A stretch of DNA of 64,000 nt from positions 620,001 through 684,000 of the forward strand of contig NZ_BDMM01000001.1 of assembly GCF_002157625.1 (NCBI RefSeq). The letters run 5' to 3'. Position numbers and translations under genes: made by a program. Positions 1 to 64,000 of this stretch are shown piece after piece. Each line of letters opens with the position of its first letter. Position 1 is the stretch's first letter. The notes below the pieces were generated by a model. It saw nothing but the letters and a program-made list of their open reading frames with translations, did not search any database and had not been told where the DNA came from. Origin of the DNA: Brevundimonas sp. SH203. GTDB lineage: Bacteria > Pseudomonadota > Alphaproteobacteria > Caulobacterales > Caulobacteraceae.

Positions 1-192
1 GCCCGTGACCAGCTTCTCATAGGTGTCGGGCTGTTTGCCCGGTCGGCCTATCGGTCTTCGCGCCAGCTTCTCGGTCGCCTCGATGATGCGGGCTTCGATC
101 TTTTGAGCCGCCGGCAGATTTCGACCGGCCAGATAGTCGATCGCCTGGGTCAGTTCGAGAAGGGCGCGTCGCGACCAGACGACGGCGCGCAT
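1..192 (-). CDS. ParE/RelE-family toxin, 3' end cut by window edge
   Basis: Sixty-four codons are visible, beginning MRAVVWSRRALLELTQAIDY and running off the left edge. The start ATG overlaps the antitoxin stop in an ATGA junction, the usual ParDE arrangement. The N-terminal pattern (a strand, then a helix 'ALLELTQAIDYLAGRNLPAAQKI' split here by the length rule, then a second helix with 'IIEATEKLARRP' and 'GRPG') is typical of ParE toxins, in which family members inhibit gyrase or act as ribosome-dependent RNases. The C-terminal part that carries most active-site residues is outside the window, so activity cannot be judged. Family assignment is firm at the ParE/RelE superfamily level only. 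Confidence 0.8.
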   Translation of the reverse strand, partial: MRAVVWSRRALLELTQAIDYLAGRNLPAAQKIEARIIEATEKLARRPIGRPGKQPDTYEKLVTG

Positions 193-443
193 CAGGATTC
201 GTATTTGGCGATGGTTTCCCGGATTTGCCGCATGGCGTCTTCATGGGTGACGACATTGCCGTTGCGGAAATCTTCCAGCCCTTCTTCGACGGCCAGCATC
301 ATTTCCAGTTCGCGCTCGACGTAGCCGGAAATGGCGCGTTCGGCGAGAAACGACTGTGTGCGATGCGTTTTCTCGGCCAGCAGGCCGAGACGCGCTTTCA
401 GACTTTCGCTCACGCGAACAGTGACTGTCGTGCTGGCGGCCAT
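192..443 (-). CDS. ParD/CopG-type ribbon-helix-helix antitoxin
   Basis: An 83-residue protein starting MAASTTVTVRVSESLKARL. The N-terminal strand TVTVRV followed by two helices is the ribbon-helix-helix DNA-binding fold of CopG/ParD antitoxins, and the acidic C-terminal tail (EEGLEDFRNG...EDAMRQIRETI) is the part that usually wraps the toxin. I chose the ATG at 443 because AGGAG lies 7 bases upstream; an in-frame ATG at 461 has no such site. The stop overlaps the toxin start. Just upstream (about 455-480) is a short AGCT-containing direct repeat on the minus strand that may be the autoregulatory operator. Function by family: represses its own operon and neutralises the toxin. Confidence 0.85.
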   Translation of the reverse strand: MAASTTVTVRVSESLKARLGLLAEKTHRTQSFLAERAISGYVERELEMMLAVEEGLEDFRNGNVVTHEDAMRQIRETIAKYES

Positions 444-517
444 ACGGATGCTCCTGTGCACATCAGCTTACAGCTTAACACATTGACCCGCCGCATCGCC
501 ACTCCTACCACCCAAGC

Positions 518-1273
518 ATGACCGACGCCCTCCCCCTGAACGACCGCATCGCCCTCGTCGTCGGCGCCTCGCGCGGCATCGGCTATGAAAGCGCGCTGGC
601 CCTGGCCAAGGCCGGGGCGCACGTCATCGCCACCGCCCGCACCCAGGGCGGCCTGGAAGAGCTTGACGACGCCATCTTCGCCGCCACCGGCCGCCACGCC
701 ACCCTGATCCCGTTCGATCTGGTGGACGGCGGGGCCATCGACCGTCTGGGCGGCGCCATCTTCGAGCGTTTCAAGACGCTGGATGTCTGGGTCCACGCCG
801 CCGCGACCATGGGGCCGTCCGGCCTGACGCCGGTGTCCCACGCCGACCCGCGCGAGTTCGCCAAGGTCGAGAAAACCAACTTCACCGCCGTCTATCGCCT
901 GATCCGCTCGCTGGAGCCGTTGCTGCGCGCGTCCGACGCCGGACGCGCCATCCATTTCACCACCAGCGTGGCGGCCAGTCCGCGCGCCTTCTGGGGCATG
1001 TACGCCGCGACCAAGGCGGGCGCCGAGGCCCTGGTGAAGGCCTGGGCCGACGAGATCGAGAGCACGGCCGTCCGCGCCTGCATCGTCGATCCCGGCCGGA
1101 TGCGCACCGCCATGCGCGCCCAGGCCTATCCAGGCGAAGACCCTTCCGTCCTGCCCCATCCATCCGAGATCGGTCCCCTGGTCGTCGATCTGGCCCGCCC
1201 GGACGCGACGCCGCCCCTGACGATCCGGTTTCAGGACTGGAAATCCGGCCCGTCGATCGAAGCCCTGATCTGA
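518..1273 (+). CDS. SDR family NAD(P)-dependent oxidoreductase
   Basis: A 251-residue classical short-chain dehydrogenase. The cofactor loop GASRGIG is at residues 16-22, and the catalytic Ser150, Tyr162 and Lys166 (in MYAATK) are present, so it should be active. The sequence around 'HAAATMGPSGL' replaces the usual NNAG with HAAA, a pattern seen in SDRs related to the YciK group. Substrate cannot be told from sequence. It stands alone, divergent from the toxin-antitoxin pair and 75 bases before the next gene. Cytoplasmic, no signal peptide. Confidence 0.85.
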   Translation: MTDALPLNDRIALVVGASRGIGYESALALAKAGAHVIATARTQGGLEELDDAIFAATGRHATLIPFDLVDGGAIDRLGGAIFERFKTLDVWVHAAATMGPSGLTPVSHADPREFAKVEKTNFTAVYRLIRSLEPLLRASDAGRAIHFTTSVAASPRAFWGMYAATKAGAEALVKAWADEIESTAVRACIVDPGRMRTAMRAQAYPGEDPSVLPHPSEIGPLVVDLARPDATPPLTIRFQDWKSGPSIEALI

Positions 1274-1348
1274 GGCTTTCGCCCCCGTCCGCCACCGTTC
1301 GTCCCTGGACGATGGCGATGCACGGCGGACGGCGGCAAGGCGGGGTCC

Positions 1349-2023
1349 ATGACCCTGTTCTCATCCTTTCTGATCGTCCACGTCTCGACCGGACTTTGCG
1401 CCGGTCTGGTCGGCGTCCTGCCTGTCGTCACGCAAAAGGGCGGGCGCGCGCATAGGTTCTGGGGGCGGCTGTTCGCCGGCCTGATGGCCGTCCTTCTGGT
1501 CTGCGCCTGGGCGATGACCGCGCTTAGATTCAACACCTATTTCCTGGCCTTGTCGGCGACCGCGACGCTCAGCCTGTTTTCGGGCGTGCGGGTTCTGGGG
1601 CGCAAACGGCCCGACTTGAAGGCCGAGGACCGCGCCCGCCCGCTGGACTGGGCCGCAACGCTGGGCGTGATCGGTATCGGCCTGTGGGTTCTCGTCCTGC
1701 TGGCGAGCGGACGTTCCGACGGTCCCTCGACCGTCTCCGCCGCCCTGGCCGCCAGCGCCCTGACGATGGGCGTCTGGGATCTGTGGCGGTTCGCCGCCCC
1801 GACATCCTGGCCCTTTTCAACCAACCTCTGGACCTATGAACATCTGGCGAAGATGCTGGGCGCCTATTCTGCGGTATTGAGCGCCTTCTCGGGCAACTTT
1901 CTGACCGCCCTGCCCGCGCCCTGGAGCCAGCTCTGGCCGACCGTCCTGTTCCAATGTCTGATCGTCGCCTGGATCGTGACCCTTCTGGTCCGCAAGCGCC
2001 GTCGTCCCTTGTGCGCCGGTTGA
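1349..2023 (+). CDS. Multi-span membrane protein, DUF2306-like
   Basis: A 224-residue protein with about six to seven hydrophobic segments, for example at residues 5-27, 42-60, 64-80, 104-121, 132-147 and 195-213, ending in a basic RKRRRP tail. The N-terminal 'IVHVSTGLCAGLVG' followed by 'KGGRAHRFWGRLF' is the arrangement seen in predicted membrane proteins of the DUF2306 type. No catalytic motif is visible. Its 3' end overlaps the start region of the LytTR-domain gene that follows, which suggests the two are co-translated and may form a membrane sensor/regulator pair. That pairing is inference. Confidence 0.65.
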   Translation: MTLFSSFLIVHVSTGLCAGLVGVLPVVTQKGGRAHRFWGRLFAGLMAVLLVCAWAMTALRFNTYFLALSATATLSLFSGVRVLGRKRPDLKAEDRARPLDWAATLGVIGIGLWVLVLLASGRSDGPSTVSAALAASALTMGVWDLWRFAAPTSWPFSTNLWTYEHLAKMLGAYSAVLSAFSGNFLTALPAPWSQLWPTVLFQCLIVAWIVTLLVRKRRRPLCAG

Positions 2024-2850
2024 GGCGCGCGCCCGTCGCGACGGCCGTTGGCCTGTTCACGGCCTACAGCTATGTCGCCACCGTGCTGGCCGTCGCCTGG
2101 TATCTGCGGCGCGGATCGGCGGAGGTGTCCGTAGGCGCTTCCCTGCTTTGGGCGGCCCTGTCCTATACGCCGTGGCTGGGGGTCGCGGGTCTGACATGGG
2201 CTGTGATCCGCCGGTCCGGCCCCGGATGGCGGGCGACGAGCGTTCTGGCCGCCGTCATCTTGGTCGCCGTCCCCCTGATCGCCGCCCTGAACGCCCGCAC
2301 CGACATGGGTTTTCTGAACCATGCAAGCGACGGCGGCGAATGGGCGGCGCGGACCATCGACCGGCTGCCGGTCGTTCTTCTGCTCTACACCGCTATCGTC
2401 GCCGTCGGTTTAGCCGCCGCCTATTGGCGCAGCGCCCGCGACGCCCGCGACCGGATCGCCGTCCTGATCGCTGCCCTGTCCCAGGCCCGCACGCTGGAGC
2501 CGGACCAGAGCCAGCGCCTCCTGGTCTCCACGGGCCGGGCGCGCGCCTCGATCCCTGTCGCCGACATCGAATGGTTCGCCTCGGCCGGCAACTATGTGGT
2601 GGTTAACTGGGACGGCAAGGAGGGCCTGATCCGCGACACCCTGCAGGCGCTGGAGGCGCGACTGGACCCGCGCCTCTTCACCCGCAGCCACCGCTCCAGC
2701 CTGATCAACCTGGCCCGCGTCGGTCAGGTCCAGCCGCTGTCGGACGGCGCCTGGAGGCTGACGATGGCCAGCGGCGCCGAACTGGTGGTCAGCCGCACCT
2801 ATCGGGACGCCGTGCTGGAAAAATTGGGTCGGACGCCTCAGGGCAGATAG
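1954..2850 (+). CDS. Membrane-anchored LytTR-domain transcription regulator
   Basis: A 298-residue protein. About four hydrophobic segments fill residues 30-160, then a cytoplasmic LytTR DNA-binding domain occupies roughly residues 190-295, recognised by 'IEWFASAGNYVVV', 'LFTRSHRSSLINL' and 'VVSRTYRDAVLEKL'. This is the architecture of membrane-embedded LytTR regulators of the LytTR regulatory-system type, which are often controlled by a partner membrane protein. The ATG at 1954 overlaps the upstream gene by 70 bases; a GTG at 2011 that removes 19 residues is an equally good start and would shorten the overlap to 13 bases. No receiver domain is present, so it is not a standard response regulator. 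Confidence 0.8.
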   Translation: MSDRRLDRDPSGPQAPSSLVRRLRRAPVATAVGLFTAYSYVATVLAVAWYLRRGSAEVSVGASLLWAALSYTPWLGVAGLTWAVIRRSGPGWRATSVLAAVILVAVPLIAALNARTDMGFLNHASDGGEWAARTIDRLPVVLLLYTAIVAVGLAAAYWRSARDARDRIAVLIAALSQARTLEPDQSQRLLVSTGRARASIPVADIEWFASAGNYVVVNWDGKEGLIRDTLQALEARLDPRLFTRSHRSSLINLARVGQVQPLSDGAWRLTMASGAELVVSRTYRDAVLEKLGRTPQGR

Positions 2851-3464
2851 GCGAACACCTTCAGCCAGCCCTCGGCCTGGGCCAGGTCGATGGCTTCGAA
2901 CAGGGGGATGGCCAGCAGGAAGACCAGGCCGTCGCGGATGGTGGTCAGGAAGAAGGACGGCCGCACCGACAGGTCCTCCTCATCCCGCCACAGGGCGAAG
3001 TTGGGCCAGAAGCGCGGCGTCCGGGCCTTGTACGCCGCATAGTCCGCGCCGAAGGTCGCGCCCAGCCAGGCCTCCTCGCGGCGAACCGTCAGATAGAAGA
3101 CCGCCAGCGACGCCAGGGTGAACAGCACCGCCAGGGTCAGGCTGCCGCTCTGGGCGCCGACGCCGAACGCGCCGAAGAAGCTGAAGATATAGAGCGGGTT
3201 GCGGCTGATCGAATAGGGACCGCGCGACACGATCTCGGCCTTCTTGCGCCCGCCGATATAGAGCGAACACCAGGCGCGCCCCACGATGGCGAAGACGATG
3301 GCGGCCAGGCCCACGGCTTCGACGCCTTCGTGCAGCGGACTGTCCAGACCGCTGGCGGATTGCGACACCATGGTCAGTCCGACCAGCGCCAGCAGGGCGA
3401 CAAGCACCGCGCCCTTGCGGATTTTCTGAACGGCCTGAAGGTCGAACGCCTGAATCGGGGTCAT
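2838..3464 (-). CDS. Isoprenylcysteine carboxyl methyltransferase-like membrane methyltransferase
   Basis: A 208-residue integral membrane protein with the ICMT/phospholipid methyltransferase signature: 'GPYSISRNPLYIFSFFG' at about residues 82-98 (consensus GPYxxxRHPxY, with Asn replacing His here), followed by 'VRREEAWLGATFGADYAAY', the conserved EE motif that helps bind S-adenosylmethionine. It has about five hydrophobic segments. Substrate is unknown; bacterial members methylate lipids or small isoprenoid-like acceptors. Its 3' end overlaps the LytTR gene's 3' end by 13 bases on the opposite strand. Confidence 0.75.
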   Translation of the reverse strand: MTPIQAFDLQAVQKIRKGAVLVALLALVGLTMVSQSASGLDSPLHEGVEAVGLAAIVFAIVGRAWCSLYIGGRKKAEIVSRGPYSISRNPLYIFSFFGAFGVGAQSGSLTLAVLFTLASLAVFYLTVRREEAWLGATFGADYAAYKARTPRFWPNFALWRDEEDLSVRPSFFLTTIRDGLVFLLAIPLFEAIDLAQAEGWLKVFAYLP

Positions 3465-3566
3465 TATTCGCTCCGCATTGCACCTAAATCCAAGCGCTGC
3501 TTTATGACGCCGCGCAAGCGGTATGTTTGCGAGCGAAAATCGGTCTCGAAAGCCGCAGGCGTCGGT

Positions 3567-4031
3567 TCAGAGGGTCGCCAGCAGGTCCGCCAGTTCCGCC
3601 GGCCAGATCGTCTCGGTCGAGGTGCGGATGTCGTCGGCGCTCCACCAGCGATGCGCCGTCAGCACCCGCTGCTCCTCCTCGGTCCAGGCCGCATTCGACA
3701 GATCGAAATCCTCAGTTCGCAGCAGGAAGAACCGCTGATCGACCCGCGCCATTCGCCCGTCGGGCAGGCGGAAACATTCGATGACCTGCGCCGCCTCCGG
3801 TCCCGGATCGTCCACGATCAGGCCGGTCTCCTCGAACAGTTCGCGACGCGCGGCGTCCGCATAGGTCTCGCCCGGTTCGCATCCGCCGCCGGGCGTGGCC
3901 CAGAAGGCGGTCCCGGCCAGCGGACCCTCCGCATAGTCGAACCGGAACAGCAGCACCCGCCCCTGCCCGTCCAGGATCAGCCAACGCGCGGTCGGCCGAT
4001 CAGGCAGGACGGCGGGATCGGCGTCGCTCAT
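3567..4031 (-). CDS. Nudix hydrolase
   Basis: A 154-residue Nudix protein. The full Nudix box is present at about residues 48-71 (GGGCEPGETYADAARRELFE followed by ETGL), with all the catalytic REXXEE glutamates. The family hydrolyses nucleoside diphosphates linked to another group; the subgroup with 'WFL..TPGGGCEPGET' near the N-terminus often acts on dinucleotide or nucleotide substrates, but substrate is not predictable here. It is the last gene of the YfgM-BamB-Der run, starting 18 bases after the der stop. Confidence 0.9.
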   Translation of the reverse strand: MSDADPAVLPDRPTARWLILDGQGRVLLFRFDYAEGPLAGTAFWATPGGGCEPGETYADAARRELFEETGLIVDDPGPEAAQVIECFRLPDGRMARVDQRFFLLRTEDFDLSNAAWTEEEQRVLTAHRWWSADDIRTSTETIWPAELADLLATL

Positions 4032-4049
4032 GGCGTCAGCGCCCGATGC

Positions 4050-5669
4050 TCACCGCTTGGCGCCGCCCTTTTGCCCCGTGCGGACGCGGCCCGAGCGGGA
4101 CACCTGACGCGCCCCGCCGCGCGCACCCTTCTGGACCGCCACGGACGACCCCGCCTTCTTGGAGGCGCTGGCCTTCAGGCCGCCCAGCACCTTGGGCTGG
4201 GGCTTGCGGGTCTTCTTCTGCTCCAGCGCCTTGCCGGGCAGTTTGGACAGGGCCTCTTCCTTGTCGGCCTTCTTGACCCGGCGCGGCGCGGTCTTGGCGT
4301 CGCCCTTGTAGCGTTCCGGCCCGGACTTGGCCCCGCCCTCGGCATAGGGGTTCACGCCGCTGGACTTGACGTTCAGACGGATCGGCGTGCCCGGCAGGTC
4401 GAAGCTCTCGCGGATCGAATTCACCAGATAGCGTTTGTAATGCTCCGGCATCGCCTCGGCGCGATTGGCCATCAGCACGAAGGTCGGCGGCCGCGCCTTG
4501 GTCTGGGCGATGTATTTCGGCTTGATCCGCTTGCCGTCCACGGCGGGGGGCGGGTGCCGCTGGGTCGCCATCGATAGCCAGGTGTTCAGGTCCTTGGTCT
4601 TCACCTTGACCGACCAGGTGTCATAGGCCTGAAGCACGGCGGGCATCAGCCGCTCGACCCCACGTCCGCTGTGCGACGACAGGGCCACGAAGGGCGAACC
4701 CTTCAGCTGCGGCAGCTTGTCCTCCGCCATGCCTTTCAGCTTGGCCATGCGGGACTGGGGCTCGTCCTCCAGGTCCCATTTGGACGCCACATAGACCAGG
4801 GCGCGGCCCTCGCGCTCGACCAGATCGGCCAGCTGCAGGTCCTGGGTGTCGAAGGCGTCGTCCTTGTCCATCATCAGGATGACGACTTCGGCGAAGGTGA
4901 TGGCCCGGATGGTGTCGGCGACCGACAGCTTCTCCAGCTTCTCCTGCACCCGCGCCTTGCGACGCATTCCGGCCGTATCGACCAGACGGATGTTCTTGCC
5001 CTCGAATTGCCAGTCGACCGAGATGGAATCGCGCGTGATCCCCGCCTCCGGCCCGGTCAGCAGCCGGTCGTCGCCGATCAGGCGGTTGATCAGGGTCGAC
5101 TTGCCCGCGTTCGGGCGGCCGATCACGGCGATGCGTATCGGCTTGTCCGGCGCATCGACCTCCTCGACGAAGATGTCCTGCGACGCGGCGACGATGGCGG
5201 CGTACAGATCGGCCATCCCCTCGCCATGCTCGGCCGAGATCGGCACCGGCTCGCCAAAGCCCAGGCCGTGCGCCTCGCCCACGCCGCCGCCGCTCTCGCG
5301 GCTCTCGGACTTGTTGGCCAGCAGGATGACGGGCTTATGCACCTTGCGCAGGCGTTCGGCGAAGATCCGGTCCAGCGACGTCACGCCTTCGCGCGCGTCC
5401 ATCATGAACATGATCAGTTCGGCGTCGTCCAGCGCGGCCTCGGTCTGCTCGCGCATCCGGGCTTCCAGGCTTTCGTCGGTGACGTCCTCGTACCCCGCCG
5501 TGTCGATCAGCGTCAGGTCCATGTCGCCGATATTGCCGTCGGCGTAGCGCCGGTCGCGGGTCACGCCGGGGCGATCGTCGACCAGCGCCAAACGCTTGCC
5601 GACGAGGCGGTTGAACAGGGTCGACTTGCCCACATTGGGGCGGCCGACGATGGCGACCTTCAGAGCCAT
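4050..5669 (-). CDS. der: Ribosome biogenesis GTPase Der (EngA)
   Basis: A 539-residue protein with the two tandem Ras-like GTPase domains that define Der. G1 motifs GRPNVGKST (residue 8 on) and GRPNAGKST (about residue 183) are both intact, with matching DTAG switch motifs and NKSE and SKWD base-recognition motifs. A KH-like domain follows to about residue 450. Der acts in late assembly of the 50S subunit. The last 90 residues are a lysine/arginine-rich, low-complexity tail (KKTRKPQPK, GARGGARQ, GQKGGAKR), longer than in enterobacteria, and probably disordered and RNA-binding. It lies directly downstream of bamB, as in many proteobacteria. Confidence 0.97.
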   Translation of the reverse strand: MALKVAIVGRPNVGKSTLFNRLVGKRLALVDDRPGVTRDRRYADGNIGDMDLTLIDTAGYEDVTDESLEARMREQTEAALDDAELIMFMMDAREGVTSLDRIFAERLRKVHKPVILLANKSESRESGGGVGEAHGLGFGEPVPISAEHGEGMADLYAAIVAASQDIFVEEVDAPDKPIRIAVIGRPNAGKSTLINRLIGDDRLLTGPEAGITRDSISVDWQFEGKNIRLVDTAGMRRKARVQEKLEKLSVADTIRAITFAEVVILMMDKDDAFDTQDLQLADLVEREGRALVYVASKWDLEDEPQSRMAKLKGMAEDKLPQLKGSPFVALSSHSGRGVERLMPAVLQAYDTWSVKVKTKDLNTWLSMATQRHPPPAVDGKRIKPKYIAQTKARPPTFVLMANRAEAMPEHYKRYLVNSIRESFDLPGTPIRLNVKSSGVNPYAEGGAKSGPERYKGDAKTAPRRVKKADKEEALSKLPGKALEQKKTRKPQPKVLGGLKASASKKAGSSVAVQKGARGGARQVSRSGRVRTGQKGGAKR

Positions 5670-5700
5670 GTCGGCTTTCTAACGCAAAAGGGCTGAAACG

Positions 5701-7080
5701 TCAGCGGATGCAGATCAGCTGGCCGTTGTCGGTCAGCACATACAGCGCGCCGTTGTAGGCGGCGGGGGCGATATAGGCGGGCGCACCCAGTTTCAGCGTG
5801 GTCTGGGCCGCGCCGGTCTTGGGATCGAAGGCCACCGCCTCGCCGAACGAATTCACCATCACCAGACGGTTGGAGGCCAGCAGCGGCCCCGACCATTGCG
5901 GACGGATGGTGCGGCGGCCGAAGGTCAGGAAACCGCCCTCGCGACGTTCGCGCCCCTCGTTCAACTCGCGCGTCCAGTAGATCTGGCCGGTGTCGCGGTT
6001 GACGGTGATCAGCTGGCCTGCCTTGGACACCACGAACACGGCGTCGCCGACCGGCAGGGGCGCGTTGACGCCCGTGATGGGCAGTTGCCACTTGGGCTGG
6101 CCTGAACGCAGGTCCAGCGCCGACATGACGCCGGAATGGCTTACGCCATAGACCATGCCGCGGCTGATGACCGGGCGCCCCGCCACGTCGCGAACCTCGG
6201 ACAGGGCGCTGGTGCGGCTGGTGCGCGACAGGGTCTCTTCCCACACCGCCTGGCCGTTCAGGGTGCTGAGCGCGACCAGCTGGCCCGAGGCGAACGGGGC
6301 GACGACCGTGGTGCCGCTGACCGCCGGGCTGGAGGCGCGCATCACGCGCGCCGGCTCGGCGATGCCGCGATAGGTCCAGTCCTGGGCGCCGGTCGTGGTG
6401 TCGAAGGCGAACAGCTGGCTGTCCACGTCGACCACGAAGACGCGATTGCCCGACACGGTCGGGGCGCCGTGGATCGGGGCGTCCACCTGCTGGGTCCAGG
6501 CCACGGCGCCGGTGTTAGCGTCCAGCGCCGACATGGAACGATAGCCGGAAGAGACGAACACCTTGCCCGCGCCGACGGCCAGACCGCCGCCGAAGCCGCC
6601 GTTGCGGTCGCGCTCGGTGTTCTTGACGTTGACCTTCCACAGCACCGCGCCCGTGTCGGCCGAGACCGCCGAGACGGTCGATTCGCCGTCCAGCACGAAG
6701 ATCTTGCCGTCGGCGGCGACGATGGGGGCCATGACGTTGCCGACGAGCGCCGAGCCGGCGCCGATGTTGCGCTTCCAGGCGATCTGGAAGTTGGGGGCGG
6801 CGATGACGTGTTCGACCAGGTTCTCGGCCGTGCCGCCGGGCTGGGTCCAGGCGGTGACGGCCTGAGGCCCGGGCAGGAAGTAGTCGCGGCCGGACAGGGC
6901 CGCCGACGGCGCCAGCTGCTGCTCGAACTCCAGCACCGAGATTCGCTCGCCGGCCGAGGCCGTCGCCTTGGGGCCGTCCTTGGCGCCCAGGCCGAAGGGC
7001 AGGTTGCGGCGCACGGTGCCGCACGACGCCATGGTCGCGGCGACGCCGCAGATCAGCGCGACTTTCAGAACTCGGTTCAT
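5701..7080 (-). CDS. bamB: Outer-membrane protein assembly factor BamB (PQQ-repeat lipoprotein)
   Basis: A 459-residue beta-propeller lipoprotein of the BAM complex, which inserts beta-barrel proteins into the outer membrane. The N-terminal signal MNRVLKVALICGVAATMASC ends in a lipobox with Cys20. PQQ-type blades repeat with motifs such as 'VSADTGAVLWKV', 'LDANTGAVAWTQ', 'FDTTTGAQDWTY', 'LNGQAVWEE' and 'DRDTGQIYW'-like. I placed the start at the ATG at 7080, which has AGGA 8-11 bases upstream and puts the signal peptide at the very N-terminus; an in-frame GTG at 7107 overlaps the upstream stop and would add nine residues. Order with the upstream TPR gene and downstream der is conserved across proteobacteria. 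Confidence 0.95.
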   Translation of the reverse strand: MNRVLKVALICGVAATMASCGTVRRNLPFGLGAKDGPKATASAGERISVLEFEQQLAPSAALSGRDYFLPGPQAVTAWTQPGGTAENLVEHVIAAPNFQIAWKRNIGAGSALVGNVMAPIVAADGKIFVLDGESTVSAVSADTGAVLWKVNVKNTERDRNGGFGGGLAVGAGKVFVSSGYRSMSALDANTGAVAWTQQVDAPIHGAPTVSGNRVFVVDVDSQLFAFDTTTGAQDWTYRGIAEPARVMRASSPAVSGTTVVAPFASGQLVALSTLNGQAVWEETLSRTSRTSALSEVRDVAGRPVISRGMVYGVSHSGVMSALDLRSGQPKWQLPITGVNAPLPVGDAVFVVSKAGQLITVNRDTGQIYWTRELNEGRERREGGFLTFGRRTIRPQWSGPLLASNRLVMVNSFGEAVAFDPKTGAAQTTLKLGAPAYIAPAAYNGALYVLTDNGQLICIR

Positions 7081-7103
7081 CGGGGGCGTCCTAAAAGGGG
7101 TCG

Positions 7104-7874
7104 TCACTGTTGGGCGGGCGCGGCGGCGGGGGCCGTCGGCGCCGCCGAAGGGGTCATGGCGTTGGCGGCGCCGGCGGCGGGCGGCGTGGCCTTGGCGGCG
7201 TCGCGGATGATGGCGGGCAGCGCGCCGGCGGTCCCGGCGTCGATGCTCTCGACCGCGATCTGGGCGCGCTGGCGGATCGAATCCGGCACGTCCTGGCCCA
7301 GCTGCAGCTGGACGAAGGTTTCGCGCGCCTCCTTGGCCTTGCCATGCTGCAGACGGGCCAGCGCCAGGGCTTCCTGGGCGAAGGCGTGCAGCGGGCGCTT
7401 GTCCTGGGCCAGCGGCTCCAGCCGCTTCTCGATCTCGGCCAAAGGCGCGGTGTCCATGATCAGGAAGGCGGCCTTCAGCGCGGGCGGATCGGACAGGATC
7501 GGATCGCTGGACGCCTTGGCGGCCTCGTCGAACAGGCGAACCGCATCGGGGAATTTGTTGGCGCTGACGGCGAGGCCGGCCTGCTGCTGCAGGGCCAGGG
7601 CCTTGTAGGCGCCGTTGCCTTCCTTGACCGCTTCCTCGAAGGCGGCGCGGGCGTCCATCGGCTTGTCGGCGCGCAGGGCCTCCATGCCGCGATCATAGGC
7701 GTCGGCGGCCTTGGCGGCCTTGCTGGCGTTCAGGCTGTCCCAGCCCCACCAGCCCAGGGCGCCCACCAGGGCGACGACCAGCACCACGCCGAAAACCGGC
7801 AGCCAGGTGCGGGCGAGGCGCTTCAACTTGTCGGAGCGAAGCTCCTCCTCGACCTGCTCGAAGACATCAACCAC
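7104..7874 (-). CDS. YfgM-like TPR-fold membrane protein
   Basis: A 256-residue protein with an N-terminal cytoplasmic helix (VDVFEQVEEELRSDKLKRL), one membrane span at about residues 27-46 and a periplasmic helical repeat domain with TPR-like pairs ('AADAYDRGMEALRADKP', 'DARAAFEEAVKEG'). This matches YfgM, an ancillary SecYEG subunit linked to periplasmic chaperones. The C-terminus is Ala/Pro-rich. I chose GTG at 7874 because the family begins with this helix and a GGGG-rich ribosome site lies about 9 bases upstream; the longer reading from 7943 has no family support. Position directly before bamB and der supports the call. Confidence 0.85.
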   Translation of the reverse strand: MVDVFEQVEEELRSDKLKRLARTWLPVFGVVLVVALVGALGWWGWDSLNASKAAKAADAYDRGMEALRADKPMDARAAFEEAVKEGNGAYKALALQQQAGLAVSANKFPDAVRLFDEAAKASSDPILSDPPALKAAFLIMDTAPLAEIEKRLEPLAQDKRPLHAFAQEALALARLQHGKAKEARETFVQLQLGQDVPDSIRQRAQIAVESIDAGTAGALPAIIRDAAKATPPAAGAANAMTPSAAPTAPAAAPAQQ

Positions 7875-8028
7875 TGAAACGTCGCCCCAAAATCGCGAAA
7901 TGCAAACCGCGCGGACCCTAGAAGGTCGGCGCATGAGCCGCAACGTCGTCCGTTACTGCGACGCCGGCTTTTTCGAGAAGTAGGTCTCGACTTCGGCAGG
8001 AAAACGGCGGGTTTTCACATCGGCGGCG

Positions 8029-8430
8029 TCAGACGTCCTGCGACAGCCGCGCCGCGCCCGCCGCCAGCACCGCGACCATGGCCCCGGCCACGATCCAGAA
8101 GGCCAGCATCCCGGAGCTGCCGGTCAGGTCCAGACCGCCCATCCCCAGGGCGTCCAACCCGTTCTGCGCCGAGGCCTGCGCGGTCGCCGCCGCCGCCCGC
8201 ACCCCTTGCGACAGGGTGGCGTCGCCCTCGGCGGTGAAGTTGAAGTTCACCCCCTCGCGCACCGCCAGTACGCCCCCGACCAGTCCCGCCGCCGTCAGCG
8301 TCAGCGTGCGCCAGCGCGACCGCTTCTCCAGCCGCGCCTGCAGGGTGGCCACGAACAGCGCCTCGTCGGCCAGACGCGGGCTCTGCGCGAACATCCGCTC
8401 GATGGCGGGATCGAATTCGTCAGCCGACAT
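8029..8430 (-). CDS. Candidate anti-sigma factor, membrane-anchored
   Basis: A 133-residue protein. The N-terminal part (MSADEFDPAIERMFAQSPRL...LFVATLQARLEKRSRWR) is acidic-helical and cytoplasmic, a hydrophobic segment follows at about residues 45-58, then an Ala-rich periplasmic stretch and a second span near the C-terminus (residues 110-128). It starts inside the 3' end of the ECF sigma gene (11-base overlap) with GGGAGG 7 bases before the ATG. Two-gene ECF operons of this kind usually pair sigma with its anti-sigma, so that role is inferred from position and topology. No zinc-binding HXXXCXXC motif is seen, so it is not a ZAS-type anti-sigma. Confidence 0.65.
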   Translation of the reverse strand: MSADEFDPAIERMFAQSPRLADEALFVATLQARLEKRSRWRTLTLTAAGLVGGVLAVREGVNFNFTAEGDATLSQGVRAAAATAQASAQNGLDALGMGGLDLTGSSGMLAFWIVAGAMVAVLAAGAARLSQDV

Positions 8431-8974
8431 GGATCGACCTCCCGTCGCCTTGCGCCGGCGAAAGCCGCGCGCGGAGTTTATCCAGACCACGTTTGACATG
8501 GGATTTCACCGTTCCCAGCGGCAAATTCATGGCTGCCGCGATTTCGGGATGCGACATCCCCGCGCCGTGGCACAGGGACACGCACATCCGTTCGGTTTCG
8601 TTCAACGCCTTCAACGCCTCGTCCAGGTCCATCAGCCCGCCGCGATCCACCGCGACCTCGGCCTGATCCGCCTCCACCTCGGCGACGTAGCGCGCCTCCT
8701 TGGCGACACGCTTCAGATACAGGCGCGCGGCGATCTTCTTGATCCAGCCCGCGAACGTCCCCTGCCCCCGAAACTCCGAACACCGCTGGAAGCCCTGCAG
8801 AAAGGCGTCCTGCGCCACGTCGTCGGCCAAAGACGGCGCCGCCCCCATCCGGCGCAGCAGCCCGCGCACCGCCGAGCCGTGGCGGCGCACCAGTTCTCCA
8901 TACTCCCGCCGTCCGCCGGCGGCCGCCTGGGCCGCCAGCTCGACGTCGTGGAAATCGCGCAAGGATTTGCTCAT
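8420..8974 (-). CDS. ECF-family RNA polymerase sigma factor
   Basis: A 184-residue sigma-70 family protein with region 2 ('YGELVRRHGSAVRGLLRRMG', 'ADDVAQDAFLQGFQR', 'GTFAGWIKKIAARLYL') and region 4 ('LDEALKALNETERMCVSLCH', 'MSHPEIAAAMNLPLGTVKSH'). Regions 1 and 3 are missing, as in all ECF factors. It directs RNA polymerase to stress or envelope promoters; the specific regulon is not visible here. It overlaps the candidate anti-sigma downstream and is preceded, 24 bases upstream on the same strand, by the DUF6249-like membrane gene. Confidence 0.93.
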   Translation of the reverse strand: MSKSLRDFHDVELAAQAAAGGRREYGELVRRHGSAVRGLLRRMGAAPSLADDVAQDAFLQGFQRCSEFRGQGTFAGWIKKIAARLYLKRVAKEARYVAEVEADQAEVAVDRGGLMDLDEALKALNETERMCVSLCHGAGMSHPEIAAAMNLPLGTVKSHVKRGLDKLRARLSPAQGDGRSIHVG

Positions 8975-8998
8975 GACGCTTCCCCCTTCAGGCGGACG

Positions 8999-9397
8999 TC
9001 ACGCCTTGTTCGGGTTGAAGAAGCCCAGGACGATAAAGGCGATGCCGATGGCCGCGGGAATACAGGCGATGCCCAGCATGGCGCCGGCGCCGTTGCCGCC
9101 CCAGACGTGGGTCGCCCCCTCCACCACGATGCCGAAGCCCGCGATGCCGACGCCCGCCGCCAGGCTCAGCACCCCCTTGCGGATGTCCTTGGTGCGCGAC
9201 GGCAGGCTGCGCTCCACGTCCTTGGTCATCGCATCCAGCAACTCGGGCGGCAGCTCCAGCCCCTTGTCCACCGCCTGGCGCACCGTCACCTGCATGTCCC
9301 GCTTCTCGCGATACTTCAGATAGCTGGGGCCGAAGACGATGGCCGTGATGGTGCCGAACACGGCGAAGATGGCGAACAGTGGAACGAGGTCTTCCAT
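8999..9397 (-). CDS. Small membrane protein, DUF6249-like
   Basis: A 132-residue protein. A short N-terminal span (MEDLVPLFAIFAVFGTITAI) is followed by 'YLKYREKRDMQVTVRQAVDKGLELPPELL' split over the usual cytoplasmic linker, then two more spans at about residues 77-95 and 105-127. The YREK...QVT/A..G.ELP.E.. linker is characteristic of the DUF6249 group, often found next to ECF sigma genes. The ATG at 9397 has AAAGGGAT about 10 bases upstream; a longer reading from 9475 lacks support. Likely the first gene of the operon with the sigma and anti-sigma genes, so it may be a component or target of that circuit (inference). Confidence 0.7.
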   Translation of the reverse strand: MEDLVPLFAIFAVFGTITAIVFGPSYLKYREKRDMQVTVRQAVDKGLELPPELLDAMTKDVERSLPSRTKDIRKGVLSLAAGVGIAGFGIVVEGATHVWGGNGAGAMLGIACIPAAIGIAFIVLGFFNPNKA

Positions 9398-9573
9398 GAC
9401 GAATATCCCTTTGGTCCTGTGCAGCAGCCTGATGCGGCGGCCTTCTGACGACAAGAGGCTGCGGGATGCCCGCACGGATGCGACCCCTCACGTGAAATCT
9501 TCGTAAGGTCGCCGTTTCGGCCGTCGCCCGTTCGGTCTAGGGTCCGAACCCGTCAATCGCAGGAGCGTATCGC

Positions 9574-9813
9574 ATGGCCCACGTCACCTATCGCATCGTC
9601 GAACACGACGGCGGCTGGGCCTATCGGTCCGGCGACACCTATTCCGAAACCTTCCCCAGCCACGACGCCGCCAAGGCCGCCGCCGTCCGCGCGGCCCGCG
9701 AGCAGAAGGTCCCCGATCAGACCGCCGCCATCGAATACGAGACGGCGAACGGCGAATGGATCACCGAAAGCGCCGACGGCCACGACCGGCCCAGCACGGA
9801 CGTCGAGGGCTGA
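9574..9813 (+). CDS. DUF2188-like small protein
   Basis: A 79-residue cytoplasmic protein, 'YRIVEHDGGWAYRSGDTYSETFPSHDAAKAAAVRAA', that matches the DUF2188 pattern of a strand-rich unit ending in a DA..AA helix. The family has no established biochemical role. AGGAG lies 8 bases before the ATG. It is followed 7 bases later by the exported EEP-family gene and probably shares its transcript. Confidence 0.75.
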   Translation: MAHVTYRIVEHDGGWAYRSGDTYSETFPSHDAAKAAAVRAAREQKVPDQTAAIEYETANGEWITESADGHDRPSTDVEG

Positions 9814-9820
9814 TCCAGCC

Positions 9821-10630
9821 GTGATCGCGCGCCGCACCCTGCTGGCCGCCGGGGCGCTGTCGCCGCTGGCGGCCTGCGCCACTACGCCGACGGCCCGTCC
9901 GGGCGCCGAGTTGAAGCTCGCCACCTTCAACATCTGGCACAATCTGGGCGACTGGCCCGCGCGCCGTCCGCTGCTGATCGCGGCGCTGAAGGCCGAGGAC
10001 GCCGACGTCATCGCCCTACAGGAGGTGTTGCAGGACGCCGCCGTGGGGCTGGAGAATCAGGCGGCCATGCTGGCGCGCGAACTGGGCGACTATCGCGTCG
10101 CCTTCGTCTCGACCGATCCCGAGGGGGCGCCCCGCCGCTACGGCAACGCCCTTCTGACCCGCCTGCCCGTTACGGCCGAGGCCTCCACGCGGCTGGAGCC
10201 GCTGGACGATTATCGCACCGCCCTGCGCCTTCGCGTCTCGGTTCAGGGTCGCCCCGTCGATGTCGTCGTCACCCATCTGGCGTGGCAGGACGACGCCGGC
10301 CCGGTGCGCGCCCGCCAGATCGCCTCGCTGCTGGACTGGCTGCCCCGCGACGGCGCGCCCCTGGTCGTCATGGGCGACTTCAATGCGACCCAGGACGATT
10401 CGGGCCTGGCCGTCCTGACCGGTCCCCGGTTCTTCAGCGCCCTGCCGCGCGGGTCGGTCGTCACCACCCTGAACCCGGCCAAGGGCCACCCGAACCGCGT
10501 CATCGACCACATCTTCGCCGAGCGATCCGCCTTCGCCCCCGTCACGGCCCATCTGTTCGGCGACACGCCCGCGAACGGCGAATATCCATCCGACCACTTC
10601 GGCGTGGCCGCGACGCTTCGCCTTAGCTGA
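9821..10630 (+). CDS. Exported endonuclease/exonuclease/phosphatase-family lipoprotein
   Basis: A 269-residue EEP-fold protein. The N-terminus 'IARRTLLAAGALSPLAAC' has a twin-arginine-like start and a lipobox ending at Cys19, so it is probably a periplasmic lipoprotein. EEP landmarks follow in order: TFNIWHN, ALQEVLQD (catalytic Glu), 'VVVTHLAW', 'VVMGDFNATQDD' (GDFN) and a C-terminal SDHFGV. Family members cleave phosphodiester bonds in nucleic acids, phosphoinositides or sphingomyelin; the substrate is unknown. The GTG start at 9821 keeps the signal at the N-terminus. Its end overlaps the next gene's end by 8 bases (convergent). Confidence 0.85.
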   Translation: MIARRTLLAAGALSPLAACATTPTARPGAELKLATFNIWHNLGDWPARRPLLIAALKAEDADVIALQEVLQDAAVGLENQAAMLARELGDYRVAFVSTDPEGAPRRYGNALLTRLPVTAEASTRLEPLDDYRTALRLRVSVQGRPVDVVVTHLAWQDDAGPVRARQIASLLDWLPRDGAPLVVMGDFNATQDDSGLAVLTGPRFFSALPRGSVVTTLNPAKGHPNRVIDHIFAERSAFAPVTAHLFGDTPANGEYPSDHFGVAATLRLS

Positions 10631-10970
10631 GCGCCGCTTCGTAAAGCTCGGGCTTGAAGCCGATCAGGCGCCGGTCGCCCAGGTCCAGCACAGGCCGCTT
10701 GATCATCGACGGCTGCGCCAGCATCAGGGCGATCGCCTTTTCCTTGTCGATCCCCGCCTTGTCGGCGTCCGGCAGCTTCTTGAACGTGGTCCCGGCGCGG
10801 TTCAGCACCGTCTCCCACCCATGCTCGTCGATCCACTGCCCCAGCCGCGCCGCATCCGCCCCGGCCTTCTTGTAGTCATGGAACACATAATCGACCCCAT
10901 GCTGCCCCAGCCAGACCCGCGCCTTCTTGACCGTGTCGCAGTTCGGAATGCCGTATAGGGTGTAGGTCAT
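10623..10970 (-). CDS. ArsC/Spx-family thioredoxin-fold protein (YffB-like)
   Basis: A 115-residue protein with 'YGIPNCDTVKKARVWL' near the N-terminus, the single-cysteine site typical of the YffB/Spx branch of the ArsC family, and the C-terminal 'MIKRPVLDLG' that carries the cis-proline and arginine. YffB-like proteins are thought to be glutathione-dependent reductases; arsenate reduction is not implied because no ars genes are nearby. The sequence is complete and uninterrupted. Confidence 0.88.
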   Translation of the reverse strand: MTYTLYGIPNCDTVKKARVWLGQHGVDYVFHDYKKAGADAARLGQWIDEHGWETVLNRAGTTFKKLPDADKAGIDKEKAIALMLAQPSMIKRPVLDLGDRRLIGFKPELYEAALS

Positions 10971-11026
10971 CGTTCCTCGGAGGATGTCAGGTTTGTGTTA
11001 AGGAGCCAGCAGCGCAAATCGACGTG

Positions 11027-11494
11027 TCAGGACGGCTGTGCCAGAATTTCGATTTCTCGAAGTCGGAGCCAAGTACCGAAAAATGCGACGACTGGCAGAA
11101 GCGCCAGGCTGATGAGGTAAATACCTGTAGCTGTTTCGACGCTTCCCCAACCAAAGCGGCCATCAGCCATCGGCGCTGCCCATACCAGCACACCAGCCAG
11201 TCCGAGCACGCTCAACAAGCCAAGCGATGGCCCAATCATTTTCGACAGTTCAGCCCTCTGCCCCTGCGTCGCGCCTCTTCGCTCAGCTCTTGTGATGTTT
11301 AGAAGCTGAACGAAGCCCGACCGGAAAACCAGCAGCAGTCCAAAGACGAGTACAATCGCTGGAAGGACGAGGGTCCACATCCTGACATTGGGATAAGCGC
11401 CGTCCGGCGCAAGTCGCCAAAAGATCGCGCCAGCTATCATGGCCAGGCCAATGCCACCTAAAACAGCAGCCTGCCGTCTTGCCGCTATCGTCAT
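11027..11494 (-). CDS. Hypothetical four-span membrane protein
   Basis: A 155-residue protein with hydrophobic segments at about residues 10-28, 40-57, 93-108 and 122-143, and a basic loop 'ITRAERRGATQGQRAEL' between spans two and three. No family recognised. Its GC content is visibly lower than that of the flanking genes, as is that of the next gene upstream, which suggests that both came in together. Confidence 0.6.
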   Translation of the reverse strand: MTIAARRQAAVLGGIGLAMIAGAIFWRLAPDGAYPNVRMWTLVLPAIVLVFGLLLVFRSGFVQLLNITRAERRGATQGQRAELSKMIGPSLGLLSVLGLAGVLVWAAPMADGRFGWGSVETATGIYLISLALLPVVAFFGTWLRLREIEILAQPS

Positions 11495-11624
11495 GGATCA
11501 GCTTTCACAGATTTGCATTTCATTGCAGCTCAAACGTGGTTCAAGCAACATCAGCGCTCCACCCCTTAGCTTAAATTCAGAGCGTCCGCGTTCAGCGATG
11601 AAGCCTAGGATCGAAATCGACCCG

Positions 11625-12005
11625 TTAGAGGCCTTCGGATGGTCCGCTTCGCGCAAGGGATGCACCAGCGTGCGAGTCCCGGAATGCGTCCATGAATGAT
11701 CGAAACCAGCCGCTGTCCATGCCCATTGATCGTCTTCCCTGATGGGCGATGGCAAAGACCAAGCCCCAAGGCGACGCGGGGCCGAAGCCATGCTCGCAGT
11801 AGACGATAAAAGTATCCGACTCCGCTTCGTGATCGAAGACGACCCACCCTTCAAACTGTTGCCCCGGGTTCCCGTACTCCCAATCAAGGGCGACCGGGCG
11901 CGGGTCGATGAGCCCGCGCAGAACGGCCTGCTTTGCTTGATCGTCCGCGAGAACCGACAACTCCCTGTTGATCAGGACGGCGACATCGGCGGAAGAAATG
12001 GGCAT
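11625..12005 (-). CDS. Hypothetical protein, low-GC patch
   Basis: A 126-residue cytoplasmic protein with no signal peptide. The aromatic/glycine-rich core ('VALDWEYGNPGQQFEGWVVF', 'YCEHGFGPASPWGLVF', 'MGMDSGWFRSFMDAF') looks like a folded domain of the kind found in orphan or immunity-type proteins, but I do not recognise a family. GGAGG lies 12 bases before the ATG at 12005; a TTG at 12011 lies closer to it and is possible. Coding is supported by conserved-looking composition rather than by homology, so confidence is moderate. Confidence 0.55.
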   Translation of the reverse strand: MPISSADVAVLINRELSVLADDQAKQAVLRGLIDPRPVALDWEYGNPGQQFEGWVVFDHEAESDTFIVYCEHGFGPASPWGLVFAIAHQGRRSMGMDSGWFRSFMDAFRDSHAGASLARSGPSEGL

Positions 12006-12011
12006 AATCAA

Positions 12012-12377
12012 AGCCTACCTCCGCTCGATACGAATGTCGCCTTTCCATCCCTAACAGACAACCGCGACGACCGCTTTGCGGCTTCACCGCCAGCATGCTG
12101 CGCGAGTTAAAACCTGGCGCACACTGGCATCGCGCTCAACCAGCCACCCTATCGATCCGAACAATTCTCAGCGTTTCCAGCGCCCTGAAGCCCCGCAGCG
12201 TCAATCGACCATACAAGCCCAAAGGTGCGGTATGATGTCATCCGGTCTTTGACATCCTGGCGCATCGAAATTGCACCTTCTTGCACATTGCACCTGTTTT
12301 CGGGGTGCAGTGCAATTTCGCCCGGCGCCGATTTCAGACGAAGTGCACACAGTACACTCTGTTTTCGCGGCCCGCCT
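12012..12377. other. Intergenic stretch with GC drop and a bulged hairpin
   Basis: No plausible gene. It holds lower-GC sequence and, at 12267-12319, a cluster of TGCAC/GTGCA repeats that can form a long hairpin (listed separately). Promoter of the hypothetical gene starting at 12005 must lie in the left part, but I see no convincing -35/-10 pair. Confidence 0.6.
12267..12319. repeat. Nested inverted repeat of TGCAC units
   Basis: GAAATTGCA at 12267-12275 and TGCAATTTC at 12311-12319 are exact reverse complements. Inside, TTGCACATTGCACC (12281-12294) pairs with GGTGCAGTGCAA (12304-12315) with a two-base bulge around a nine-base loop. No T-run follows on either strand, so this is not a standard intrinsic terminator. 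Confidence 0.65.
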
Positions 12378-13097
12378 TCAGACCAGCAGACCGGCCAGAA
12401 CGCCGATGACCATCATAAGGGCGCTCCCGAGCATCATCATCAGGTTGATGGCGATCTGCAGGACCAGCCCCTTGCCGATCCCGGCGGCGACGCCGCGATA
12501 CCACCGCCCGCGCCCCATCCTGACGAAGGTCACGACGCCGAGGACGAACAGGGCCACGCTGCCCATCATCGCCACCGGCCCCGTGCCGTAGATGAACCAG
12601 AACAACGGCAGCATAGGAACGGTCCAGGCGTTCAGATAGGCGAAGGACGCGCGAAACCCACGACGCCAGCCCAGGGTCTCCGCGTCCCACCAGCGCACGA
12701 ACGGCAGGACCGCCAGCGCATAGAGCGGCGCCATCAGCGGGACGGTCAAAAACGACATCCAGCCATCGGCGTCGGCCATGAAGGCGTCGCGCGACTTGCC
12801 GGACTGGGCGACCAGCGACGCGATCACATCCGCGGGTATTTGATCCAGCGCCCCGCCCATTCCGCCGCGCAGAAACACGATCAGCATCAGGATCGCATTC
12901 AGCGCCAGATAGAGCTTCAGCGGCTTGGCATAGACCCCGCCGCCGGTCGGCCCCTCGATCATCCAGGCCTGCAGCACCAGGCGCGGGCGGATCAGCAGGT
13001 CGCGCGCCGTGCGGATGTCTGCGCCGCCAAAGCCCAGGGCGTCTTCGGACAGGTCCTTGAACGCCTGTTTGCGCGTGGTCTCGCCGTCGGTCGTCAT
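12378..13097 (-). CDS. Multi-span membrane protein (DUF3667/Yip1-like)
   Basis: A 239-residue protein. A short cytoplasmic N-terminus contains 'DIRTARDLLIRPRLVLQAW', resembling the 'RTVRDLLLRP' segment of DUF3667 membrane proteins, but the zinc ribbon of that family is absent. Five hydrophobic segments follow at about residues 70-85, 130-150, 165-185, 185-200 and 215-238. The ATG at 13097 follows a GGGGACG ribosome site. Role unknown. It lies downstream of and on the same strand as the TonB receptor gene. Confidence 0.65.
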   Translation of the reverse strand: MTTDGETTRKQAFKDLSEDALGFGGADIRTARDLLIRPRLVLQAWMIEGPTGGGVYAKPLKLYLALNAILMLIVFLRGGMGGALDQIPADVIASLVAQSGKSRDAFMADADGWMSFLTVPLMAPLYALAVLPFVRWWDAETLGWRRGFRASFAYLNAWTVPMLPLFWFIYGTGPVAMMGSVALFVLGVVTFVRMGRGRWYRGVAAGIGKGLVLQIAINLMMMLGSALMMVIGVLAGLLV

Positions 13098-13159
13098 GGA
13101 TCGTCCCCGTGAAGGGGATGCATACACCGCCCGGTCGACCGCGCAAACGCGCGACCGGC

Positions 13160-15778
13160 TCAGAACCGCTTGGTCAGCCCCACGCTGAACACCCGCCCGC
13201 GCGGATCGGCGACGACGGGATCGTAGCCCAGGGCGAACTGGGCCAGGGGCGGCGCCTTGTCGAACACATTGACCACCCCCATCGCCAGGTCGATGTCGGC
13301 GCCCAGGGTGCGGCTGAACAGCACGTCCGCCGTCGTCTGGCTGGCGATGGTCGGATCGGTGATCCCGCTGCGGTCGTTGCGATAGCCGTCGGTATAGTGG
13401 ACCAGCGCCGTCACCGCGTTCGCTCCCCCGCTCCAGCCCAGGGCGAACTCCCCGCGATTGCGCGGCAGCGACCGGCCGATATTGCCCAGATTGGTCGATC
13501 CGACGCCCGAGACCCGGGCCGCCCCGTCGTTCAGGCGGATGTCGTAGCGGTCCACATAGGTCCAGGTCGCCGACGCCGTCGCCCGCCCGCCCCACAGATC
13601 CCGGCCATAGCGCGCCGCCAGGTCCAGTCCTTGCGTCTCGATGGACGAGGCGTTGATGAAATACAGCTGCACGAAGGTCAGGGCGCCGCTGGGCGAGCGG
13701 GTGATGCGGCCTTGCGCCGGGGTTCCCGTCCGCCCCGCCGCCGTATCGGCCGCCGCCTGGTCGATGACGCCCTGCGCCGATTCCTTGACGACCTGATCCG
13801 TATAGTCGAACCGCCAGGCGTCCACGCTGAACTCCAGCCCCTCCAGCGGCCGCCACACGGCCCCCAGGCTCAGGCTCTCGGACTTCTCGGGCTTCAGCGC
13901 CGCATCGCCCGAGGTCAGGGTGTTGACGAAGACGAAGGCGCCCCGGTCGAAGACCGACGGCTGCGACGCCTGGGCCCCCGACTGGGCATAGACTGACGGC
14001 GCGCGGAACCCCTGCCCCCACGACGCCCTCAGCGCCAGGGCGTCGGTGACGTCCCAACGCACGGCGGCCTTGGGGCTGAACCGCCCGTCGCCGTCATAGG
14101 TCTCGTACCGGCCCGCCAGCTGCGCCTCGATCCGGTCGCCCAGATGCAGACGCGCCTCGGCGAAGGCGGCCAGCGCCTGCTGATCGCCCTCGAAGTCGGG
14201 GGAATAGCCGGCGGTCAGAAGGTCGCCCGCATTGACCAGATCGCTCCAGTCGTGCCGGAAACCGCTGCGCCGATACTGGACGCCCAGCGCCACATCGACC
14301 GCCCCGCCGTCCCAGGTCAGGGCCTGACCGCTGGTCGAGGCCTCCGCCGTGGTCAGGGTCGAGGCTCCGCGCAGCCCTGTATAGCCGATCAGACTGTCGA
14401 TCAGGGCGGCGCCGTTGGCCGTGCCGGTCCCCAGATAGGCGCTGCCGAACGGGTTGAAATACTGACAGGCGCCGACGCCCGCCGTCCCCGTCGCCGGGTT
14501 GCAGCCCGCCCCGCCAAAGCCGTTCAGGGCGTTCTGCAAGGCGCTGCCGATCACGTCCGGCTTGTCATAGGCGACGTGCTGGCGGCTGCTGGTCGCCGCC
14601 AGGCTCCAGCTCCAGCCGCCGGCGAACTGACCGTCCAGACCGGCCGCCAGCCGCCAGGTCCGGTAGTCGAAGTCCGCCCGGGACGCCCCCGCCTCGGCCC
14701 CCAGCAGCCGTCCGCGGAACAGCACCGCCTCCCCGAACGGATTGTCGGGATGCGACGCGGGCACGCTCAGCGACCGCGCCAGGATCGGCAGGGACGGCGA
14801 CTGGCGGGCCACGGTCTTCGTCGACGACCAGGCCCCCTGCAGCGTCAGCGTCATGTCCCCGACCGGCCGACGATAGTCGGCGAACGCCTGCGTCCGCGTC
14901 TCCTCAGGCGTCAGGTCGAAGAAGTCGGAATAGTCCAGCCGGCAGAAGCCGTCGGTCGCGCTGTTCTTGTAGGCGCTGGCGAAGGCCGGGTTCCCGCAGG
15001 CCGGATCGGGCGAGAAGCCGTTGCGGCTGGGCCGGAAATAGGACCCCGGCTGGCCATAGCTCGTCACGGCCGTCCAGGCCGCCCGGCCATAGCGTTCGGC
15101 CTGGGTGAAGGCCCGCTCGTCCGAGCCCAGCGCCGAACGGTGGAAGTGCGAGGCCGCCAGCGTCAGGTTTCCGCCCAGCAGGTCGAACCCGCCGATGGCC
15201 TGGATCACGCTCTCGTCCGACCCGTCCGCCCCGGCGTATTTGGCCGAGACCTCGGGCCGATCCACGTCGTGCCGGGTGATGAAGTTGACCACCCCGGCCA
15301 CCGCGTCCGAGCCATAGACGGCCGAGGCCCCGTCCTTGACCACCTCGACCCGCTGCAGCGCGATCATCGGAACCAATGAGTTGATGTCCACGAAGGCCGA
15401 GCCGTCGGTGGCGACCACGGCGCTGGTCGTCCAGCGCTGGCCGTCCACCAGCACCAGGGTCGAGCCCAGACCCAGGTTGCGCAGGTTGAACTGGGCCGTG
15501 CCCGAACTCTGCGGCTGGTTCAGCTGATCGACCTGGGCTTCCGAGCCGGAGTTGGCCGTGACCAGCCGCACCAGTTGCGAGGCGTCGGCGACCCCGGCGG
15601 CGTCCATGACCTCGCGCCCCACCGTCTCGACCGGCGCGATCCGGTCGCCGCCCGCGATACGCGACCCCGTGACGACGATGTCGTCCACCTGGGCCGCTCT
15701 CTGGTCTTCGGCCTGTGCGCCCACGGCCGCCGCCAGCCAGGCCATGGAGGCCGTCGCCATCAGGATTTTGCGCTGTGT
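13160..15778 (-). CDS. TonB-dependent outer-membrane receptor (carbohydrate locus)
   Basis: An 872-residue TonB-dependent receptor. A signal peptide (MTQRKILMATASMAWLAAAV) is followed by a TonB-box-like 'DDIVVTGSRIAGGD', a plug domain with 'LRNLGLGSTLVLVDGQRW' and 'VEVVKDGASAVYGSDAVAGV', and a 22-strand barrel ending in the aromatic RKRF-type 'FSVGLTKRF'. It has no N-terminal carboxypeptidase-like domain. The start was set at 15778 because GGGGGAG lies 7 bases upstream. It is divergent from the ABC ATPase gene, and a LacI-type palindrome lies between them, so it is probably the outer-membrane port for the sugar handled by this locus. Confidence 0.92.
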   Translation of the reverse strand, partial: TQRKILMATASMAWLAAAVGAQAEDQRAAQVDDIVVTGSRIAGGDRIAPVETVGREVMDAAGVADASQLVRLVTANSGSEAQVDQLNQPQSSGTAQFNLRNLGLGSTLVLVDGQRWTTSAVVATDGSAFVDINSLVPMIALQRVEVVKDGASAVYGSDAVAGVVNFITRHDVDRPEVSAKYAGADGSDESVIQAIGGFDLLGGNLTLAASHFHRSALGSDERAFTQAERYGRAAWTAVTSYGQPGSYFRPSRNGFSPDPACGNPAFASAYKNSATDGFCRLDYSDFFDLTPEETRTQAFADYRRPVGDMTLTLQGAWSSTKTVARQSPSLPILARSLSVPASHPDNPFGEAVLFRGRLLGAEAGASRADFDYRTWRLAAGLDGQFAGGWSWSLAATSSRQHVAYDKPDVIGSALQNALNGFGGAGCNPATGTAGVGACQYFNPFGSAYLGTGTANGAALIDSLIGYTGLRGASTLTTAEASTSGQALTWDGGAVDVALGVQYRRSGFRHDWSDLVNAGDLLTAGYSPDFEGDQQALAAFAEARLHLGDRIEAQLAGRYETYDGDGRFSPKAAVRWDVTDALALRASWGQGFRAPSVYAQSGAQASQPSVFDRGAFVFVNTLTSGDAALKPEKSESLSLGAVWRPLEGLEFSVDAWRFDYTDQVVKESAQGVIDQAAADTAAGRTGTPAQGRITRSPSGALTFVQLYFINASSIETQGLDLAARYGRDLWGGRATASATWTYVDRYDIRLNDGAARVSGVGSTNLGNIGRSLPRNRGEFALGWSGGANAVTALVHYTDGYRNDRSGITDPTIASQTTADVLFSRTLGADIDLAMGVVNVFDKAPPLAQFALGYDPVVADPRGRVFSVGLTKRF

Positions 15779-15903
15779 CATTCGGATGCTCCCCCGCGAT
15801 TGGCAGCGGCTTCTATCCACCATCGTCATTTTGCGAAAGCCTAATTTCGCAGTTTTGCAAATTCAGTCGTCGGCAGAACGGCCTGCGGCATTGATCCTGC
15901 GAT

Positions 15904-15915
15904 GTAACCGGTTAC
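15904..15915. promoter_or_regulatory. LacI-type operator palindrome between receptor and ABC ATPase
   Basis: GTAACCGGTTAC is a perfect 12-bp palindrome with the central CG typical of LacI-family sites. It lies 41 bases before the ABC ATPase start and about 125 bases before the divergent receptor start. A near-match, ATGTAAGCGGTTACAT, lies in front of the LacI gene of the same locus. Confidence 0.7.
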
Positions 15916-15955
15916 GGTGCGCCAAAAGAGAAACGGCTCAAGGGGAACAGGAAGC

Positions 15956-17044
<1,089 letters not shown>

Positions 17045-17190
17045 CCCTATCCCATTGGGAGAGGGCTTGAGCACACGGCGGCGAAGGCCGTCGTTCTTGT
17101 GCGAAAGGGTGAGGGTCGGGTGGCGCGACTTGGCCCACCGGCCGCCCCTCATCCGGCCCTTCGGGCCACCTTCTCCCACTGGGAGAAGGG
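17045..17190. repeat. RIME-like intergenic palindromic repeat
   Basis: Between two convergent genes. At 17045-17065 CCCTATCCCA and TGGGAGAGGG form a near-perfect palindrome, at 17155-17167 GGCCCTTCGGGCC is a small hairpin, and at 17169-17189 CCTTCTCCCACTGGGAGAAGG is an exact 21-bp palindrome. The 'CCCTCATCCGG...CCTTCTCCC' pattern matches the dispersed mosaic elements known from rhizobia and other alphaproteobacteria. It may also serve as a two-way transcription stop. Confidence 0.75.
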
Positions 17191-17200
17191 ATGTCAGTAG

Positions 17201-20200
17201 TCAGCGCAACTCGACCCGTCTCGCCCCGACAGGAATAACCAGTTCGTCGCCCGACCACGCCGCCGCGCGGCCGTCGATCCGCACCCGTTCCGGCCGCCCC
17301 TGCCCCGCCGCCCATTGCAGCACGAACCCGCCGGGCGGATTCGCCCCGCCGCCCAGGGTCAGCACATACGCCCGCCCCGCCTTGCGATAGGCGTAGGTCA
17401 ACGGCCCATAGGCGGTGCGAAGGGCCTTCACCCCGACGCCCTCGCGGGTGTCCAGCCACGCCTCGGGCACGCCCGCCGCCAGCACCAGCGCATGGTCCTG
17501 GTCCCGTTCATAGGCGAACAGATCCAGGGCCGAACGGATGTAATCCGAGCTGATCCAGGCGTGCGGCATGTCGCCGATGAAGCGCGGCTCGCGCTTTTCG
17601 CGCCCCACAACCTCGGCCCAGCCGTTCCAGGCCTCGGGCCGGCGGTCGGCCATCAGGAAGTCCAGCACCGCCAGCGCCCGGTCCTTCTGCCCCAACCGCA
17701 CGAAGGCGCCGACCAGCCGCCATTCATAGGGGGTGTAGTCCTTCCACGCCGTGCGATTGGTCAGCCGGTTCTGGAAGTTTTCCCAATAGCGGTCGAAGGT
17801 TCGCGCCAGAAGTTCGGGCGGAAGATCATCCTTTTCCCCCGCCGGAGACAGGGCGATGGTGGTCGAGGTCGCGTCGAAATCGCCCCGATCCGCCGCCCCC
17901 GCGATCCAGTCGATGTCGTGATGGGCCGCCGTCGCCGTGATCGAGGCGCGGATGTCGGCGGCGAACTGATCGCGCGCCGCCGCATAGCGGGCGGCGGCCT
18001 CCGCATCGCCCAGCGCCTCGGCGATGAAGACTGCGTCCTTGTAGCCCAGCAGACCCCAGAAATCGTCCCAATAGGAATAGGCCGCCTTGTCCGAATAGCC
18101 CTCGTGACTGATCGTCGGCGGCAGCAGACCATACAGATGCCGCTGGTCCGGCGTCTGGAACGCCGCCGTCCGGGTCGAGGCCCGCAGGTCGTCCATATAG
18201 GCGACGGCCTTCTGCACCTGGGGCCAGACCTGACGCAGCAGGGCCTCGTCCCGGGTGTAGCGATAGGTCTCGGCGGCCAGGAAGACGAACTCCCCGTGGC
18301 TGTCGTTCTCGGGCACCGGATCGGCGCCGCGCGCATCGACACAGCACGGAACCTTGCCATTGTCGAACACATAGGGGGCGTACCAGCGCAGATAGTCGGC
18401 CGAATGCTCGGCCATGCCCAGCCGGTTCAGCCCCTCGGCCATCATGGCCCCGTCGCGGATCCAGGAGCGGTTGTAGCTGCGGGTGCCGGGCTGCAGGACC
18501 GGCCCCTGACGCGACATCAGCATATGGGCCAGCGAGGATTTCAGCGCGTCCTCGATCCGCTGGGCGGCAGGCGGCAGGGTCAGTTCGACGCGGTCCAGCT
18601 TGGCCCGCCATTCGCCCGCCAGCCGGGCCTCGACCGTGTCCAGCACAGCCGCCGCCTGCCCCACCGGCTCGGGCGCCAGCGCGTCGCCGGACAGTTGCGA
18701 CACCCAGCCGACCGTGCGCGTCTCGCCGGGTCGCAGCGTCACCTGATAGGTCAGGGCGCCGGCGGCCAGGCCCGTGCCGTCCGTGGTGGTCGCCGCCTCG
18801 CCCGCCGGTCGCCGCGCGGACGGCAGGATCAGGGACTGCGGATCGCTGCCCGCGTCAAAGGTCGCGAGCGCGACCTGATCCGGCGTCGCCAGCGGCTGCA
18901 CCCGCACCGCCTCGTTCAACCTCAGTTCGGCGCCGTCCCAGGCGAGGTTCTCGACCGGACTGACCCCGCCGGGAATGGCCAGGAACTGACGCGGCGCATT
19001 CACCTGCATCGGCCGCGCGGCCAGGGCCAGGGTCAGGGTGCGCGGCCGGTTGGAGGTGTTGGTCAGGTCGTAACGCCCCCACAGTTGCGCCTGATCGGGC
19101 GGCCCATCGGCGAAGCTTGTGATCTTCAGCGTCCAGTCGTCGGCGGTCCAGGTCACCGACGGGATCGGCAGGTCGCCGTCCTTCAGCCCCTGTTCGATAT
19201 TGACGTCGGCCCAGGTGATCAGCCGCCCGTTGTCGACCACGAAGGGCTCGATGCTCGGCCCCGCGCGACGCAGTTCGATGGCGCCATCCTCGCCGATCAG
19301 ACCGCTCTCCCCACCCCCGTCGACCCCGACCAGGGTCCAGTAGGATTGCTCGCCCGAGAAGCCCCGCGGATACAGGCCACGCCAGTTCTCCCGGGCCACC
19401 GCCTCGACAAAGGCCGTGGCGTCCGCGCCGAAAGCCAGCGGTTCGACCTCGATCTCGTTCAGGGCATAGGTCGTCGCCTGGGCCGCGCCCAGCCTCTGTC
19501 CCGCGCCGGACGAGCCGACCACGTCCGACGCCGCCAGCGGCTTCAGCGGTTCGAGCCTCAGCCACCGCGCCGTCGCCTCGGGCGTCCTCAGCCAGTCGAC
19601 GCCGCCGTTGCCGCCCGTCACCGTCGCCAGCGGCCGCCAGTCGCGTCCGTCCAGCGAGGCCGAGACGCGATAGTCGCTCGCCGCGCCCCGCTCGCCCCAG
19701 CGCAGGATCAGGCCGCCGAACTCGCGCTCATACCCCAGGTCCAGCGTCAGGACCGGCGCGCCCTCGACCGGCGGGGTCCAGGCGGTCTTGATGTCGCGAT
19801 CCACGGCGCGCGGGGCGGTGGAGGGCGACCGTCCGTCGCTGGCCACCGGCTGGGGCGGCACGGCCGGATCGACGGGCAGTTCGCGGATCGACAGCTGGTC
19901 GATGTCGATGAAGCCGCGCCCGCCCTCGGCCGCCACCACGACGAACTCGACCCGCTCGGCGCGACGCAGTTCGGTCTCGGCACTGGGGCCCCAGGCTTTG
20001 GACACCTGGCGCCGCTTTATGACGAACTTGGTCCAGCCATCGGGGAAGTCATAGCGGGCCGTCTGTTTCCACCAGACGTTTTCGGCCGAGGCGTCGGTGA
20101 ACTTGACCTCGAAGGTGTTGGTCGGTCCCTCGCCCCGCACCCAGAAGCTGATCTCGTAATTGTCGGGCAGGTCGAACGGCAGGGCGCGCGCCGCAAAGGC

Positions 20201-20422
20201 GTAACCCGCCTTGCCGTTGAAGTCATAGGTCAGACGCACCGCCCGCCCGTCATGCCCCGCGACCGACGACACGGTCGAGGAGACGTCGGTGGAGGCGTCG
20301 GCCTTCCACGCGGCAGCGTCCTCCATCGGGTCCAGCACCCGCGTCGTCTGGGCGAAGGCAGGGGTCGCAATCGCCACGGCGATGGCGAACAGAGAGGCGG
20401 CAAGGCGCACCTTGAGGCTCAT
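17201..20422 (-). CDS. Large exported glycosidase with CBM-like, F5/8-type and (alpha/alpha)6 domains
   Basis: A 1073-residue secreted protein. Signal peptide residues 1-25 (ending TPAFAQ), then a CBM11-like beta-sandwich to about residue 185, a discoidin-like (F5/8 type C) module at roughly 200-335 ('ILRWGERGAASDYRVSASLD'), a beta-rich super-sandwich region, and from about residue 620 a six-hairpin glycosidase fold with 'SWIRDGAMMAEGLNRLGMAE', 'VPENDSHGEFVFLAAETYRY' and 'YSYWDDFWGLLGYKDA'. Family number cannot be assigned by eye; the fold resembles GH15/GH63/GH78-type enzymes. It is the last gene of the transporter operon, 45 bases after the second permease, so it should trim the imported or to-be-imported glycan in the periplasm or outside. 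Confidence 0.8.
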   Translation of the reverse strand: MSLKVRLAASLFAIAVAIATPAFAQTTRVLDPMEDAAAWKADASTDVSSTVSSVAGHDGRAVRLTYDFNGKAGYAFAARALPFDLPDNYEISFWVRGEGPTNTFEVKFTDASAENVWWKQTARYDFPDGWTKFVIKRRQVSKAWGPSAETELRRAERVEFVVVAAEGGRGFIDIDQLSIRELPVDPAVPPQPVASDGRSPSTAPRAVDRDIKTAWTPPVEGAPVLTLDLGYEREFGGLILRWGERGAASDYRVSASLDGRDWRPLATVTGGNGGVDWLRTPEATARWLRLEPLKPLAASDVVGSSGAGQRLGAAQATTYALNEIEVEPLAFGADATAFVEAVARENWRGLYPRGFSGEQSYWTLVGVDGGGESGLIGEDGAIELRRAGPSIEPFVVDNGRLITWADVNIEQGLKDGDLPIPSVTWTADDWTLKITSFADGPPDQAQLWGRYDLTNTSNRPRTLTLALAARPMQVNAPRQFLAIPGGVSPVENLAWDGAELRLNEAVRVQPLATPDQVALATFDAGSDPQSLILPSARRPAGEAATTTDGTGLAAGALTYQVTLRPGETRTVGWVSQLSGDALAPEPVGQAAAVLDTVEARLAGEWRAKLDRVELTLPPAAQRIEDALKSSLAHMLMSRQGPVLQPGTRSYNRSWIRDGAMMAEGLNRLGMAEHSADYLRWYAPYVFDNGKVPCCVDARGADPVPENDSHGEFVFLAAETYRYTRDEALLRQVWPQVQKAVAYMDDLRASTRTAAFQTPDQRHLYGLLPPTISHEGYSDKAAYSYWDDFWGLLGYKDAVFIAEALGDAEAAARYAAARDQFAADIRASITATAAHHDIDWIAGAADRGDFDATSTTIALSPAGEKDDLPPELLARTFDRYWENFQNRLTNRTAWKDYTPYEWRLVGAFVRLGQKDRALAVLDFLMADRRPEAWNGWAEVVGREKREPRFIGDMPHAWISSDYIRSALDLFAYERDQDHALVLAAGVPEAWLDTREGVGVKALRTAYGPLTYAYRKAGRAYVLTLGGGANPPGGFVLQWAAGQGRPERVRIDGRAAAWSGDELVIPVGARRVELR

Positions 20423-20467
20423 GGAGGGCCTGTTCCTTGTCGTCGTCCCAAAGGGACAGGAAAATGC

Positions 20468-21283
20468 TCAGCCCTTCACGCTGCCCGCGAGCATCCCGCG
20501 GATGTAGTAGCGTTGCAGGGCCAGGAAGAGGATCAGCACCGGCGCGACCGTGACCACCGCCCCGGCCATCATCAGTTCGACGTCCTGCACATGCTCGCGC
20601 GACAGGGACGCCAGCGCCACCGGCAGGGTGTAGTTCGACTGATCCGTCAGGATGATCAGCGGCCACAGAAAGTCGTTCCAGCTGCCTAAAAAGACGAACA
20701 GGCCCAGGGTCACGATGATCGGCTGCAGCGTCGGCAGGACGACGCGGCGGAAAATCTGCCCCTCGCCGGCGCCGTCGATGCGGGCGGCCTCCAGCATCTC
20801 GTCGGGAATGCTCAGCGCATACTGGCGCACCAGGAACAGGCCGAAGATCGACGCCAGCCAGGGCACAAGGGCGCCGGCGTAGGTGTTCACCAGACCCATC
20901 CCCTTCAGCATCAGGAACAGCGGCAGGGTGCCGATCTGGGCCGGCACCACCAGGGCGGCGACCAGCAACTGGAACAGCCGCTCGCGCCCCTTGAACTTCA
21001 GCTTGGCGAAGGCGTAGCCGGCCGGAACCGTGAACCCCAGCGCCAGGATCGTCGCCAGGGTCGCCAGGGCGAAACTGTTCCACAGATACCGCCCCATCCC
21101 CTGGTTCAGGAACAGGTCGCGATAGTGCTCCAGCGTCCAGACCTTGGGCCACAGCGGCGGCGGAAAGGTCGCCGCCTCGCCGGTCGCCATGAAGCTGACC
21201 GACACCATCCAGACCAGCGGGAACAGGACGACCAGGGCGATCAGGGCCACGGCCAGATTCAGCAGGATCGCACGGATTTTCAC
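20468..21283 (-). CDS. Carbohydrate ABC transporter permease (MalG type)
   Basis: A 271-residue CUT1 inner-membrane permease with six spans. The cytoplasmic EAA loop that docks on the ATPase is present ('EAARIDGAGEGQIFRRVVLP'), as is the C-terminal 'RYYIRGMLAGSVKG' typical of MalG-type subunits. The GTG start at 21283 overlaps the stop of the first permease in a GTGA junction, which marks translational coupling. Confidence 0.94.
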   Translation of the reverse strand: MKIRAILLNLAVALIALVVLFPLVWMVSVSFMATGEAATFPPPLWPKVWTLEHYRDLFLNQGMGRYLWNSFALATLATILALGFTVPAGYAFAKLKFKGRERLFQLLVAALVVPAQIGTLPLFLMLKGMGLVNTYAGALVPWLASIFGLFLVRQYALSIPDEMLEAARIDGAGEGQIFRRVVLPTLQPIIVTLGLFVFLGSWNDFLWPLIILTDQSNYTLPVALASLSREHVQDVELMMAGAVVTVAPVLILFLALQRYYIRGMLAGSVKG

Positions 21284-22212
21284 TGATACGCCCCCACCCG
21301 CTTCGCCACCGCCAGCTGGACCAGGGTGATGGCCAGGATGCACAGGAACAGGACGAAGGCCACGGCGCTGGCGGCCCCCAGGTTCCACCATTTGAAGCCT
21401 TCCTCGTACATGAAATACAGCACCGTCACCGTGCTCTGGGCCGGCCCGCCCTGCGTCATGACATAGGGTTCGGCGAACAGCTGGAAGAAGCTGGCCACCG
21501 AAATGATCGAGACCAGCAGCATGGTCGGCGCGATGGCAGGCAAGGTCACATGGCGGAACTGCTTCCACGGCCCGGCGCCGTCGATGCGCGCGGCCTCGTA
21601 CAGGTCGTCCGGCACGGTCTGAAGCACCGCCAGGAAGATCAGCATATTGTAGCCGAAGATCTTCCAGACCACGAACATCAGGATAGCCGGAATGGAGGTC
21701 GAGGGATCGCCCAGCCAATCCACCGCCGGCAGGCCCAGGCTTTCCAGACCCCAGTTGATGACGCCGTATCGCGTGTGCAGCAGATAGCGCCACACCACCG
21801 CCGTCGCGACTAGGGTGGTGACATAGGGGGCGAAGAACATGACCCGCCAGATCGGCCGCCATTTCACCACCCGCGCATTCAGGATCACCGCCGCCGCCAG
21901 CGACGCCGCGATGGACAGGGGCACGCCCAGGACCGCGAACGTCAGGGTGTTCTTCATCGCCCCCCAGAACAGCGGATTGGTCAGCAGCCGCTCATAGTTC
22001 TGCAGACCGACGAAGCGCAGATTGTGCAGGTTCGCCAGGGCGTAGATGTCGAAGTCGGTCAGGCTGAGCAGCAGGGCCGCGATCACTGGAATGGCGAAGA
22101 ACAGGCCGATGGCCAGCATGGCCGGGGCGACGAAGGCCCAGGCCGCCCGCTCGCGCGCGCCGCGTCCTCGCGACGGCTTCACGCGAGCCAATGTCGGATC
22201 GGCGACGGTCAT
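21280..22212 (-). CDS. Carbohydrate ABC transporter permease (MalF type)
   Basis: A 310-residue CUT1 permease with six spans and the EAA loop 'EAARIDGAGPWKQFRHVTLP'. The N-terminus has a basic stretch ('RVKPSRGRGARERA') before the first span. The start overlaps the binding-protein stop (ATGA), and its stop overlaps the next permease. Together with the second permease, the binding protein and the ATPase at 15956-17044 it makes a complete importer. Confidence 0.94.
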   Translation of the reverse strand: MTVADPTLARVKPSRGRGARERAAWAFVAPAMLAIGLFFAIPVIAALLLSLTDFDIYALANLHNLRFVGLQNYERLLTNPLFWGAMKNTLTFAVLGVPLSIAASLAAAVILNARVVKWRPIWRVMFFAPYVTTLVATAVVWRYLLHTRYGVINWGLESLGLPAVDWLGDPSTSIPAILMFVVWKIFGYNMLIFLAVLQTVPDDLYEAARIDGAGPWKQFRHVTLPAIAPTMLLVSIISVASFFQLFAEPYVMTQGGPAQSTVTVLYFMYEEGFKWWNLGAASAVAFVLFLCILAITLVQLAVAKRVGAYQ

Positions 22213-23477
22213 ACGGCCCTGCCCTGTTCCATCATCCAGCGGCGCTTCTCCAGCAGCCGGTCGGCGCGGCGGTCGATCTCGGCGGCGGCGGTCTCAGGCG
22301 TATATTCGCCGCGCACCATCCGTTCAGCGACGATCTGCATCTCCGTCACGATCCGCTCCCATTCCGGCACCTTGGGCACGGCCTTGGCCCGCGCCAGCTG
22401 TCCCCGGAACGGCGCCAGCATCGGATCGCGCTCGACGCCTGCGATGTCCCAGGCGCTCTGGCGCGCAGGCAGGTCGCCGACGATGGCGTTGAACCGGGCC
22501 TGCACCGCCGGTTCGGACAGGTATCGGACCAGGGCCCAGGCCGCGTCCTGATGCGGCGAGGAGTTGAATACCGCCAAACTCGACCCGCCCGGCGCCGACG
22601 CGCCCAGGCCGTTCGGTCCCGGCACGCCGGCGGTGGCCCATTTCGGCTGGAACGCCGCCGGCAGTTTGCTGCGGAAATCCCCCACGCTCCACGGACCGGA
22701 AAAGTAGAAGCTGAAATAGCCCTTGGCGAACTCGGTCCAGACGTTGGAAATCTGCGTGGACGAGGCCAGCGGGGCCAGCCCCTCGGCGAACAGGCTGCGA
22801 TAGAAGGCCAGGGCCGCGACGAAGCCGGGGCTGGAGAAATTCCCCCGCGTGTCCCGGTCGCGCAGCAACGGCGCATCGATCTGAAGCCCGAAGGTCAGCA
22901 GCTGCTCGAACTCATTCAGCGGCAGCAGGATGGCGTAGTTGTCGCCGCCCGCCACGCGCGTGATCGCGTGCATGGCTCGCTTCCACTCGGTCCAGGTCTC
23001 GGGCGGCGCATCGAACCCGGCCCGCGCCAGCAGATCCTTGCGATAGAACAACAGCCGCGTATCGACGTACCAGGGCGTGGTCATGGCCCGCCCGGCGATC
23101 TGGTTCGTCTCCAACACCGCCGGAAACTGGTCGGTCATCAGGTTCGCCGCCTGGGGCGGAGTCGGCGACAGGGCGCCGATGGCCGTCAGTTCCGCCACCC
23201 AGGTATTGCCGATCTGGCTGACGTCCGGCAGCGACGCCCCGGCGTATGCGGTCAGCAGCTTCTCGTGCGCCGCCGTCCACGGCAGGGGCTGGACCTCGAC
23301 CCGGACGCCCGGATTGCGACGCTCGAACTCGGGCATCAGCTTGCCGACCGAGCCGCCCTCGTTGCCCATGGCCCAGAAGCGCAGCACGGTCTCGCCCGAC
23401 CGGCGCGGGGTGCAGGCCGCAGCCGCCCCTCCCGCCATCATGGCCAGCGCGCCGCGTCTGTGGGCCGTCAGACTCAT
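22209..23477 (-). CDS. Extracellular sugar-binding lipoprotein of the ABC transporter
   Basis: A 422-residue type-1 solute-binding protein. The N-terminus 'MSLTAHRRGALAMMAGGAAA' ends in a lipobox AAAC at Cys21. The mature part starts 'VLRFWAMGNEGGSVGKLMPE' and 'NPGVRVEVQPLPWTAAHEKL', the standard sugar-binding-protein opening, and holds many aromatic residues that usually stack on sugar rings. It captures an oligosaccharide in the periplasm for the two permeases. ATGA overlap with the GH144-like gene upstream. Confidence 0.93.
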   Translation of the reverse strand: MSLTAHRRGALAMMAGGAAAACTPRRSGETVLRFWAMGNEGGSVGKLMPEFERRNPGVRVEVQPLPWTAAHEKLLTAYAGASLPDVSQIGNTWVAELTAIGALSPTPPQAANLMTDQFPAVLETNQIAGRAMTTPWYVDTRLLFYRKDLLARAGFDAPPETWTEWKRAMHAITRVAGGDNYAILLPLNEFEQLLTFGLQIDAPLLRDRDTRGNFSSPGFVAALAFYRSLFAEGLAPLASSTQISNVWTEFAKGYFSFYFSGPWSVGDFRSKLPAAFQPKWATAGVPGPNGLGASAPGGSSLAVFNSSPHQDAAWALVRYLSEPAVQARFNAIVGDLPARQSAWDIAGVERDPMLAPFRGQLARAKAVPKVPEWERIVTEMQIVAERMVRGEYTPETAAAEIDRRADRLLEKRRWMMEQGRAV

Positions 23478-24940
23478 CCGTTCATCCAGCCGCCGGTGAA
23501 GCCCGCGATCTCGAGCGCTCGGCGGATATTGGGCTCGCCGCGCATATGGCGCCAGACGAACTCGGACCTGTGGTTCTCGGTCATGATGACGATCGGCCCC
23601 TGGTCGATGCCCAGATAGTCGCCGTCCACCCAGCCGACGCCGTCCACGATCTTGCCGTGCTGCAACGGGCCGTCGCGCACCGTCAGCGTCGGGTTGAAGC
23701 TGTCCAGGAAGCCCCATTCGGTATAGAGGCCCGCGCCGTATTTCTGCTTCATCGCCTTGACGCAGGGCACGACGATCTCGGGCGCGAAGGCGATGGAGCT
23801 GGCCGCCGCCGTCGGCGCGATGGTGCCGTCGTCGCGCTCGCCCGGCCCGCGCGCGGAATAGCTGAAGAACTCGCGTTCCTTGCCGTCGATCACCTGTTTG
23901 AAATCGCCCGGCCCGTCGCAGGCCGTCAGCCCCCAGACCTCGGACGAATAGCCGGCCCAGCCGCCCGGATTGTCGTGGGCGTATTTCTGCTGGGCATAGA
24001 CGGCGCGGCGACTGTTCTCGAAATAGTCCAGCCGCTCACCCAGCTGGGCCGACTGCCCACGCATCCAGGCGTCCTGAATGCCGCGGAAGTCGATGAACAT
24101 ATGGCTGTACTGGTGCCCGAAGATGGGCGCGAAATTCAGGTGCCAGCTGCCCCAGCGGTCGGTCCAGCTCTCGTCGTAGCTGGCGGCCCATTCGTGCCAG
24201 ACATTGACCGACACCGGATGCGTCGGGCTGCCGATGGCCAGCAGCAGCACCAGCATTCCCTCGTTATAGACATGCCAGTCCGAGGGGATGAAACCGCTCT
24301 CGGGATGCCAGCCCATGGTGATGCGGTTGTTGCGGATCACGGCCCACGGCCATTCGATCCGCTCATAGATGGCCTGAGCCTTCTGACGGATTTCCGCCTC
24401 GTCGGCATGACGGCCGTCGAAATAGCGGGCGGCGAACAGCATGCCGCCGATCAGCAGGGCCGTATCGACCGTGGACAGCTCGTTCTGCGCGAACCGCAGC
24501 CCGGTCTGCATGTCCAGGAAATGATAGAAGAAACCCTTGTAGCCCGCCGTGCCGGTCGCCTCCGGCCCCTGCGGCAGATCGTGGAAGAACCGCAGGGTTG
24601 TCAGAGTGCGTTCGCGCGCCTCGGCCCGGCTCATCCAGCCGCGCTCGACGCCCACGGGCCAGCAGGTCAGGGCGAACCCCACCGCCGCCACCGAACAGAA
24701 GGACGGCGTGGGCCAACGATCCGGCGTCAGGCCGGTCTTGCGATCCGTGACCTTCTCGAACCAGCGGAAGGTCCGTTCCTGAAGCTCCTCGATCTCCTGA
24801 TCCAGCCTCAGCGGTCGCCGCTGCGTCCCATTGACCGCCCCCGTCACCGCCACCTCCTTCACCGCCGCCATCGCCGGAAACCCGACGGCCATAACCGCCG
24901 CCCCCGTCGTGGTCCGCATCAGGAAGTTTCGACGATTCAT
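23474..24940 (-). CDS. Glycoamylase-domain glycosidase, GH144-like (candidate beta-1,2-glucanase)
   Basis: A 488-residue exported protein with a Tat-like start (NRRNFLMRTTTGAAV). The body is a single (alpha/alpha)6 glycoamylase domain (PF10091 type): 'RTFRWFEKVTDRKTGLTPDR', 'GTAGYKGFFYHFLDMQTGLR', 'SDWHVYNEGMLVLLLAIGSP', 'FGHQYSHMFIDFRGIQD' and 'WGLTACDGP'. This domain is the catalytic unit of GH144 endo-beta-1,2-glucanases and also occurs in cyclic beta-1,2-glucan synthases, so beta-1,2-glucan is the leading substrate; that is family inference. Start: ATG at 24940 fits the Tat signal best, GTG at 24952 adds four residues. It heads the translationally coupled transport genes. Confidence 0.82.
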   Translation of the reverse strand: MNRRNFLMRTTTGAAVMAVGFPAMAAVKEVAVTGAVNGTQRRPLRLDQEIEELQERTFRWFEKVTDRKTGLTPDRWPTPSFCSVAAVGFALTCWPVGVERGWMSRAEARERTLTTLRFFHDLPQGPEATGTAGYKGFFYHFLDMQTGLRFAQNELSTVDTALLIGGMLFAARYFDGRHADEAEIRQKAQAIYERIEWPWAVIRNNRITMGWHPESGFIPSDWHVYNEGMLVLLLAIGSPTHPVSVNVWHEWAASYDESWTDRWGSWHLNFAPIFGHQYSHMFIDFRGIQDAWMRGQSAQLGERLDYFENSRRAVYAQQKYAHDNPGGWAGYSSEVWGLTACDGPGDFKQVIDGKEREFFSYSARGPGERDDGTIAPTAAASSIAFAPEIVVPCVKAMKQKYGAGLYTEWGFLDSFNPTLTVRDGPLQHGKIVDGVGWVDGDYLGIDQGPIVIMTENHRSEFVWRHMRGEPNIRRALEIAGFTGGWMNG

Positions 24941-24960
24941 AAGCACGCTCACTGGGTCAG

Positions 24961-25005
24961 CATCAAAAAGAAAGGCCGCCTTCCGACAAGCGAAAGGCGG
25001 CCAGG
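24961..25005 (-). terminator. Intrinsic terminator after TonB receptor
   Basis: Nine-base-pair stem GGCCGCCTT (24974-24982) and AAGGCGGCC (24994-25002) with an 11-base loop. Read on the minus strand it is followed directly by TTTCTTTTTG, a proper T-run. It sits 14 bases after the receptor stop, so it should limit read-through from the abundant receptor message into the glycosidase-transporter genes. Confidence 0.88.
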
Positions 25006-25015
25006 CTCAGGGTGG

Positions 25016-28000
25016 TTAGAAGGCGTAGCGCAGGCCGACCTGGAAGCTGCGGGTCGGCAGGAAGACTTCGGTCCCGGCGCCGTAGCGCGGGCTGTTGAAG
25101 CCAGCGTCGAACGACTTGTAGTTGGTGAAGTTGAAGATGTTGATCGCGTCGGCGATGAACTCGACCCTCTGTCCGCCAAAGACGTCGAAGCCCTTGGTCA
25201 GACGCAGATCGACCTGGCGATAGGCGAAGTTGAAGCCGGGGAAGAAGGCCCGCCGCTCCGGGTTTCCACCATTCCAGCAGATGTTCGGACCACCTGCCGG
25301 CGCATTGGGGCAGTCATAGACCGTGTAGGGCAGACCTGACCCCAAGGTGACGATGCCCGACAGCAGGAAGTCGGCGGGCAGGCCCAGGGTGCCGGACGCC
25401 ACGATCCGGTGCCGCTCGTCGGTGGACGAACGATATTTGGGCGACTGGCCCGGCGTGTTGTAGTCGAAGTCAAACGCGCCGTAGCCGTTGTCGCGGCTGC
25501 CGTTCTGCGTCGCGTCCATATAGGTGTAGGCGACGTTGAAGCCCCAACGATCCTCGGCGTTATACGGCTTGTCGGCGGTCAGATAGATCGCCTTGTAGTC
25601 GCGTTCCTTGTCCGTGTTCTGGAAGAAGATCAGGTTACGGAACTGCGAGAATCCGACCGAACCCGGGGTCGGACCGCTGAAGCGACCGCCCGTTTCGGTC
25701 TGAGCATTGGCGATGTACCAAGCCGATTCACCCTCGGTATGGCCGGCGGCAAAGGTCAAGGCCGTCTGCCAGCGGCCGAACTTCTGACGGATGCCGATGT
25801 TGAACTGATCCGTGCGCGGCGGCTCGAAGTTGTTCTTCACCAAGAAGACTTCGCCCGCGCCGGGGCTGGCGGCCAGCAGCGGGTCCAGCCCAGCCGGCGT
25901 CAGATAGCGCGGGTCCCAGGCGATGGTGTCCTGGCCGCCACGCGGACCTCCGGCGTTGGAGAAGTAGATCGTCTTGTTGAACTGGAACGGCTTGAACCGC
26001 TCGTCGAACGCGAAGTTGAAGCCGATCCGATCGTAATAGCGACCGGCGCCGCCGAAGATCACCGTCTTCTCGTCGCCGAACACATCATACGAGAAGCCGA
26101 AGCGCGGCTGGAAGGCGCCCTTGAACGCCTTGCGATCGCCGTTCGAGATATAGTCCGAGGGATTGAAGTACGACGGGAAGTCGTAGCCCGGCAGGTTCTG
26201 GATCGCCGCCAGCATGTTGCGGATGGAATCCGGCGTGCGATAATCGTTATTGACCGCATTATCCTCGTAGTCCCACCGAATGCCGAGGTTCAGTTCCAGC
26301 TTGTCGGTGATCTGCCAGTCGTCCTGAATATATAGGCCGATGACGTTGTTATCGACATCCGCCGCTGGCACGGCGACACCCAAGTTCACAGCGACCGGAA
26401 TGGTGCGGCTGCCGTTGATTTCCGGACGCCCTTCGATGTCATAGAGGAAGGTCGGGTTACGCCCGAAATCCTTCTGCACGAAATAGTTCTGCATCGAATA
26501 CTTCGCACCCATCTTGATCGTGTGGGTGCCCATCCAGGCCAGGTCCGGGATGGTCAGATCGTTGCGGATCGTGGTGCTTTTCTGCTGCAGGAACTGGGCG
26601 TCGGCCCGTCCGCCAGCCGTGAAGACCGTCGAGTCTCGGTTGTTGACGTTGTACTGGAATCCCGGCGTGGTCGAACTGTCGTCGCGGAAGATGATGTATT
26701 GACGGCCATAATCCGAGCCGTTGATCACCGACTGCTCGTAGCTCGACTTCAGATAGTCGACCGAGAACTCGTTCAGGAAATGCTGGCCCTGGAACTGGTG
26801 ACGCAGGTTGAAGGCCTGGGTCTCGCCGTTGTTGCGGGCGGCGCGGCTGGGCGCATTCTGGCCGCTGGCGCCACGGATGTCCTCTTCCGTCTTGTATTCG
26901 GTGCTGAGTTCCAGGCGCTGACGATCATCGATCTGCCACGACAACTTGCCGAAGAAGACGTCCTGTTGATACGGCGTCGAGACCGTGCCGAGATCGGCGG
27001 CGAAGAAGTCGTTGTATTCCGTGCGGTTCAGGAACGACTGAGCGATACGGTCTTCGTCCTTGCGCTCATAGGCGCCGAAGAAATGCAGACGATCCTGAAT
27101 GATCGGCCCGCCCAGACTTGCGCCATACTGCAGACGACGAACCGGAGCCTTTTTGGAACCGCGACGACGCGAAATCTCGTCCTGCTCGACCCAGTCCGGG
27201 TCTTGGTAGAAGGCGAAGACGTCGCCGTGGAATTCGTTGGTCCCCGACCGCGTCACGGCTGTGATGATGGCCGAACCCGCCTGTTCGTACTCGGCCTTGA
27301 AGTTCTGGCTGATAACGCGGAACTCTTGCACGGCGCCCTGCGGGAAGGGCGTGCCGCGGCTGTCGTCCTGACCGGCGACGCCGCCGTCGTTGATCAGCGA
27401 CTTGCGATTCTGACCGTCGATAAACACGTTGATCGCCTGAGCGGTCTGGCCGCCTGCCGAGATCGTCCGTTCCGTATCGTCTTCGGTAACGCGCAGGCCG
27501 GGCGCCAGGGCGGCGAAGTTCAGGAAGTTGCGACTGATCTGCGGCAGGTTGTTGATCTGCTGCTGGGTGACGTTGGTCGCGACTTCCGGGGTGCGGACCT
27601 CGAACACGCGGCGACCGGTGACGACGATGTCGCCCAACTCGGTCGCGCCCGCCGTGGCCTGGCCTGTCGCAGCAGAGGCGACATCCAGGTTCAGCGTTCC
27701 GACCTGGCCCAGCGACAAGGTGACGGTCTGTTCCGCCGTTTGACCTTCGGCGCTGGTCACTTGGACGCGATAGGTGCCGGGACGCAAGCCTGACAGGACA
27801 TAGCGCCCGTCCGCGCCCACGCGCGCCCGGGTCGCATAGCCGGTGGAAACCTCGGTCGCGACGACGGTCGCCCCCGCCTCGGCGGTCTGACCGTCATAGA
27901 CGGCGCCGCGAAGCGTGGTCGTCGCGTTCTGAGCCGACGCGCCTCCTGCAACCGCCATGCTCAAGGCCAGAGCCGAGGCGGCGGCCATGACGGCCTTGCG

Positions 28001-28018
28001 TGTACTGAACTGGGTCAT
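25016..28018 (-). CDS. TonB-dependent receptor with N-terminal carboxypeptidase-regulatory-like domain
   Basis: A 1000-residue receptor of the oligosaccharide-uptake (OMP-OAR/SusC-like Caulobacterales) type. Signal peptide 'TRKAVMAAASALALSMAVAG' is followed by a carboxypeptidase-regulatory-like beta-sandwich (about residues 35-115: 'TTLRGAVYDGQTAEAGATVV', 'GLRPGTYRVQVTS'), a TonB-box region 'GDIVVTGRRVFEVRT', plug and a large barrel ending 'SFQVGLRYAF'. Start at 28018 follows GGGGAG. It lies right behind the LacI gene, 50 bases after its stop, and ends at a strong terminator. Confidence 0.93.
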   Translation of the reverse strand: MTQFSTRKAVMAAASALALSMAVAGGASAQNATTTLRGAVYDGQTAEAGATVVATEVSTGYATRARVGADGRYVLSGLRPGTYRVQVTSAEGQTAEQTVTLSLGQVGTLNLDVASAATGQATAGATELGDIVVTGRRVFEVRTPEVATNVTQQQINNLPQISRNFLNFAALAPGLRVTEDDTERTISAGGQTAQAINVFIDGQNRKSLINDGGVAGQDDSRGTPFPQGAVQEFRVISQNFKAEYEQAGSAIITAVTRSGTNEFHGDVFAFYQDPDWVEQDEISRRRGSKKAPVRRLQYGASLGGPIIQDRLHFFGAYERKDEDRIAQSFLNRTEYNDFFAADLGTVSTPYQQDVFFGKLSWQIDDRQRLELSTEYKTEEDIRGASGQNAPSRAARNNGETQAFNLRHQFQGQHFLNEFSVDYLKSSYEQSVINGSDYGRQYIIFRDDSSTTPGFQYNVNNRDSTVFTAGGRADAQFLQQKSTTIRNDLTIPDLAWMGTHTIKMGAKYSMQNYFVQKDFGRNPTFLYDIEGRPEINGSRTIPVAVNLGVAVPAADVDNNVIGLYIQDDWQITDKLELNLGIRWDYEDNAVNNDYRTPDSIRNMLAAIQNLPGYDFPSYFNPSDYISNGDRKAFKGAFQPRFGFSYDVFGDEKTVIFGGAGRYYDRIGFNFAFDERFKPFQFNKTIYFSNAGGPRGGQDTIAWDPRYLTPAGLDPLLAASPGAGEVFLVKNNFEPPRTDQFNIGIRQKFGRWQTALTFAAGHTEGESAWYIANAQTETGGRFSGPTPGSVGFSQFRNLIFFQNTDKERDYKAIYLTADKPYNAEDRWGFNVAYTYMDATQNGSRDNGYGAFDFDYNTPGQSPKYRSSTDERHRIVASGTLGLPADFLLSGIVTLGSGLPYTVYDCPNAPAGGPNICWNGGNPERRAFFPGFNFAYRQVDLRLTKGFDVFGGQRVEFIADAINIFNFTNYKSFDAGFNSPRYGAGTEVFLPTRSFQVGLRYAF

Positions 28019-28068
28019 CCTGAATTCTCCCCTTCCTTTGGGATCGGTTGGCGTCGACATGACGTCCC

Positions 28069-29151
28069 TCACCCCTTGTTGAACCTGGCGGTCGGGCCCG
28101 CCGCGGTGGATTGGCGTTCGACCAGGATCGGTCGGACGATTTCGCAGTTGGTGTCGGCCGCTTCGCCGGTCTGACCGGCGCGGACCAGGCCGATCAGGCG
28201 CTCCACGCCGCGACGGCCGATTTCGGCGATATTGACGCGCATCGTGGTCAGGGCGGGTCGCATCAGGGCGGCGATGGGCACGTCGTCGAAGCCGACGACG
28301 GCGATGTCTTCGGGGCAGCGCAGCCCGGCCTCCTGGAAGGCCAGAAGGGCGCCGACGGCCATCATGTCGTTGGCGGCGAAGACGGCGTCGGGCCGCTGGG
28401 GCATGGCCAACAGGGCCGTCGCGGCGCGGTGGCCCGAGGCCTGGGAGAAGTCGCCCTCCACGACGATCGGCGCCTGGCCGTCCAGGGCCGAGACATAGCC
28501 GGCGGCGCGGGTGTCGGCCTCGACGTTGGCGGCGGCGCCGCGAATGTGGGCGATGCGGCGCCGGCCCGTGGCCAGCAGATGCTGGACCGCCGCGACCGCC
28601 CCGCCGTGGTTGTCGATGACGATGGAGGCGCGCCCGGCCTCGGCCGTGCCGGCGTTCATCAGCAGGACCGGCATCCGCCCGGCGAACTCATCGGCCAGAT
28701 TGGCGGCGCCGACGTGCGGCGACAGGACGATCATCCCATCCACCCGGCCGCGCATGGAGCGGACGGCGGCCAGAGTGTCCTCGGCGCCGTCATGCGAACT
28801 GGAGACGATCAAATGTTTGCCGTGCGCCCGCGCGGCCAGATCCATGCCCCGGATCAACTCGGAGAAAAACTCGCCGAACAGGTCAGGCAGGATGACGCCG
28901 ATGGTGTCGTTCTGGCTGGTCGACAGGCTGCGCGCGCCGAAGTGCGGCACGTAGCGCAGATGCTCCACCGCCTCCAGCACCCGCTGGCGCGTCGCGTCGG
29001 AGGTGACGCCCAGACCGTTCAGCACGCGAGACACGGACGCGACGGACACCTGGGCGCGTTCGGCCACGTCGCGCATGGTCGCGGCCTTGGCGAAAGGCGC
29101 GGCGTCCGGCCCTGCGGACAGCGCGGTAGGTGCGGCCATGTCCAAGTCCAT
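28069..29151 (-). CDS. LacI-family transcriptional regulator of the carbohydrate locus
   Basis: A 360-residue repressor. After a non-conserved 25-residue leader, the HTH 'TMRDVAERAQVSVASVSRVL' and hinge 'YVPHFGARSLSTSQ' are followed by a periplasmic-binding-protein-like sensor domain ('IGVILPDLFGEFFSELIRGM', 'VFAANDMMAVGALLAF', 'VAVVGFDDVPIAALM'). AGGGAG lies 5 bases before the ATG at 29151. A palindrome ATGTAA..TTACAT at 29204-29219 just upstream fits autoregulation, and a related one sits before the ABC ATPase. Effector is probably a sugar from the same glycan. Confidence 0.93.
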   Translation of the reverse strand: MDLDMAAPTALSAGPDAAPFAKAATMRDVAERAQVSVASVSRVLNGLGVTSDATRQRVLEAVEHLRYVPHFGARSLSTSQNDTIGVILPDLFGEFFSELIRGMDLAARAHGKHLIVSSSHDGAEDTLAAVRSMRGRVDGMIVLSPHVGAANLADEFAGRMPVLLMNAGTAEAGRASIVIDNHGGAVAAVQHLLATGRRRIAHIRGAAANVEADTRAAGYVSALDGQAPIVVEGDFSQASGHRAATALLAMPQRPDAVFAANDMMAVGALLAFQEAGLRCPEDIAVVGFDDVPIAALMRPALTTMRVNIAEIGRRGVERLIGLVRAGQTGEAADTNCEIVRPILVERQSTAAGPTARFNKG

Positions 29152-29203
29152 CGTCTCCCTGATTCCATCGTGCCGGCTCCTTGTCGAAGTCCGTCGATAC
29201 CGA

Positions 29204-29219
29204 ATGTAAGCGGTTACAT
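29204..29219. promoter_or_regulatory. LacI-type operator upstream of the LacI gene
   Basis: ATGTAAGCGGTTACAT has perfect ATGTAA/TTACAT half-sites around a GCGG centre. It is 53 bases before the LacI start codon and matches the other palindrome in the locus (GTAACCGGTTAC) in both half-sites. Confidence 0.75.
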
Positions 29220-29447
29220 GACACAGGAGTCATCCAGGTCGCAAGCGTCGGAAGGTCGCAATTCCGTCTATTTTCGACCGGCGTTGCGTCGTCGGCGCTA
29301 TGGCTCGCCGCGTTGGCGACATCTCGGCGGAAAGAAATACCTCACACTTTCAGCCACTAATCGGACCACGACGCCGTCCGCCGCTGCCGGTCGCATCCGA
29401 CGCCGTTCGACAACAAACCGCCGCGCTCTCCGCACCGCCCTCAAACG

Positions 29448-29480
29448 CGAGAAAGCCCGCAACGCGAGACGTTGCGGGCC
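29448..29480 (-). terminator. Hairpin terminator of the valine operon
   Basis: Ten-base-pair perfect stem GCCCGCAACG (29455-29464) and CGTTGCGGGC (29470-29479) with a five-base loop. On the minus strand it is followed by TTTCTC, a weak T-run, and lies 35 bases after the mmsB stop. On the plus strand CTTTCC follows, so it may act in both directions. Confidence 0.65.
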
Positions 29481-29514
29481 TTTCCGAATGCGGTCGCAAC
29501 CGAATCGATGGGCG

Positions 29515-30417
29515 TCAGGCGGCGTCCAGATCGGCCAGCCGCCCCCTCAGCATCTGCAACATGGCCGAGAAGTCGCGTCCGCCGTGGCCGATGCCGTCGA
29601 ACAGGGCGTAGAGCGCCTCGGCCTGGGCGCCCAGCGGCGTGGTCGCGCCCGACTTGGCCGCCGCGTCCTGAGCCAGCTTCAAATCCTTCAGCATCATGGC
29701 CGTGGCGAACCCGCCCTGATAGTCGCGGTTGGACGGCGCCGTCGGCACCGGGCCGGGCCAGGGATAGTAGCTGGTCACGCTCCAGCACTGGCCCGAGGAT
29801 TTGGACGCGATCTCGAAGAAGCGCTCGGGGTCCAGCCCCAGCTTCTCGGCCAGGGCGATGGCTTCGCACGTCCCCAGCATGGAAATGCCCAACAGCATGT
29901 TGTTGCAGATCTTGGCCGCCTGCCCCGCCCCGTGATCCCCGGCGCGGATGGTGATGCGGCTCATGGGCTCCAGCGCCGCCTCGACACGGGCGAAATCCCC
30001 CTCATCGCAGCCGACCATGAAGGCCAGCGTGCCTGCGTCCGCCGCCGCCGTGCCGCCCGACACCGGGGCGTCGGCGAAGGCGTAACCGGCGGCCTTGGCC
30101 AGACCCGCGACCTTGCGCGCCGTCTCCACGTCGATGGTCGAACAGTCCAGCAACAGGGCCGACGACGGCGCCGCGCCGATGATCTGCTCGGAATAGACGC
30201 TCAGCACATGGGGTCCGGCCGGCAGCATGGTGATGACCACCTCGGCGTCCTTGACCGCCTCGGCGACCGATCCGACGGGAACGCAGCCCTGCGACTGCGC
30301 CCGCTCCAGCGCGCTGGGCGACAGGTCGAAGGCGGCGACGGCGTGACCGGCCTTGGCCTGGTTCGCCGCCATGCCTCCGCCCATGTTGCCCAGGCCGATG
30401 AAGGCGATCTTGGTCAT
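29515..30417 (-). CDS. mmsB: 3-hydroxyisobutyrate dehydrogenase
   Basis: A 300-residue beta-hydroxyacid dehydrogenase. The NAD-binding start 'MTKIAFIGLGNMGGGMAANQ', the substrate-binding 'DAPVSGGTAAADAGTLAFMV' and the catalytic lysine segment 'GAGQAAKICNNMLLG' are all present. It oxidises 3-hydroxyisobutyrate to methylmalonate semialdehyde, the step before MmsA in valine breakdown. The start at 30417 has AGGGAG 8 bases upstream; an earlier in-frame ATG at 30438 lacks a site. Last gene of the operon. Confidence 0.95.
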   Translation of the reverse strand: MTKIAFIGLGNMGGGMAANQAKAGHAVAAFDLSPSALERAQSQGCVPVGSVAEAVKDAEVVITMLPAGPHVLSVYSEQIIGAAPSSALLLDCSTIDVETARKVAGLAKAAGYAFADAPVSGGTAAADAGTLAFMVGCDEGDFARVEAALEPMSRITIRAGDHGAGQAAKICNNMLLGISMLGTCEAIALAEKLGLDPERFFEIASKSSGQCWSVTSYYPWPGPVPTAPSNRDYQGGFATAMMLKDLKLAQDAAAKSGATTPLGAQAEALYALFDGIGHGGRDFSAMLQMLRGRLADLDAA

Positions 30418-30468
30418 GGTCTTTCTCCCTATTGTCATCCGCTCATCCCCGCGAAAGCAGGGAAGCGG

Positions 30469-31518
30469 TCAGGCCAGCGGCGTCCATTTTTGGTTTTCCG
30501 GCAGAGGCGCGAACAGGGCGTCCAGCGTCGCGTCGGACACGCCCGACAGGTCCGCCGGCGACCACCGGGGCGCATTGTCCTTGTCCACGATCACGGCCCG
30601 CACGCCTTCCTGGAAGTCGTGGGTCGCGCCGATCCGGCCGCTGACGGCGTATTCGACGGCCATGTTGGCGTCGAAGGTGGCGGCCTTGGCCCCCTCGCGG
30701 ATGTGGCGCAGCGTGACCTTCAGCGAGGTCGGGGATTTGGTCTTCAGCGTCGCCAACTGGGCCGACGCCCAGTCCGATCCATCGGCCTCAAGCGCGGCGA
30801 AGATGTCCTCCACCGTGACGAAGGCGAACAGCCGGTCGATGGCCTCGCGGTGGGCGGCCAGAGGCGCAGGCCCCGCGTCCCCGGCATGACGCGCCGCAAC
30901 CGCCGCCGGATCGGCGCCTTCGGCCAGCAGATCGGCCTTCAAGGCATCGACGTTCTCGAACGGCATGAAATGTGTGTGGATGCCCAGGGCCACGGTGTCC
31001 GCCGCCTTCAGTCGCGCGCCCGTCAGGCCGATCCAGACGCCCGTCTGGCCCGGCAGGCGAGGCAGGAACCAGCCGCCCCCGACCTCGGGATACAGGCCGA
31101 TGCCCGTCTCCGGCATGGCGTAGGTGGTGCGTTCGGTGGCGATGCGGACATCGGCCGGTTCTGAAATCCCGACCCCGCCGCCCATGACGATGCCGTCCAC
31201 GATGGCGGTGATCGGCTTGGAATAGCCGAACATCAGGGCGTTCAGCCGATACTCGGCCATGAAGAAGGCTTTGGCGTCCACACCGTCGCCCGCGCCGCTG
31301 TCGGCGATCATGCGGATGTCGCCGCCCGCGCAGAAGCCGCGCTCGCCGGCATGGTCGATCAGCACCGACCGCACCGTCGCATCCTCGCGCCAGTCTAGCA
31401 AGGCTGCGATCATCGCCTCGCACATCGCCCGGTTCAGCGCATGGATCGCCTTGGGCCGGTTCAGGGTGATGCGGCCGACGCCGTTTTCGATGCGGGCGAT
31501 AATTTCGGTGTCGCTCAT
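30469..31518 (-). CDS. 3-hydroxyisobutyryl-CoA hydrolase
   Basis: A 349-residue crotonase-fold hydrolase. 'RGFCAGGDIRMIADSG' forms the first oxyanion-hole strand, 'IVMGGGVGISEPADVRIATE' the second, and 'AMPETGIGLYPEVGGGWFLP' carries the Glu that distinguishes 3-hydroxyisobutyryl-CoA hydrolases from hydratases. The length and the C-terminal 'KSPTSLKVTLRHIREG' segment also fit that family. It frees 3-hydroxyisobutyrate from its CoA ester for MmsB. Its start overlaps the stop of the small exported gene upstream (ATGA). Confidence 0.93.
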   Translation of the reverse strand: MSDTEIIARIENGVGRITLNRPKAIHALNRAMCEAMIAALLDWREDATVRSVLIDHAGERGFCAGGDIRMIADSGAGDGVDAKAFFMAEYRLNALMFGYSKPITAIVDGIVMGGGVGISEPADVRIATERTTYAMPETGIGLYPEVGGGWFLPRLPGQTGVWIGLTGARLKAADTVALGIHTHFMPFENVDALKADLLAEGADPAAVAARHAGDAGPAPLAAHREAIDRLFAFVTVEDIFAALEADGSDWASAQLATLKTKSPTSLKVTLRHIREGAKAATFDANMAVEYAVSGRIGATHDFQEGVRAVIVDKDNAPRWSPADLSGVSDATLDALFAPLPENQKWTPLA

Positions 31519-31925
31519 TTGCCGTTCCCTGAACAGGTCGCCGCCAGTGTCTTCAACGCAGCCGCCTCGCCAAGACGCCAGGGCTCACCCATCTCGTTGG
31601 GTGCATCGAACTCGACCGACTGGCCGCGTCGCAAAGCTGTGATCCCGGATGCGCCGAGTACGTATTGCGCCACGCCGACCCGACGCATGTCAAAGGCGGC
31701 GCCATCGACATACAGGGTGGCCTTGGGCGCATCGCGCGGCACGACATCGTCGCCGTAATAGTCGATGACGACATCCTGATTTCTGCACGTCGCGCGCAGG
31801 ATCACGGACGAATAGTCCCACGACAGAAAGGACGCGACGGCGTCTCTGTCCTGAATGCGGGCCGTGACCCATTGCGGCTCGCTCGCCGCCGGAGTCGTCG
31901 CCAACAGGGCCAGCAGCGCCATCAT
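31515..31925 (-). CDS. Small exported protein inside the valine operon
   Basis: A 136-residue protein with a short signal-like N-terminus (MMALLALLATTPAASEP) and a beta-rich mature domain containing two cysteines ('LRATCRNQDVVIDYYGDD' and 'KTLAATCSGNGK') that may form a disulfide. No family recognised. It overlaps the acyl-CoA dehydrogenase upstream and the hydrolase downstream, both by ATGA junctions, so it is translationally coupled to cytoplasmic enzymes although it is probably periplasmic. Its role in the pathway is unclear. Confidence 0.7.
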   Translation of the reverse strand: MMALLALLATTPAASEPQWVTARIQDRDAVASFLSWDYSSVILRATCRNQDVVIDYYGDDVVPRDAPKATLYVDGAAFDMRRVGVAQYVLGASGITALRRGQSVEFDAPNEMGEPWRLGEAAALKTLAATCSGNGK

Positions 31926-33061
31926 CCCCGCGCCATCTCCCGCGCCACGATCACCCGCATGATCTCGTTGGTGCCTTCCAGGATGCGGTGGACGCGCAGG
32001 TCGCGCACGATCCGTTCCAGCGGATAGTCCTTCAGATAGCCGTAACCGCCGTGAAGCTGCAGGGCCTCGTCGGCGATGTGGAAACAGGCGTCGGTGGCCA
32101 GCCGCTTGGCCATGGCGCACCATTTGGTCTTTTCCGGGTGGTCGTCGTCGATGGCCCAGGCGCCGCGCAGCACCATCAGCCGCGCCGCCTCAAGGTCCGT
32201 GGCCATGTCGGCCAGGCGGAACTGCAACGCCTGAAACTCGCCGATCGGTCGGCCGAACTGTTTGCGCGTGGCGACGTAGTCTTGCGCCGTCTCCAGCGCC
32301 AGCCGCGCCCCGCCCAGCGAACAGGCGGCGATGTTCAGCCGCCCGCCGTCCAGCCCAGCCATAGCGTAGCGGAATCCCGCCCCCTCTTCGCCCAGCAGAT
32401 TGGCGACCGGCACGCGGCAGTCGTCGAACTGGACGATGGCGGTCGGCTGGGCGTTCCAGCCCATCTTCCTTTCCTGCGCCCCGAACGACAGGCCGGCCGT
32501 GCCCGCCTCAACCACGAGAGCGCTGACGCCTTTCGGCCCCTCGCCGCCCGTGCGGACCATGACGACATAGACGTCAGACGTGCCGGCGCCCGAGATGAAG
32601 GCCTTGGAACCGTTCAACACATAATGGTCGCCGTCGCGCACCGCCGTCGTCCGCAATGCCGCCGCGTCCGACCCCGAACCCGGCTCGGTCAGGCAGTAGC
32701 TCGCAATCTTCTCCATGCCGACGAGTGTAGGAACGAACCGTCCGCGCAGGTCGTCCGACCCGAAACGATCGATCATCCAAGTCGCCATATTGTGGATCGA
32801 GATGAAGGCCGCCGTCGCTACATCGCCGCGCGACAACTCTTCAAAGATCACCGCCGCCTCGACCCGCCCCAGGGCCATGCCGCCGTGTTCCTCGCCCGTG
32901 TAGATGCCGCAGAAGCCCATCTCGGCCGCCTGTTTCATCACCTCGACCGGGAAATGCTTGTCCTCGTCCCAGCGGGCCGAATGGGGCGCCAACTCGGCCT
33001 CGGCGAAGGCGCGGGCCGCGTCCTGAATGGCGCGCTGATCGTCGGTAAGGGCGAAGTCCAA
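31922..33061 (-). CDS. Acyl-CoA dehydrogenase, probably isobutyryl-CoA dehydrogenase
   Basis: A 379-residue FAD-dependent acyl-CoA dehydrogenase. Signature segments 'CLTEPGSGSDAAALRTTAV' (FAD/substrate) and 'DEALQLHGGYGYLKDYPLER' (C-terminal signature) are intact, and 'RILEGTNEIMRVIVAREM' closes the protein. Substrate follows from context: it is flanked by MmsA, 3-hydroxyisobutyryl-CoA hydrolase and MmsB, so isobutyryl-CoA to methacrylyl-CoA is the likely step. Catalytic Glu should be the one in 'RILEGTNE'-like region or the mid-protein equivalent. Confidence 0.9.
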   Translation of the reverse strand: MDFALTDDQRAIQDAARAFAEAELAPHSARWDEDKHFPVEVMKQAAEMGFCGIYTGEEHGGMALGRVEAAVIFEELSRGDVATAAFISIHNMATWMIDRFGSDDLRGRFVPTLVGMEKIASYCLTEPGSGSDAAALRTTAVRDGDHYVLNGSKAFISGAGTSDVYVVMVRTGGEGPKGVSALVVEAGTAGLSFGAQERKMGWNAQPTAIVQFDDCRVPVANLLGEEGAGFRYAMAGLDGGRLNIAACSLGGARLALETAQDYVATRKQFGRPIGEFQALQFRLADMATDLEAARLMVLRGAWAIDDDHPEKTKWCAMAKRLATDACFHIADEALQLHGGYGYLKDYPLERIVRDLRVHRILEGTNEIMRVIVAREMARG

Positions 33062-33083
33062 ATTTACTCTCCTACCTCCACAC

Positions 33084-33192
33084 CGTCATCCTCGGGCTTG
33101 ACCCGAGGATCGGGCGTTGAGCGGCCCGTGCGTCGGAATCCTCGCATGAGCAGGCGAACAACCCGGCCCTCGGGTCAAGCCCGAGGGTGACG
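33084..33192. repeat. Long inverted repeat with palindromic arms
   Basis: Arms at 33084-33114 and 33162-33192 are 31 bases each and reverse complements except for three positions. Each arm holds the internal palindrome TCGGGCTTGACCCGA. This matches the short palindromic units widely dispersed between genes in alphaproteobacteria. It separates mmsA from the rest of the valine operon and could act as an mRNA stabiliser or attenuator. Confidence 0.85.
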
Positions 33193-33214
33193 GGGATTTT
33201 CTAGGAACCGTGCG

Positions 33215-34717
33215 TCAGCGCATCGTCGGAATGACGAACGACGAATCCGCGTGTTCCAGGGCCGAATCCGGCCAGCGGGCGGTAATGGTCTTGGTCTTGG
33301 TCCAGAACCGCAGGCCTTCCATGCCGTGCTGGTTGATGTCGCCGAAGGCCGACCGCTTCCAGCCGCCGAAGGTGTGATAGGCGACCGGCACCGGGATCGG
33401 CACGTTGATCCCGACCATGCCGACATTGACGCGGGCGGCGAAGTCGCGGGCCGCGCGGCCGTTCTGGGTGAAGATGGCGACGCCGTTGCCGTACTGGTGC
33501 TGGCTGGGCAGGCTCAGCGCCTCTTCGAAGCTTTCGGCGCGCACGATCTGCAAGACGGGTCCGAAGATTTCCTCGCGGTAAGCCTCCATCGTCGGCTTCA
33601 CATGGTCGAACAGCGACGGGCCGACGAAATAGCCGTTCTCATGCCCCTGCAGGCTGAAGCCGCGACCGTCGACCACCAGTTCGGCGCCTTCCTCGACGCC
33701 CTTGGCGATCCAGCCCTCGACGCGGGCCTTGTGCTGGGCGGTGACGACGGGGCCGTAATGGGCGCCCGCGTCGGTGGAGACCCCGACCTTCAGCGTCTCG
33801 ATCTCGGCGACCATCCGCTCGCGCAGTTCGTCGGCCGTCTTCTTGCCGACCGGCACCACGACCGGCAGGGCCATGCAGCGTTCGCCGGCCGAGCCATAGG
33901 CCGCGCCCGCCAGATCCTTGATGACCTGATCCATGTCGGCGTCGGGCAGGACGATGCCGTGGTTCTTGGCCCCGCCCATGGCCTGGACCCGCTTATGGTT
34001 GGCCGCGCCGGTCTGATAGACATAGTGGGCGATGTCGGACGAGCCGACGAAGCTGACGGCGTGGACCAGCGGATGGGTCAGGATGGCGTCCACCGCCGTC
34101 TTGTCGCCATGCACCACGTTCAGCACGCCGTTCGGCGCGCCCGCCTCCAGCATCAGTTCGGCCAGACGCACCGGCACCGACGGATCGCGCTCGGACGGCT
34201 TCAGGACGAAGGTGTTGCCCACCGCGATGGCCATGCCGAACATCCACATCGGGATCATGGCCGGGAAGTTGAACGGGGTGATGCCCGCCACCACGCCCAG
34301 CGGCTGGCGCATCGAATAGACGTCGATGCCCGGCCCGGCGCCATAGGTGTATTCGCCCTTCTGCGCATGGGGGATGCCGCAGGCGAACTCGATGACCTCA
34401 AGCCCACGCTGGATGTCGCCCTTGGAGTCGGCGATGACCTTGCCGTGTTCGCTGGACAGCATTTCGGCCAGGTCGTTCATGTTCGCCTCGACCAGGCGCT
34501 TGAACTCGAACATCACGCGGGCGCGACGTTGCGGATTGGTCGAGGACCAGCCCTCGAACGCCGCCTGGGCGGACTGGACCGCGCGGTCGACCTCGCCGAC
34601 GCTGGCCAGCTGAACGCGCGCCTGAACCTCGCCAGTGTTGGGGTTGAACACGTCGCCGAACCGGCCCGACGCGCCGTCAAAGGCCGCGCCGTCGATGAAG
34701 TGGCGGATGTCGCGCAT
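33215..34717 (-). CDS. mmsA: Methylmalonate-semialdehyde dehydrogenase (CoA-acylating)
   Basis: A 500-residue aldehyde dehydrogenase of the MmsA branch. 'GITPFNFPAMIPMWMFGMAI' is the subgroup signature, and the catalytic cysteine is Cys281 in 'GSAGERCMALPVV'. It converts methylmalonate semialdehyde with CoA and NAD to propionyl-CoA, and malonate semialdehyde to acetyl-CoA. It is divergent from the LysR gene, with a candidate operator in between, and heads the valine operon after a repeat-bearing gap. Confidence 0.96.
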   Translation of the reverse strand: MRDIRHFIDGAAFDGASGRFGDVFNPNTGEVQARVQLASVGEVDRAVQSAQAAFEGWSSTNPQRRARVMFEFKRLVEANMNDLAEMLSSEHGKVIADSKGDIQRGLEVIEFACGIPHAQKGEYTYGAGPGIDVYSMRQPLGVVAGITPFNFPAMIPMWMFGMAIAVGNTFVLKPSERDPSVPVRLAELMLEAGAPNGVLNVVHGDKTAVDAILTHPLVHAVSFVGSSDIAHYVYQTGAANHKRVQAMGGAKNHGIVLPDADMDQVIKDLAGAAYGSAGERCMALPVVVPVGKKTADELRERMVAEIETLKVGVSTDAGAHYGPVVTAQHKARVEGWIAKGVEEGAELVVDGRGFSLQGHENGYFVGPSLFDHVKPTMEAYREEIFGPVLQIVRAESFEEALSLPSQHQYGNGVAIFTQNGRAARDFAARVNVGMVGINVPIPVPVAYHTFGGWKRSAFGDINQHGMEGLRFWTKTKTITARWPDSALEHADSSFVIPTMR

Positions 34718-34782
34718 GCGAGGTCTCCCGTGGTGATTATTCTTGTGTCGCCCTTGCTAGCATCGCCTCGCGTGGGTCGATA

Positions 34783-34818
34783 ATGCGAAGTTGCAGGAAC
34801 CGATCTGCATTTTTGCAT
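34783..34818. promoter_or_regulatory. Candidate LysR operator, mmsA-lysR intergenic region
   Basis: ATGCGAAGTTGCAG (34783-34796) and CTGCATTTTTGCAT (34805-34818) are inverted copies matching at 11 of 14 positions, spaced by 8 bases. The T-rich palindromic layout and the position between a LysR gene and a divergent target are typical of LysR-family sites. Confidence 0.7.
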
Positions 34819-34829
34819 GGGGCGAGACG

Positions 34830-35720
34830 GTGTTCGACTGGGACGATCTGCGTATCTTCGTCGCGGCCGCCCGCGCCGGGTCGCTGGGCGGCGCGGCGCA
34901 TCGGCTGGGGGTGGATGCGGCGACGGTCGGACGGCGCGTCGCCCGGCTGGAAAGCGCGCTGAAGTCGACGCTGGTGGTGCGCTCCACCACCGGCCTGCAC
35001 CTGACGGCGTCGGGCGCCCATATTCTGGACATCGGCCTGAAGGCCGAGGGTGCGATGGAATCGGCGGCGCGTGTCATCCGCCCCGACGCCTTGGCCGGCG
35101 TCGTGCGCATCAGCGCCTCCGAAGGGTTCGGCGCGGCCCTGATGGCCCCGGCCCTGGCCGATCTGCGCCACGCCAGTCCAGGGCTTCGGATCGAACTGGC
35201 CGCCAACGCCGGCTTCCTGTCGCCCAGCCGCCGCGAGGTGGACATGGCCATCACCCTGGCGGCGCCCGATGCGGCGCGGCTGATCGTGGAACCGCTGACG
35301 CCCTATCAACTGGCTCTGTACGCCGCGCCCGACTATGTGGCGCGTCACGGCGCGCCCGACAGCGTCGAGGCCCTGAGCGGCTTCGACATCGTCGGCTATA
35401 TCGACGACCTGATCTATGCGCCCGAGTTGCGCTATCTGGACGAAATCCGGCCGGGACTGACGCCGCATCTCGGCTCCTCCTCCATCCGCGCCCAGAGAGA
35501 GATCATCGCCGCCGGCGGGGGGATCGGCGTCCTGCCCTGTTTCATGGCGAAGGGCTTGCAGCGCGTCCTGCCCGAAATCCTGATCGAGCGGCGGTTCTGG
35601 CTGGCCACCCACCGCGAGGTTCACGACACCGCGCGCCTTCGTACAGTGCGCGCCTGGCTGAAGACCCTGTGCGCCGACCGCAACGACAGTTTGAGGCCCT
35701 TCGCGACCCTCTCGGCCTGA
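34830..35720 (+). CDS. LysR-family transcriptional regulator, probable regulator of mmsA operon
   Basis: A 296-residue LysR-type protein: N-terminal winged helix 'DDLRIFVAAARAGSLGGAAH', 'DAATVGRRVARLESALKSTL', then a periplasmic-binding-like effector domain ('LYAAPDYVARHG', 'GGGIGVLPCFMAKGLQRVLP'). I prefer the GTG at 34830 with GGGG about 9 bases upstream, because the longer TTG start at 34791 would put the first 9 codons inside the candidate operator. Divergent placement suggests it responds to a valine or isobutyrate intermediate and controls mmsA. Confidence 0.88.
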   Translation: MFDWDDLRIFVAAARAGSLGGAAHRLGVDAATVGRRVARLESALKSTLVVRSTTGLHLTASGAHILDIGLKAEGAMESAARVIRPDALAGVVRISASEGFGAALMAPALADLRHASPGLRIELAANAGFLSPSRREVDMAITLAAPDAARLIVEPLTPYQLALYAAPDYVARHGAPDSVEALSGFDIVGYIDDLIYAPELRYLDEIRPGLTPHLGSSSIRAQREIIAAGGGIGVLPCFMAKGLQRVLPEILIERRFWLATHREVHDTARLRTVRAWLKTLCADRNDSLRPFATLSA

Positions 35721-35819
35721 TGCAGCCTGTGTTTCCAGGGACACGCCTCGAACACAGTTCACCGGGCGATGGAACATCGGCCGCAGTCAAATCTTAATAG
35801 GGCGTAAGCGAGACGCGCC

Positions 35820-36149
35820 ATGACCCTGATCCTCGGCCTGACCCTGACGACCGCTCTACTGGGCTCCCCTGCCGACGCCCTCCCGCGCGACCGCGCCGAC
35901 TTCCGGCCGGCGCAGGTGCAGAAGGCCTCGGTCGCGCCGCCGCAGGACCGTTTCAGCGTTCGCCTGCGCTGCACCGCCCTGGCGTCCGGCCATGTCACCG
36001 ACTGCGTGGTTCTGGAAGAAACCAGGCCGGGTTACGGCTTCGGCGAGGCGGCGTTGGCCCTGATGAACGATGCCCAGGTCACGCCGATCACCGAACAAGG
36101 CCGCCCCGTCGACGCCCAGTTCGAACGCACCATCGACTTCACGCCGTAA
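35820..36149 (+). CDS. Exported protein with TonB C-terminal-like domain
   Basis: A 109-residue protein. A signal peptide (MTLILGLTLTTALLGSPADA) precedes a domain 'VRLRCTALASGHVTDCVVLE', 'GYGFGEAALALMNDAQVTPI' and 'GRPVDAQFERTIDFTP' that follows the fold pattern of TonB C-terminal domains (G.v..c.V...sg..fd.aAl........Pa..nG.pv...). No membrane anchor or Pro-rich linker remains, so it is not a working TonB. Two cysteines flank the first turn. It converges on the MerR gene with an 11-base overlap. Confidence 0.6.
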   Translation: MTLILGLTLTTALLGSPADALPRDRADFRPAQVQKASVAPPQDRFSVRLRCTALASGHVTDCVVLEETRPGYGFGEAALALMNDAQVTPITEQGRPVDAQFERTIDFTP

Positions 36150-36534
36150 TCGGCCGCTCGAAAGCTTTCAGGATCGGACACGGCCCCTTCTCGCCGCGGG
36201 CGCAATCCGACGCCAGCCGCTGGAGCGCCGTGCGCGCCGCCTGCATGTCCGCGATCTGGCGATCAAGCTCCTCGATCCGCGCCTTGGCCATGTCGCGCAC
36301 CCGCGTCCGATCCGATCCGGCATCCAGCGTCAGCAGCTCGCCGATCTGCGCCAGGGTGAAGCCCGCCGCCTGGGCCTGACGGATGAAACGCAGCCGGTCT
36401 GCGTCGGCCGGGCCATAGCGGCGCGTCGTCCCGTCGCCCGCCGGCGTCTCCAGCAGGCCGCGCCGCTGATAGTAGCGGATCGTCTCCACCCCTACCGCCC
36501 CGGCCCTGGCCAGTCCTCCGATCGTCATCGCCAT
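36139..36534 (-). CDS. MerR-family regulator, CueR-like metal sensor
   Basis: A 131-residue protein. The MerR HTH 'AGAVGVETIRYYQRRGLLET' is followed by a long dimerisation helix and a C-terminal metal loop with Cys111-X7-Cys119 ('DCARGEKGPCPIL'), the spacing found in CueR copper sensors; MerR mercury sensors have X8 and a third cysteine, which is Arg76 here. It starts next to, and reads away from, a 19-bp-spacer promoter, so it should bind that site and switch on the copper genes opposite. Start at 36534 or 36528 (two in-frame ATGs). Copper/silver sensing is inferred from the loop and neighbours. Confidence 0.85.
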   Translation of the reverse strand: MAMTIGGLARAGAVGVETIRYYQRRGLLETPAGDGTTRRYGPADADRLRFIRQAQAAGFTLAQIGELLTLDAGSDRTRVRDMAKARIEELDRQIADMQAARTALQRLASDCARGEKGPCPILKAFERPITA

Positions 36535-36537
36535 CGC

Positions 36538-36568
36538 TTGACTCCGTACCATGGTACAGACCCTACAG
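36538..36568 (+). promoter_or_regulatory. MerR-type promoter with 19-bp spacer
   Basis: TTGACT at 36538-36543 and CTACAG at 36563-36568 are separated by exactly 19 bases, the overlong spacer that MerR-family activators correct by untwisting DNA. The spacer begins CCGTACCATGGTAC with a perfect 12-bp palindrome at 36546-36557. TTGACTCCGTAC is the same as the opening of the Tn21/Tn501 mer operator. It drives the glutaredoxin-MauE and copA-copB genes. Confidence 0.8.
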
Positions 36569-36604
36569 AGGGTGCAGCCCGTTGTCAGCCCGTCTGGACC
36601 TTCG

Positions 36605-37351
36605 ATGCCGCATCCCGAAAAGACCGCCACCCTCTATCGGATGGTCATGCCGGACCACGTCTGCCCCTACGGCCGCAAATCCCTGTGGTTGCTGAGGCGC
36701 AAGGGCTATCGGGTCGATGACCGTCACCTGACGACCCGCGCCGAGACCGACGCCTTCAAGGCCGAACACGACGTCAAGACCACGCCCCAGACCTTCATCG
36801 ACGGACAGCGTATCGGCGGCCATGACGATCTACGCCGCTTTTTCGGCCAGACCGTCCCGACGCCGGGACAGACCAGCTATACGCCCGTCCTCGCCGTCTT
36901 CGCCGTCGCACTGCTGATCGCCGCCGCCATCGCCTGGACGCGGTTCGGAACCCTGGCCAGCGGGTCGATCCTGCCCGACTTCATCGCGACGGCCATGTGT
37001 CTGCTGGCGATGCTGAAGCTGCAGGACGTGGAGAAGTTCTCGACCATGTTCCTGAACTACGACCTTCTGGCGCAGAAATGGCCGGGCTACGGCTATGTCT
37101 ATCCGTTCGCGGAACTGGGAGCCGGCGTGCTGATGCTGGCGGGCGCCCTGATCTGGCTGTCGGCGCCGGTCGCCCTGTTCATCGGCGGCGTAGGCGCCGT
37201 GTCGGTGTTCAAGGCCGTCTATGTCGACAGGCGCGAGCTGAAATGCGCCTGCGTCGGTGGGGCGTCCAATGTCCCGCTGGGCTTCGTCAGCCTGACCGAG
37301 AACCTGATGATGATCGCCATGGCGGCCGCCATGCTGGTCATGGCCCATTGA
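36605..37351 (+). CDS. Glutaredoxin-MauE/DoxX fusion membrane protein
   Basis: A 248-residue fusion. Residues 8-85 are a glutaredoxin-like domain with CPYG at Cys20 and the cis-Pro segment 'VKTTPQTFIDGQRIGGHDDL'. Residues 95-248 are a four-span MauE/DoxX-type membrane domain ('LLAMLKLQDVEKF', 'YPFAELGAGVLMLAGALIWL'), with a CxC motif in 'ELKCACVGG' after the third span. Likely passes reducing power across the membrane or inserts disulfides during maturation of copper proteins. An upstream ATG at 36551 lies inside the promoter, so I took the ATG at 36605; no clear ribosome site is seen. First gene of the copper operon. Confidence 0.8.
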   Translation: MPHPEKTATLYRMVMPDHVCPYGRKSLWLLRRKGYRVDDRHLTTRAETDAFKAEHDVKTTPQTFIDGQRIGGHDDLRRFFGQTVPTPGQTSYTPVLAVFAVALLIAAAIAWTRFGTLASGSILPDFIATAMCLLAMLKLQDVEKFSTMFLNYDLLAQKWPGYGYVYPFAELGAGVLMLAGALIWLSAPVALFIGGVGAVSVFKAVYVDRRELKCACVGGASNVPLGFVSLTENLMMIAMAAAMLVMAH

Positions 37352-37377
37352 TGCGCGGCGAAAGGACGGATGATCCC

Positions 37378-39117
37378 ATGACCCAGTCTTTCCTCGACCG
37401 ACGCAGCCTGTTGCGCGGTGTCGCGGCCGGCGGCGGCCTGATGGCGCTGCAGGCCGCCCTGCCCGCCTGGGCCCGGACAGGATCGCCGGGCCTGAGGGCC
37501 GACCTGCCGACCCTGATTGGGCCGAACATCGACCTGACCGTGGGCCATTCGCCGTTCACCGTGGGCGGACGCACGGGCCATGCGGTGACGGTCAACGGAA
37601 CCCTGCCCGCCCCGCTGATCCGGCTGCGCGAGGGCCAGAACGCCCGGCTGACCGTGACCAACACCCTGGACGAGGATACCTCGATCCACTGGCACGGCCT
37701 GCTGCTGCCCTTCCAGATGGACGGGGTGCCGGGCATCAGCTTTCCCGGCATCAAGGCGGGCGAAACCTTCGTCTATGAGTTTCCGGTCATCCAGTCGGGC
37801 ACCTACTGGTATCACAGCCATTCCAACCTGCAGGAGGCGATGGGCCATTACGGCCCCCTCGTCATCGACCCGGCGGGCGCCGATCCGGTCGCCTATGACC
37901 GCGAGCATGTGCTGGTGCTGTCGGACTGGAGCTTCCTGCATCCGCACCAGATCCTGGACAAGCTGAAGAAAAGCCCCGGCTACTTCAATCGACAGCGCAC
38001 CACCTTGTCCGGCCTGATCGACGGCTCGGACCGGATGAGCCTGGAGGAGCGGCGGATGTGGGGGGCGATGCGGATGGACCCGCGCGACATCCTGGACGTC
38101 AACGGCTCGACCTACACCTATCTGATCAACGGCCACGGCCCGCAGGAGAACTGGACCGGCCTGTTCCGCCCCGGCGAGCGGGTGCGCCTGCGCATCGTCA
38201 ACGCCTCGGCCATGTCGATCTTCAACGTCCGCATTCCGGGCTTGGCCATGACCGTGGTCAGCGCCGACGGCGAGAACGTGCGCCCGGTCGAGACCGACGA
38301 GTTCCAGATTTCGGTGGCCGAAACCTATGACGCGATCGTGCGTCCGACCGAGGACCGCGCCTACACCCTCGTATCCGAGGCCATCGACCGATCCGGCATG
38401 GGTCGCGCCACCCTGGCGCCCCGCCTGGGCATGACGGCCGAGGTTCCGCCGCTGAGACCCGTTCCGAACCTGACCATGCGCGACATGGGGATGGGGAGCA
38501 TGGGCGGCATGGATCACGGCGCGATGGATCACGGCTCCATGGATCATGACGCCATGGCGATGCGCAATCCGTCCAAGGCGCCGCCGAACATGGCGGTGGG
38601 CGTCGGCGTGGACATGATCGCGCCCGCCCCCGCCGACCGGCTGGGCGAACGGCCCCTGGGTCTGGAGGACGCGCCGCACCGGGTGCTGGTCTATACCGAC
38701 CTGGTTTCGCTCACCCCCAACAAGGACCGTCGCCCGCCGTCGCGCAGCCTGGAAATCCACCTGACCGGCAATATGGAGCGGTTCATGTGGGGCTTCGACG
38801 GTCGCAAATTCTCGGAACTGGTCGAGCCGATCCGGTTCGAGCGAAACGAGCGGGTGCGCGTCACCCTGGTCAACGACACGATGATGTCGCACCCCATCCA
38901 CCTGCACGGCCATTTCTTCGAACTGGTCACGGGCGGACCCGCCGGGCATCAGCCGTTGAAGCATACCGTCAATGTCGCGCCGGGCTCGAAAGTCACCTTC
39001 GACCTGACCGCCGACGCGCCCGGCGACTGGGCCTTCCACTGTCACCTGCTGATGCACATGCACGCCGGGATGTTCAACGTGGTGACGGTGCGACCGCTGG
39101 ATGGAGCCGCCGCATGA
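37378..39117 (+). CDS. copA: Copper-resistance multicopper oxidase CopA
   Basis: A 579-residue Tat-exported multicopper oxidase (signal 'DRRSLLRGVAAGGGLMALQA'). Copper-ligand motifs are complete: HWHG ('SIHWHGLLLP'), HSH ('WYHSHSNLQEAMGHYG'), 'HPIHLHGHFFEL' and 'HCHLLMHMHAGM'. A Met/His-rich insert 'MGMGSMGGMDHGAMDHGSMD' near residue 370-395 is typical of CopA/PcoA and binds Cu(I) for oxidation. It oxidises periplasmic Cu(I) to the less toxic Cu(II). Ends in an ATGA overlap with copB. Confidence 0.95.
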   Translation: MTQSFLDRRSLLRGVAAGGGLMALQAALPAWARTGSPGLRADLPTLIGPNIDLTVGHSPFTVGGRTGHAVTVNGTLPAPLIRLREGQNARLTVTNTLDEDTSIHWHGLLLPFQMDGVPGISFPGIKAGETFVYEFPVIQSGTYWYHSHSNLQEAMGHYGPLVIDPAGADPVAYDREHVLVLSDWSFLHPHQILDKLKKSPGYFNRQRTTLSGLIDGSDRMSLEERRMWGAMRMDPRDILDVNGSTYTYLINGHGPQENWTGLFRPGERVRLRIVNASAMSIFNVRIPGLAMTVVSADGENVRPVETDEFQISVAETYDAIVRPTEDRAYTLVSEAIDRSGMGRATLAPRLGMTAEVPPLRPVPNLTMRDMGMGSMGGMDHGAMDHGSMDHDAMAMRNPSKAPPNMAVGVGVDMIAPAPADRLGERPLGLEDAPHRVLVYTDLVSLTPNKDRRPPSRSLEIHLTGNMERFMWGFDGRKFSELVEPIRFERNERVRVTLVNDTMMSHPIHLHGHFFELVTGGPAGHQPLKHTVNVAPGSKVTFDLTADAPGDWAFHCHLLMHMHAGMFNVVTVRPLDGAAA

Positions 39118-40118
39118 GCCGCCTTCTCCTCGCCCTGACGCCGCTGGTGCTGGCCGCCGGTGCCGCACAGGCCCTGCCCGTCCCCCAGAGCGCCGATCCG
39201 CATGCGGGTCACGCCATGCCCGCCCCCGTCGATCCCCATGCGGGTCACGACATGGGCAAGATGGAGGCGAAACCAGCGGACCCGCACGCCGGCCATGACA
39301 TGAGCCGGATGGCCGCCCCCGGCGATCCCCACGCCGGTCACGACATGACGGGGATGGGCATGACCGCCCCGACCACCCCGCCGCCCGCCGTCGCCCTGTC
39401 CGGCCCCGCCCATGCCGCCGACACGGTATTCGGCGCCGAGGCCATGGCCGCCTCGCGCCGTCTGCTGGTCGTCGAGAACGGCGATGTCCGCACGACCGCC
39501 CTCGTCATCGACCGGCTGGAAGCGGTCTTCGGCGACGGCGCCGACGCCTATGTCTGGGACGCCCAGGGCTGGACCGGCGGCGACATCCATCGCTTCTGGT
39601 GGAAGACCGAGGGCGAAGGCGACCTGCACGGCCGCCTCCACGAGGCGGAAATTCAGGCTCTCTACAGCCGCGCCATCTCGCCGTTCTGGAACCTGCAGAC
39701 GGGGGTGCGTCAGGATTTTCGCCCCGAAGGCCCGGACACGACCCACGCCGTGCTGGGTCTGCAAGGACTGGCCCCCCACTGGTGGGAGATCGACGCCGCC
39801 GCCTATCTGTCCTCCAAGGGCGACCTGACCGCCAGGGTCGAGGCCGAATACGACCAGCGCATCACCCAGCGCCTGATCCTGCAACCCCGCCTGGAGGCGG
39901 CCCTGTCCGCCCGCGACATCCCCGAACTTCAGATCGGCTCGGGCCTGTCGTCGATCCAGGCGGGCCTGCGCCTGCGCTACGAATTCACCCGCGAATTCGC
40001 CCCCTACCTCGGCGTCGAATGGAGCCGCGCCCTGGGATCGACCGCCGACCTGATCACGGCGCGCGGCGGGGATGCGGACAAGACGCAGGTCGTGCTGGGC
40101 CTGAAGGCCTGGTTCTGA
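39114..40118 (+). CDS. copB: Copper resistance outer-membrane protein CopB
   Basis: A 334-residue CopB/PcoB protein. After a signal peptide, residues 28-78 carry four DPHAGH(A/D)M repeats, a Met/His copper-binding tract, and the rest is a beta-barrel domain ('HRFWWKTEGEGDLHGRLHEA', 'LQIGSGLSSIQAGLRLRYEF', 'LGVEWSRALGSTADL') ending 'VVLGLKAWF', the aromatic C-terminus of outer-membrane barrels. It works with CopA in periplasmic copper sequestration or efflux. Start overlaps copA stop. Confidence 0.94.
   Translation: MSRLLLALTPLVLAAGAAQALPVPQSADPHAGHAMPAPVDPHAGHDMGKMEAKPADPHAGHDMSRMAAPGDPHAGHDMTGMGMTAPTTPPPAVALSGPAHAADTVFGAEAMAASRRLLVVENGDVRTTALVIDRLEAVFGDGADAYVWDAQGWTGGDIHRFWWKTEGEGDLHGRLHEAEIQALYSRAISPFWNLQTGVRQDFRPEGPDTTHAVLGLQGLAPHWWEIDAAAYLSSKGDLTARVEAEYDQRITQRLILQPRLEAALSARDIPELQIGSGLSSIQAGLRLRYEFTREFAPYLGVEWSRALGSTADLITARGGDADKTQVVLGLKAWF
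39195..39347 (+). repeat. Four-copy DPHAGH coding repeat in copB
   Basis: DPHAGHAM at residue 28 and DPHAGHDM at residues 40, 56 and 71, spaced 12, 16 and 15 residues apart. The DNA of each copy is close to GATCCCCATGCGGGTCACGA, consistent with recent local duplication. The ligands (His, Met, Asp) suit Cu(I)/Cu(II). Confidence 0.85.
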
Positions 40119-40139
40119 CCAACTGTCCCCGCGCGACCT

Positions 40140-41717
40140 TCAGCGGCCGACGAGACGAACGGCGCCGTCGCCCAACAGGCTGAAGGCGGCCCATTGAGCG
40201 GGGTGGGCAAAGGTCGGGTCGGATCGGTCGTCCAGCATTTCGAGGGAGGCGCGCTGCAGGGCGTCGGCCACGGCCGCCCGGTTCCGACGGGCCAGGGTCA
40301 CGGTGCGAACGGACAGGCGTTCGGCGACATCGTCGCGAATTCGCCAGTTGGACACCAGCAGCGACCGCGCCCCGGCGTAGAAGAAGGCTCGCGACAGGCT
40401 GTTGACGCCCAGGGCCTGCGGATCGTCCTGGGCCGTGTCGCAGGCGCTGAGGATGACCAGATCGGCCTTCAGCCGCAGTTGCGCCGCCTCGCTGGCCGTC
40501 AAGACGCCGTCGTCCTCTCCCTGTGGCGCGGCGGGCGGGGTGAAGACCAGCGCCGGCTCCCGCAACGCCCCCTCGCCCCCCTCCTTCACCGGCAGGGCGT
40601 GCATGGCGAAGGCGACCACCGAGATGTCGGACAGCGGCGCGGATTTCACGGCGGCCTCCGTCGCCGCCGCGCCCAGCTTCAGATTGCGATCGCCGCCTCG
40701 CATCGCGCGGGACAGGGCGCGAAGCTCGCGGCCCGCACCGGGCAGCGGAGCCAAAGTCTTGGCGACCGACCCGGCGGGATAGGCGGTCATGTCCGCATCG
40801 CCGAACCCGGCGAAGCCCCGGCTGTCGCTGGTGACGGTGCGCTGAACGGCCCTCAGGCTCGTGACCGTGGGCAGGATGGCGAAGGCGTATCGGCGTTGCA
40901 GCCACGCCGTCGCGCGAAGCGCTGCGGGATCGCGATCGTCGCCCGTCGGGGCGGCTGTCACCAGCACCCCGGGCGGAACGGCGCGAAGGGAGCCGTCCGC
41001 CACCACATACACCGTCTGCACCTGCGACAGGCTGTCGGCCACCGGCGCCCACAGCGCCTGATAAAGCCGATACGCCGCCGCGCGGTCGAACCCTGTTCCC
41101 GAGCGCGCAGGGCGTGCGGCGTCGACCGCACCTCGCCCTTCGGCGCCGCCCAGACCCGCTTGCAGACGAGCGGCGTCCGTCGCCACGTCGCCGGCGGTCA
41201 TGTCCGAGCGACGCCAGACCGCGCTGTCCGCCGTCACCGCCCAGACATAGGTGGCCCGGTCCGAGGGCAGGATGACGACCAGACCTTCGCCCGGCTTCAA
41301 CAGGGCCTGGACCGCCGCGACGGACAGCGGCGTGGGATCGGTCAGATCGCCGAATGCCGGATAGACGCTGTCCAGACGGGCGCGCGCCGTCTGCGCCGCC
41401 GTCGTCGCCCGGTCGAGATCGGCGGCGACGCCCCGCGCCCGCTCGGCGGCAGGCGCACCCTGCGACCGCAGCGTAGCCAGCACGGTCTCCAGCGCATGGC
41501 GCGTCTGTTCCGCCGCACGATGGGCTTCGAAGGCGTCTCTCAGACCCGGATCGTCGGCCGCGATGCGAGCCGCGCCGTCGGCGAGCGCCGCCCCCGCGCC
41601 CGGCGCGCCGGCCAGTTGCGCGTCCTCGAACGCGATCTCCAGCGGAGATCGATCCTGTGCGATGACGGGACACGTCCACATCAGGCCGAGCAGGACGGCC
41701 AGAACCCCTGTTCTCAC
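40140..41717 (-). CDS. Exported CHAT-domain (caspase-HetF-associated) peptidase
   Basis: A 525-residue protein. An N-terminal signal peptide (VRTGVLAVLLGLMWTCPVIA, cleavage near AQD) is followed by an Ala-rich helical region (to about residue 165) and a CHAT domain that fills the C-terminal two-thirds. The dyad is visible as His373 in 'VVAFAMHALP' and Cys426 in 'LVILSACDTAQ', with the family closing 'WAAFSLLGDG'. Known CHAT proteins are cysteine peptidases of the caspase clan. No TPR repeats are fused; the TPR protein is encoded divergently 90 bases away. GTG start at 41717 has GGGGGA 6-11 bases upstream. Periplasmic or outside location inferred from the signal peptide. Confidence 0.9.
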   Translation of the reverse strand: MRTGVLAVLLGLMWTCPVIAQDRSPLEIAFEDAQLAGAPGAGAALADGAARIAADDPGLRDAFEAHRAAEQTRHALETVLATLRSQGAPAAERARGVAADLDRATTAAQTARARLDSVYPAFGDLTDPTPLSVAAVQALLKPGEGLVVILPSDRATYVWAVTADSAVWRRSDMTAGDVATDAARLQAGLGGAEGRGAVDAARPARSGTGFDRAAAYRLYQALWAPVADSLSQVQTVYVVADGSLRAVPPGVLVTAAPTGDDRDPAALRATAWLQRRYAFAILPTVTSLRAVQRTVTSDSRGFAGFGDADMTAYPAGSVAKTLAPLPGAGRELRALSRAMRGGDRNLKLGAAATEAAVKSAPLSDISVVAFAMHALPVKEGGEGALREPALVFTPPAAPQGEDDGVLTASEAAQLRLKADLVILSACDTAQDDPQALGVNSLSRAFFYAGARSLLVSNWRIRDDVAERLSVRTVTLARRNRAAVADALQRASLEMLDDRSDPTFAHPAQWAAFSLLGDGAVRLVGR

Positions 41718-41807
41718 GATCTTCCCCCGTTCTCGTCGCCGATCATGCTTGACATCACGGCGTATGGCGAGCGCCATTCTCGGGGTGATGACGGGGATGG
41801 GCGCGTG

Positions 41808-43370
41808 ATGTTTCAACTGATTGGCCTGCTGCTGTTGGGCGCCCAGGCGACGGCGGCCGCCGCCGACACGCCGCGCGAGACCATCCTGTCCGATATTCAG
41901 GCGGCGACGGCGGCGCGCGAAAGCGGCCGGCTGGACGACGCCTTCTCGGCGGCGGATCGCGCCATCGTCGCGGCGCGCGCGATCCGACCCGCCGACCCGG
42001 TTCTGCTGTCCGACGCCCTGGTCGCGCGCTGCGATGCGAGGTCCGGCCAGTCCGAACCCGACATCTCCGACTGTCGCGAGGCGCTTGTGTTGCGTGAAGC
42101 GGCCCTGGATGCGGATGACCCCAAGCTTCACAACCTGCGTATCCAGATCGCGGTCAACACCATCATGACGGGCCAGCCGGCCGAGGCGCAAGGCGTGATA
42201 GAAGCGGCCATCGCGGGCCTGCGCCGCTCCCCCGACACGCCGGCGATGCGAACCGATGTCGGCATGGGGATCGCCGTCCTGGGCATGGCGCAACAGGCGC
42301 AGGATCGGCGTCGCGACGCCGAAGCCAGCTATCGGTCCGCCATCGCGGAACTGACCACGGCCGACGAGACGGGTCAGCGCTATCGTCCGCTGGTCTATAA
42401 TTATCTCAACATCCTGCTGCTGAACGAAGGGCGGCTGATCGAGGCGCTGCAAGAGGCCGAGACCTCGGTGAACATCCAGCGGGCCTCGGCGCCCGCCGGC
42501 GATCCGACCCTGATCGGGGCGCTGAGAGCCTTGGCGGGGGCCCAACAACGCGCCGGGCGGCTGAAGGACGCCGAGCGATCCCTGCGCGAACAGCTTGCCC
42601 TGCTCGACGCCCAGCAGTCGCCCCAGCCTTCGCTCAAGGGCAATGCGCTGGCGGGTCTGGGATCGCTCTATATCGACCTGGGCCGCCCGGAGCTGGCCCG
42701 ACCGTTGCTGGAGCAGGCGGTCGAAACCTATGCCGAAGGCGGCGCCGCAGGACGTCGCACCGCCACCTCGGCGCAAGGGATGCTGGCCGATCTCGACATC
42801 CAGGCCGGGCGGCCGCAAGCGGCGGTCGCGCGTCTCGAAGCCGCCCTGAACGACCTGGGGCTGGAGGTTTCCGGCCAGCAAGGTCGTGCGGCGCTGCTGG
42901 CGCAACTCGCCAGGGCGCACGAGGAGAATGGCGACGACGCCATCGCCGTTCAGCGCGCGCAGGACGCTCTGGACATCTATGCGCGGATCGCGCCACAGGC
43001 CCCGGCGATCTCTGGGCCTCTGCTGATCCAGGCGCGCGCAGACGTCCGCGCCGGGCGTCTCGATCAAGCCCGGACCAAGCTCGACACCGCCGTCGCCGTG
43101 GGCCAGGCCCGACCGCCTTCCGCGCCGACCCGGATCGCGGCGGAAACCGCGCGGGTCGATCTGGCGCTGGCTCAGGTGGGTCCGCTGGACGCCGCCGCTT
43201 CTACGCTGGCGACCGATGCGGCGGACGGGGCGACGGCCCTGATCCTGACCTCCGCGCGCGCGGGCGTTCCCACACAGGGCCTGTCGGCGACGACGCGGCC
43301 GGCCTTCATCAACCGGATAGAGGCGGTGTGGCGACAGGACGCCGCCACGCCGCCGACGCCTCAGCGGTAA
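41808..43370 (+). CDS. Exported TPR-repeat protein, partner of divergent CHAT gene
   Basis: A 520-residue protein with signal peptide MFQLIGLLLLGAQATAAAAD and about eight helical repeat pairs of the TPR type, with consensus Ala/Gly positions ('IGALRALAGAQQRAGRLKDA', 'GNALAGLGSLYIDLGRPELA', 'LAQLARAHEENGDDAIAVQR'). TPR repeats in this setting bind peptides or the CHAT enzyme; in many bacteria TPR and CHAT are one polypeptide, here they are split. The stop overlaps the 3' end of the small exported gene at 43361 by 10 bases, convergent. Confidence 0.85.
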   Translation: MFQLIGLLLLGAQATAAAADTPRETILSDIQAATAARESGRLDDAFSAADRAIVAARAIRPADPVLLSDALVARCDARSGQSEPDISDCREALVLREAALDADDPKLHNLRIQIAVNTIMTGQPAEAQGVIEAAIAGLRRSPDTPAMRTDVGMGIAVLGMAQQAQDRRRDAEASYRSAIAELTTADETGQRYRPLVYNYLNILLLNEGRLIEALQEAETSVNIQRASAPAGDPTLIGALRALAGAQQRAGRLKDAERSLREQLALLDAQQSPQPSLKGNALAGLGSLYIDLGRPELARPLLEQAVETYAEGGAAGRRTATSAQGMLADLDIQAGRPQAAVARLEAALNDLGLEVSGQQGRAALLAQLARAHEENGDDAIAVQRAQDALDIYARIAPQAPAISGPLLIQARADVRAGRLDQARTKLDTAVAVGQARPPSAPTRIAAETARVDLALAQVGPLDAAASTLATDAADGATALILTSARAGVPTQGLSATTRPAFINRIEAVWRQDAATPPTPQR

Positions 43371-43717
43371 CGATATTCGCTGATGCTGCAGACGTTGACG
43401 CGCTCGCGGACCAGCACGTCGCCGTCGGCGAAAACGGCCTTGAAGTCGAAATAGCATTCGCCGGTGCCGTCATCGATATTGATGCGCACCGACCGGCCGG
43501 GACGCAGCACGTCATTGCCCAGGATGTCTTCTTCCCAGTCGTCGGCGTCGACGCTGGAAGCGTAGAACTGGGTCATCGTCACCCGCGTATCGTTGATGAT
43601 GCGGACACGTCGGTCGGCGCCGGCGCCCGCCGAGGCCGGCGCAGCGACGCCCAGCGTCAGGGTGGCCATGGCGGCGGCCATACCGATGGCGCGGATGAAG
43701 CTTTTACGGTTGATCAT
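43361..43717 (-). CDS. Small exported beta-rich protein, conserved hypothetical
   Basis: A 118-residue protein. The signal peptide 'FIRAIGMAAAMATLTLGVAA' leads into a compact domain: 'RIINDTRVTMTQFYASSVDA', 'DDWEEDILGNDVLRPGRSVR', 'NIDDGTGECYFDFKAVFADG' and 'VNVCSISEYRY'. Two cysteines probably pair. This unit recurs as a conserved hypothetical in alphaproteobacteria with no known function. The start at 43717 has GAGGGA 9 bases upstream. It could be a substrate or modulator of the neighbouring peptidases; that is only inference from position. Confidence 0.8.
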   Translation of the reverse strand: MINRKSFIRAIGMAAAMATLTLGVAAPASAGAGADRRVRIINDTRVTMTQFYASSVDADDWEEDILGNDVLRPGRSVRINIDDGTGECYFDFKAVFADGDVLVRERVNVCSISEYRYR

Positions 43718-43835
43718 GATGGTTTCCCTCTCCACGGACGCCGATGCGACGTCGTTGAACGCAGAGTGGATCAGACCGGCGCCCGGCCCCACTTACCGTC
43801 GCCGTAAGATCGGCGAACCCATCTGACATTTCCCG

Positions 43836-45575
43836 TCATGGCAGGACGACGATGGGGAAGGCGACGGCCATGGACGCCTGACCGGGCGGCGGCCCCAGGG
43901 CGGCGCCGCGCCGCGACCGGCCGTCCAGAGCATCTGCCAGCCAGGCTGACAAGGAGGCAGGCTCATAGCCGGGTTCGCCTCTCGCGCCGGGGCGGCTCGA
44001 CATCTCGGCCAGATACCGCAAGTCGGCGGGAAAGCGCGTCGCGGCCGGCACGGCGAGGACCGCCAGTCGTTCCACGACCACGTTCCGCTCCGCAACGATC
44101 CGAAGCGCGGCGCTGCGCTTTTCTCCGGGCGCCAGCCGGACGGTGTCGGTCGGATGCAGACTCGGTCCGATGACGGTTCCGTCCGCCGACAGATAGAGCA
44201 GATTCACATCCAGCGTCGCCCGGCCGGTATTGGCCATCTCGATATACAGCCGGTCGCAGGCCCTCAAACCCGGCAAAACGAACAGGGACACCTTTTGGGC
44301 CGTTGGCGGCGGCGCCGCCGCATCGACCGCATCGCCGCACCGATCCGCCGACGGCCGGTCAAGTCTGGCGCCGACCGACAAGCCGTCCGGCGCCCAGCCG
44401 CCGCCCAAGGCCGCGATGGCCGCCGCCACGCGCTCCGCGGGCGACCTGGATTGATCGGGCGACGAAACGGCCCGCGCCGCCACTGCCCCGGACGGCGCCG
44501 CGTCCAGCCCCGACCGCCCGATGCCCGCCGAGGTGACACGGCCATAGCCCAGAACCGACTGGTCCTCGCCTTCCAGAACGACGCGGTCGCCGGAAACGAC
44601 CCCCTCCTCCAATCCCGCCGCCAGCGTGATGTCCGCCCCCCGACGCACGACGGCGAACCGCCTCTGGCGCCCTGGCGTCAGGTCCAGAACAGGACTGTCC
44701 ATATCGCCCTCGAAGACCGGACGCGGCGCGTCAGGCCCCAGCCGACCGTCGGCGGACAGAAGGCCCGCCGCCAGATCGCGCAGACTGCGGGTGCGCCCGG
44801 CGTCCAGACTGCGGATCAGGGCGTTGGAGAAGACCGAGCCCCTGTCGGTCGCCAGGGCAAGACCGCCATCGCCAGCCGCATAGAAGCCGACGAAGCGTCC
44901 CCCTGGCTGTTGGGAATCTACAGCGCCGAACCCGGGTTCGCCTGTCTCGAAACTGTCCGAACCGCGTCGTCCGGCCCCGCCGCGCGACACGGTCTTGGCC
45001 TGGGCGCCCGGCGCCTCCCGCCCTCTGGTCACGCCGGCGGCGTAGCAGGCGTCCACGACCAGCCAGACATCGACGCCCCGCGCGCGCAGGCGGGCGACAG
45101 CCGCCGCGATCTCATGATCCGCGATAAAACCGCCGTCCGGCTGTCCCTGTGCGTTCAAGGTGGCGTCTGAAGCGAGCCAGACCTCCTCCAGCCCATCCGG
45201 TTCCTGCGACCCCGGCGCCGCCGGCCGCTGCCCGCCGTGCCCGGAGAAGTAGATCAGCACCCGATCGTCGGCCCTGGCCTGCGCCTCCAGCGTCGCCAGC
45301 CGTTCAAGAATGGCGGATCGGCTGGCCCCGGCCGGACTGTCGTCATCGGAGATCGTCTCGATCCCCGCCTCGCCGAGCCCTGCAACCTTCAAGGCCCGAC
45401 CAAGGCGCGCAACGTCCTGTTCAGGCGCGGCGAGACGAAACTCCGACGGCAGATCACGATACCGCCCGACGCCGATCAGCAGCGCCCGGCTCTCGGCGCT
45501 CGCCGCATTCGCGCCGGCCCACAGCCCCAGGGCCAGCAGCAGTCCGAGGCTCGCGGGGCCTCTAGTTCGTGCCAT
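43836..45575 (-). CDS. Exported caspase-like peptidase (C14 family)
   Basis: A 579-residue protein. Signal peptide 'GLLLALGLWAGANAASA' is followed by a caspase-fold domain: 'RALLIGVGRYRDLPSEF', catalytic His113 in 'LIYFSGHGGQ' and Cys177 in 'VVDACYAAGVTRG'. Residues 300-365 look like a small beta-domain, and the C-terminal region ('KVSLFVLPGLRACDRLYIEM', 'GTVIGPSLHPTDTVRLAPGE') is a DUF4384-like beta-sandwich often joined to bacterial caspases. Substrate cleavage after Arg/Lys is usual for metacaspases but not provable here. Its start overlaps the upstream gene by 14 bases. Confidence 0.92.
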   Translation of the reverse strand: MARTRGPASLGLLLALGLWAGANAASAESRALLIGVGRYRDLPSEFRLAAPEQDVARLGRALKVAGLGEAGIETISDDDSPAGASRSAILERLATLEAQARADDRVLIYFSGHGGQRPAAPGSQEPDGLEEVWLASDATLNAQGQPDGGFIADHEIAAAVARLRARGVDVWLVVDACYAAGVTRGREAPGAQAKTVSRGGAGRRGSDSFETGEPGFGAVDSQQPGGRFVGFYAAGDGGLALATDRGSVFSNALIRSLDAGRTRSLRDLAAGLLSADGRLGPDAPRPVFEGDMDSPVLDLTPGRQRRFAVVRRGADITLAAGLEEGVVSGDRVVLEGEDQSVLGYGRVTSAGIGRSGLDAAPSGAVAARAVSSPDQSRSPAERVAAAIAALGGGWAPDGLSVGARLDRPSADRCGDAVDAAAPPPTAQKVSLFVLPGLRACDRLYIEMANTGRATLDVNLLYLSADGTVIGPSLHPTDTVRLAPGEKRSAALRIVAERNVVVERLAVLAVPAATRFPADLRYLAEMSSRPGARGEPGYEPASLSAWLADALDGRSRRGAALGPPPGQASMAVAFPIVVLP

Positions 45576-46263
45576 AGGCGTATCGGTTGGCGGCGGCGCC
45601 GAGATTGCGGACCTCCACCTGATAATCTCCGGGTTCGTGCGCGGTCCAGGCGCACAGCTTGACGTCGCCGGGCCCGGCCGCCTGACACACCATCCCCTTG
45701 CCGGCCTTGACCGTCACGGCCAGCGGCGCGTCGCCGTCCCCCTCGACATAGACGACCGCCGGCCGGCCCGGCGCGAACCGCTCGCGAAAGACATGGGCCT
45801 GTCCCGCCGGCAGACGCGCCAGCGAAACCAGCGGCCCGCCCGTTCGCCCCTTGTATTCCTGGGCCCGGATCGCGGCGATGAAGGCCAGGACCTGGGCGTC
45901 GCCCTCGGCCAGCATCTGCGCCTCGTCCAGCCAGACCTCGGCGATCTGAGGCCAGGTTCCTTCGTCCGACGGATCGACCGCCCCGCCCGGCGACGCGGGT
46001 TCGGCCGGTTCCGATTGCGCCGTGCGAACCGGCGCCGCCGTGGACAGCCGCAGCCGCGCCGCCGTCGCCAACAGCCAGGGATCGCCCCGCTCCCGCCCCA
46101 GACGCGCCAGACGGGCGGACAACTCCAGCGTCTCGAACGGCGCAGCCGCCGCCTCGGTGGCGGCGTCCACCTGAAGGGCGGGCGCGGACAGGGCTTGCGC
46201 CACGGTTGGTCCGACGACCGAACCGGACGACAGGACAGCCAGACAAAGCGTGCGAAAGAGCAT
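45562..46263 (-). CDS. Exported protein upstream of and coupled to the caspase gene
   Basis: A 233-residue protein with signal peptide 'LFRTLCLAVLSSGSVVGPTV' and a mature part of two sections: an N-terminal Ala-rich helical region ('TLELSARLARLGRERGDPWL') and a C-terminal beta domain ('HVFRERFAPGRPAVVYVEGD', 'LCAWTAHEPGDYQVEVRNLG') resembling a small pre-peptidase/bacterial beta-sandwich. Two cysteines (MVCQ, KLCAW). It overlaps the caspase start by 14 bases, so the two products are likely partners, perhaps inhibitor or scaffold. No family recognised for the whole protein. Confidence 0.78.
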   Translation of the reverse strand: MLFRTLCLAVLSSGSVVGPTVAQALSAPALQVDAATEAAAAPFETLELSARLARLGRERGDPWLLATAARLRLSTAAPVRTAQSEPAEPASPGGAVDPSDEGTWPQIAEVWLDEAQMLAEGDAQVLAFIAAIRAQEYKGRTGGPLVSLARLPAGQAHVFRERFAPGRPAVVYVEGDGDAPLAVTVKAGKGMVCQAAGPGDVKLCAWTAHEPGDYQVEVRNLGAAANRYAYGTN

Positions 46264-46363
46264 TGTTCTTCTTGCCTCAAACTCGGCGACCATCGCAACT
46301 TACGAGCCTTGTCAGCCCCGCCCGGCCGCCTCGCCGTCTAGAAGGGAGCCGAAGGAGCCAGCG

Positions 46364-47053
46364 ATGCGCATACTCTTGCTAGAAGACGACGGCGACGCCG
46401 CCGACCGCGTTCGCGCCGCGCTCGCCGACGTGGCCGATCTGGACCTGGCGTCGGAAACCACGGTCGCCGCCGCCGTGAAGACGGCCGCCGCCAAACCCTT
46501 CGACGCCCTGATCCTGGACCGCATGGTCGAGGACGGAGACGGGCTGGACGGATTGGCCCAGCTGCGCGCCCTGGGCGTCCGCACGCCCGCGCTGGTTTTG
46601 TCCAACCTCGGCGCCACCCGGCACAGGGTGGAGGGGCTGGACGCCGGCGCCGACGACTATCTGGTCAAACCGTTCGAGGCGGAAGAACTGGTCGCCCGCC
46701 TGCGCGCCATGCTGCGACGCAGTTCCACTCGGGGCCACCCCGAGGTGTTTCTGCTCGGCGAACTGGAGGTTCGGGTCAAGGCGCGCACCGCCCATTGGAG
46801 CAATCGCCACCTCGACCTGTCGCCAAAGGAGTTCGACATCCTGGCCTTCCTCGCCGCCAATCACGATCTGGTCGTCTCGCGCCAGATGTTGTGGGACGCC
46901 TGCTGGCCCGAGTATCGGATTCCGCCTCAGATCAACGTCATCGACGTCAATCTGTCGCGCCTGCGCGCCAAGATCCATTCGGTCGCGGGCAAGCCCCTGA
47001 TCGAGACCGTTCGCGGCCAGGGCTTCATGCTCTCGGACGGCGCCGCCGCGTGA
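46364..47053 (+). CDS. OmpR-type response regulator
   Basis: A 229-residue response regulator. Receiver domain residues 1-115 with phospho-acceptor Asp52 in 'ALILDRMVEDGDGL', acidic pair Asp8-Asp9 ('LLLEDDGD') and Lys in 'DDYLVKPFEAEEL'. A winged-helix DNA-binding domain follows ('LSPKEFDILAFLAANHDLVV', 'NVIDVNLSRLRAKI'). The ATG has GAAGGAG 7 bases upstream. It is divergent from the caspase-operon promoter, so it is well placed to control it. GTGA overlap with the kinase gene. Confidence 0.94.
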   Translation: MRILLLEDDGDAADRVRAALADVADLDLASETTVAAAVKTAAAKPFDALILDRMVEDGDGLDGLAQLRALGVRTPALVLSNLGATRHRVEGLDAGADDYLVKPFEAEELVARLRAMLRRSSTRGHPEVFLLGELEVRVKARTAHWSNRHLDLSPKEFDILAFLAANHDLVVSRQMLWDACWPEYRIPPQINVIDVNLSRLRAKIHSVAGKPLIETVRGQGFMLSDGAAA

Positions 47054-48426
47054 TCGGGGCGCGCAAAGCCAACGCTCGCCCCCGACGCGCCTCGGCCGTC
47101 GCACGCCTGTCCCTCGCCTATGCGGTCGTGTTCATCGTCATATCGGCCCTGTTCTTCGCGGGGGCCATGCATTTGGTCGCCCAGAAGAACCGCGAACGCC
47201 TGCAGTCGCTGGTGTTCGCCGACAGCCGCGCGTTGAAGGCGAAGATCGACGAGGCCCCGGCGGCGCTCCGTCTCGACATCGCCCGCGCCATCGTCGGCGC
47301 GCGGATCGCCCAGGGCAAGGATCGCGTCCAGTATGCGCTGGTCACGCCGTCGGGAGAATGGTCCGGCAATCTGTCCGCCTCCGACGTCAAGGTCTCGCGC
47401 GGCGACCGACTGACCCTGACCACGCGCGGCTGGCTCTCGGTCGCGGCGATCGACCGCGTCGATCTGGGTCAGGGCGGCTACATCCTGCTGGGCCGAACAC
47501 AGGACGAGGCGGGGCTGGAGCGGGACGTCATGGGCGTGGGCCTGCTGGCCCTGGCGCTGGCCGGCTTCGTCGCCTTCGTCATCGGCCCGATGGCCAGCTT
47601 ACGGCTGGTTCGCCGGGTCGAAGCCGTCAACCAGGCCTGCGAAGCCTTCGGCGCCGGCGACCTGACCGCCCGCGCGCCGGGCGCAGGGGCGTCGGACGAG
47701 TTCGGCGCCCTGGCCCGCTCGGTCAACGCCATGTTCGAACGCATCGACGATCTGGTGGGCGGGCTGCGGGAAGTGTCGAACCAGGCCGCGCACGACCTGC
47801 GCACCCCGATCGCGCGCCTGCGCTCCGACCTCGACACGGTCAGGGCCGCCGACACCCTCGACCAGGCCCGCACGGCGGCCGAGGCGGCGATCGCGGAGAC
47901 CAACGCCATACTGGAGACGTTCGACGCCCTGCTGGACCTCGCCGAAATCCAGGCGGGATCGACCGTGGTCCTGTCTCCTGTCGACCTGTCGCTCATCGCC
48001 CGACAGGCGGCCGATCTTTATCGCCCTGTCGCCGAGGACGCCGGGATCGCCCTGGTGCTGGACCTGAACCCGGCCCATGTCACCGGCGAACAGGCCCTGC
48101 TGATCCGCGTCGTCGCCAATCTGCTCGACAACGCCATCAAATATTGCCCGCGCGGCTCCACCGTGTGCGTCAGCGTCAAGCCGGTCGAAACCGGCGTCGA
48201 ACTCGCGGTTTCAGACGATGGCCCCGGCGTGCCGGCGGCCGCCCGTAACGACTTGCTCAAACCGCGTGTGCGCGGCACGACTTCGTCTCCCGGCCTCGGC
48301 CTTGGACTGGCCCTGGCAGCCGCCGTCGCCGCCAGACACGGCGCCGACCTGCAACTCGGCGACGGCCCGCAGAACCGCGGCCTTCGCCTATCGCTGACCT
48401 TCGCGCCAACCGATCCCGTCGCCTGA
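47050..48426 (+). CDS. Sensor histidine kinase, partner of the response regulator
   Basis: A 458-residue membrane kinase. Two spans (about residues 20-44 and 162-180) bracket a periplasmic sensor of some 115 residues; HAMP domain to about 238; phospho-acceptor His248 in 'AAHDLRTPIARL'; N-box 'VVANLLDNAIKYC'; G1 'VSDDGPGVP'; G2 'SPGLGLGLALA'. The periplasmic sensor could detect the exported peptidase products or envelope damage. Translationally coupled to the regulator by a GTGA overlap. Confidence 0.94.
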   Translation: MIGARKANARPRRASAVARLSLAYAVVFIVISALFFAGAMHLVAQKNRERLQSLVFADSRALKAKIDEAPAALRLDIARAIVGARIAQGKDRVQYALVTPSGEWSGNLSASDVKVSRGDRLTLTTRGWLSVAAIDRVDLGQGGYILLGRTQDEAGLERDVMGVGLLALALAGFVAFVIGPMASLRLVRRVEAVNQACEAFGAGDLTARAPGAGASDEFGALARSVNAMFERIDDLVGGLREVSNQAAHDLRTPIARLRSDLDTVRAADTLDQARTAAEAAIAETNAILETFDALLDLAEIQAGSTVVLSPVDLSLIARQAADLYRPVAEDAGIALVLDLNPAHVTGEQALLIRVVANLLDNAIKYCPRGSTVCVSVKPVETGVELAVSDDGPGVPAAARNDLLKPRVRGTTSSPGLGLGLALAAAVAARHGADLQLGDGPQNRGLRLSLTFAPTDPVA

Positions 48427-48551
48427 AGCCGGCGACTGACTCGTCTAAGACAGGCCTGTCTCATCGTCTCCCTTATTCATATCGCTTGGAAACCAGCACC
48501 GTAATCGACAAGCGCTCCGGCAGCGGCCTAGCCGCAGAAGCGTAGTCGAAT
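48427..48551. other. Convergent gap with a perfect 14-bp palindrome
   Basis: AGACAGGCCTGTCT at 48448-48461 is an exact palindrome between the kinase gene and the convergent TonB receptor gene. No T-run follows, so a terminator role is unproven. GC drops visibly to the right of this point. Confidence 0.5.
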
Positions 48552-51053
48552 TCAGTAGCGGAAGCTCGCCTGCAGCATCACTTCGCGGCCGCGGGCCACA
48601 TAGCCGCGCTGCTCGCCGATCGTCCCAGGGATGCTTGCGCCGCCGGTTCGGTCCATTCCGTACTGCAGATAGTATTCATTGGTGAGGTTCCGACCGATGA
48701 GGGCAAGTTGCCACCGGCCGTCTTCCGTCGCCATCGTAGCGCTGGCGTTGAACCGGAAGAAGCCATCCTGGAAGGTGCTGGGAGCCTTGGTGTCGGAAGC
48801 CCAGTAGCTGCTCGTGTAGAAGACGTCCCCGGTAAGGCCATAGATCATACCCCCTCGCGGCACGCTGAGATCAAAGCCGGCGTTGCCCGAAAAGTCCGGC
48901 GAGCGACCCGGCACACGCCCATCCTGATCCTGTTGCAGAGTGAGCGCCGTAGCGTTCACGAAAGAGCAGTTGGGAGGCGGCACGGCCGTCGCCCGCGTCG
49001 TGCCCGTGGGGAAGGCATAGGCGTAGCAGGGCCCGACATAGTCCGCGAAACGGTTGTGGACGTAGGTCCCGGCCGCATGGAGGGTCAGGTATTGGTTGGC
49101 GTTGTAATTCAGTTCGATATCGAGGCCGCGCTGCTTCATTGCGCCGGCGTTCCCCACCACGAACGCCACGCGAGCAGGATCGAAGGCGTTCACTTGAAGA
49201 TTGTCGAAGTCGTAGAAGAATAGCGCGCTGGTCACACGCAGCGGGCCGAAGCGACCCTTCGCACCGATCTCGCCGCCCTTGACTTCCTCGGACGTGAAAT
49301 CGAGATCGCCGATCCGCGTGGCTGCAGTGGCCAGGCCAGACGTGAATCCGCCCGACTTGAAGCCTGTCTTATAGGCCGCATACAAGGTCTGGTTTGGAGC
49401 GGGATGCCAGGTCAGCGTGACTTCGGGAGAGAAGTTGTTCTCCTCATAGGAGCCATTCAGGACGCCGGGCTCGCTTTCGCCCGGGAAGGTCACCCCCACG
49501 ACGTTGAAGGCGCCGAAGCCGTAGTTGACCCGCTGATGGTGCGTCTTGCGCTCATTGGTGTATCGACCGCCGACCGCGAACTCCAGATCGGGGACGATCT
49601 TGTAAAGCAGTTGGCCGAAGGCCGACACCGCCCTGCCATCCTGCTGGACGCTGGTATCGGTCGTCGTCACGCGGTTGTTCGCCGGATTGAAGTAGGCGTA
49701 CCCGAGGCTGATGTCCTGGTGCACGCGTCTCGAAGTGTCTTGATAATAGAGGCCTGCCGCAAAGTTCAGCTTGCCGCCGAAGTCGCTGACGACCCGGATT
49801 TCCTGGCTGAACTCCTTGATCTCATCATCCTCGGTGGCGAAAAGCTGCGAGAACGAGGTGTTATCGAGGCCGTAATCCGAATTGAACTGATTATGGTTGA
49901 AGCCGGTCAACGACGTCCAAGTCAGCGGACCCTGATCGTAGGACATATTGAGGGACACCGATTGGAAGTCCGTCGCCCCGTAGTTTCTCCCGTCCCCACG
50001 GCTGTTCGGCAGCGCAGCACCGACAGCCGCCGGCAGATCGCCATTGGTCATGTGATTGTCGATGCGGCATTCGCCGAACGGATCCGCCACGCCATACATT
50101 CTCGGCGCGCTGCCGGTGCACGGTCCGATGTTCTGTCCACTCGCGCCAGCGCCGTCGTCCCGATAGCGATCTGCGAACAGTTTTAGAGTCGCCTGGAACG
50201 GGCCATCCGGCGTGTAGGCCAAGGTCAGGCGGCCTAGGAGTTCGGTATTGCCCGAGCGCGCGTTGTGCGCGCCCGGCAAGGTCGCGAACCCGGCGGGCAT
50301 GGTCGCTGGATTATAGAACGGGTTCGGCGCTTCGCGAGAATCGTTGAAAAGCCATCCTGCGAGGTCACGGTAGCGAGCCGCCAAGCGGAAGCCGAAGTCC
50401 TTGCCCAGGGGGCCGGAGACCGCCGCTTCGCCAATCCACTCCCGTCCGCCGAATTCGTAGCCAAGGCTCCCCGATGCCTCCAAGGTGTCCGTCGGTCCCC
50501 GCGTCGTCACCGCGATCACGCCCGCCGGGCTGTTCTTGCCGAAGAAGAGAGCCTGCGGCCCCTTCATGAACTCGATCTGCTGCACATCGAAGATGCCGAT
50601 CTGAGCGATCTTGCCGTTGCTGGTCTGAACGCCGTCAAGAGCGACCGACACGCTTTGTTCGAACCCCACGACGCCGGAAGGCGAACTGACACCGCGGATG
50701 GCGATTGATCCGCCACCCGAGGACCTGGAATTGGCGATGATCACGGAGGGAACGACTTCCGCCAGTTTGGGCAGGTCCGTTGCGCTGGCGCGGGCCAGCG
50801 CGGCGCCCCCAATCGCAGTCACAGCGACGGGGACGTCCATGAGGTTCTCGGCGCGGCGGCGAGCGACCACGACGATCTCGTCCACGGAGTTGACTTCAGG
50901 CTCAGTCGTAACCTGAGCATCGGCTTGAGCATTGGAGGGAATAGACGGCGTCGCGCTTGAGGATTGAGCCTTTGATGCGTCGGCGCACGCTGTAGAAGCG
51001 ATCACCACCGCTCCGGCCAATAGCCAATTTTTAAAACTCATTCCCTGCAGCAC
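48552..51053 (-). CDS. TonB-dependent receptor of the catabolic island
   Basis: An 833-residue receptor. Signal region 'NWLLAGAVVIASTACADA', TonB box 'VDEIVVVARRRAENLMDVPV' (IVVxARRR type), plug with 'GSIAIRGVSSPSGVVGFEQS' and 'EFMKGPQALFFGKNSPAGVI', and a barrel ending 'MLQASFRY'. This IVV.A.RR receptor type is the one used for xenobiotics, steroids and terpenoids in sphingomonad-like bacteria, so its ligand is more likely hydrophobic than sugar. GTG at 51053 with GGGAGG 7 bases upstream; ATG at 51041 is possible. An inverted repeat shared with the MFS gene lies about 80 bases upstream. Confidence 0.93.
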   Translation of the reverse strand: MLQGMSFKNWLLAGAVVIASTACADASKAQSSSATPSIPSNAQADAQVTTEPEVNSVDEIVVVARRRAENLMDVPVAVTAIGGAALARASATDLPKLAEVVPSVIIANSRSSGGGSIAIRGVSSPSGVVGFEQSVSVALDGVQTSNGKIAQIGIFDVQQIEFMKGPQALFFGKNSPAGVIAVTTRGPTDTLEASGSLGYEFGGREWIGEAAVSGPLGKDFGFRLAARYRDLAGWLFNDSREAPNPFYNPATMPAGFATLPGAHNARSGNTELLGRLTLAYTPDGPFQATLKLFADRYRDDGAGASGQNIGPCTGSAPRMYGVADPFGECRIDNHMTNGDLPAAVGAALPNSRGDGRNYGATDFQSVSLNMSYDQGPLTWTSLTGFNHNQFNSDYGLDNTSFSQLFATEDDEIKEFSQEIRVVSDFGGKLNFAAGLYYQDTSRRVHQDISLGYAYFNPANNRVTTTDTSVQQDGRAVSAFGQLLYKIVPDLEFAVGGRYTNERKTHHQRVNYGFGAFNVVGVTFPGESEPGVLNGSYEENNFSPEVTLTWHPAPNQTLYAAYKTGFKSGGFTSGLATAATRIGDLDFTSEEVKGGEIGAKGRFGPLRVTSALFFYDFDNLQVNAFDPARVAFVVGNAGAMKQRGLDIELNYNANQYLTLHAAGTYVHNRFADYVGPCYAYAFPTGTTRATAVPPPNCSFVNATALTLQQDQDGRVPGRSPDFSGNAGFDLSVPRGGMIYGLTGDVFYTSSYWASDTKAPSTFQDGFFRFNASATMATEDGRWQLALIGRNLTNEYYLQYGMDRTGGASIPGTIGEQRGYVARGREVMLQASFRY

Positions 51054-51132
51054 CGTATCGCCTCCCGTATTATTGCGCAGTCATTTCGACACGCTTATCG
51101 ATTGACGCTACGGAAGCCGAAGAATGTTGTCA

Positions 51133-51161
51133 GTCCCGGCAAATAGGGACACCACGACTGT
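51133..51161. promoter_or_regulatory. Candidate operator A: GTCCC-N8-GGGAC upstream of TonB receptor
   Basis: GTCCCGGCAAATAGGGAC at 51133-51150, continued by ACCACGACTGT. The same core with an 8-base spacer and the flanks TCA and A recurs at 55681-55702 before the MFS gene, and AGGGACACNACGNCTGT is shared with 55651-55667. Position 80-97 bases before the receptor start suits an operator. Confidence 0.7.
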
Positions 51162-51212
51162 GAAATCTCCGGGGTGCTTTAGGCCTTTGCCCTATCGCTT
51201 CCTTGCCCGCCA

Positions 51213-51713
51213 CTACTTGCCCGCCAGGAGCGCCTCAAGAGCGGGCGCATCCGTTGTATTGGATAGTCCAGAAGCGGCGAACCAGGACCGCTCGAGACGA
51301 GCCTGATGACGGGCATGTTCCAGAATGGCCGTCCGAGCGCCCTCGTTCGAAAGCAAACCCCCGGCCTCTTCGATAAGGCGCTCGATCGCCAGTCCCAGGC
51401 TCTGGGTCACAGACCTCATCGCCCCAAAGTCGGCGTGATCAACCAGGCGGGCGGAGTCGCGACCTCTGACGACCTCTTCAGCCGGGTCATCAGTCGCCGC
51501 CAAAAGGGCGTCCGCAAGGTCGACCAGGTATCGGAGCTCAAGGGCGGCGACCTGAGGGATGTACCGCCACTGCGTTTCTAGAACCTTGAGATGCCCAATC
51601 GCGATCTCGGCCTGCTCGATCGCCAACCTTTGGTCAGCTGGCAGTGCGGGAACGATGACCTGTTCGAGCGCCTTGGCGACACTGCGAAGCCTTGTATCGA
51701 TTGATGGAACCAC
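51213..51713 (-). CDS. Hypothetical helical protein of the catabolic island
   Basis: A 166-residue, mostly helical cytoplasmic protein: 'SIDTRLRSVAKALEQVIVPA', 'LPADQRLAIEQAEIAIGHLK', 'GLAIERLIEEAGGLLSNEGA'. The opening 'VAKALEQVIVPALP.DQ..A' resembles small proteins encoded beside ACAD10-type phosphotransferase genes (DUF6285-like). The GTG at 51713 has GGGAG 10 bases upstream and begins where that similarity starts; a GTG at 51875 would add 54 residues that do not look protein-like. Role unknown; it may assist the phosphotransferase encoded opposite. Confidence 0.65.
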   Translation of the reverse strand: MVPSIDTRLRSVAKALEQVIVPALPADQRLAIEQAEIAIGHLKVLETQWRYIPQVAALELRYLVDLADALLAATDDPAEEVVRGRDSARLVDHADFGAMRSVTQSLGLAIERLIEEAGGLLSNEGARTAILEHARHQARLERSWFAASGLSNTTDAPALEALLAGK

Positions 51714-51897
51714 CGACGCTCGCTCCCTCGCTGTTCCGCCAGGTCGGTCCAGCATAGCCGACAGCGCAGTGGTTAGCCCGGACAGCCACTTCGACGCAGT
51801 CCTATGCGACAGGGACAGCCCGCAAAGGAGCTGTCGGCTATCAAGCCGTTGTGTTCGGCGCGTTCGAGAACTCACATCCCGAAGCCTAGGAATCCCG

Positions 51898-52878
51898 ATG
51901 TTTACCGATGAAGACGTTCGCTATCACCTTCCTGAAACGGTTCCTTACAACTGGGCGGAAACGAGCTTCTTCTACTTCTATGTCCCGAAAGCCAACATCA
52001 TCGGCCTCTTCTACATCGTCGCCCGCCCCGGCGTCGGGACGATGATCAACGAAATCGAAATCTGGAGCGAGATGTCGGACGATCTGCTTCGTGCGTCCTA
52101 CATCGACACGCAACAGAACCTCCCCATGCCCGAACGCTTCGAGAAGTTCTCGCTGCCCAACGGCACGTCTTATGAGGCCAAGGGAATCCGCAGCTACAGG
52201 ATCGATCACGTGGGGTCCTACGACACCGAGCTGCATCTCGACGTCGTGGGGCTAATGCCGCCTTACGACATTCATGATCCCGAGATGGATCCTCTGGCAT
52301 TGCCGCATGAAGACTCGGCCGTGGCCTCCGGCGTAGGCGCGAGCTTCTCCGCGCATTTCGATATGACCACGCGCGTTACCGGGACCATCAAGGTGCGCGG
52401 TCGGTCCTACGACGTGGACTGCATCGCGACCATGGACCACAGTTTTGGCGTGCGTTCCGAACGCGGTGGGCATCCCATGGCCTGGATCAACGCCAACTTC
52501 AGCGAGACCCATGCCTTCCACGCCATCTGGAAGTTTTTCCCGGACAGGCCGATCGACCAGCAATATGAGCTCGTTCACGGCTACGCCCTGATCGATGGCA
52601 AGGTGCGAGGGGCGAAGGGCGGACGCATGATCGCCCGCCATCTGGGGCGTGTCGCCGTGTCCTATGAGATGACAATCATCGACTGCGACGACGTCGAGCA
52701 TAGGATGTACGGAACGGCGACCGCGTCTCACACCCTCCAGCCCTATGGGTATGTGACGGTCCCCGTCACGCTGACGCGCTGGCATAAGGGCGACCAGATC
52801 GGCTGGGGACATAGCCAGGAGGTCTATCTTCTGCACAAGCAGTCTGGACTTCATCTCGACGAAAAGGGCTCGGAGTGA
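51898..52878 (+). CDS. DUF7064/DUF7065-like beta-barrel protein
   Basis: A 326-residue cytoplasmic protein with a lipocalin/CrtC-like beta pattern: 'PYNWAETSFFYFYVPKANII', 'THVGSYDTELHLDVVG'-type strands, 'DMTTRVTGTIKVRGRSYDVD' and 'MDHSFGVRSERGGHPMAWIN'. This matches the DUF7064/7065 proteins found in sphingomonad and mycobacterial degradation islands; relatives (hydroxyneurosporene synthase, AttH) act on hydrophobic substrates, but no reaction is assigned. No ribosome site stands out before the ATG (AGGAATCCCG). Its stop overlaps the phosphotransferase start in a GTGA junction, so the pair is coupled. Confidence 0.8.
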   Translation: MFTDEDVRYHLPETVPYNWAETSFFYFYVPKANIIGLFYIVARPGVGTMINEIEIWSEMSDDLLRASYIDTQQNLPMPERFEKFSLPNGTSYEAKGIRSYRIDHVGSYDTELHLDVVGLMPPYDIHDPEMDPLALPHEDSAVASGVGASFSAHFDMTTRVTGTIKVRGRSYDVDCIATMDHSFGVRSERGGHPMAWINANFSETHAFHAIWKFFPDRPIDQQYELVHGYALIDGKVRGAKGGRMIARHLGRVAVSYEMTIIDCDDVEHRMYGTATASHTLQPYGYVTVPVTLTRWHKGDQIGWGHSQEVYLLHKQSGLHLDEKGSE

Positions 52879-54056
52879 ACGCGCGGAGCCAATCCGCCCC
52901 AACAAGCGAACGGGCGGGTGGCGCAAGCCCCTATGTCACCGAACGGCGCGTGGGCGAGGTGTTCGACCGGAAGATCGCGCTCAGGTCCGGTCCGCGCTAC
53001 GCCGTGAAAACGGATGCGGAAGTCCGAGCCGCTCTCGAACGACTCTTCACCGCGCATGGTTTCCGGGACATCACGATCTCAGACTTGCGGCGCATGACGG
53101 GCGGAGCGTCCAAGGAACAGTTTGCTTTCCGACTGGATCACGCCGCTTCGGATCAATCGGAGCGCCTGGTCCTTCGCATGGACCCCTACGCCAGCGCGGT
53201 CGACACCTGCCGGGGTCGCGAGGCGGAGATGATCCAGGCTGTAGTCGACGATCTGCCTGTTCCCTCTATCCGCCTCGTGGATCGCGACGGAATCCACCTT
53301 GGACAGCCCGGCATGATCATGGCGCTCGTCCCAGGCGTCTCGATGCCAAGCCAGATGGCCGGACGGGCCGTCTCGGGCATCGGAGGCAGCTACGGCGCCA
53401 TTGGCGAACGGTTGGCGCCCCAATTCACGCGGCACATCGCCGCTCTTCACAATCTCGATTTTACGACACGCTCTCTGGAGCTTTTTGACGTGCCTCGCGC
53501 GAACAGCACCGACGCCGCGCTTTGGCAGGTCAATGCCTTCGCCCGCTCTTGGCATGACGATCGCCTTGAGGCCGCACCGATCCTTTCCTTGACGGAGCGC
53601 TGGCTGCGGGAAAACGCGCCCGTATGCGAGTCACCCTGCCTCGTGCATGGCGACTACCGGATGGGAAACTTCCTCTTCACCGAGCCGGATGGCCTGATCA
53701 CGGCGGTACTCGACTGGGAGCTCTCGCACATCGGCGACTTCCACGAGGACCTTTCCTACATCCTGCGGCCCCGGTTCGGCAGCGTCGGTCCCGACGGCCA
53801 GCTTCTCGTCTCAGGCCTGATGCCGAAGCCTGTCTTCCTGGAGGAGTACGAGAAGCTCTCGGGCAGGCGCATCCGCAACGCGGTCATCGCTTATTACGAC
53901 GTCTTCAGCGCCTGGAAGGCGGCGGTTGTCGTGCGGGCGTCGGCCGTCCGCGCGGCGCACGAGGGTCACAACCATCAGGACCTGCTGCTCGCTTGGCTTG
54001 CGACCGGGACAGGCAATCACCTGCGCGAACTCGCCGACATGATGGACCGTCTCTAG
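52875..54056 (+). CDS. Phosphotransferase-family protein (APH/ACAD10 type)
   Basis: A 393-residue kinase-like protein. Brenner motif 'LVHGDYRMGNFLF' and metal-binding 'AVLDWELSHIGDFHEDLSYI' are complete, and the N-lobe has 'MTGGASKEQFAFRLDHA' as ATP-binding loop. Bacterial ACAD10-type enzymes phosphorylate hydroxy groups of 4- or 3-hydroxyacyl-CoAs before elimination to enoyl-CoAs, so it may activate a hydroxylated catabolic intermediate. Aminoglycoside resistance is unlikely given the context. GTG start overlaps the upstream stop. Confidence 0.88.
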   Translation: MNARSQSAPTSERAGGASPYVTERRVGEVFDRKIALRSGPRYAVKTDAEVRAALERLFTAHGFRDITISDLRRMTGGASKEQFAFRLDHAASDQSERLVLRMDPYASAVDTCRGREAEMIQAVVDDLPVPSIRLVDRDGIHLGQPGMIMALVPGVSMPSQMAGRAVSGIGGSYGAIGERLAPQFTRHIAALHNLDFTTRSLELFDVPRANSTDAALWQVNAFARSWHDDRLEAAPILSLTERWLRENAPVCESPCLVHGDYRMGNFLFTEPDGLITAVLDWELSHIGDFHEDLSYILRPRFGSVGPDGQLLVSGLMPKPVFLEEYEKLSGRRIRNAVIAYYDVFSAWKAAVVVRASAVRAAHEGHNHQDLLLAWLATGTGNHLRELADMMDRL

Positions 54057-54085
54057 CGAGCGGCGATCCCGACCTCCTGGACGCC

Positions 54086-54244
54086 GTGCTCGAAGCGGTC
54101 ACGGCTGAGTGCGGCGATGTGCGCGACTATCTGAACGCCGTGTTGCAGATCAACGCAGGCGATGTTCCGAACGATTGGACGGCGCCTGCTCATGTGAGCC
54201 GACGCCGAAAGTCCACCGCCGCTCGCCAGACTCAATCGGGTTGA
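54086..54244 (+). other. Possible short coding remnant after the phosphotransferase
   Basis: Frame +2 reads 'VLEAVTAECGDVRDYLNAVL' and 'QINAGDVPNDW', a helix pattern that looks protein-like, for 52 codons from GTG 54086 to a TGA at 54244. It begins in frame upstream (54064) without a start codon. It overlaps the MFS 3' end by 13 bases. It could be a small gene or the broken tail of a lost one. Confidence 0.3.
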
Positions 54245-55566
54245 TGATCCATTCGTCGGCTAGCCTTCAAGCAAAGCAGAAAAGCCAGGCAAGACAATCC
54301 GCCCGCGAGGGCGGCATTGACGATCATGCCATGGATCAATGCGTTCGGCCCGGTCCAGAACTTCGCCAGACCCACGACCACCAACGGCCCCAAGGCATAA
54401 CCAAACAGGGACGTCGCCAGGATATACAGCGATGTCAGACGGGCGCGGATCATTCGAGGGCCGAACATCTGCAGGGCGAGGGGCGCCAATACGCCCACGG
54501 ACGCCAGGCCGAACATGGCGACGAAAAACGCGCCCAGGACCAGGTTCAGGCTCGACTGGCCGATCCCGAGCACAAGCGCGGCCACCGCGATGGCGCCGCT
54601 CGCCAACAGCCCGATCAGAGTTCCGTCCTTGCGTCCTTTCCCGGCGAGCCATTGCGCCAGCCAGGGCCAGAAGATCGTGGACAAGATGCCGGCGGTCAGG
54701 CCCATAGCGCCGACCTGATAGCCTGCCTGTTGAACGCTGCCACCGAAGTTCCGGACGATGGCTGTCGGCATCCAACTGATGGTGCCCATCGAGACTGTCG
54801 TGATGAGCGCCAGACCGAGATAGAATGCCAGATAGAAGCCCGAGCGCCCACGCAGATAGCCGAGCATCTCGACGAATGTCATGCCGGCCAGCTTGGTCGT
54901 GTTCGCCTGAGGCGCATGCCTCGGATCCTTCACGGTGAACAGCATCAAGAAGGCGATGAGCAATCCAGGGCAACCGAGAAAGATGAACGTCAGTTGCCAG
55001 GCGGCGAGGCCCACCTTGTGATCGATCGTGCCTGAGAAGGCCAGGACGGCCCCGCCGATGACGAACGCCCCTGTGCTCATCATGCTGCCCATGGACCCAT
55101 AGACGGCGGTCGGTACTGCGCGGCGTTTCTGCGGGAACAGATCGCCGATCAGGGACACTGCGGCAGGCGTCAACACCGCCTCGCCAAGAGCGACGCCGGA
55201 ACGCAGAGCGAAGAGGGTCCAGAAGTTCGAGGCGAACGCCGACGCCATGGTCATGACGCTCCAGAGCGCTACCCCCGCGACGACGATTTTCACGCGATCG
55301 TTCCGGTCGATCCGGTCCGCGATCGGCAAACCACTGAGGGCGTAAACGATGGCGAAGCCCGCCCCGAGAAGCAGGGCCAGTTGCCCATCCGTCAGGGTCA
55401 GGGCGCTCGCGACAGGCTGGGCCAGCAGGGCGAGCAGCAGTCGATCAGTGAATGACAGGGCGTAAAGAAGCGTGAGGAGGATGACGACATACCAGGCGCG
55501 TCGTGCATCCGGAAACTCGGCCGGTCCGGCGTCCGCCACGGCCGAACCGCTTTTGCTCTGACCCAT
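54232..55566 (-). CDS. MFS transporter of the catabolic island
   Basis: A 444-residue twelve-span major facilitator. Motif A is split as 'YALSGLPIADRIDRNDRVKI', followed by 'ALRSGVALGEAVLTPAAVSL', the pattern of the ACS/spinster-like branch that moves organic anions or lipids. Motif 'FTDRLLLALLAQPV' in span one (DR/R) also fits. Start at 55566 has AGGGA 3-7 bases upstream. The gene shares candidate operator sequence with the TonB receptor and probably carries the same substrate or its product over the inner membrane. Confidence 0.88.
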   Translation of the reverse strand: MGQSKSGSAVADAGPAEFPDARRAWYVVILLTLLYALSFTDRLLLALLAQPVASALTLTDGQLALLLGAGFAIVYALSGLPIADRIDRNDRVKIVVAGVALWSVMTMASAFASNFWTLFALRSGVALGEAVLTPAAVSLIGDLFPQKRRAVPTAVYGSMGSMMSTGAFVIGGAVLAFSGTIDHKVGLAAWQLTFIFLGCPGLLIAFLMLFTVKDPRHAPQANTTKLAGMTFVEMLGYLRGRSGFYLAFYLGLALITTVSMGTISWMPTAIVRNFGGSVQQAGYQVGAMGLTAGILSTIFWPWLAQWLAGKGRKDGTLIGLLASGAIAVAALVLGIGQSSLNLVLGAFFVAMFGLASVGVLAPLALQMFGPRMIRARLTSLYILATSLFGYALGPLVVVGLAKFWTGPNALIHGMIVNAALAGGLSCLAFLLCLKASRRMDHQPD

Positions 55567-55650
55567 CGTCCCTGCCCTCACCCTCAAAATCCTCAGCCTC
55601 GCTGGGCCGAGTTCCAGACTCTTCGCCCCCGAGAATCCGAGACGGCAAAA

Positions 55651-55701
55651 AGGGACACTACGTCTGTCTCAAACAGGAAATCAGTCCCGGCGGCTTGGGA
55701 C
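55651..55701. promoter_or_regulatory. Candidate operator B: GTCCC-N8-GGGAC upstream of MFS gene
   Basis: GTCCCGGCGGCTTGGGAC at 55684-55701 has the same arms, spacing and GGC start as operator A. AGGGACACTACGTCTGT at 55651-55667 copies the A flank (AGGGACACCACGACTGT) at 15 of 17 positions. Located 85-135 bases before the MFS start codon. Confidence 0.68.
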
Positions 55702-55827
55702 AGACCGTACCGAGCGGTTTCCAACGTCATCCCGGACATCGGATATCGTGAGACGAGCAGGCTGGAGATCGCGGGCGATCCAATGTCCTGATCAGCCGAT
55801 GTCGACCTTCTCATTGATCTGTTGAAC

Positions 55828-56838
55828 TCAGACCTTGATCACGATCTTGCCGACATGTCCGGCGGCCTTGAGATGATGGAAGGCGGCAGGCGCCTCGTTA
55901 AAATCGAAAACCCGATCGATCTGGGGCCTCAGCGTATGGAGTGCGATCATGCGGTTCATCGCGTCGAGGTCCGAACGAGACCCCACTGTGACGCCTCTCA
56001 AGGCTCGCCAGCCGATCAGGCTGCGCGGGTTGATGGCTCCGTCCGTCAACACTCCAATCATATGGACCTGACCCGAAATCGCGGTCGCTGCGATGGATTT
56101 CTCCAGCGTCCCGCCGCCGCCCACCTCGACGACATGATCGACGCCGCGACCGCCCGTCAGTTCAAGCACGGCCTTCTCCCAATCGGGCTCCTCGCGGTAG
56201 TTTATGACATCCCACGCCCCAAGTCGGCGAGCCGCCTGCAGCTTGGCGGCGCTAGAGGATGTCGAGATGACCCGCGCGCCGGCGGCCTTGGCGAACTGTA
56301 TCGCAAAGCAGGACACGCCGCCCGTGCCAAGAGTGAGCACGGTATCCCCGACCTTGATCGGGCGTGGCCCGTAGAGCGCATTCCAGGCCGTGACGCCGGC
56401 ACAAGGCAGGCATGCGGCCTCCTCGTAGCTCAAATGGTCGGGTATGCGAGCCGCAATGGCCGCGTCGCAGACGAAGCACTCCGTCAACACGCCGTCGACC
56501 GCCGGCGAACCGTGGGTCAGAGCAAGGTCAGTTGCACTTGGCGGTCCCGCCGCCCAGCAGCTGGAAAAGCCAGGGGTTACGCGATCGCCCGGCCGGAACC
56601 GATCGACCCCCTCCCCGACAGCGACCACCTCGCCGGCGCCATCGGACAGAGGAATGTAGTCGCCTTTTACATCTCGCCCGTAGCGACCTTCAGCGATCAG
56701 GAGGTCCCTGAAGTTCAGGGACACCGCCCGGATGGCGATCGAAATCTGGCCGGGTCCGGGAGAAACCGACACTTCCTCTTGGCGCCTCAGACCGCTGAGT
56801 CCTTGGGAGAGATCGAGGCGATAGGCCCGGTGTCTCAC
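55828..56838 (-). CDS. MDR-family oxidoreductase (zinc-independent alcohol dehydrogenase/quinone reductase-like)
   Basis: A 336-residue medium-chain reductase. 'LNFRDLLIAEGRYGRD', 'PLSDGAGEVVAVGEGVDRFR' and the nucleotide loop 'LTLGTGGVSCFAIQFAKAAG' are typical; the catalytic and structural zinc cysteines of classic alcohol dehydrogenases are missing, so it belongs to the quinone-oxidoreductase-like branch using NAD(P)H. GTG at 56838 overlaps the leuD-like stop (GTGA). Substrate unknown, perhaps an enoyl or quinone intermediate of this island. Confidence 0.85.
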   Translation of the reverse strand: MRHRAYRLDLSQGLSGLRRQEEVSVSPGPGQISIAIRAVSLNFRDLLIAEGRYGRDVKGDYIPLSDGAGEVVAVGEGVDRFRPGDRVTPGFSSCWAAGPPSATDLALTHGSPAVDGVLTECFVCDAAIAARIPDHLSYEEAACLPCAGVTAWNALYGPRPIKVGDTVLTLGTGGVSCFAIQFAKAAGARVISTSSSAAKLQAARRLGAWDVINYREEPDWEKAVLELTGGRGVDHVVEVGGGGTLEKSIAATAISGQVHMIGVLTDGAINPRSLIGWRALRGVTVGSRSDLDAMNRMIALHTLRPQIDRVFDFNEAPAAFHHLKAAGHVGKIVIKV

Positions 56839-57476
56839 CGCAAGTCCTGATCGACGAGGTCGCTCGCCACGATGTCCCGTCCCCACCGATCACCCGTGGC
56901 CGCCTCCCAGACGCGGATTGCGTCTATGGCCATGAGCGACTGGCCGATCTCGTCACGTCCTTCGAGCAAACCTCGTTTGCGGTCCGGATCGACATCGAAA
57001 TGGAAGACGGCCCCACTGGCGAGGGTGACGGTCTGGGCTGGCAGATCGACCGTCATGGCGGCGCTGCCGGCCGTCTCGGCCGCCGCAATCAGGATTTGCA
57101 TGGCCTCAGCGCCGAGAAGCACCGGAAGAATGCCGTTCTTGAAGCAGTTGTTGTAGAAGATGTCGGCGAAGCTCGGCGCGATGATGCAGCGGATGCCGAA
57201 GTCCAACAAAGCCCAGGGCGCGTGCTCGCGACTGGAGCCGCAGCCGAAGTTGGGCCCGGCGATAAGGATCGATGCGCCCCGCCACGGATCGCGGTTGAGA
57301 ACGAAGTCTGAGCGATCCGAACCATCCGCCGCGTATCGCATCGCGTGAAACAGATGTACGCCCAATCCCGCTCGGCTTGTGGTTTTCAGGAACTGGCCCG
57401 CCAGAATCTTGTCGGTGTCGATGTTCACGAGCGGCAAGGCGGCCGCCACGCCTGTCAGGCAAGAGAAGGACTGCAT
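56835..57476 (-). CDS. leuD: LeuD-type hydro-lyase small subunit
   Basis: A 213-residue swivelling subunit of the isopropylmalate isomerase family. 'NIDTDKILAGQFLKTTSR', 'GPNFGCGSSREHAPWALLDF' and 'IIAPSFADIFYNNCFKNGIL' are all present, as in bona fide LeuD. In this cluster its partner enzymes point to hydration of citraconate or a related branched dicarboxylate rather than leucine synthesis, so the gene name marks family, not proven pathway. Stop overlaps the large-subunit gene's stop/start region by one base at 57476. Confidence 0.92.
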   Translation of the reverse strand: MQSFSCLTGVAAALPLVNIDTDKILAGQFLKTTSRAGLGVHLFHAMRYAADGSDRSDFVLNRDPWRGASILIAGPNFGCGSSREHAPWALLDFGIRCIIAPSFADIFYNNCFKNGILPVLLGAEAMQILIAAAETAGSAAMTVDLPAQTVTLASGAVFHFDVDPDRKRGLLEGRDEIGQSLMAIDAIRVWEAATGDRWGRDIVASDLVDQDLR

Positions 57477-58879
57477 CAGGCCAACCCCCGCGAATCCACG
57501 ATCCTGCCGTTTACCGCAGCGGCGGCGGCCATGGCCGGCGACATGAGGTGGGTTCTTCCACTTGGTCCTTGCCGACCTTCAAAGTTGCGGTTGGAGGTCG
57601 ACGCGCACCTCTGTCCGGGCTTTAGCTGGTCAGGATTCATGCCCAGGCACATGGAGCAGCCCGCCTCGCGCCACTCGAAACCGGCATCGACGAAGAGGGT
57701 CGCCAAGCCCTCTTGCTCGGCTTGCACCTTGATGGCTCCCGAACCCGGAACAACGAGCGCCCGAACCCCGGGCGCCACCTTCCGTCCTTCCACGATCCTG
57801 GCAGCGGCGCGGAGGTCCTCGATCCGACTGTTGGTGCAACTGCCGATGAAAACGACATCGATCGGCAGACCCAGCAAAGCCTGGCCCGGCGTCAGCCCCA
57901 TGTAGTCGAGCATGTGGTTGGTTTCGGCTCTGCGCCCCTCCGGAACCTGGTCCAGTGTCGGCGCCGAGCCATGAATGGATACGACGGCCTCGGGGCTCGT
58001 TCCCCATGTGACCATCGGTTCAATCGTGGCGGCGTCGATTTCCACGATCCGGTCGAAACTCGCCCCGGCATCCGACGCCAGCTCTCGCCACATGACCTTT
58101 GCGGCGGCGAAGTCTTCGCCTTTTGGCGCCAGCGGCCGGCCTTCGATCCAATCGAAGGTCTTGTCGTCGGGGGCGATCAGGCCCGCGCGCGCGCCGGCTT
58201 CGATCGACATGTTGCAGACCGTCATTCGCCCCGCCATGTCCAGAGCCGTAATAGCTTCGCCGGCGTATTCGATGACGTAACCCGTCGCCCCGGCAGTCCC
58301 CAGTTGTCCGATGATCGCCAGGACGAGATCCTTGCCTGCGACGCCGGCGCCGAGCTTTCCCTCGACCCTGACGAGCATGTTCTTCGCAGGCTTCTGGATC
58401 AGGGTCTGGGTCGCCAGCACATGCTCGACCTCGGACGTCCCGATCCCGAACGCCAGCGCTCCAAACGCCCCATGGGTCGAGGTGTGGCTGTCGCCGCACA
58501 CGACCGTCATCCCCGGCAAAGTCATGCCCATCTCAGGGCCGATGACGTGGACAATCCCCTGCAGACGACTACGCAACGGCACATAAGGAACCCCGAACTC
58601 GGCCACGTTGCGCTCTAGCGTCTCGACCTGGTTTCGGCTCGCCGGGTCCTCGATCGGGCGGTCGCGGTTCTCGGTGGGGACGTTGTGGTCGGCGACGGCG
58701 ATCGTGCCGCCGGGTCGGCGCACGGATCGCCCCGCCAAACGCAAGCCCTCGAATGCCTGAGGGCTGGTGACTTCGTTGACCAGGTGGCGGTCGATGTAAA
58801 GAAGCACGCCCCCTCCGGCGGCAGGCCCTACGACATGAGCGTCCCAGATCTTTTGGAACATCGTCCTCGGCGCGGACAT
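57476..58879 (-). CDS. leuC: LeuC-type hydro-lyase large subunit
   Basis: A 467-residue [4Fe-4S] aconitase-fold subunit. Iron-sulfur ligands are in '[14 protein letters not shown]' and '[13 protein letters not shown]', and '[20 protein letters not shown]' is the family signature. It dehydrates and rehydrates 2-hydroxy-dicarboxylates (isopropylmalate, citramalate, dimethylmalate). Start at 58879 shares one base with the lyase stop (TGATG). Adjacent lyase and CoA-transferase make a citramalate role plausible. Confidence 0.93.
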
Positions 58880-59793
58880 CAGGACGACAATCCCAGCGCC
58901 GGAGCCAGAACATCGCGCACACGCCCGCCGATGAGAGCGCCGGGCAGTTTGGTTCCCGCAACAGCAGCCCCCACCAGCCGGCCCAGATCCAGACCGGTGG
59001 AGATTCCCATCTGTTCGAAGGTCCATACGACGTCTTCGGTCGCGACATTGCCGGTCGCGCCGGGTGCGAACGGACATCCGCCCAGGCCCGCGAATGAGGC
59101 GTCGATGACATTGATGCCCGCGTTCCATGCCGCGACGACATTGGCGACGCCCAGACCGTAGGTGTCATGGCCATGATAGGCCCATCGCCTGGCTTGCGGG
59201 AAGCGCGCCTTCGCCGCAGCGAACAGCGCAGAAACCCGATCAGGAGTCACCTTGCCCGTCGTGTCGCACAGGCAGATTTCGGCGTCCGGAAGAATGTCCA
59301 CCAGCGGCTCCAGCAAGGCCAAGGTTTGTTCCGGGGGCATCTTGCCGTCCCAGGGACAGTCGAAAGCGGTCGCCACATTGAGGCGCATTCGCGCGCCGTC
59401 AGGCAACAAGTCGGCAATGGCGCGATAATCTTCGACCGACTCCAGCGGCGTGCGCCGGACATTGTTCTGATTGTGCTTTTCGGACACCGAAAGCACGAAG
59501 GCGAGGTGCGCGGCGCCTGCGTCCAGCGCCTTTTGGGCGTTGCGCAGATTGGGCACCAGGACCTGGACGTCCAGACCCTGCATGGACTGAGCGTGCCGCA
59601 TGACCTCGCCGGCGTCGGCGAGTTGCGGCACCGCCGCTGCGCTGACGAACGCCGTCGCCTCCATGCGCCGAATGCCCGCCGCATAGAGCTGGTCGATCAA
59701 GTCCAGTTTGGTCGTCGTCGGTATGACCGCCGCAATGGACTGAAAACCATCACGGGGACCGACCTCCACGATGGTCAGATGGCGAAACCTCAT
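58879..59793 (-). CDS. HMG-CoA lyase-family enzyme (hydroxymethylglutaryl-CoA or citramalyl-CoA lyase)
   Basis: A 304-residue TIM-barrel lyase of the DRE-TIM family. '[20 protein letters not shown]' binds the metal, '[16 protein letters not shown]' and '[20 protein letters not shown]' are diagnostic of HMG-CoA lyases, the last with the active-site cysteine loop. The same family includes (R)-citramalyl-CoA lyase, which splits citramalyl-CoA to pyruvate and acetyl-CoA; with LeuCD and a CaiB CoA-transferase as neighbours that activity is as likely as HMG-CoA cleavage. Overlaps the CoA-transferase stop by 4 bases. Confidence 0.9.
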
Positions 59794-61037
59794 GCCAGGG
59801 CTCCTTGCGCGCGCAGGGCGGAGATCCGGTCGGCGTCGCAGCCGAGAAGATCATGCAGAATTTCGTCGCCGTGCTGACCGATGTCCGGCCCGGTCCAGCG
59901 TATTACGCCGGGACTTTCGGGCACATGAGGCACAACGCCGGCGTGAAGAATCTCCCCTAACCCGGGGTCCTCCACCGCTCGGACCATGCCTCGGGCGAGA
60001 TACTGGGGGTCGGACGCAATGTCGGCGGCCGTATAGACCTTGGACGACGGAATATCGGCGGCCTCCAGCCGTGCGGACAGGGTTTCTGTGTCGAGGCTCC
60101 GCGTCCAGTCGGAGATCATTTCATCCAGCACAGCGACATGGGCCACACGCGCCGCATTGCCGATGAAGCGGGGATCGGTCGTCAGTTCCGGTCTTCCCAT
60201 GGTGCTGGCCAGCTTGCTGAATAGCGGTTCGGAATTGGCCGCGATCAGAATCCAGTCCCCGTCCTGCGTCGGATAGGCGTTGGTCGGCGCGGCCGTGGCG
60301 ATGCCCCCGCCGGTCGGCTGCTTGATCTTGCCGAGGCGGCCGTACTCGGGAAGCATGGCCTCCATCATGCTGAAGACGCTTTCGGTCAGGGCCACATCAA
60401 GGCTTCTGCCCGCACCATCGCCGCCGGCTCGGTCGCGTTGCCACAGGGCGGCCATCACGCCGAACGCGGCATAGAGGCCGGCGATGGAATCTCCGATGCT
60501 GACGCCGACCCGAACTGGCGGCAGGTCGTAGGTTCCGGGCGCGTGGTTGGTCAGATGTCGCAGCCCGCCGATCGCTTCGCCGATCACGCCGAACGCAGCA
60601 CGGTCGCGATAGGGGCCGGTCTGACCATAGCCGGAGATGTGGGCGACGATCAGTCCGGGGCGTCGCGCGCGCAACGCATCAGGCCCCAAACCCAACTTAG
60701 CCAGTTGACCAGGTCTGAAATTCTCGACCACGACATCGCATTCGGCCACCAGATCCAGCACCAATGCTCGCCCGGTCTCGGACTTCAGATCGATCGCGAT
60801 GCTGCGTTTGTTACGGCCGTGAACCGACCACCACAGGGATCGACCGTCGACCTGTTCGCCCCATTGCCGGGCGGGATCGCCGGACGGCGGCTCCACCTTG
60901 ATGACGTCGGCACCGAGATCGCCCAGGAGCCGGGTGCAAAAAGGCGCCGCCACGAAGTGACCTAGCTCCAGAACGCGCAGCCCCTTCAGGACAGGCGCGA
61001 GGGATGTGGGCGATTGACATGAGGGCGTCGAGGACAT
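59790..61037 (-). CDS. CaiB/BaiF family CoA-transferase
   Basis: A 415-residue type III CoA-transferase. 'GLRVLELGHFVAAPFCTRLL', 'GADVIKVEPPSGDPARQWG' and the catalytic-Asp-bearing 'RSLDVALTESVFSMMEAML' are present. Type III enzymes move CoA between carboxylates; (R)-citramalate CoA-transferases belong here. I placed the start at the ATG at 61037 (GGGAG 10 bases upstream); a GTG at 61067 is possible. It heads the lyase-LeuCD-MDR operon, 101 bases after the SDR stop. Confidence 0.9.
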   Translation of the reverse strand: MSSTPSCQSPTSLAPVLKGLRVLELGHFVAAPFCTRLLGDLGADVIKVEPPSGDPARQWGEQVDGRSLWWSVHGRNKRSIAIDLKSETGRALVLDLVAECDVVVENFRPGQLAKLGLGPDALRARRPGLIVAHISGYGQTGPYRDRAAFGVIGEAIGGLRHLTNHAPGTYDLPPVRVGVSIGDSIAGLYAAFGVMAALWQRDRAGGDGAGRSLDVALTESVFSMMEAMLPEYGRLGKIKQPTGGGIATAAPTNAYPTQDGDWILIAANSEPLFSKLASTMGRPELTTDPRFIGNAARVAHVAVLDEMISDWTRSLDTETLSARLEAADIPSSKVYTAADIASDPQYLARGMVRAVEDPGLGEILHAGVVPHVPESPGVIRWTGPDIGQHGDEILHDLLGCDADRISALRAQGALA

Positions 61038-61138
61038 GTGCGGCTTGCTCCCAGGAGGAAGGTCCACACACTAGCCGCCGTCGGCGCCTGGACTATCCCC
61101 GGTCCGGGGGACAGTGAGGCTCCAACACGGTGAGATGG

Positions 61139-61963
61139 CTACTCCTCGTACAGACCAGCCTCAAGCAGGCGGATCGAGGACAGGTCGGCGCCGTTTCGTC
61201 GGGCGAAGAAACTTGTCGTCAGCCCGCCGTCCACCGGAAGGATCACCCCCGTCAGATAGTTCGAGGCGTCGGACAGCAGCATGACCACCGGCCGGGCGAT
61301 GTCGTCCGCGGTCGCGATACGGGCCAGGGGCGTGCGATCCTCCACCGCCTCGACAAAGGCCGCAGGGATGGCGTTGCGGAGCAGCGGCGTATCGACAAGC
61401 GTCGGCGCGATGCAGTTGACCTGCAGACCGAACCGGCCCCATTCCAGCGCCAGCGACTTCACCAAACCGTTGACCGCGTGTTTGGAGGCGACATAGGCGG
61501 TCCGACCGGATTGGGCCCCCAACCCGTCGATCGATCCGATCACGACGATCCGGCCCGCGCCCCGCGCGATCATCGCCCGGCCGAAGGCCCGGCAACTGAA
61601 GAAGGCGCCCAGCACATTGACATCCATGATCCGCGCCCAGTCCTCGCGCGGCGTCTCCAGGCTGGGGCTCGCCCCCCCAATCCCGGCGCAGGCCACCAGG
61701 CCGAAGACAGGCCCCAACTCGACCTCGAAACGGGTCGCAGCAGTGCTAAGGGCGGCCTCATCCCGAACGTCGAGGGCGACACCGAGAACACGGGCGCCCA
61801 GCGCCTCAAGCTCGGCGACGGCGGCTTCGACCGCGGTCGCATTCAGATCGACCAGCCCGATCACAGCGCCGTCATGCGCCAGGGTTCGGGCCGTAGCGAG
61901 GCCGATGCCCGACGCGCCGCCGGTCACGACGACGACCCTGTCCTTCAGTCCGTAGTTCAGCAT
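61139..61963 (-). CDS. SDR family oxidoreductase
   Basis: A 274-residue classical SDR. 'VVVTGGASGIGLATARTLAH' carries the cofactor loop, Asp39 in 'GLVDLNA' points to NAD(H), and Ser144, Tyr157 and Lys161 ('TAYVASKHAV') are the catalytic set. The C-terminal 'PVDGGLTTSFFARRNGADLS' is slightly longer than usual. Probably oxidises a hydroxyl of a ring or acyl intermediate; substrate unknown. Confidence 0.88.
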   Translation of the reverse strand: MLNYGLKDRVVVVTGGASGIGLATARTLAHDGAVIGLVDLNATAVEAAVAELEALGARVLGVALDVRDEAALSTAATRFEVELGPVFGLVACAGIGGASPSLETPREDWARIMDVNVLGAFFSCRAFGRAMIARGAGRIVVIGSIDGLGAQSGRTAYVASKHAVNGLVKSLALEWGRFGLQVNCIAPTLVDTPLLRNAIPAAFVEAVEDRTPLARIATADDIARPVVMLLSDASNYLTGVILPVDGGLTTSFFARRNGADLSSIRLLEAGLYEE

Positions 61964-61987
61964 TTCGGCCTCCTCAGGCTTCGGCGT

Positions 61988-62962
61988 TCAGTCGGCGGGC
62001 TGGTCGAGCGCCGCGTCGACGAGTCGGTCGGTGAAGATGGCGACGCGGGCCGCAGCCTCATACTCGCACGCGAGACGATCGACGAGTTCGGCCACAGAGG
62101 GCGTGTCGGTGATCTGATCAACCCCCTGCCCTGCGCTCCAGATATCCCACCATGGGCGAACGCCGGGTGGCGCGGGCGTCAAGTCGTCTGCGGGGTCGAG
62201 CCCCGCCGCGACGAGCGAAGGGACCAGCCAATGGGCGGGCGCGCCTCCAAGTCTCGCGGTGTAAACGAGGTCGGCCGATGTCGCGGCGACCAGCATGGCC
62301 TTGTAGGCGTCCAAGACCGCCGCCTCGCGGGTGGCGATGAACCGCGTCCCCATGAAGGCCAGGTCTGCACCGAGGATTTCAGCGGCGCGGATCGCGGCGC
62401 CGGTCGACAGCGCCCCTCCCATCAGGACCGTCTTGTCGAAGCGAGCTCTGATCGCAGCCACAAGCGCCAGATGACTGATCCGGCCCGAATGGCCGCCCCC
62501 TCCGGCGCCGATGGCGTTGATGCCGTCCACCCCGACCGACATGGCTTTTTCCGCGAACTTCAGATTCACGGCGTCGGCATAGACCAAGAACCCCTTGTCG
62601 TGAGCGCGGCGGGTCAACTCTGTCGGATTGCCGGTCGCGTTGATGATGATCTCAACGCCGTAACGCCGGCAGGCCTCCAGGGTCTCTTCGAATTCCTGCG
62701 GCGGCAGGTTGGAGGCCATATTGACCGCGATGGCGCCTATGGGCGCCTCTGGCTCCTCGTCGCGCCGACGATCCAGAGCGTCCCGTATATCAGCCAGCCA
62801 GTGGACGAACTCCTCCAGCGATCGGGCGTTGTGCCGCGGCAGTCCGCCGATCACTCCCGCCAGACAGCATTCGCGCACGAGGTCGGGCCCCGAAACGCTG
62901 AACATCGGTCCGCAGACCAGAGGCAGGCGAAGCCCCGCGCGAATCTGGGGGGCCAGACTCAT
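61988..62962 (-). CDS. Nitronate monooxygenase-like flavoprotein
   Basis: A 324-residue NMO/2-nitropropane dioxygenase-fold TIM barrel with 'LRLPLVCGPMFSVSGPDLVR', 'DGINAIGAGGGGHSGRISHL' and 'VLMGGALSTGAAIRAAEILG'. In degradation clusters such proteins often act as FMN-dependent enoyl reductases or oxidases of CoA-linked or ring substrates rather than on nitronates. Start overlaps the enoyl-CoA hydratase stop (ATGA). Confidence 0.85.
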   Translation of the reverse strand: MSLAPQIRAGLRLPLVCGPMFSVSGPDLVRECCLAGVIGGLPRHNARSLEEFVHWLADIRDALDRRRDEEPEAPIGAIAVNMASNLPPQEFEETLEACRRYGVEIIINATGNPTELTRRAHDKGFLVYADAVNLKFAEKAMSVGVDGINAIGAGGGGHSGRISHLALVAAIRARFDKTVLMGGALSTGAAIRAAEILGADLAFMGTRFIATREAAVLDAYKAMLVAATSADLVYTARLGGAPAHWLVPSLVAAGLDPADDLTPAPPGVRPWWDIWSAGQGVDQITDTPSVAELVDRLACEYEAAARVAIFTDRLVDAALDQPAD

Positions 62963-63744
62963 CGCCCGATGAACCTGGGCGGGCGTTTCTCCAGAAAGGC
63001 GCGGTTGCCCTCCTGACAGTCCTCTGTCGCCGGGATAGTCGTCTGCATAAGGCGTTCCCGAGCGAGACTCTCCTCGAACCGGCTTTCCCCGGCAGCCCAA
63101 CACAACTCCCGCACGCCTGAGAGAGCGACGGTGGGTCCCTCGGCCAGTCTGACCGCCAGCGACAGCGCCCTCTGCGACAGGTCTGCGTCAGCTGTCACCT
63201 CGGTTACAAGTCCCCAGTCCAAGGCGCGTCTGGCGGGAAGCTTGTCCGCCAGCAGAAGCACCTGCATGGCGCGGGTGCGACCGATGGACCGCGTCAGCAA
63301 GGCGGCCACGCCGCCGTCCGGCGCCAGACCAATGCGCGCATAGGGCGCGAGGAAGTAGGCGCTTTCGCCGAGCACGATGACATCTCCCATCAGCGAGAGC
63401 GCCATGCCCAGCCCGGCGGCGGCGCCCTGGACCTGGACCACCAGAGGAATCTTCAGGTCGCGCAGGCGCTGGACCATCGGATTGTAATGCGCTTCCAGAA
63501 TTAGACCGCCATCGACCTCCGGCCCCGGCGTGGCGCTGGGATCGGACAGGTCCACACCGGCGCAGAAGGCTCGCCCGTCGCCGGACAACAGGATGGCGCG
63601 GGCCTCCCTCTCCGCCAGATCGCACAAGACGATCAGCCGCGCGGCCATCGCCGGCGTCAGCGCATTGAGGCGCGATGCGGCGGCCAGGGTGATACGGGCG
63701 ACGCCGCCCGTCAGATCATAGCGGACGTCATCGACCTCAGTCAT
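62959..63744 (-). CDS. Enoyl-CoA hydratase/isomerase-family protein
   Basis: A 261-residue crotonase. The oxyanion hole strands are 'GRAFCAGVDLSDPSATPG' and 'VQGAAAGLGMALSLMGDVIV', and 'FLAPYARIGLAPDGGVAALL' has Asp where many hydratases carry Glu, so isomerase or another crotonase reaction is possible. 'ATEDCQEGNRAFLEKRPPRF' is the usual closing segment. It overlaps the OB-fold gene upstream by 8 bases. Confidence 0.9.
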   Translation of the reverse strand: MTEVDDVRYDLTGGVARITLAAASRLNALTPAMAARLIVLCDLAEREARAILLSGDGRAFCAGVDLSDPSATPGPEVDGGLILEAHYNPMVQRLRDLKIPLVVQVQGAAAGLGMALSLMGDVIVLGESAYFLAPYARIGLAPDGGVAALLTRSIGRTRAMQVLLLADKLPARRALDWGLVTEVTADADLSQRALSLAVRLAEGPTVALSGVRELCWAAGESRFEESLARERLMQTTIPATEDCQEGNRAFLEKRPPRFIGR

Positions 63745-64000
63745 GGCGCGGCCTGAAGAAGGGAACCCAGCCGTTTTCGACCTGCTGGAAAATCAACTCG
63801 ACTCTCTGATCGATCGCGAGCCTGTCCGGCTCGGCCTCGACGATGTTGGTGAGGATGGACACCCCCTCCTCCAGGGTGACGTAGGCGATCACATAGGGGC
63901 CCTGCGGCCCCCTTCCCGTCAGGCTGTAGCTGTAGATGGTCCCGCGCCCCGACGAAGCCTTCCGCCCCACGTCCGCGCTGAAACAGAAGGGGCAGACCCG
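63737..64000 (-). CDS. OB-fold/zinc-ribbon (DUF35, ChsH2-like) protein, 5' end cut
   Basis: The last 87 codons of a DUF35 protein: zinc-ribbon remnant 'RVCPFCFSADV' and an OB-fold 'GRGTIYSYSLTGRGPQGPYV', 'IAYVTLEEGVSILTNIVEAE', 'RVELIFQQVENGWVPFFRPR'. In actinobacteria and proteobacteria these proteins bind the thiolase-like or MaoC-like subunits of steroid and aromatic side-chain degradation. The N-terminus, and probably a thiolase gene, lie beyond the right edge. Confidence 0.88.
   Translation of the reverse strand, partial: RVCPFCFSADVGRKASSGRGTIYSYSLTGRGPQGPYVIAYVTLEEGVSILTNIVEAEPDRLAIDQRVELIFQQVENGWVPFFRPRHD

Follow-up and report, generated by a model that had tools for sequence, protein, structure and literature searches.

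Seven adjacent genes in the analysed window, a 64,000-nucleotide stretch of the Brevundimonas sp. SH203 genome, form a well-supported single module, and we propose, with a probability of about 0.48, that they make up a single transferable unit for proteolysis outside the cytoplasm, in the periplasm or at the surface, complete with a dedicated regulator. The block would then act, at the same slightly less than even odds, as a two-component-linked protease cascade outside the cytoplasm, with a metacaspase-type C14 peptidase as its probable activator. The first-pass annotation had described a CHAT peptidase, a TPR protein, a C14 peptidase, two small proteins and a regulator-kinase pair side by side, and both the coordinates and the Pfam matches agree with this description of 40140-48426:

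40140-41717, minus strand: CHAT peptidase without a TPR part, 525 aa, GTG start (Pfam PF12770, 4.6e-48, 164.6 bits)
41808-43370, plus strand: TPR protein of 520 aa, transcribed divergently from CHAT (Pfam TPR_12, 1.3e-15; leader)
43361-43717, minus strand: small118, 118 aa, predicted to be exported (leader; no Pfam family)
43836-45575, minus strand: C14 metacaspase-type peptidase, 579 aa, with a beta-rich C-terminal region (Pfam PF00656, 2.8e-11)
45562-46263, minus strand: p233, 233 aa, helices and then an eight-stranded C-terminal domain resembling PPC and GOLD domains (model; leader)
46264-46363, no strand: divergent p233/regulator intergenic region, 100 bp, with the block TCGCAACTTACGA at 46293-46305
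46364-47053, plus strand: OmpR/PhoB-type response regulator, 229 aa (Response_reg 3e-17, Trans_reg_C 3.1e-19)
47050-48426, plus strand: membrane histidine kinase, 458 aa (Pfam HAMP, HisKA, HATPase_c; hydropathy)

The p233 and C14 genes overlap by 14 bp and those of regulator and kinase by 4 bp, while TPR and small118 are convergent with a 10-bp overlap. Since CHAT/TPR and p233/regulator are both divergent pairs, the block comprises at least four transcription units and not one operon. No sigma-70 promoter consensus was found, and the two terminator-like sites are below the shuffle mean. The block ends carry no repeats longer than 9 bp, so no mobility mechanism is shown by them.

All seven genes occur in the same order in two relatives (L032 and L033), and a third (L034) has five of the seven before a contig end and its CHAT gene on a different contig. 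Positions 40137-48426 of the window align with B. vesicularis in one 8318-bp stretch at 81% nucleotide identity; the TPR protein is 85% identical to its counterpart there and 75% to that of sp. G8. The B. vesicularis genes beside CHAT match the window's own genome at 15.9-18.8 kb of contig C1, about 645 kb from the block, which indicates that the block moves as a unit. Compared with B. vesicularis, dN/dS is 0.02-0.19 across the seven genes, a sign of purifying selection that, together with the conserved synteny, argues for more than a chance arrangement. The neighbourhood that the earlier annotation had proposed to look for in relatives is conserved but rare: of 131 genomes of the genus, 4 have the seven-gene version, its own among them, and related modules lie mostly outside Caulobacteraceae. 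CHAT and C14 were found within 10 kb of each other in eight genus genomes (own included) against 0.25 expected.

The CHAT, TPR, small118, C14 and p233 products each have an N-terminal hydrophobic leader with a credible cleavage site, and from these sequences all five non-regulatory products are predicted to be exported. A crude leader heuristic was positive for 46/46 C14 and 98/109 CHAT homologues and for 8/41 regulators, its background being high (170 of 600 mixed ORFs); among p233 proteins, only 32 of 52 had leaders. The earlier statement that every non-regulatory product has a signal peptide stands as far as the leaders go, and the location itself is a prediction. The kinase has two hydrophobic stretches flanking about 115 residues, as read from sequence and hydropathy, and its sensor region (about residues 45-160) is predicted to be periplasmic.

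Family membership of the C14 protein is supported by a Pfam score of 44 bits against a cut-off of 21.4, and its family profile matches metacaspases (4f6o, 2.4e-35; 4af8, 5.7e-24). The predicted structure (mean pLDDT 73.5) superposes on Arabidopsis metacaspase 4 with Z 25.9 and an rmsd of 2.6 over 223 aligned residues, the VIA alignment rows covering residues 25-305 only and not the C-terminal region. Asp54 and Asp175, kept in 26/26 sequences, align with yeast metacaspase motifs; we take them to be the acidic S1 residues that set Arg/Lys specificity, and predict from these two conserved aspartates that C14 cuts after Arg or Lys. A non-catalytic cysteine pair in the C-terminal region is present in 20/26 at each position and is therefore less widespread. 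A whole-C14 single-protein query against the genome contigs found no relatives. The CHAT protein scored 164.6 bits against a Pfam cut-off of 24, placing it in its family, and gave no match by sequence to solved structures at the limits used. The catalytic dyads are those named earlier, His113/Cys177 in C14 and His373/Cys426 in CHAT. Their loss in orthologues had been regarded as counter-evidence; the C14 dyad is intact in 54/54 homologue ORFs, and that of CHAT is invariant in 7/7 aligned sequences and intact in 116/119 homologue ORFs of the wider set. Separate TPR and CHAT genes, as described for the window, are not general, the two being fused in one protein in some relatives.

The p233 model (mean pLDDT 78.5) gave two tied best Foldseek matches at E 2.8e-5, a pre-peptidase C-terminal (PPC) domain (TMt 0.73) and a GOLD domain (TMt 0.74). 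In the VIA comparison the Tk-SP subtilase C-terminal domain reached Z 13.0 (rmsd 1.7, 88 aligned) and GOLD domains 12.1, so that both domain types score alike, with residues 1-80 barely covered. Pfam does not place p233 in the PPC family PF04151: the window protein had no match above the cut-off, and matches were obtained in 3 of 31 relatives with a best E of 0.022. A sequence search of solved structures returned mostly designed helical proteins. Two cysteines of the C-terminal domain are conserved, in 21/22 and 22/22 sequences. For small118, neither a Pfam family nor a PDB match by sequence was found at the limits used; its cysteines C88 and C110 are invariant in the family (17/17), its homologues are 97, 91 and 91% identical to it, and it is the slowest evolving of the seven proteins, with dN 0.011 and dS 0.517 against B. 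vesicularis.

The regulator gene faces the p233-C14 genes, and the block TCGCAACTTACGA in the intervening region is identical in 4/4 orthologues and has a single exact occurrence in the window. The sensing loop proposed earlier is unproven: elsewhere in the window the p233/regulator motif does not occur above chance. In three clusters a different regulator-like gene adjoins p233, and the regulator pair is missing from many loci.

A wider module that combines CHAT, C14 and a PPC-like protein occurs across Alphaproteobacteria, frequently with a divergently oriented regulator gene next to it. The loci were picked by CHAT or p233 similarity, the former from the best 80 of 543 matches of a CHAT-alignment search, so that the counts describe this subfamily. 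Among the resulting 79 CHAT loci, C14 was present in 31, p233 in 19 and both in 17, a regulator in 23 and a kinase in 24; the other 48 had no C14 nearby, some of them being on short contigs. p233 matches occurred in 56 genomes (order search, many weak), from 22 of which loci were fetched; for 54 distinct p233 genes the locus contained CHAT in 45 cases and C14 in 38, and a divergent regulator within 3.5 kb upstream in 21. Neither CHAT nor a regulator accompanies p233 in L080 and L084-L088.

Larger versions add an HtrA-type protease, a predicted exported S1A zymogen and a patatin lipoprotein. S1A genes were found in 16 of these 79 loci from the best 80 matches, with Arg (11) or Lys (5) at P1 of the activation site. 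Residue 189, which presumably determines whether S1A itself cuts after Arg or Lys, is Thr in 11, Gly in 3 and Asp in 2, and most of these enzymes should accordingly be unable, judged by this residue, to cut their own activation site. Patatin was present in 14 of the same 79 loci, and 11 of 15 matched ORFs had a clear lipobox; the partner of C14 is a DUF900 alpha/beta hydrolase in some clusters and patatin in others. The window block contains no S1A or patatin gene, and an S1A search of its own genome came back empty, which is weak evidence. Across 72,556 plasmid records, C14 matches were found in 55 and CHAT matches in 147, all below 60% identity; the one whose module content was inspected, pDSM107133_h, carries an annotated complete set, in which the HtrA has no clear leader as annotated. 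Phage records yielded no CHAT match, and a defence-gene library gave single-component matches only, such as "caspase" and RT-protease.

We infer the order of the cascade, the steps of its mechanism and its purpose, and give the steps in decreasing certainty, from regulation through extracytoplasmic peptidases to serial cutting. The kinase would sense an envelope signal and the regulator act at the divergent p233-C14 promoter; C14 and CHAT may be active in the extracytoplasmic space, where the TPR protein and p233 would hold or gate them; and the peptidases might act one after the other on further exported proteins. In the larger relatives the likely target would be the exported chymotrypsin-fold S1A zymogen, and the likely end effector on membranes the patatin phospholipase, while the window would represent a compact branch in which the strongest candidate for a substrate or ligand is small118. 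The purpose is probably an inducible response to envelope attack (phage, predator or toxin) and not housekeeping, given the set's patchy distribution, its movement as one piece and its presence on a plasmid in at least one relative. A more specific version, a mobile two-component-triggered cascade of Alphaproteobacteria with the architecture of complement or clotting, in which exported metacaspase and CHAT activate S1A through an Arg/Lys cut and which ends in a membrane-attacking patatin, with small118 in the zymogen's place in the compact form, seems rather unlikely to us; if true, the lipoprotein would attack membranes, its own or an invader's. Extracellular protease cascades would have a bacterial counterpart in a conserved, catalytically intact, leader-bearing set with its own sensor pair that is joined in relatives by S1A and a phospholipase. 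The role of alphaproteobacterial metacaspases becomes directly testable in a small portable unit for which a trigger and cleavage sites are predicted and of which an example lies on a plasmid.

Envelope protein quality control, an inducible DegP/Cpx-like stress response that degrades damaged exported proteins and is no conflict system, would account for the OmpR-type pair with its predicted periplasmic sensor, for the HtrA-PDZ protease that relatives encode close to the regulator, and for the small118 paralogues near dnaK (10 of the 12 loci fetched, from matches in 24 genomes). Bulk degradation fits poorly with the specific cuts that metacaspases and zymogen activation make, and the patchiness, block relocation, plasmid-borne set and lipoprotein phospholipase would be unusual for housekeeping, so that we consider this explanation somewhat unlikely. 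Maturation of the kind carried out by gingipains and other clan-CD enzymes, with small118 for instance being trimmed for assembly at the surface, is improbable: the very strong conservation of small118 and a PPC-like domain of the type found on secreted proteases speak for it, but among the loci fetched small118 accompanies the module only in the seven-gene blocks of Brevundimonas and is missing from the remaining CHAT/p233 clusters, and Pfam assigned none of the seven to a secretion or surface-assembly family.

The cytoplasmic location of the caspase and CHAT effectors that are known best, together with the high background of the leader heuristic, could suggest an ordinary cytoplasmic caspase/CHAT conflict system with misread N-termini. 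We regard this as very improbable in view of the leader counts for C14 and CHAT homologues, the non-catalytic cysteine pairs of small118, p233 and, less widely, C14, the lipobox of the patatin partner and the lack of STAND or MoxR NTPases among the seven (Pfam). That the genes are chance neighbours of no shared function, as their several transcription units and the convergent TPR/small118 pair might suggest, is hardly credible, being largely refuted by the order kept in relatives and the co-occurrence over families.

Work on bacterial caspases and CHAT peptidases has mostly dealt with them as enzymes of cell death or defence in the cytoplasm. The TPR-CHAT of type III-E CRISPR resembles our preferred extracytoplasmic system in pairing TPR with CHAT, but here both have leaders and are encoded by separate window genes; it was rejected as a candidate, with no CRISPR-like array in 34000-54000 (only one 3-copy coding repeat) and no Cas family among the seven. 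No gasdermin family match was obtained in a Pfam scan of the seven or a PADLOC scan of five, libraries that may miss bacterial gasdermins. Gingipains, clostripain and legumain are exported clan-CD peptidases and thus, like the products predicted here, caspase-fold cysteine peptidases acting outside the cytoplasm, although of families other than C14 and CHAT; neither a CHAT partner nor a two-component system of their own is known to us for them.

The earlier claim that known CHAT and caspase systems are always cytoplasmic was too strong, exported metacaspases having been suspected in 2012: according to the main text of that survey (PMC3501461), helices at the N-terminus of prokaryotic metacaspases could serve as signal peptides, 30 sequences are listed as extracellular, and some lie in operons with proteolysis or signalling genes. 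C14 shares with these metacaspases/orthocaspases the fold, the His/Cys dyad and the aspartates at metacaspase positions, its fully retained dyad contrasting with the 75% given there for Alphaproteobacteria; the terms "CHAT" and "two-component" do not occur in that main text, which does not mention an exported CHAT/p233/two-component partnership. NTPase-centred conflict systems, as described in PMC7159879, likewise have caspase-type and trypsin-type peptidases, mutually exclusive there, and caspases with alpha/beta hydrolases; the present parts carry leaders, include both peptidase classes together and lie next to a kinase-regulator pair, and such a system was rejected because Pfam found no STAND or MoxR NTPase in any of the seven proteins. 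Searches of an open-access library, outside which preprints and most subscription papers lie, yielded no description of this combination. The larger versions resemble animal complement and clotting cascades in having an exported S1A zymogen whose Arg/Lys activation site needs another protease, and differ from them in that the putative initiator is a metacaspase or CHAT and the putative effector a patatin lipoprotein.

The seven genes between positions 40140 and 48426 of the window (the block) are read here as a compact member of a putative protease module that works outside the cytoplasm and is controlled by a two-component system. In order, they are:

minus strand, CHAT peptidase
plus strand, TPR protein
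minus strand, 118-residue protein (small118)
minus strand, C14 metacaspase-type peptidase
minus strand, PPC/GOLD-like 233-residue protein (p233)
plus strand, regulator
plus strand, kinase

A Pfam scan of the seven proteins recognised CHAT, C14, TPR and both regulatory proteins, and returned no match over the cut-off for small118 and p233. Alignments of both peptidase families showed that the catalytic residues assigned to CHAT and C14 in the first-pass annotation were right. The C14 model (mean pLDDT 73.5) matched metacaspases and MALT1 across residues 25-305. The p233 model (mean pLDDT 78.5) comprises four helices and eight strands, and its top PDB matches were, equally, pre-peptidase C-terminal and GOLD domains; in the VIA structure comparison a subtilase C-terminal domain reached Z 13.0 (rmsd 1.7, 88 residues) and GOLD domains 12.1. 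The p233 and regulator genes have 100 bp of intergenic DNA in common, of which a 13-bp block is identical in four species; elsewhere in the window this motif occurred no more than expected by chance. The gene left of the block, copper-resistance-like in our own reading of its sequence, carries a three-copy coding repeat rich in His, Asp and Met (39180-39347).

The claim that every non-regulatory product is exported stands as a prediction, with a leader read at the start of all five such window proteins. Across the families, leader evidence is good for C14 (46/46 in a crude test) and CHAT (98/109) and weak for p233 (32/52), against a background of 8/41 for regulators and 170/600 for mixed ORFs. 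Cysteine pairs outside the active sites fit an oxidising compartment; they were found in small118 (17/17), in p233 (21/22 and 22/22) and at the C-terminus of C14 (8/8 near relatives, 20/26 in the wider set).

The closest named match for the block was Brevundimonas vesicularis NBRC 12165 (81% nucleotide identity), with a single alignment from window position 40137 to 48426. The alignment runs from 40159 to 48151 in Brevundimonas sp. G8 and from 43361 to 48161 in a third close relative (L034), whose contig stops within the block; none of the three loci matched the window outside the block. Since the B. vesicularis stretch extends only 349 bases past the kinase, the right edge is based mainly on the other two. 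Compared with B. vesicularis, dN/dS ranged from 0.02 for small118, the slowest-evolving of the seven, to 0.19 for C14. In B. vesicularis, sp. G8 and sp. ASV9, CHAT is flanked by genes whose matches in the SH203 genome lie at 15.9-18.8 kb of contig C1, with none near 660 kb, where the block lies; therefore the block, or its surroundings, has moved. No long repeats were found at its ends.

A close C14 orthologue was present in 4 of 131 genus genomes, SH203 included. The neighbourhood, whose retention in relatives had been proposed as a check, is indeed kept: two of the three other carriers have all seven genes in order, and the third has five before its contig ends, with CHAT on another contig (taken to be L108) that also holds part of TPR. 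More distantly related clusters that combine p233, CHAT and C14 were found in four additional genomes of the genus (L035-L038), and six genomes from a different family of the same order (L073-L078) have such clusters too. Genus-wide, CHAT was found in 49/131 genomes and C14 in 47/131; the two lie at most 10 kb apart in 8 genomes versus 0.25 expected under random placement, a comparison that ignores kinship and uses a C14 list chosen by similarity to the window protein. In L035, a C14 gene and a pair of TPR-CHAT genes are followed by genes for a CHASE2 membrane protein and for a second product that matches no Pfam family (14633-16632). A DUF900 alpha/beta hydrolase is added beside the CHAT genes of L073-L078 and L091, recalling the caspase/alpha-beta-hydrolase pairing of systems described in PMC7159879.

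A CHAT-alignment scan with one genome per species gave 79 loci from the best 80 of 543 matches, nearly all titled Alphaproteobacteria. Among these best-match loci, C14 was found in 31, p233 in 19, both in 17, a regulator in 23, a kinase in 24 and, with one query, an HtrA-type protease in 8. The fetched loci held 54 distinct p233-family genes, with CHAT in the locus for 45 and C14 for 38; upstream of 21 of the 54, at a distance of up to 3.5 kb, a regulator gene is encoded on the other strand, in some cases separated from p233 by HtrA. CHAT is missing beside nine of them: in L034 and L105 the contig ends, L090 has only regulator and kinase, and in L080 and L084-L088 no CHAT, C14, regulator or kinase genes were found. 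Three clusters carry, near p233, genes of one family (L089:9601-10278, L090:10261-10962, L106:9405-10046); the L089 member matches the LuxR-type GerE domain weakly, slightly below cut-off, so control may vary between branches. The His/Cys dyad is intact in 54/54 C14 and 116/119 CHAT sequences, the remaining three being alignment gaps and some genomes counting twice because two collections overlap. As PMC3501461 reports 75% for alphaproteobacterial metacaspases, the C14 branch looks more strictly catalytic than these overall.

The larger members probably form a cascade. In Pseudosulfitobacter sp. DSM 107133, one stretch of a 65-kb plasmid encodes, in order:

caspase
p233-type small protein
HtrA-PDZ protease
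regulator
kinase
patatin, starting with a lipobox
second caspase
chymotrypsin-type protease
904-residue TPR protein
second p233-type protein
CHAT

Here "p233-type" is a reading of protein ends, without a scored match. Leaders were read on all products but three: the regulator, the kinase and HtrA in its annotated form. A CcdA/CcdB toxin-antitoxin pair immediately follows CHAT (L186:18344-18859).

Among the 79 loci (best 80 of 543), chymotrypsin-fold (S1A) proteases were found in 16 and patatins in 14; 11 of 15 matched patatin ORFs have a clear lipobox, and the other four include a fragment, one cut at the locus edge and one doubtful case. The residue before the I/V-I/V/L-G/N-G motif is Arg in 11 and Lys in 5 of the 16 S1A proteins, of which L118 and L129 are closely alike. 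At position 189 in chymotrypsin numbering, 11 of them carry Thr, 3 carry Gly and 2 carry Asp. With Thr or Gly there, 14/16 should be unable to cut after Arg/Lys themselves, so another exported protease would have to cut the zymogen. The C14 enzymes are the natural candidate, because their family profile aligns with solved metacaspases and 26/26 sequences have the two aspartates that confer Arg/Lys specificity on metacaspases; HtrA or CHAT could act in their place.

The sequences fit conflict, stress and processing roles alike; a conflict role is favoured because of the patchy distribution, the relocation and the one plasmid-borne set. None of the peptidase families is new, and export of metacaspases was already suspected; searches of an open-access literature library yielded no description of the combination, its regulator pair or the S1A/patatin extension.

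In the fetched loci, the seven-gene Brevundimonas blocks (the window, B. vesicularis L032/L109, sp. G8 L033/L107 and L034) are the only places where small118 accompanies CHAT and C14. Elsewhere the family is apart from both, mostly near dnaK. Paralogues outside the module were found at:

G000, contig C7:49919-50194 (L093:9820-10203)
L094, L096-L101, L103 and L104

Both dnaK and dnaJ are nearby in 10 of 12 such fetched loci, and in nine loci the paralogue is immediately divergent from dnaK: an uncharacterised, predicted exported neighbour of the DnaK locus.
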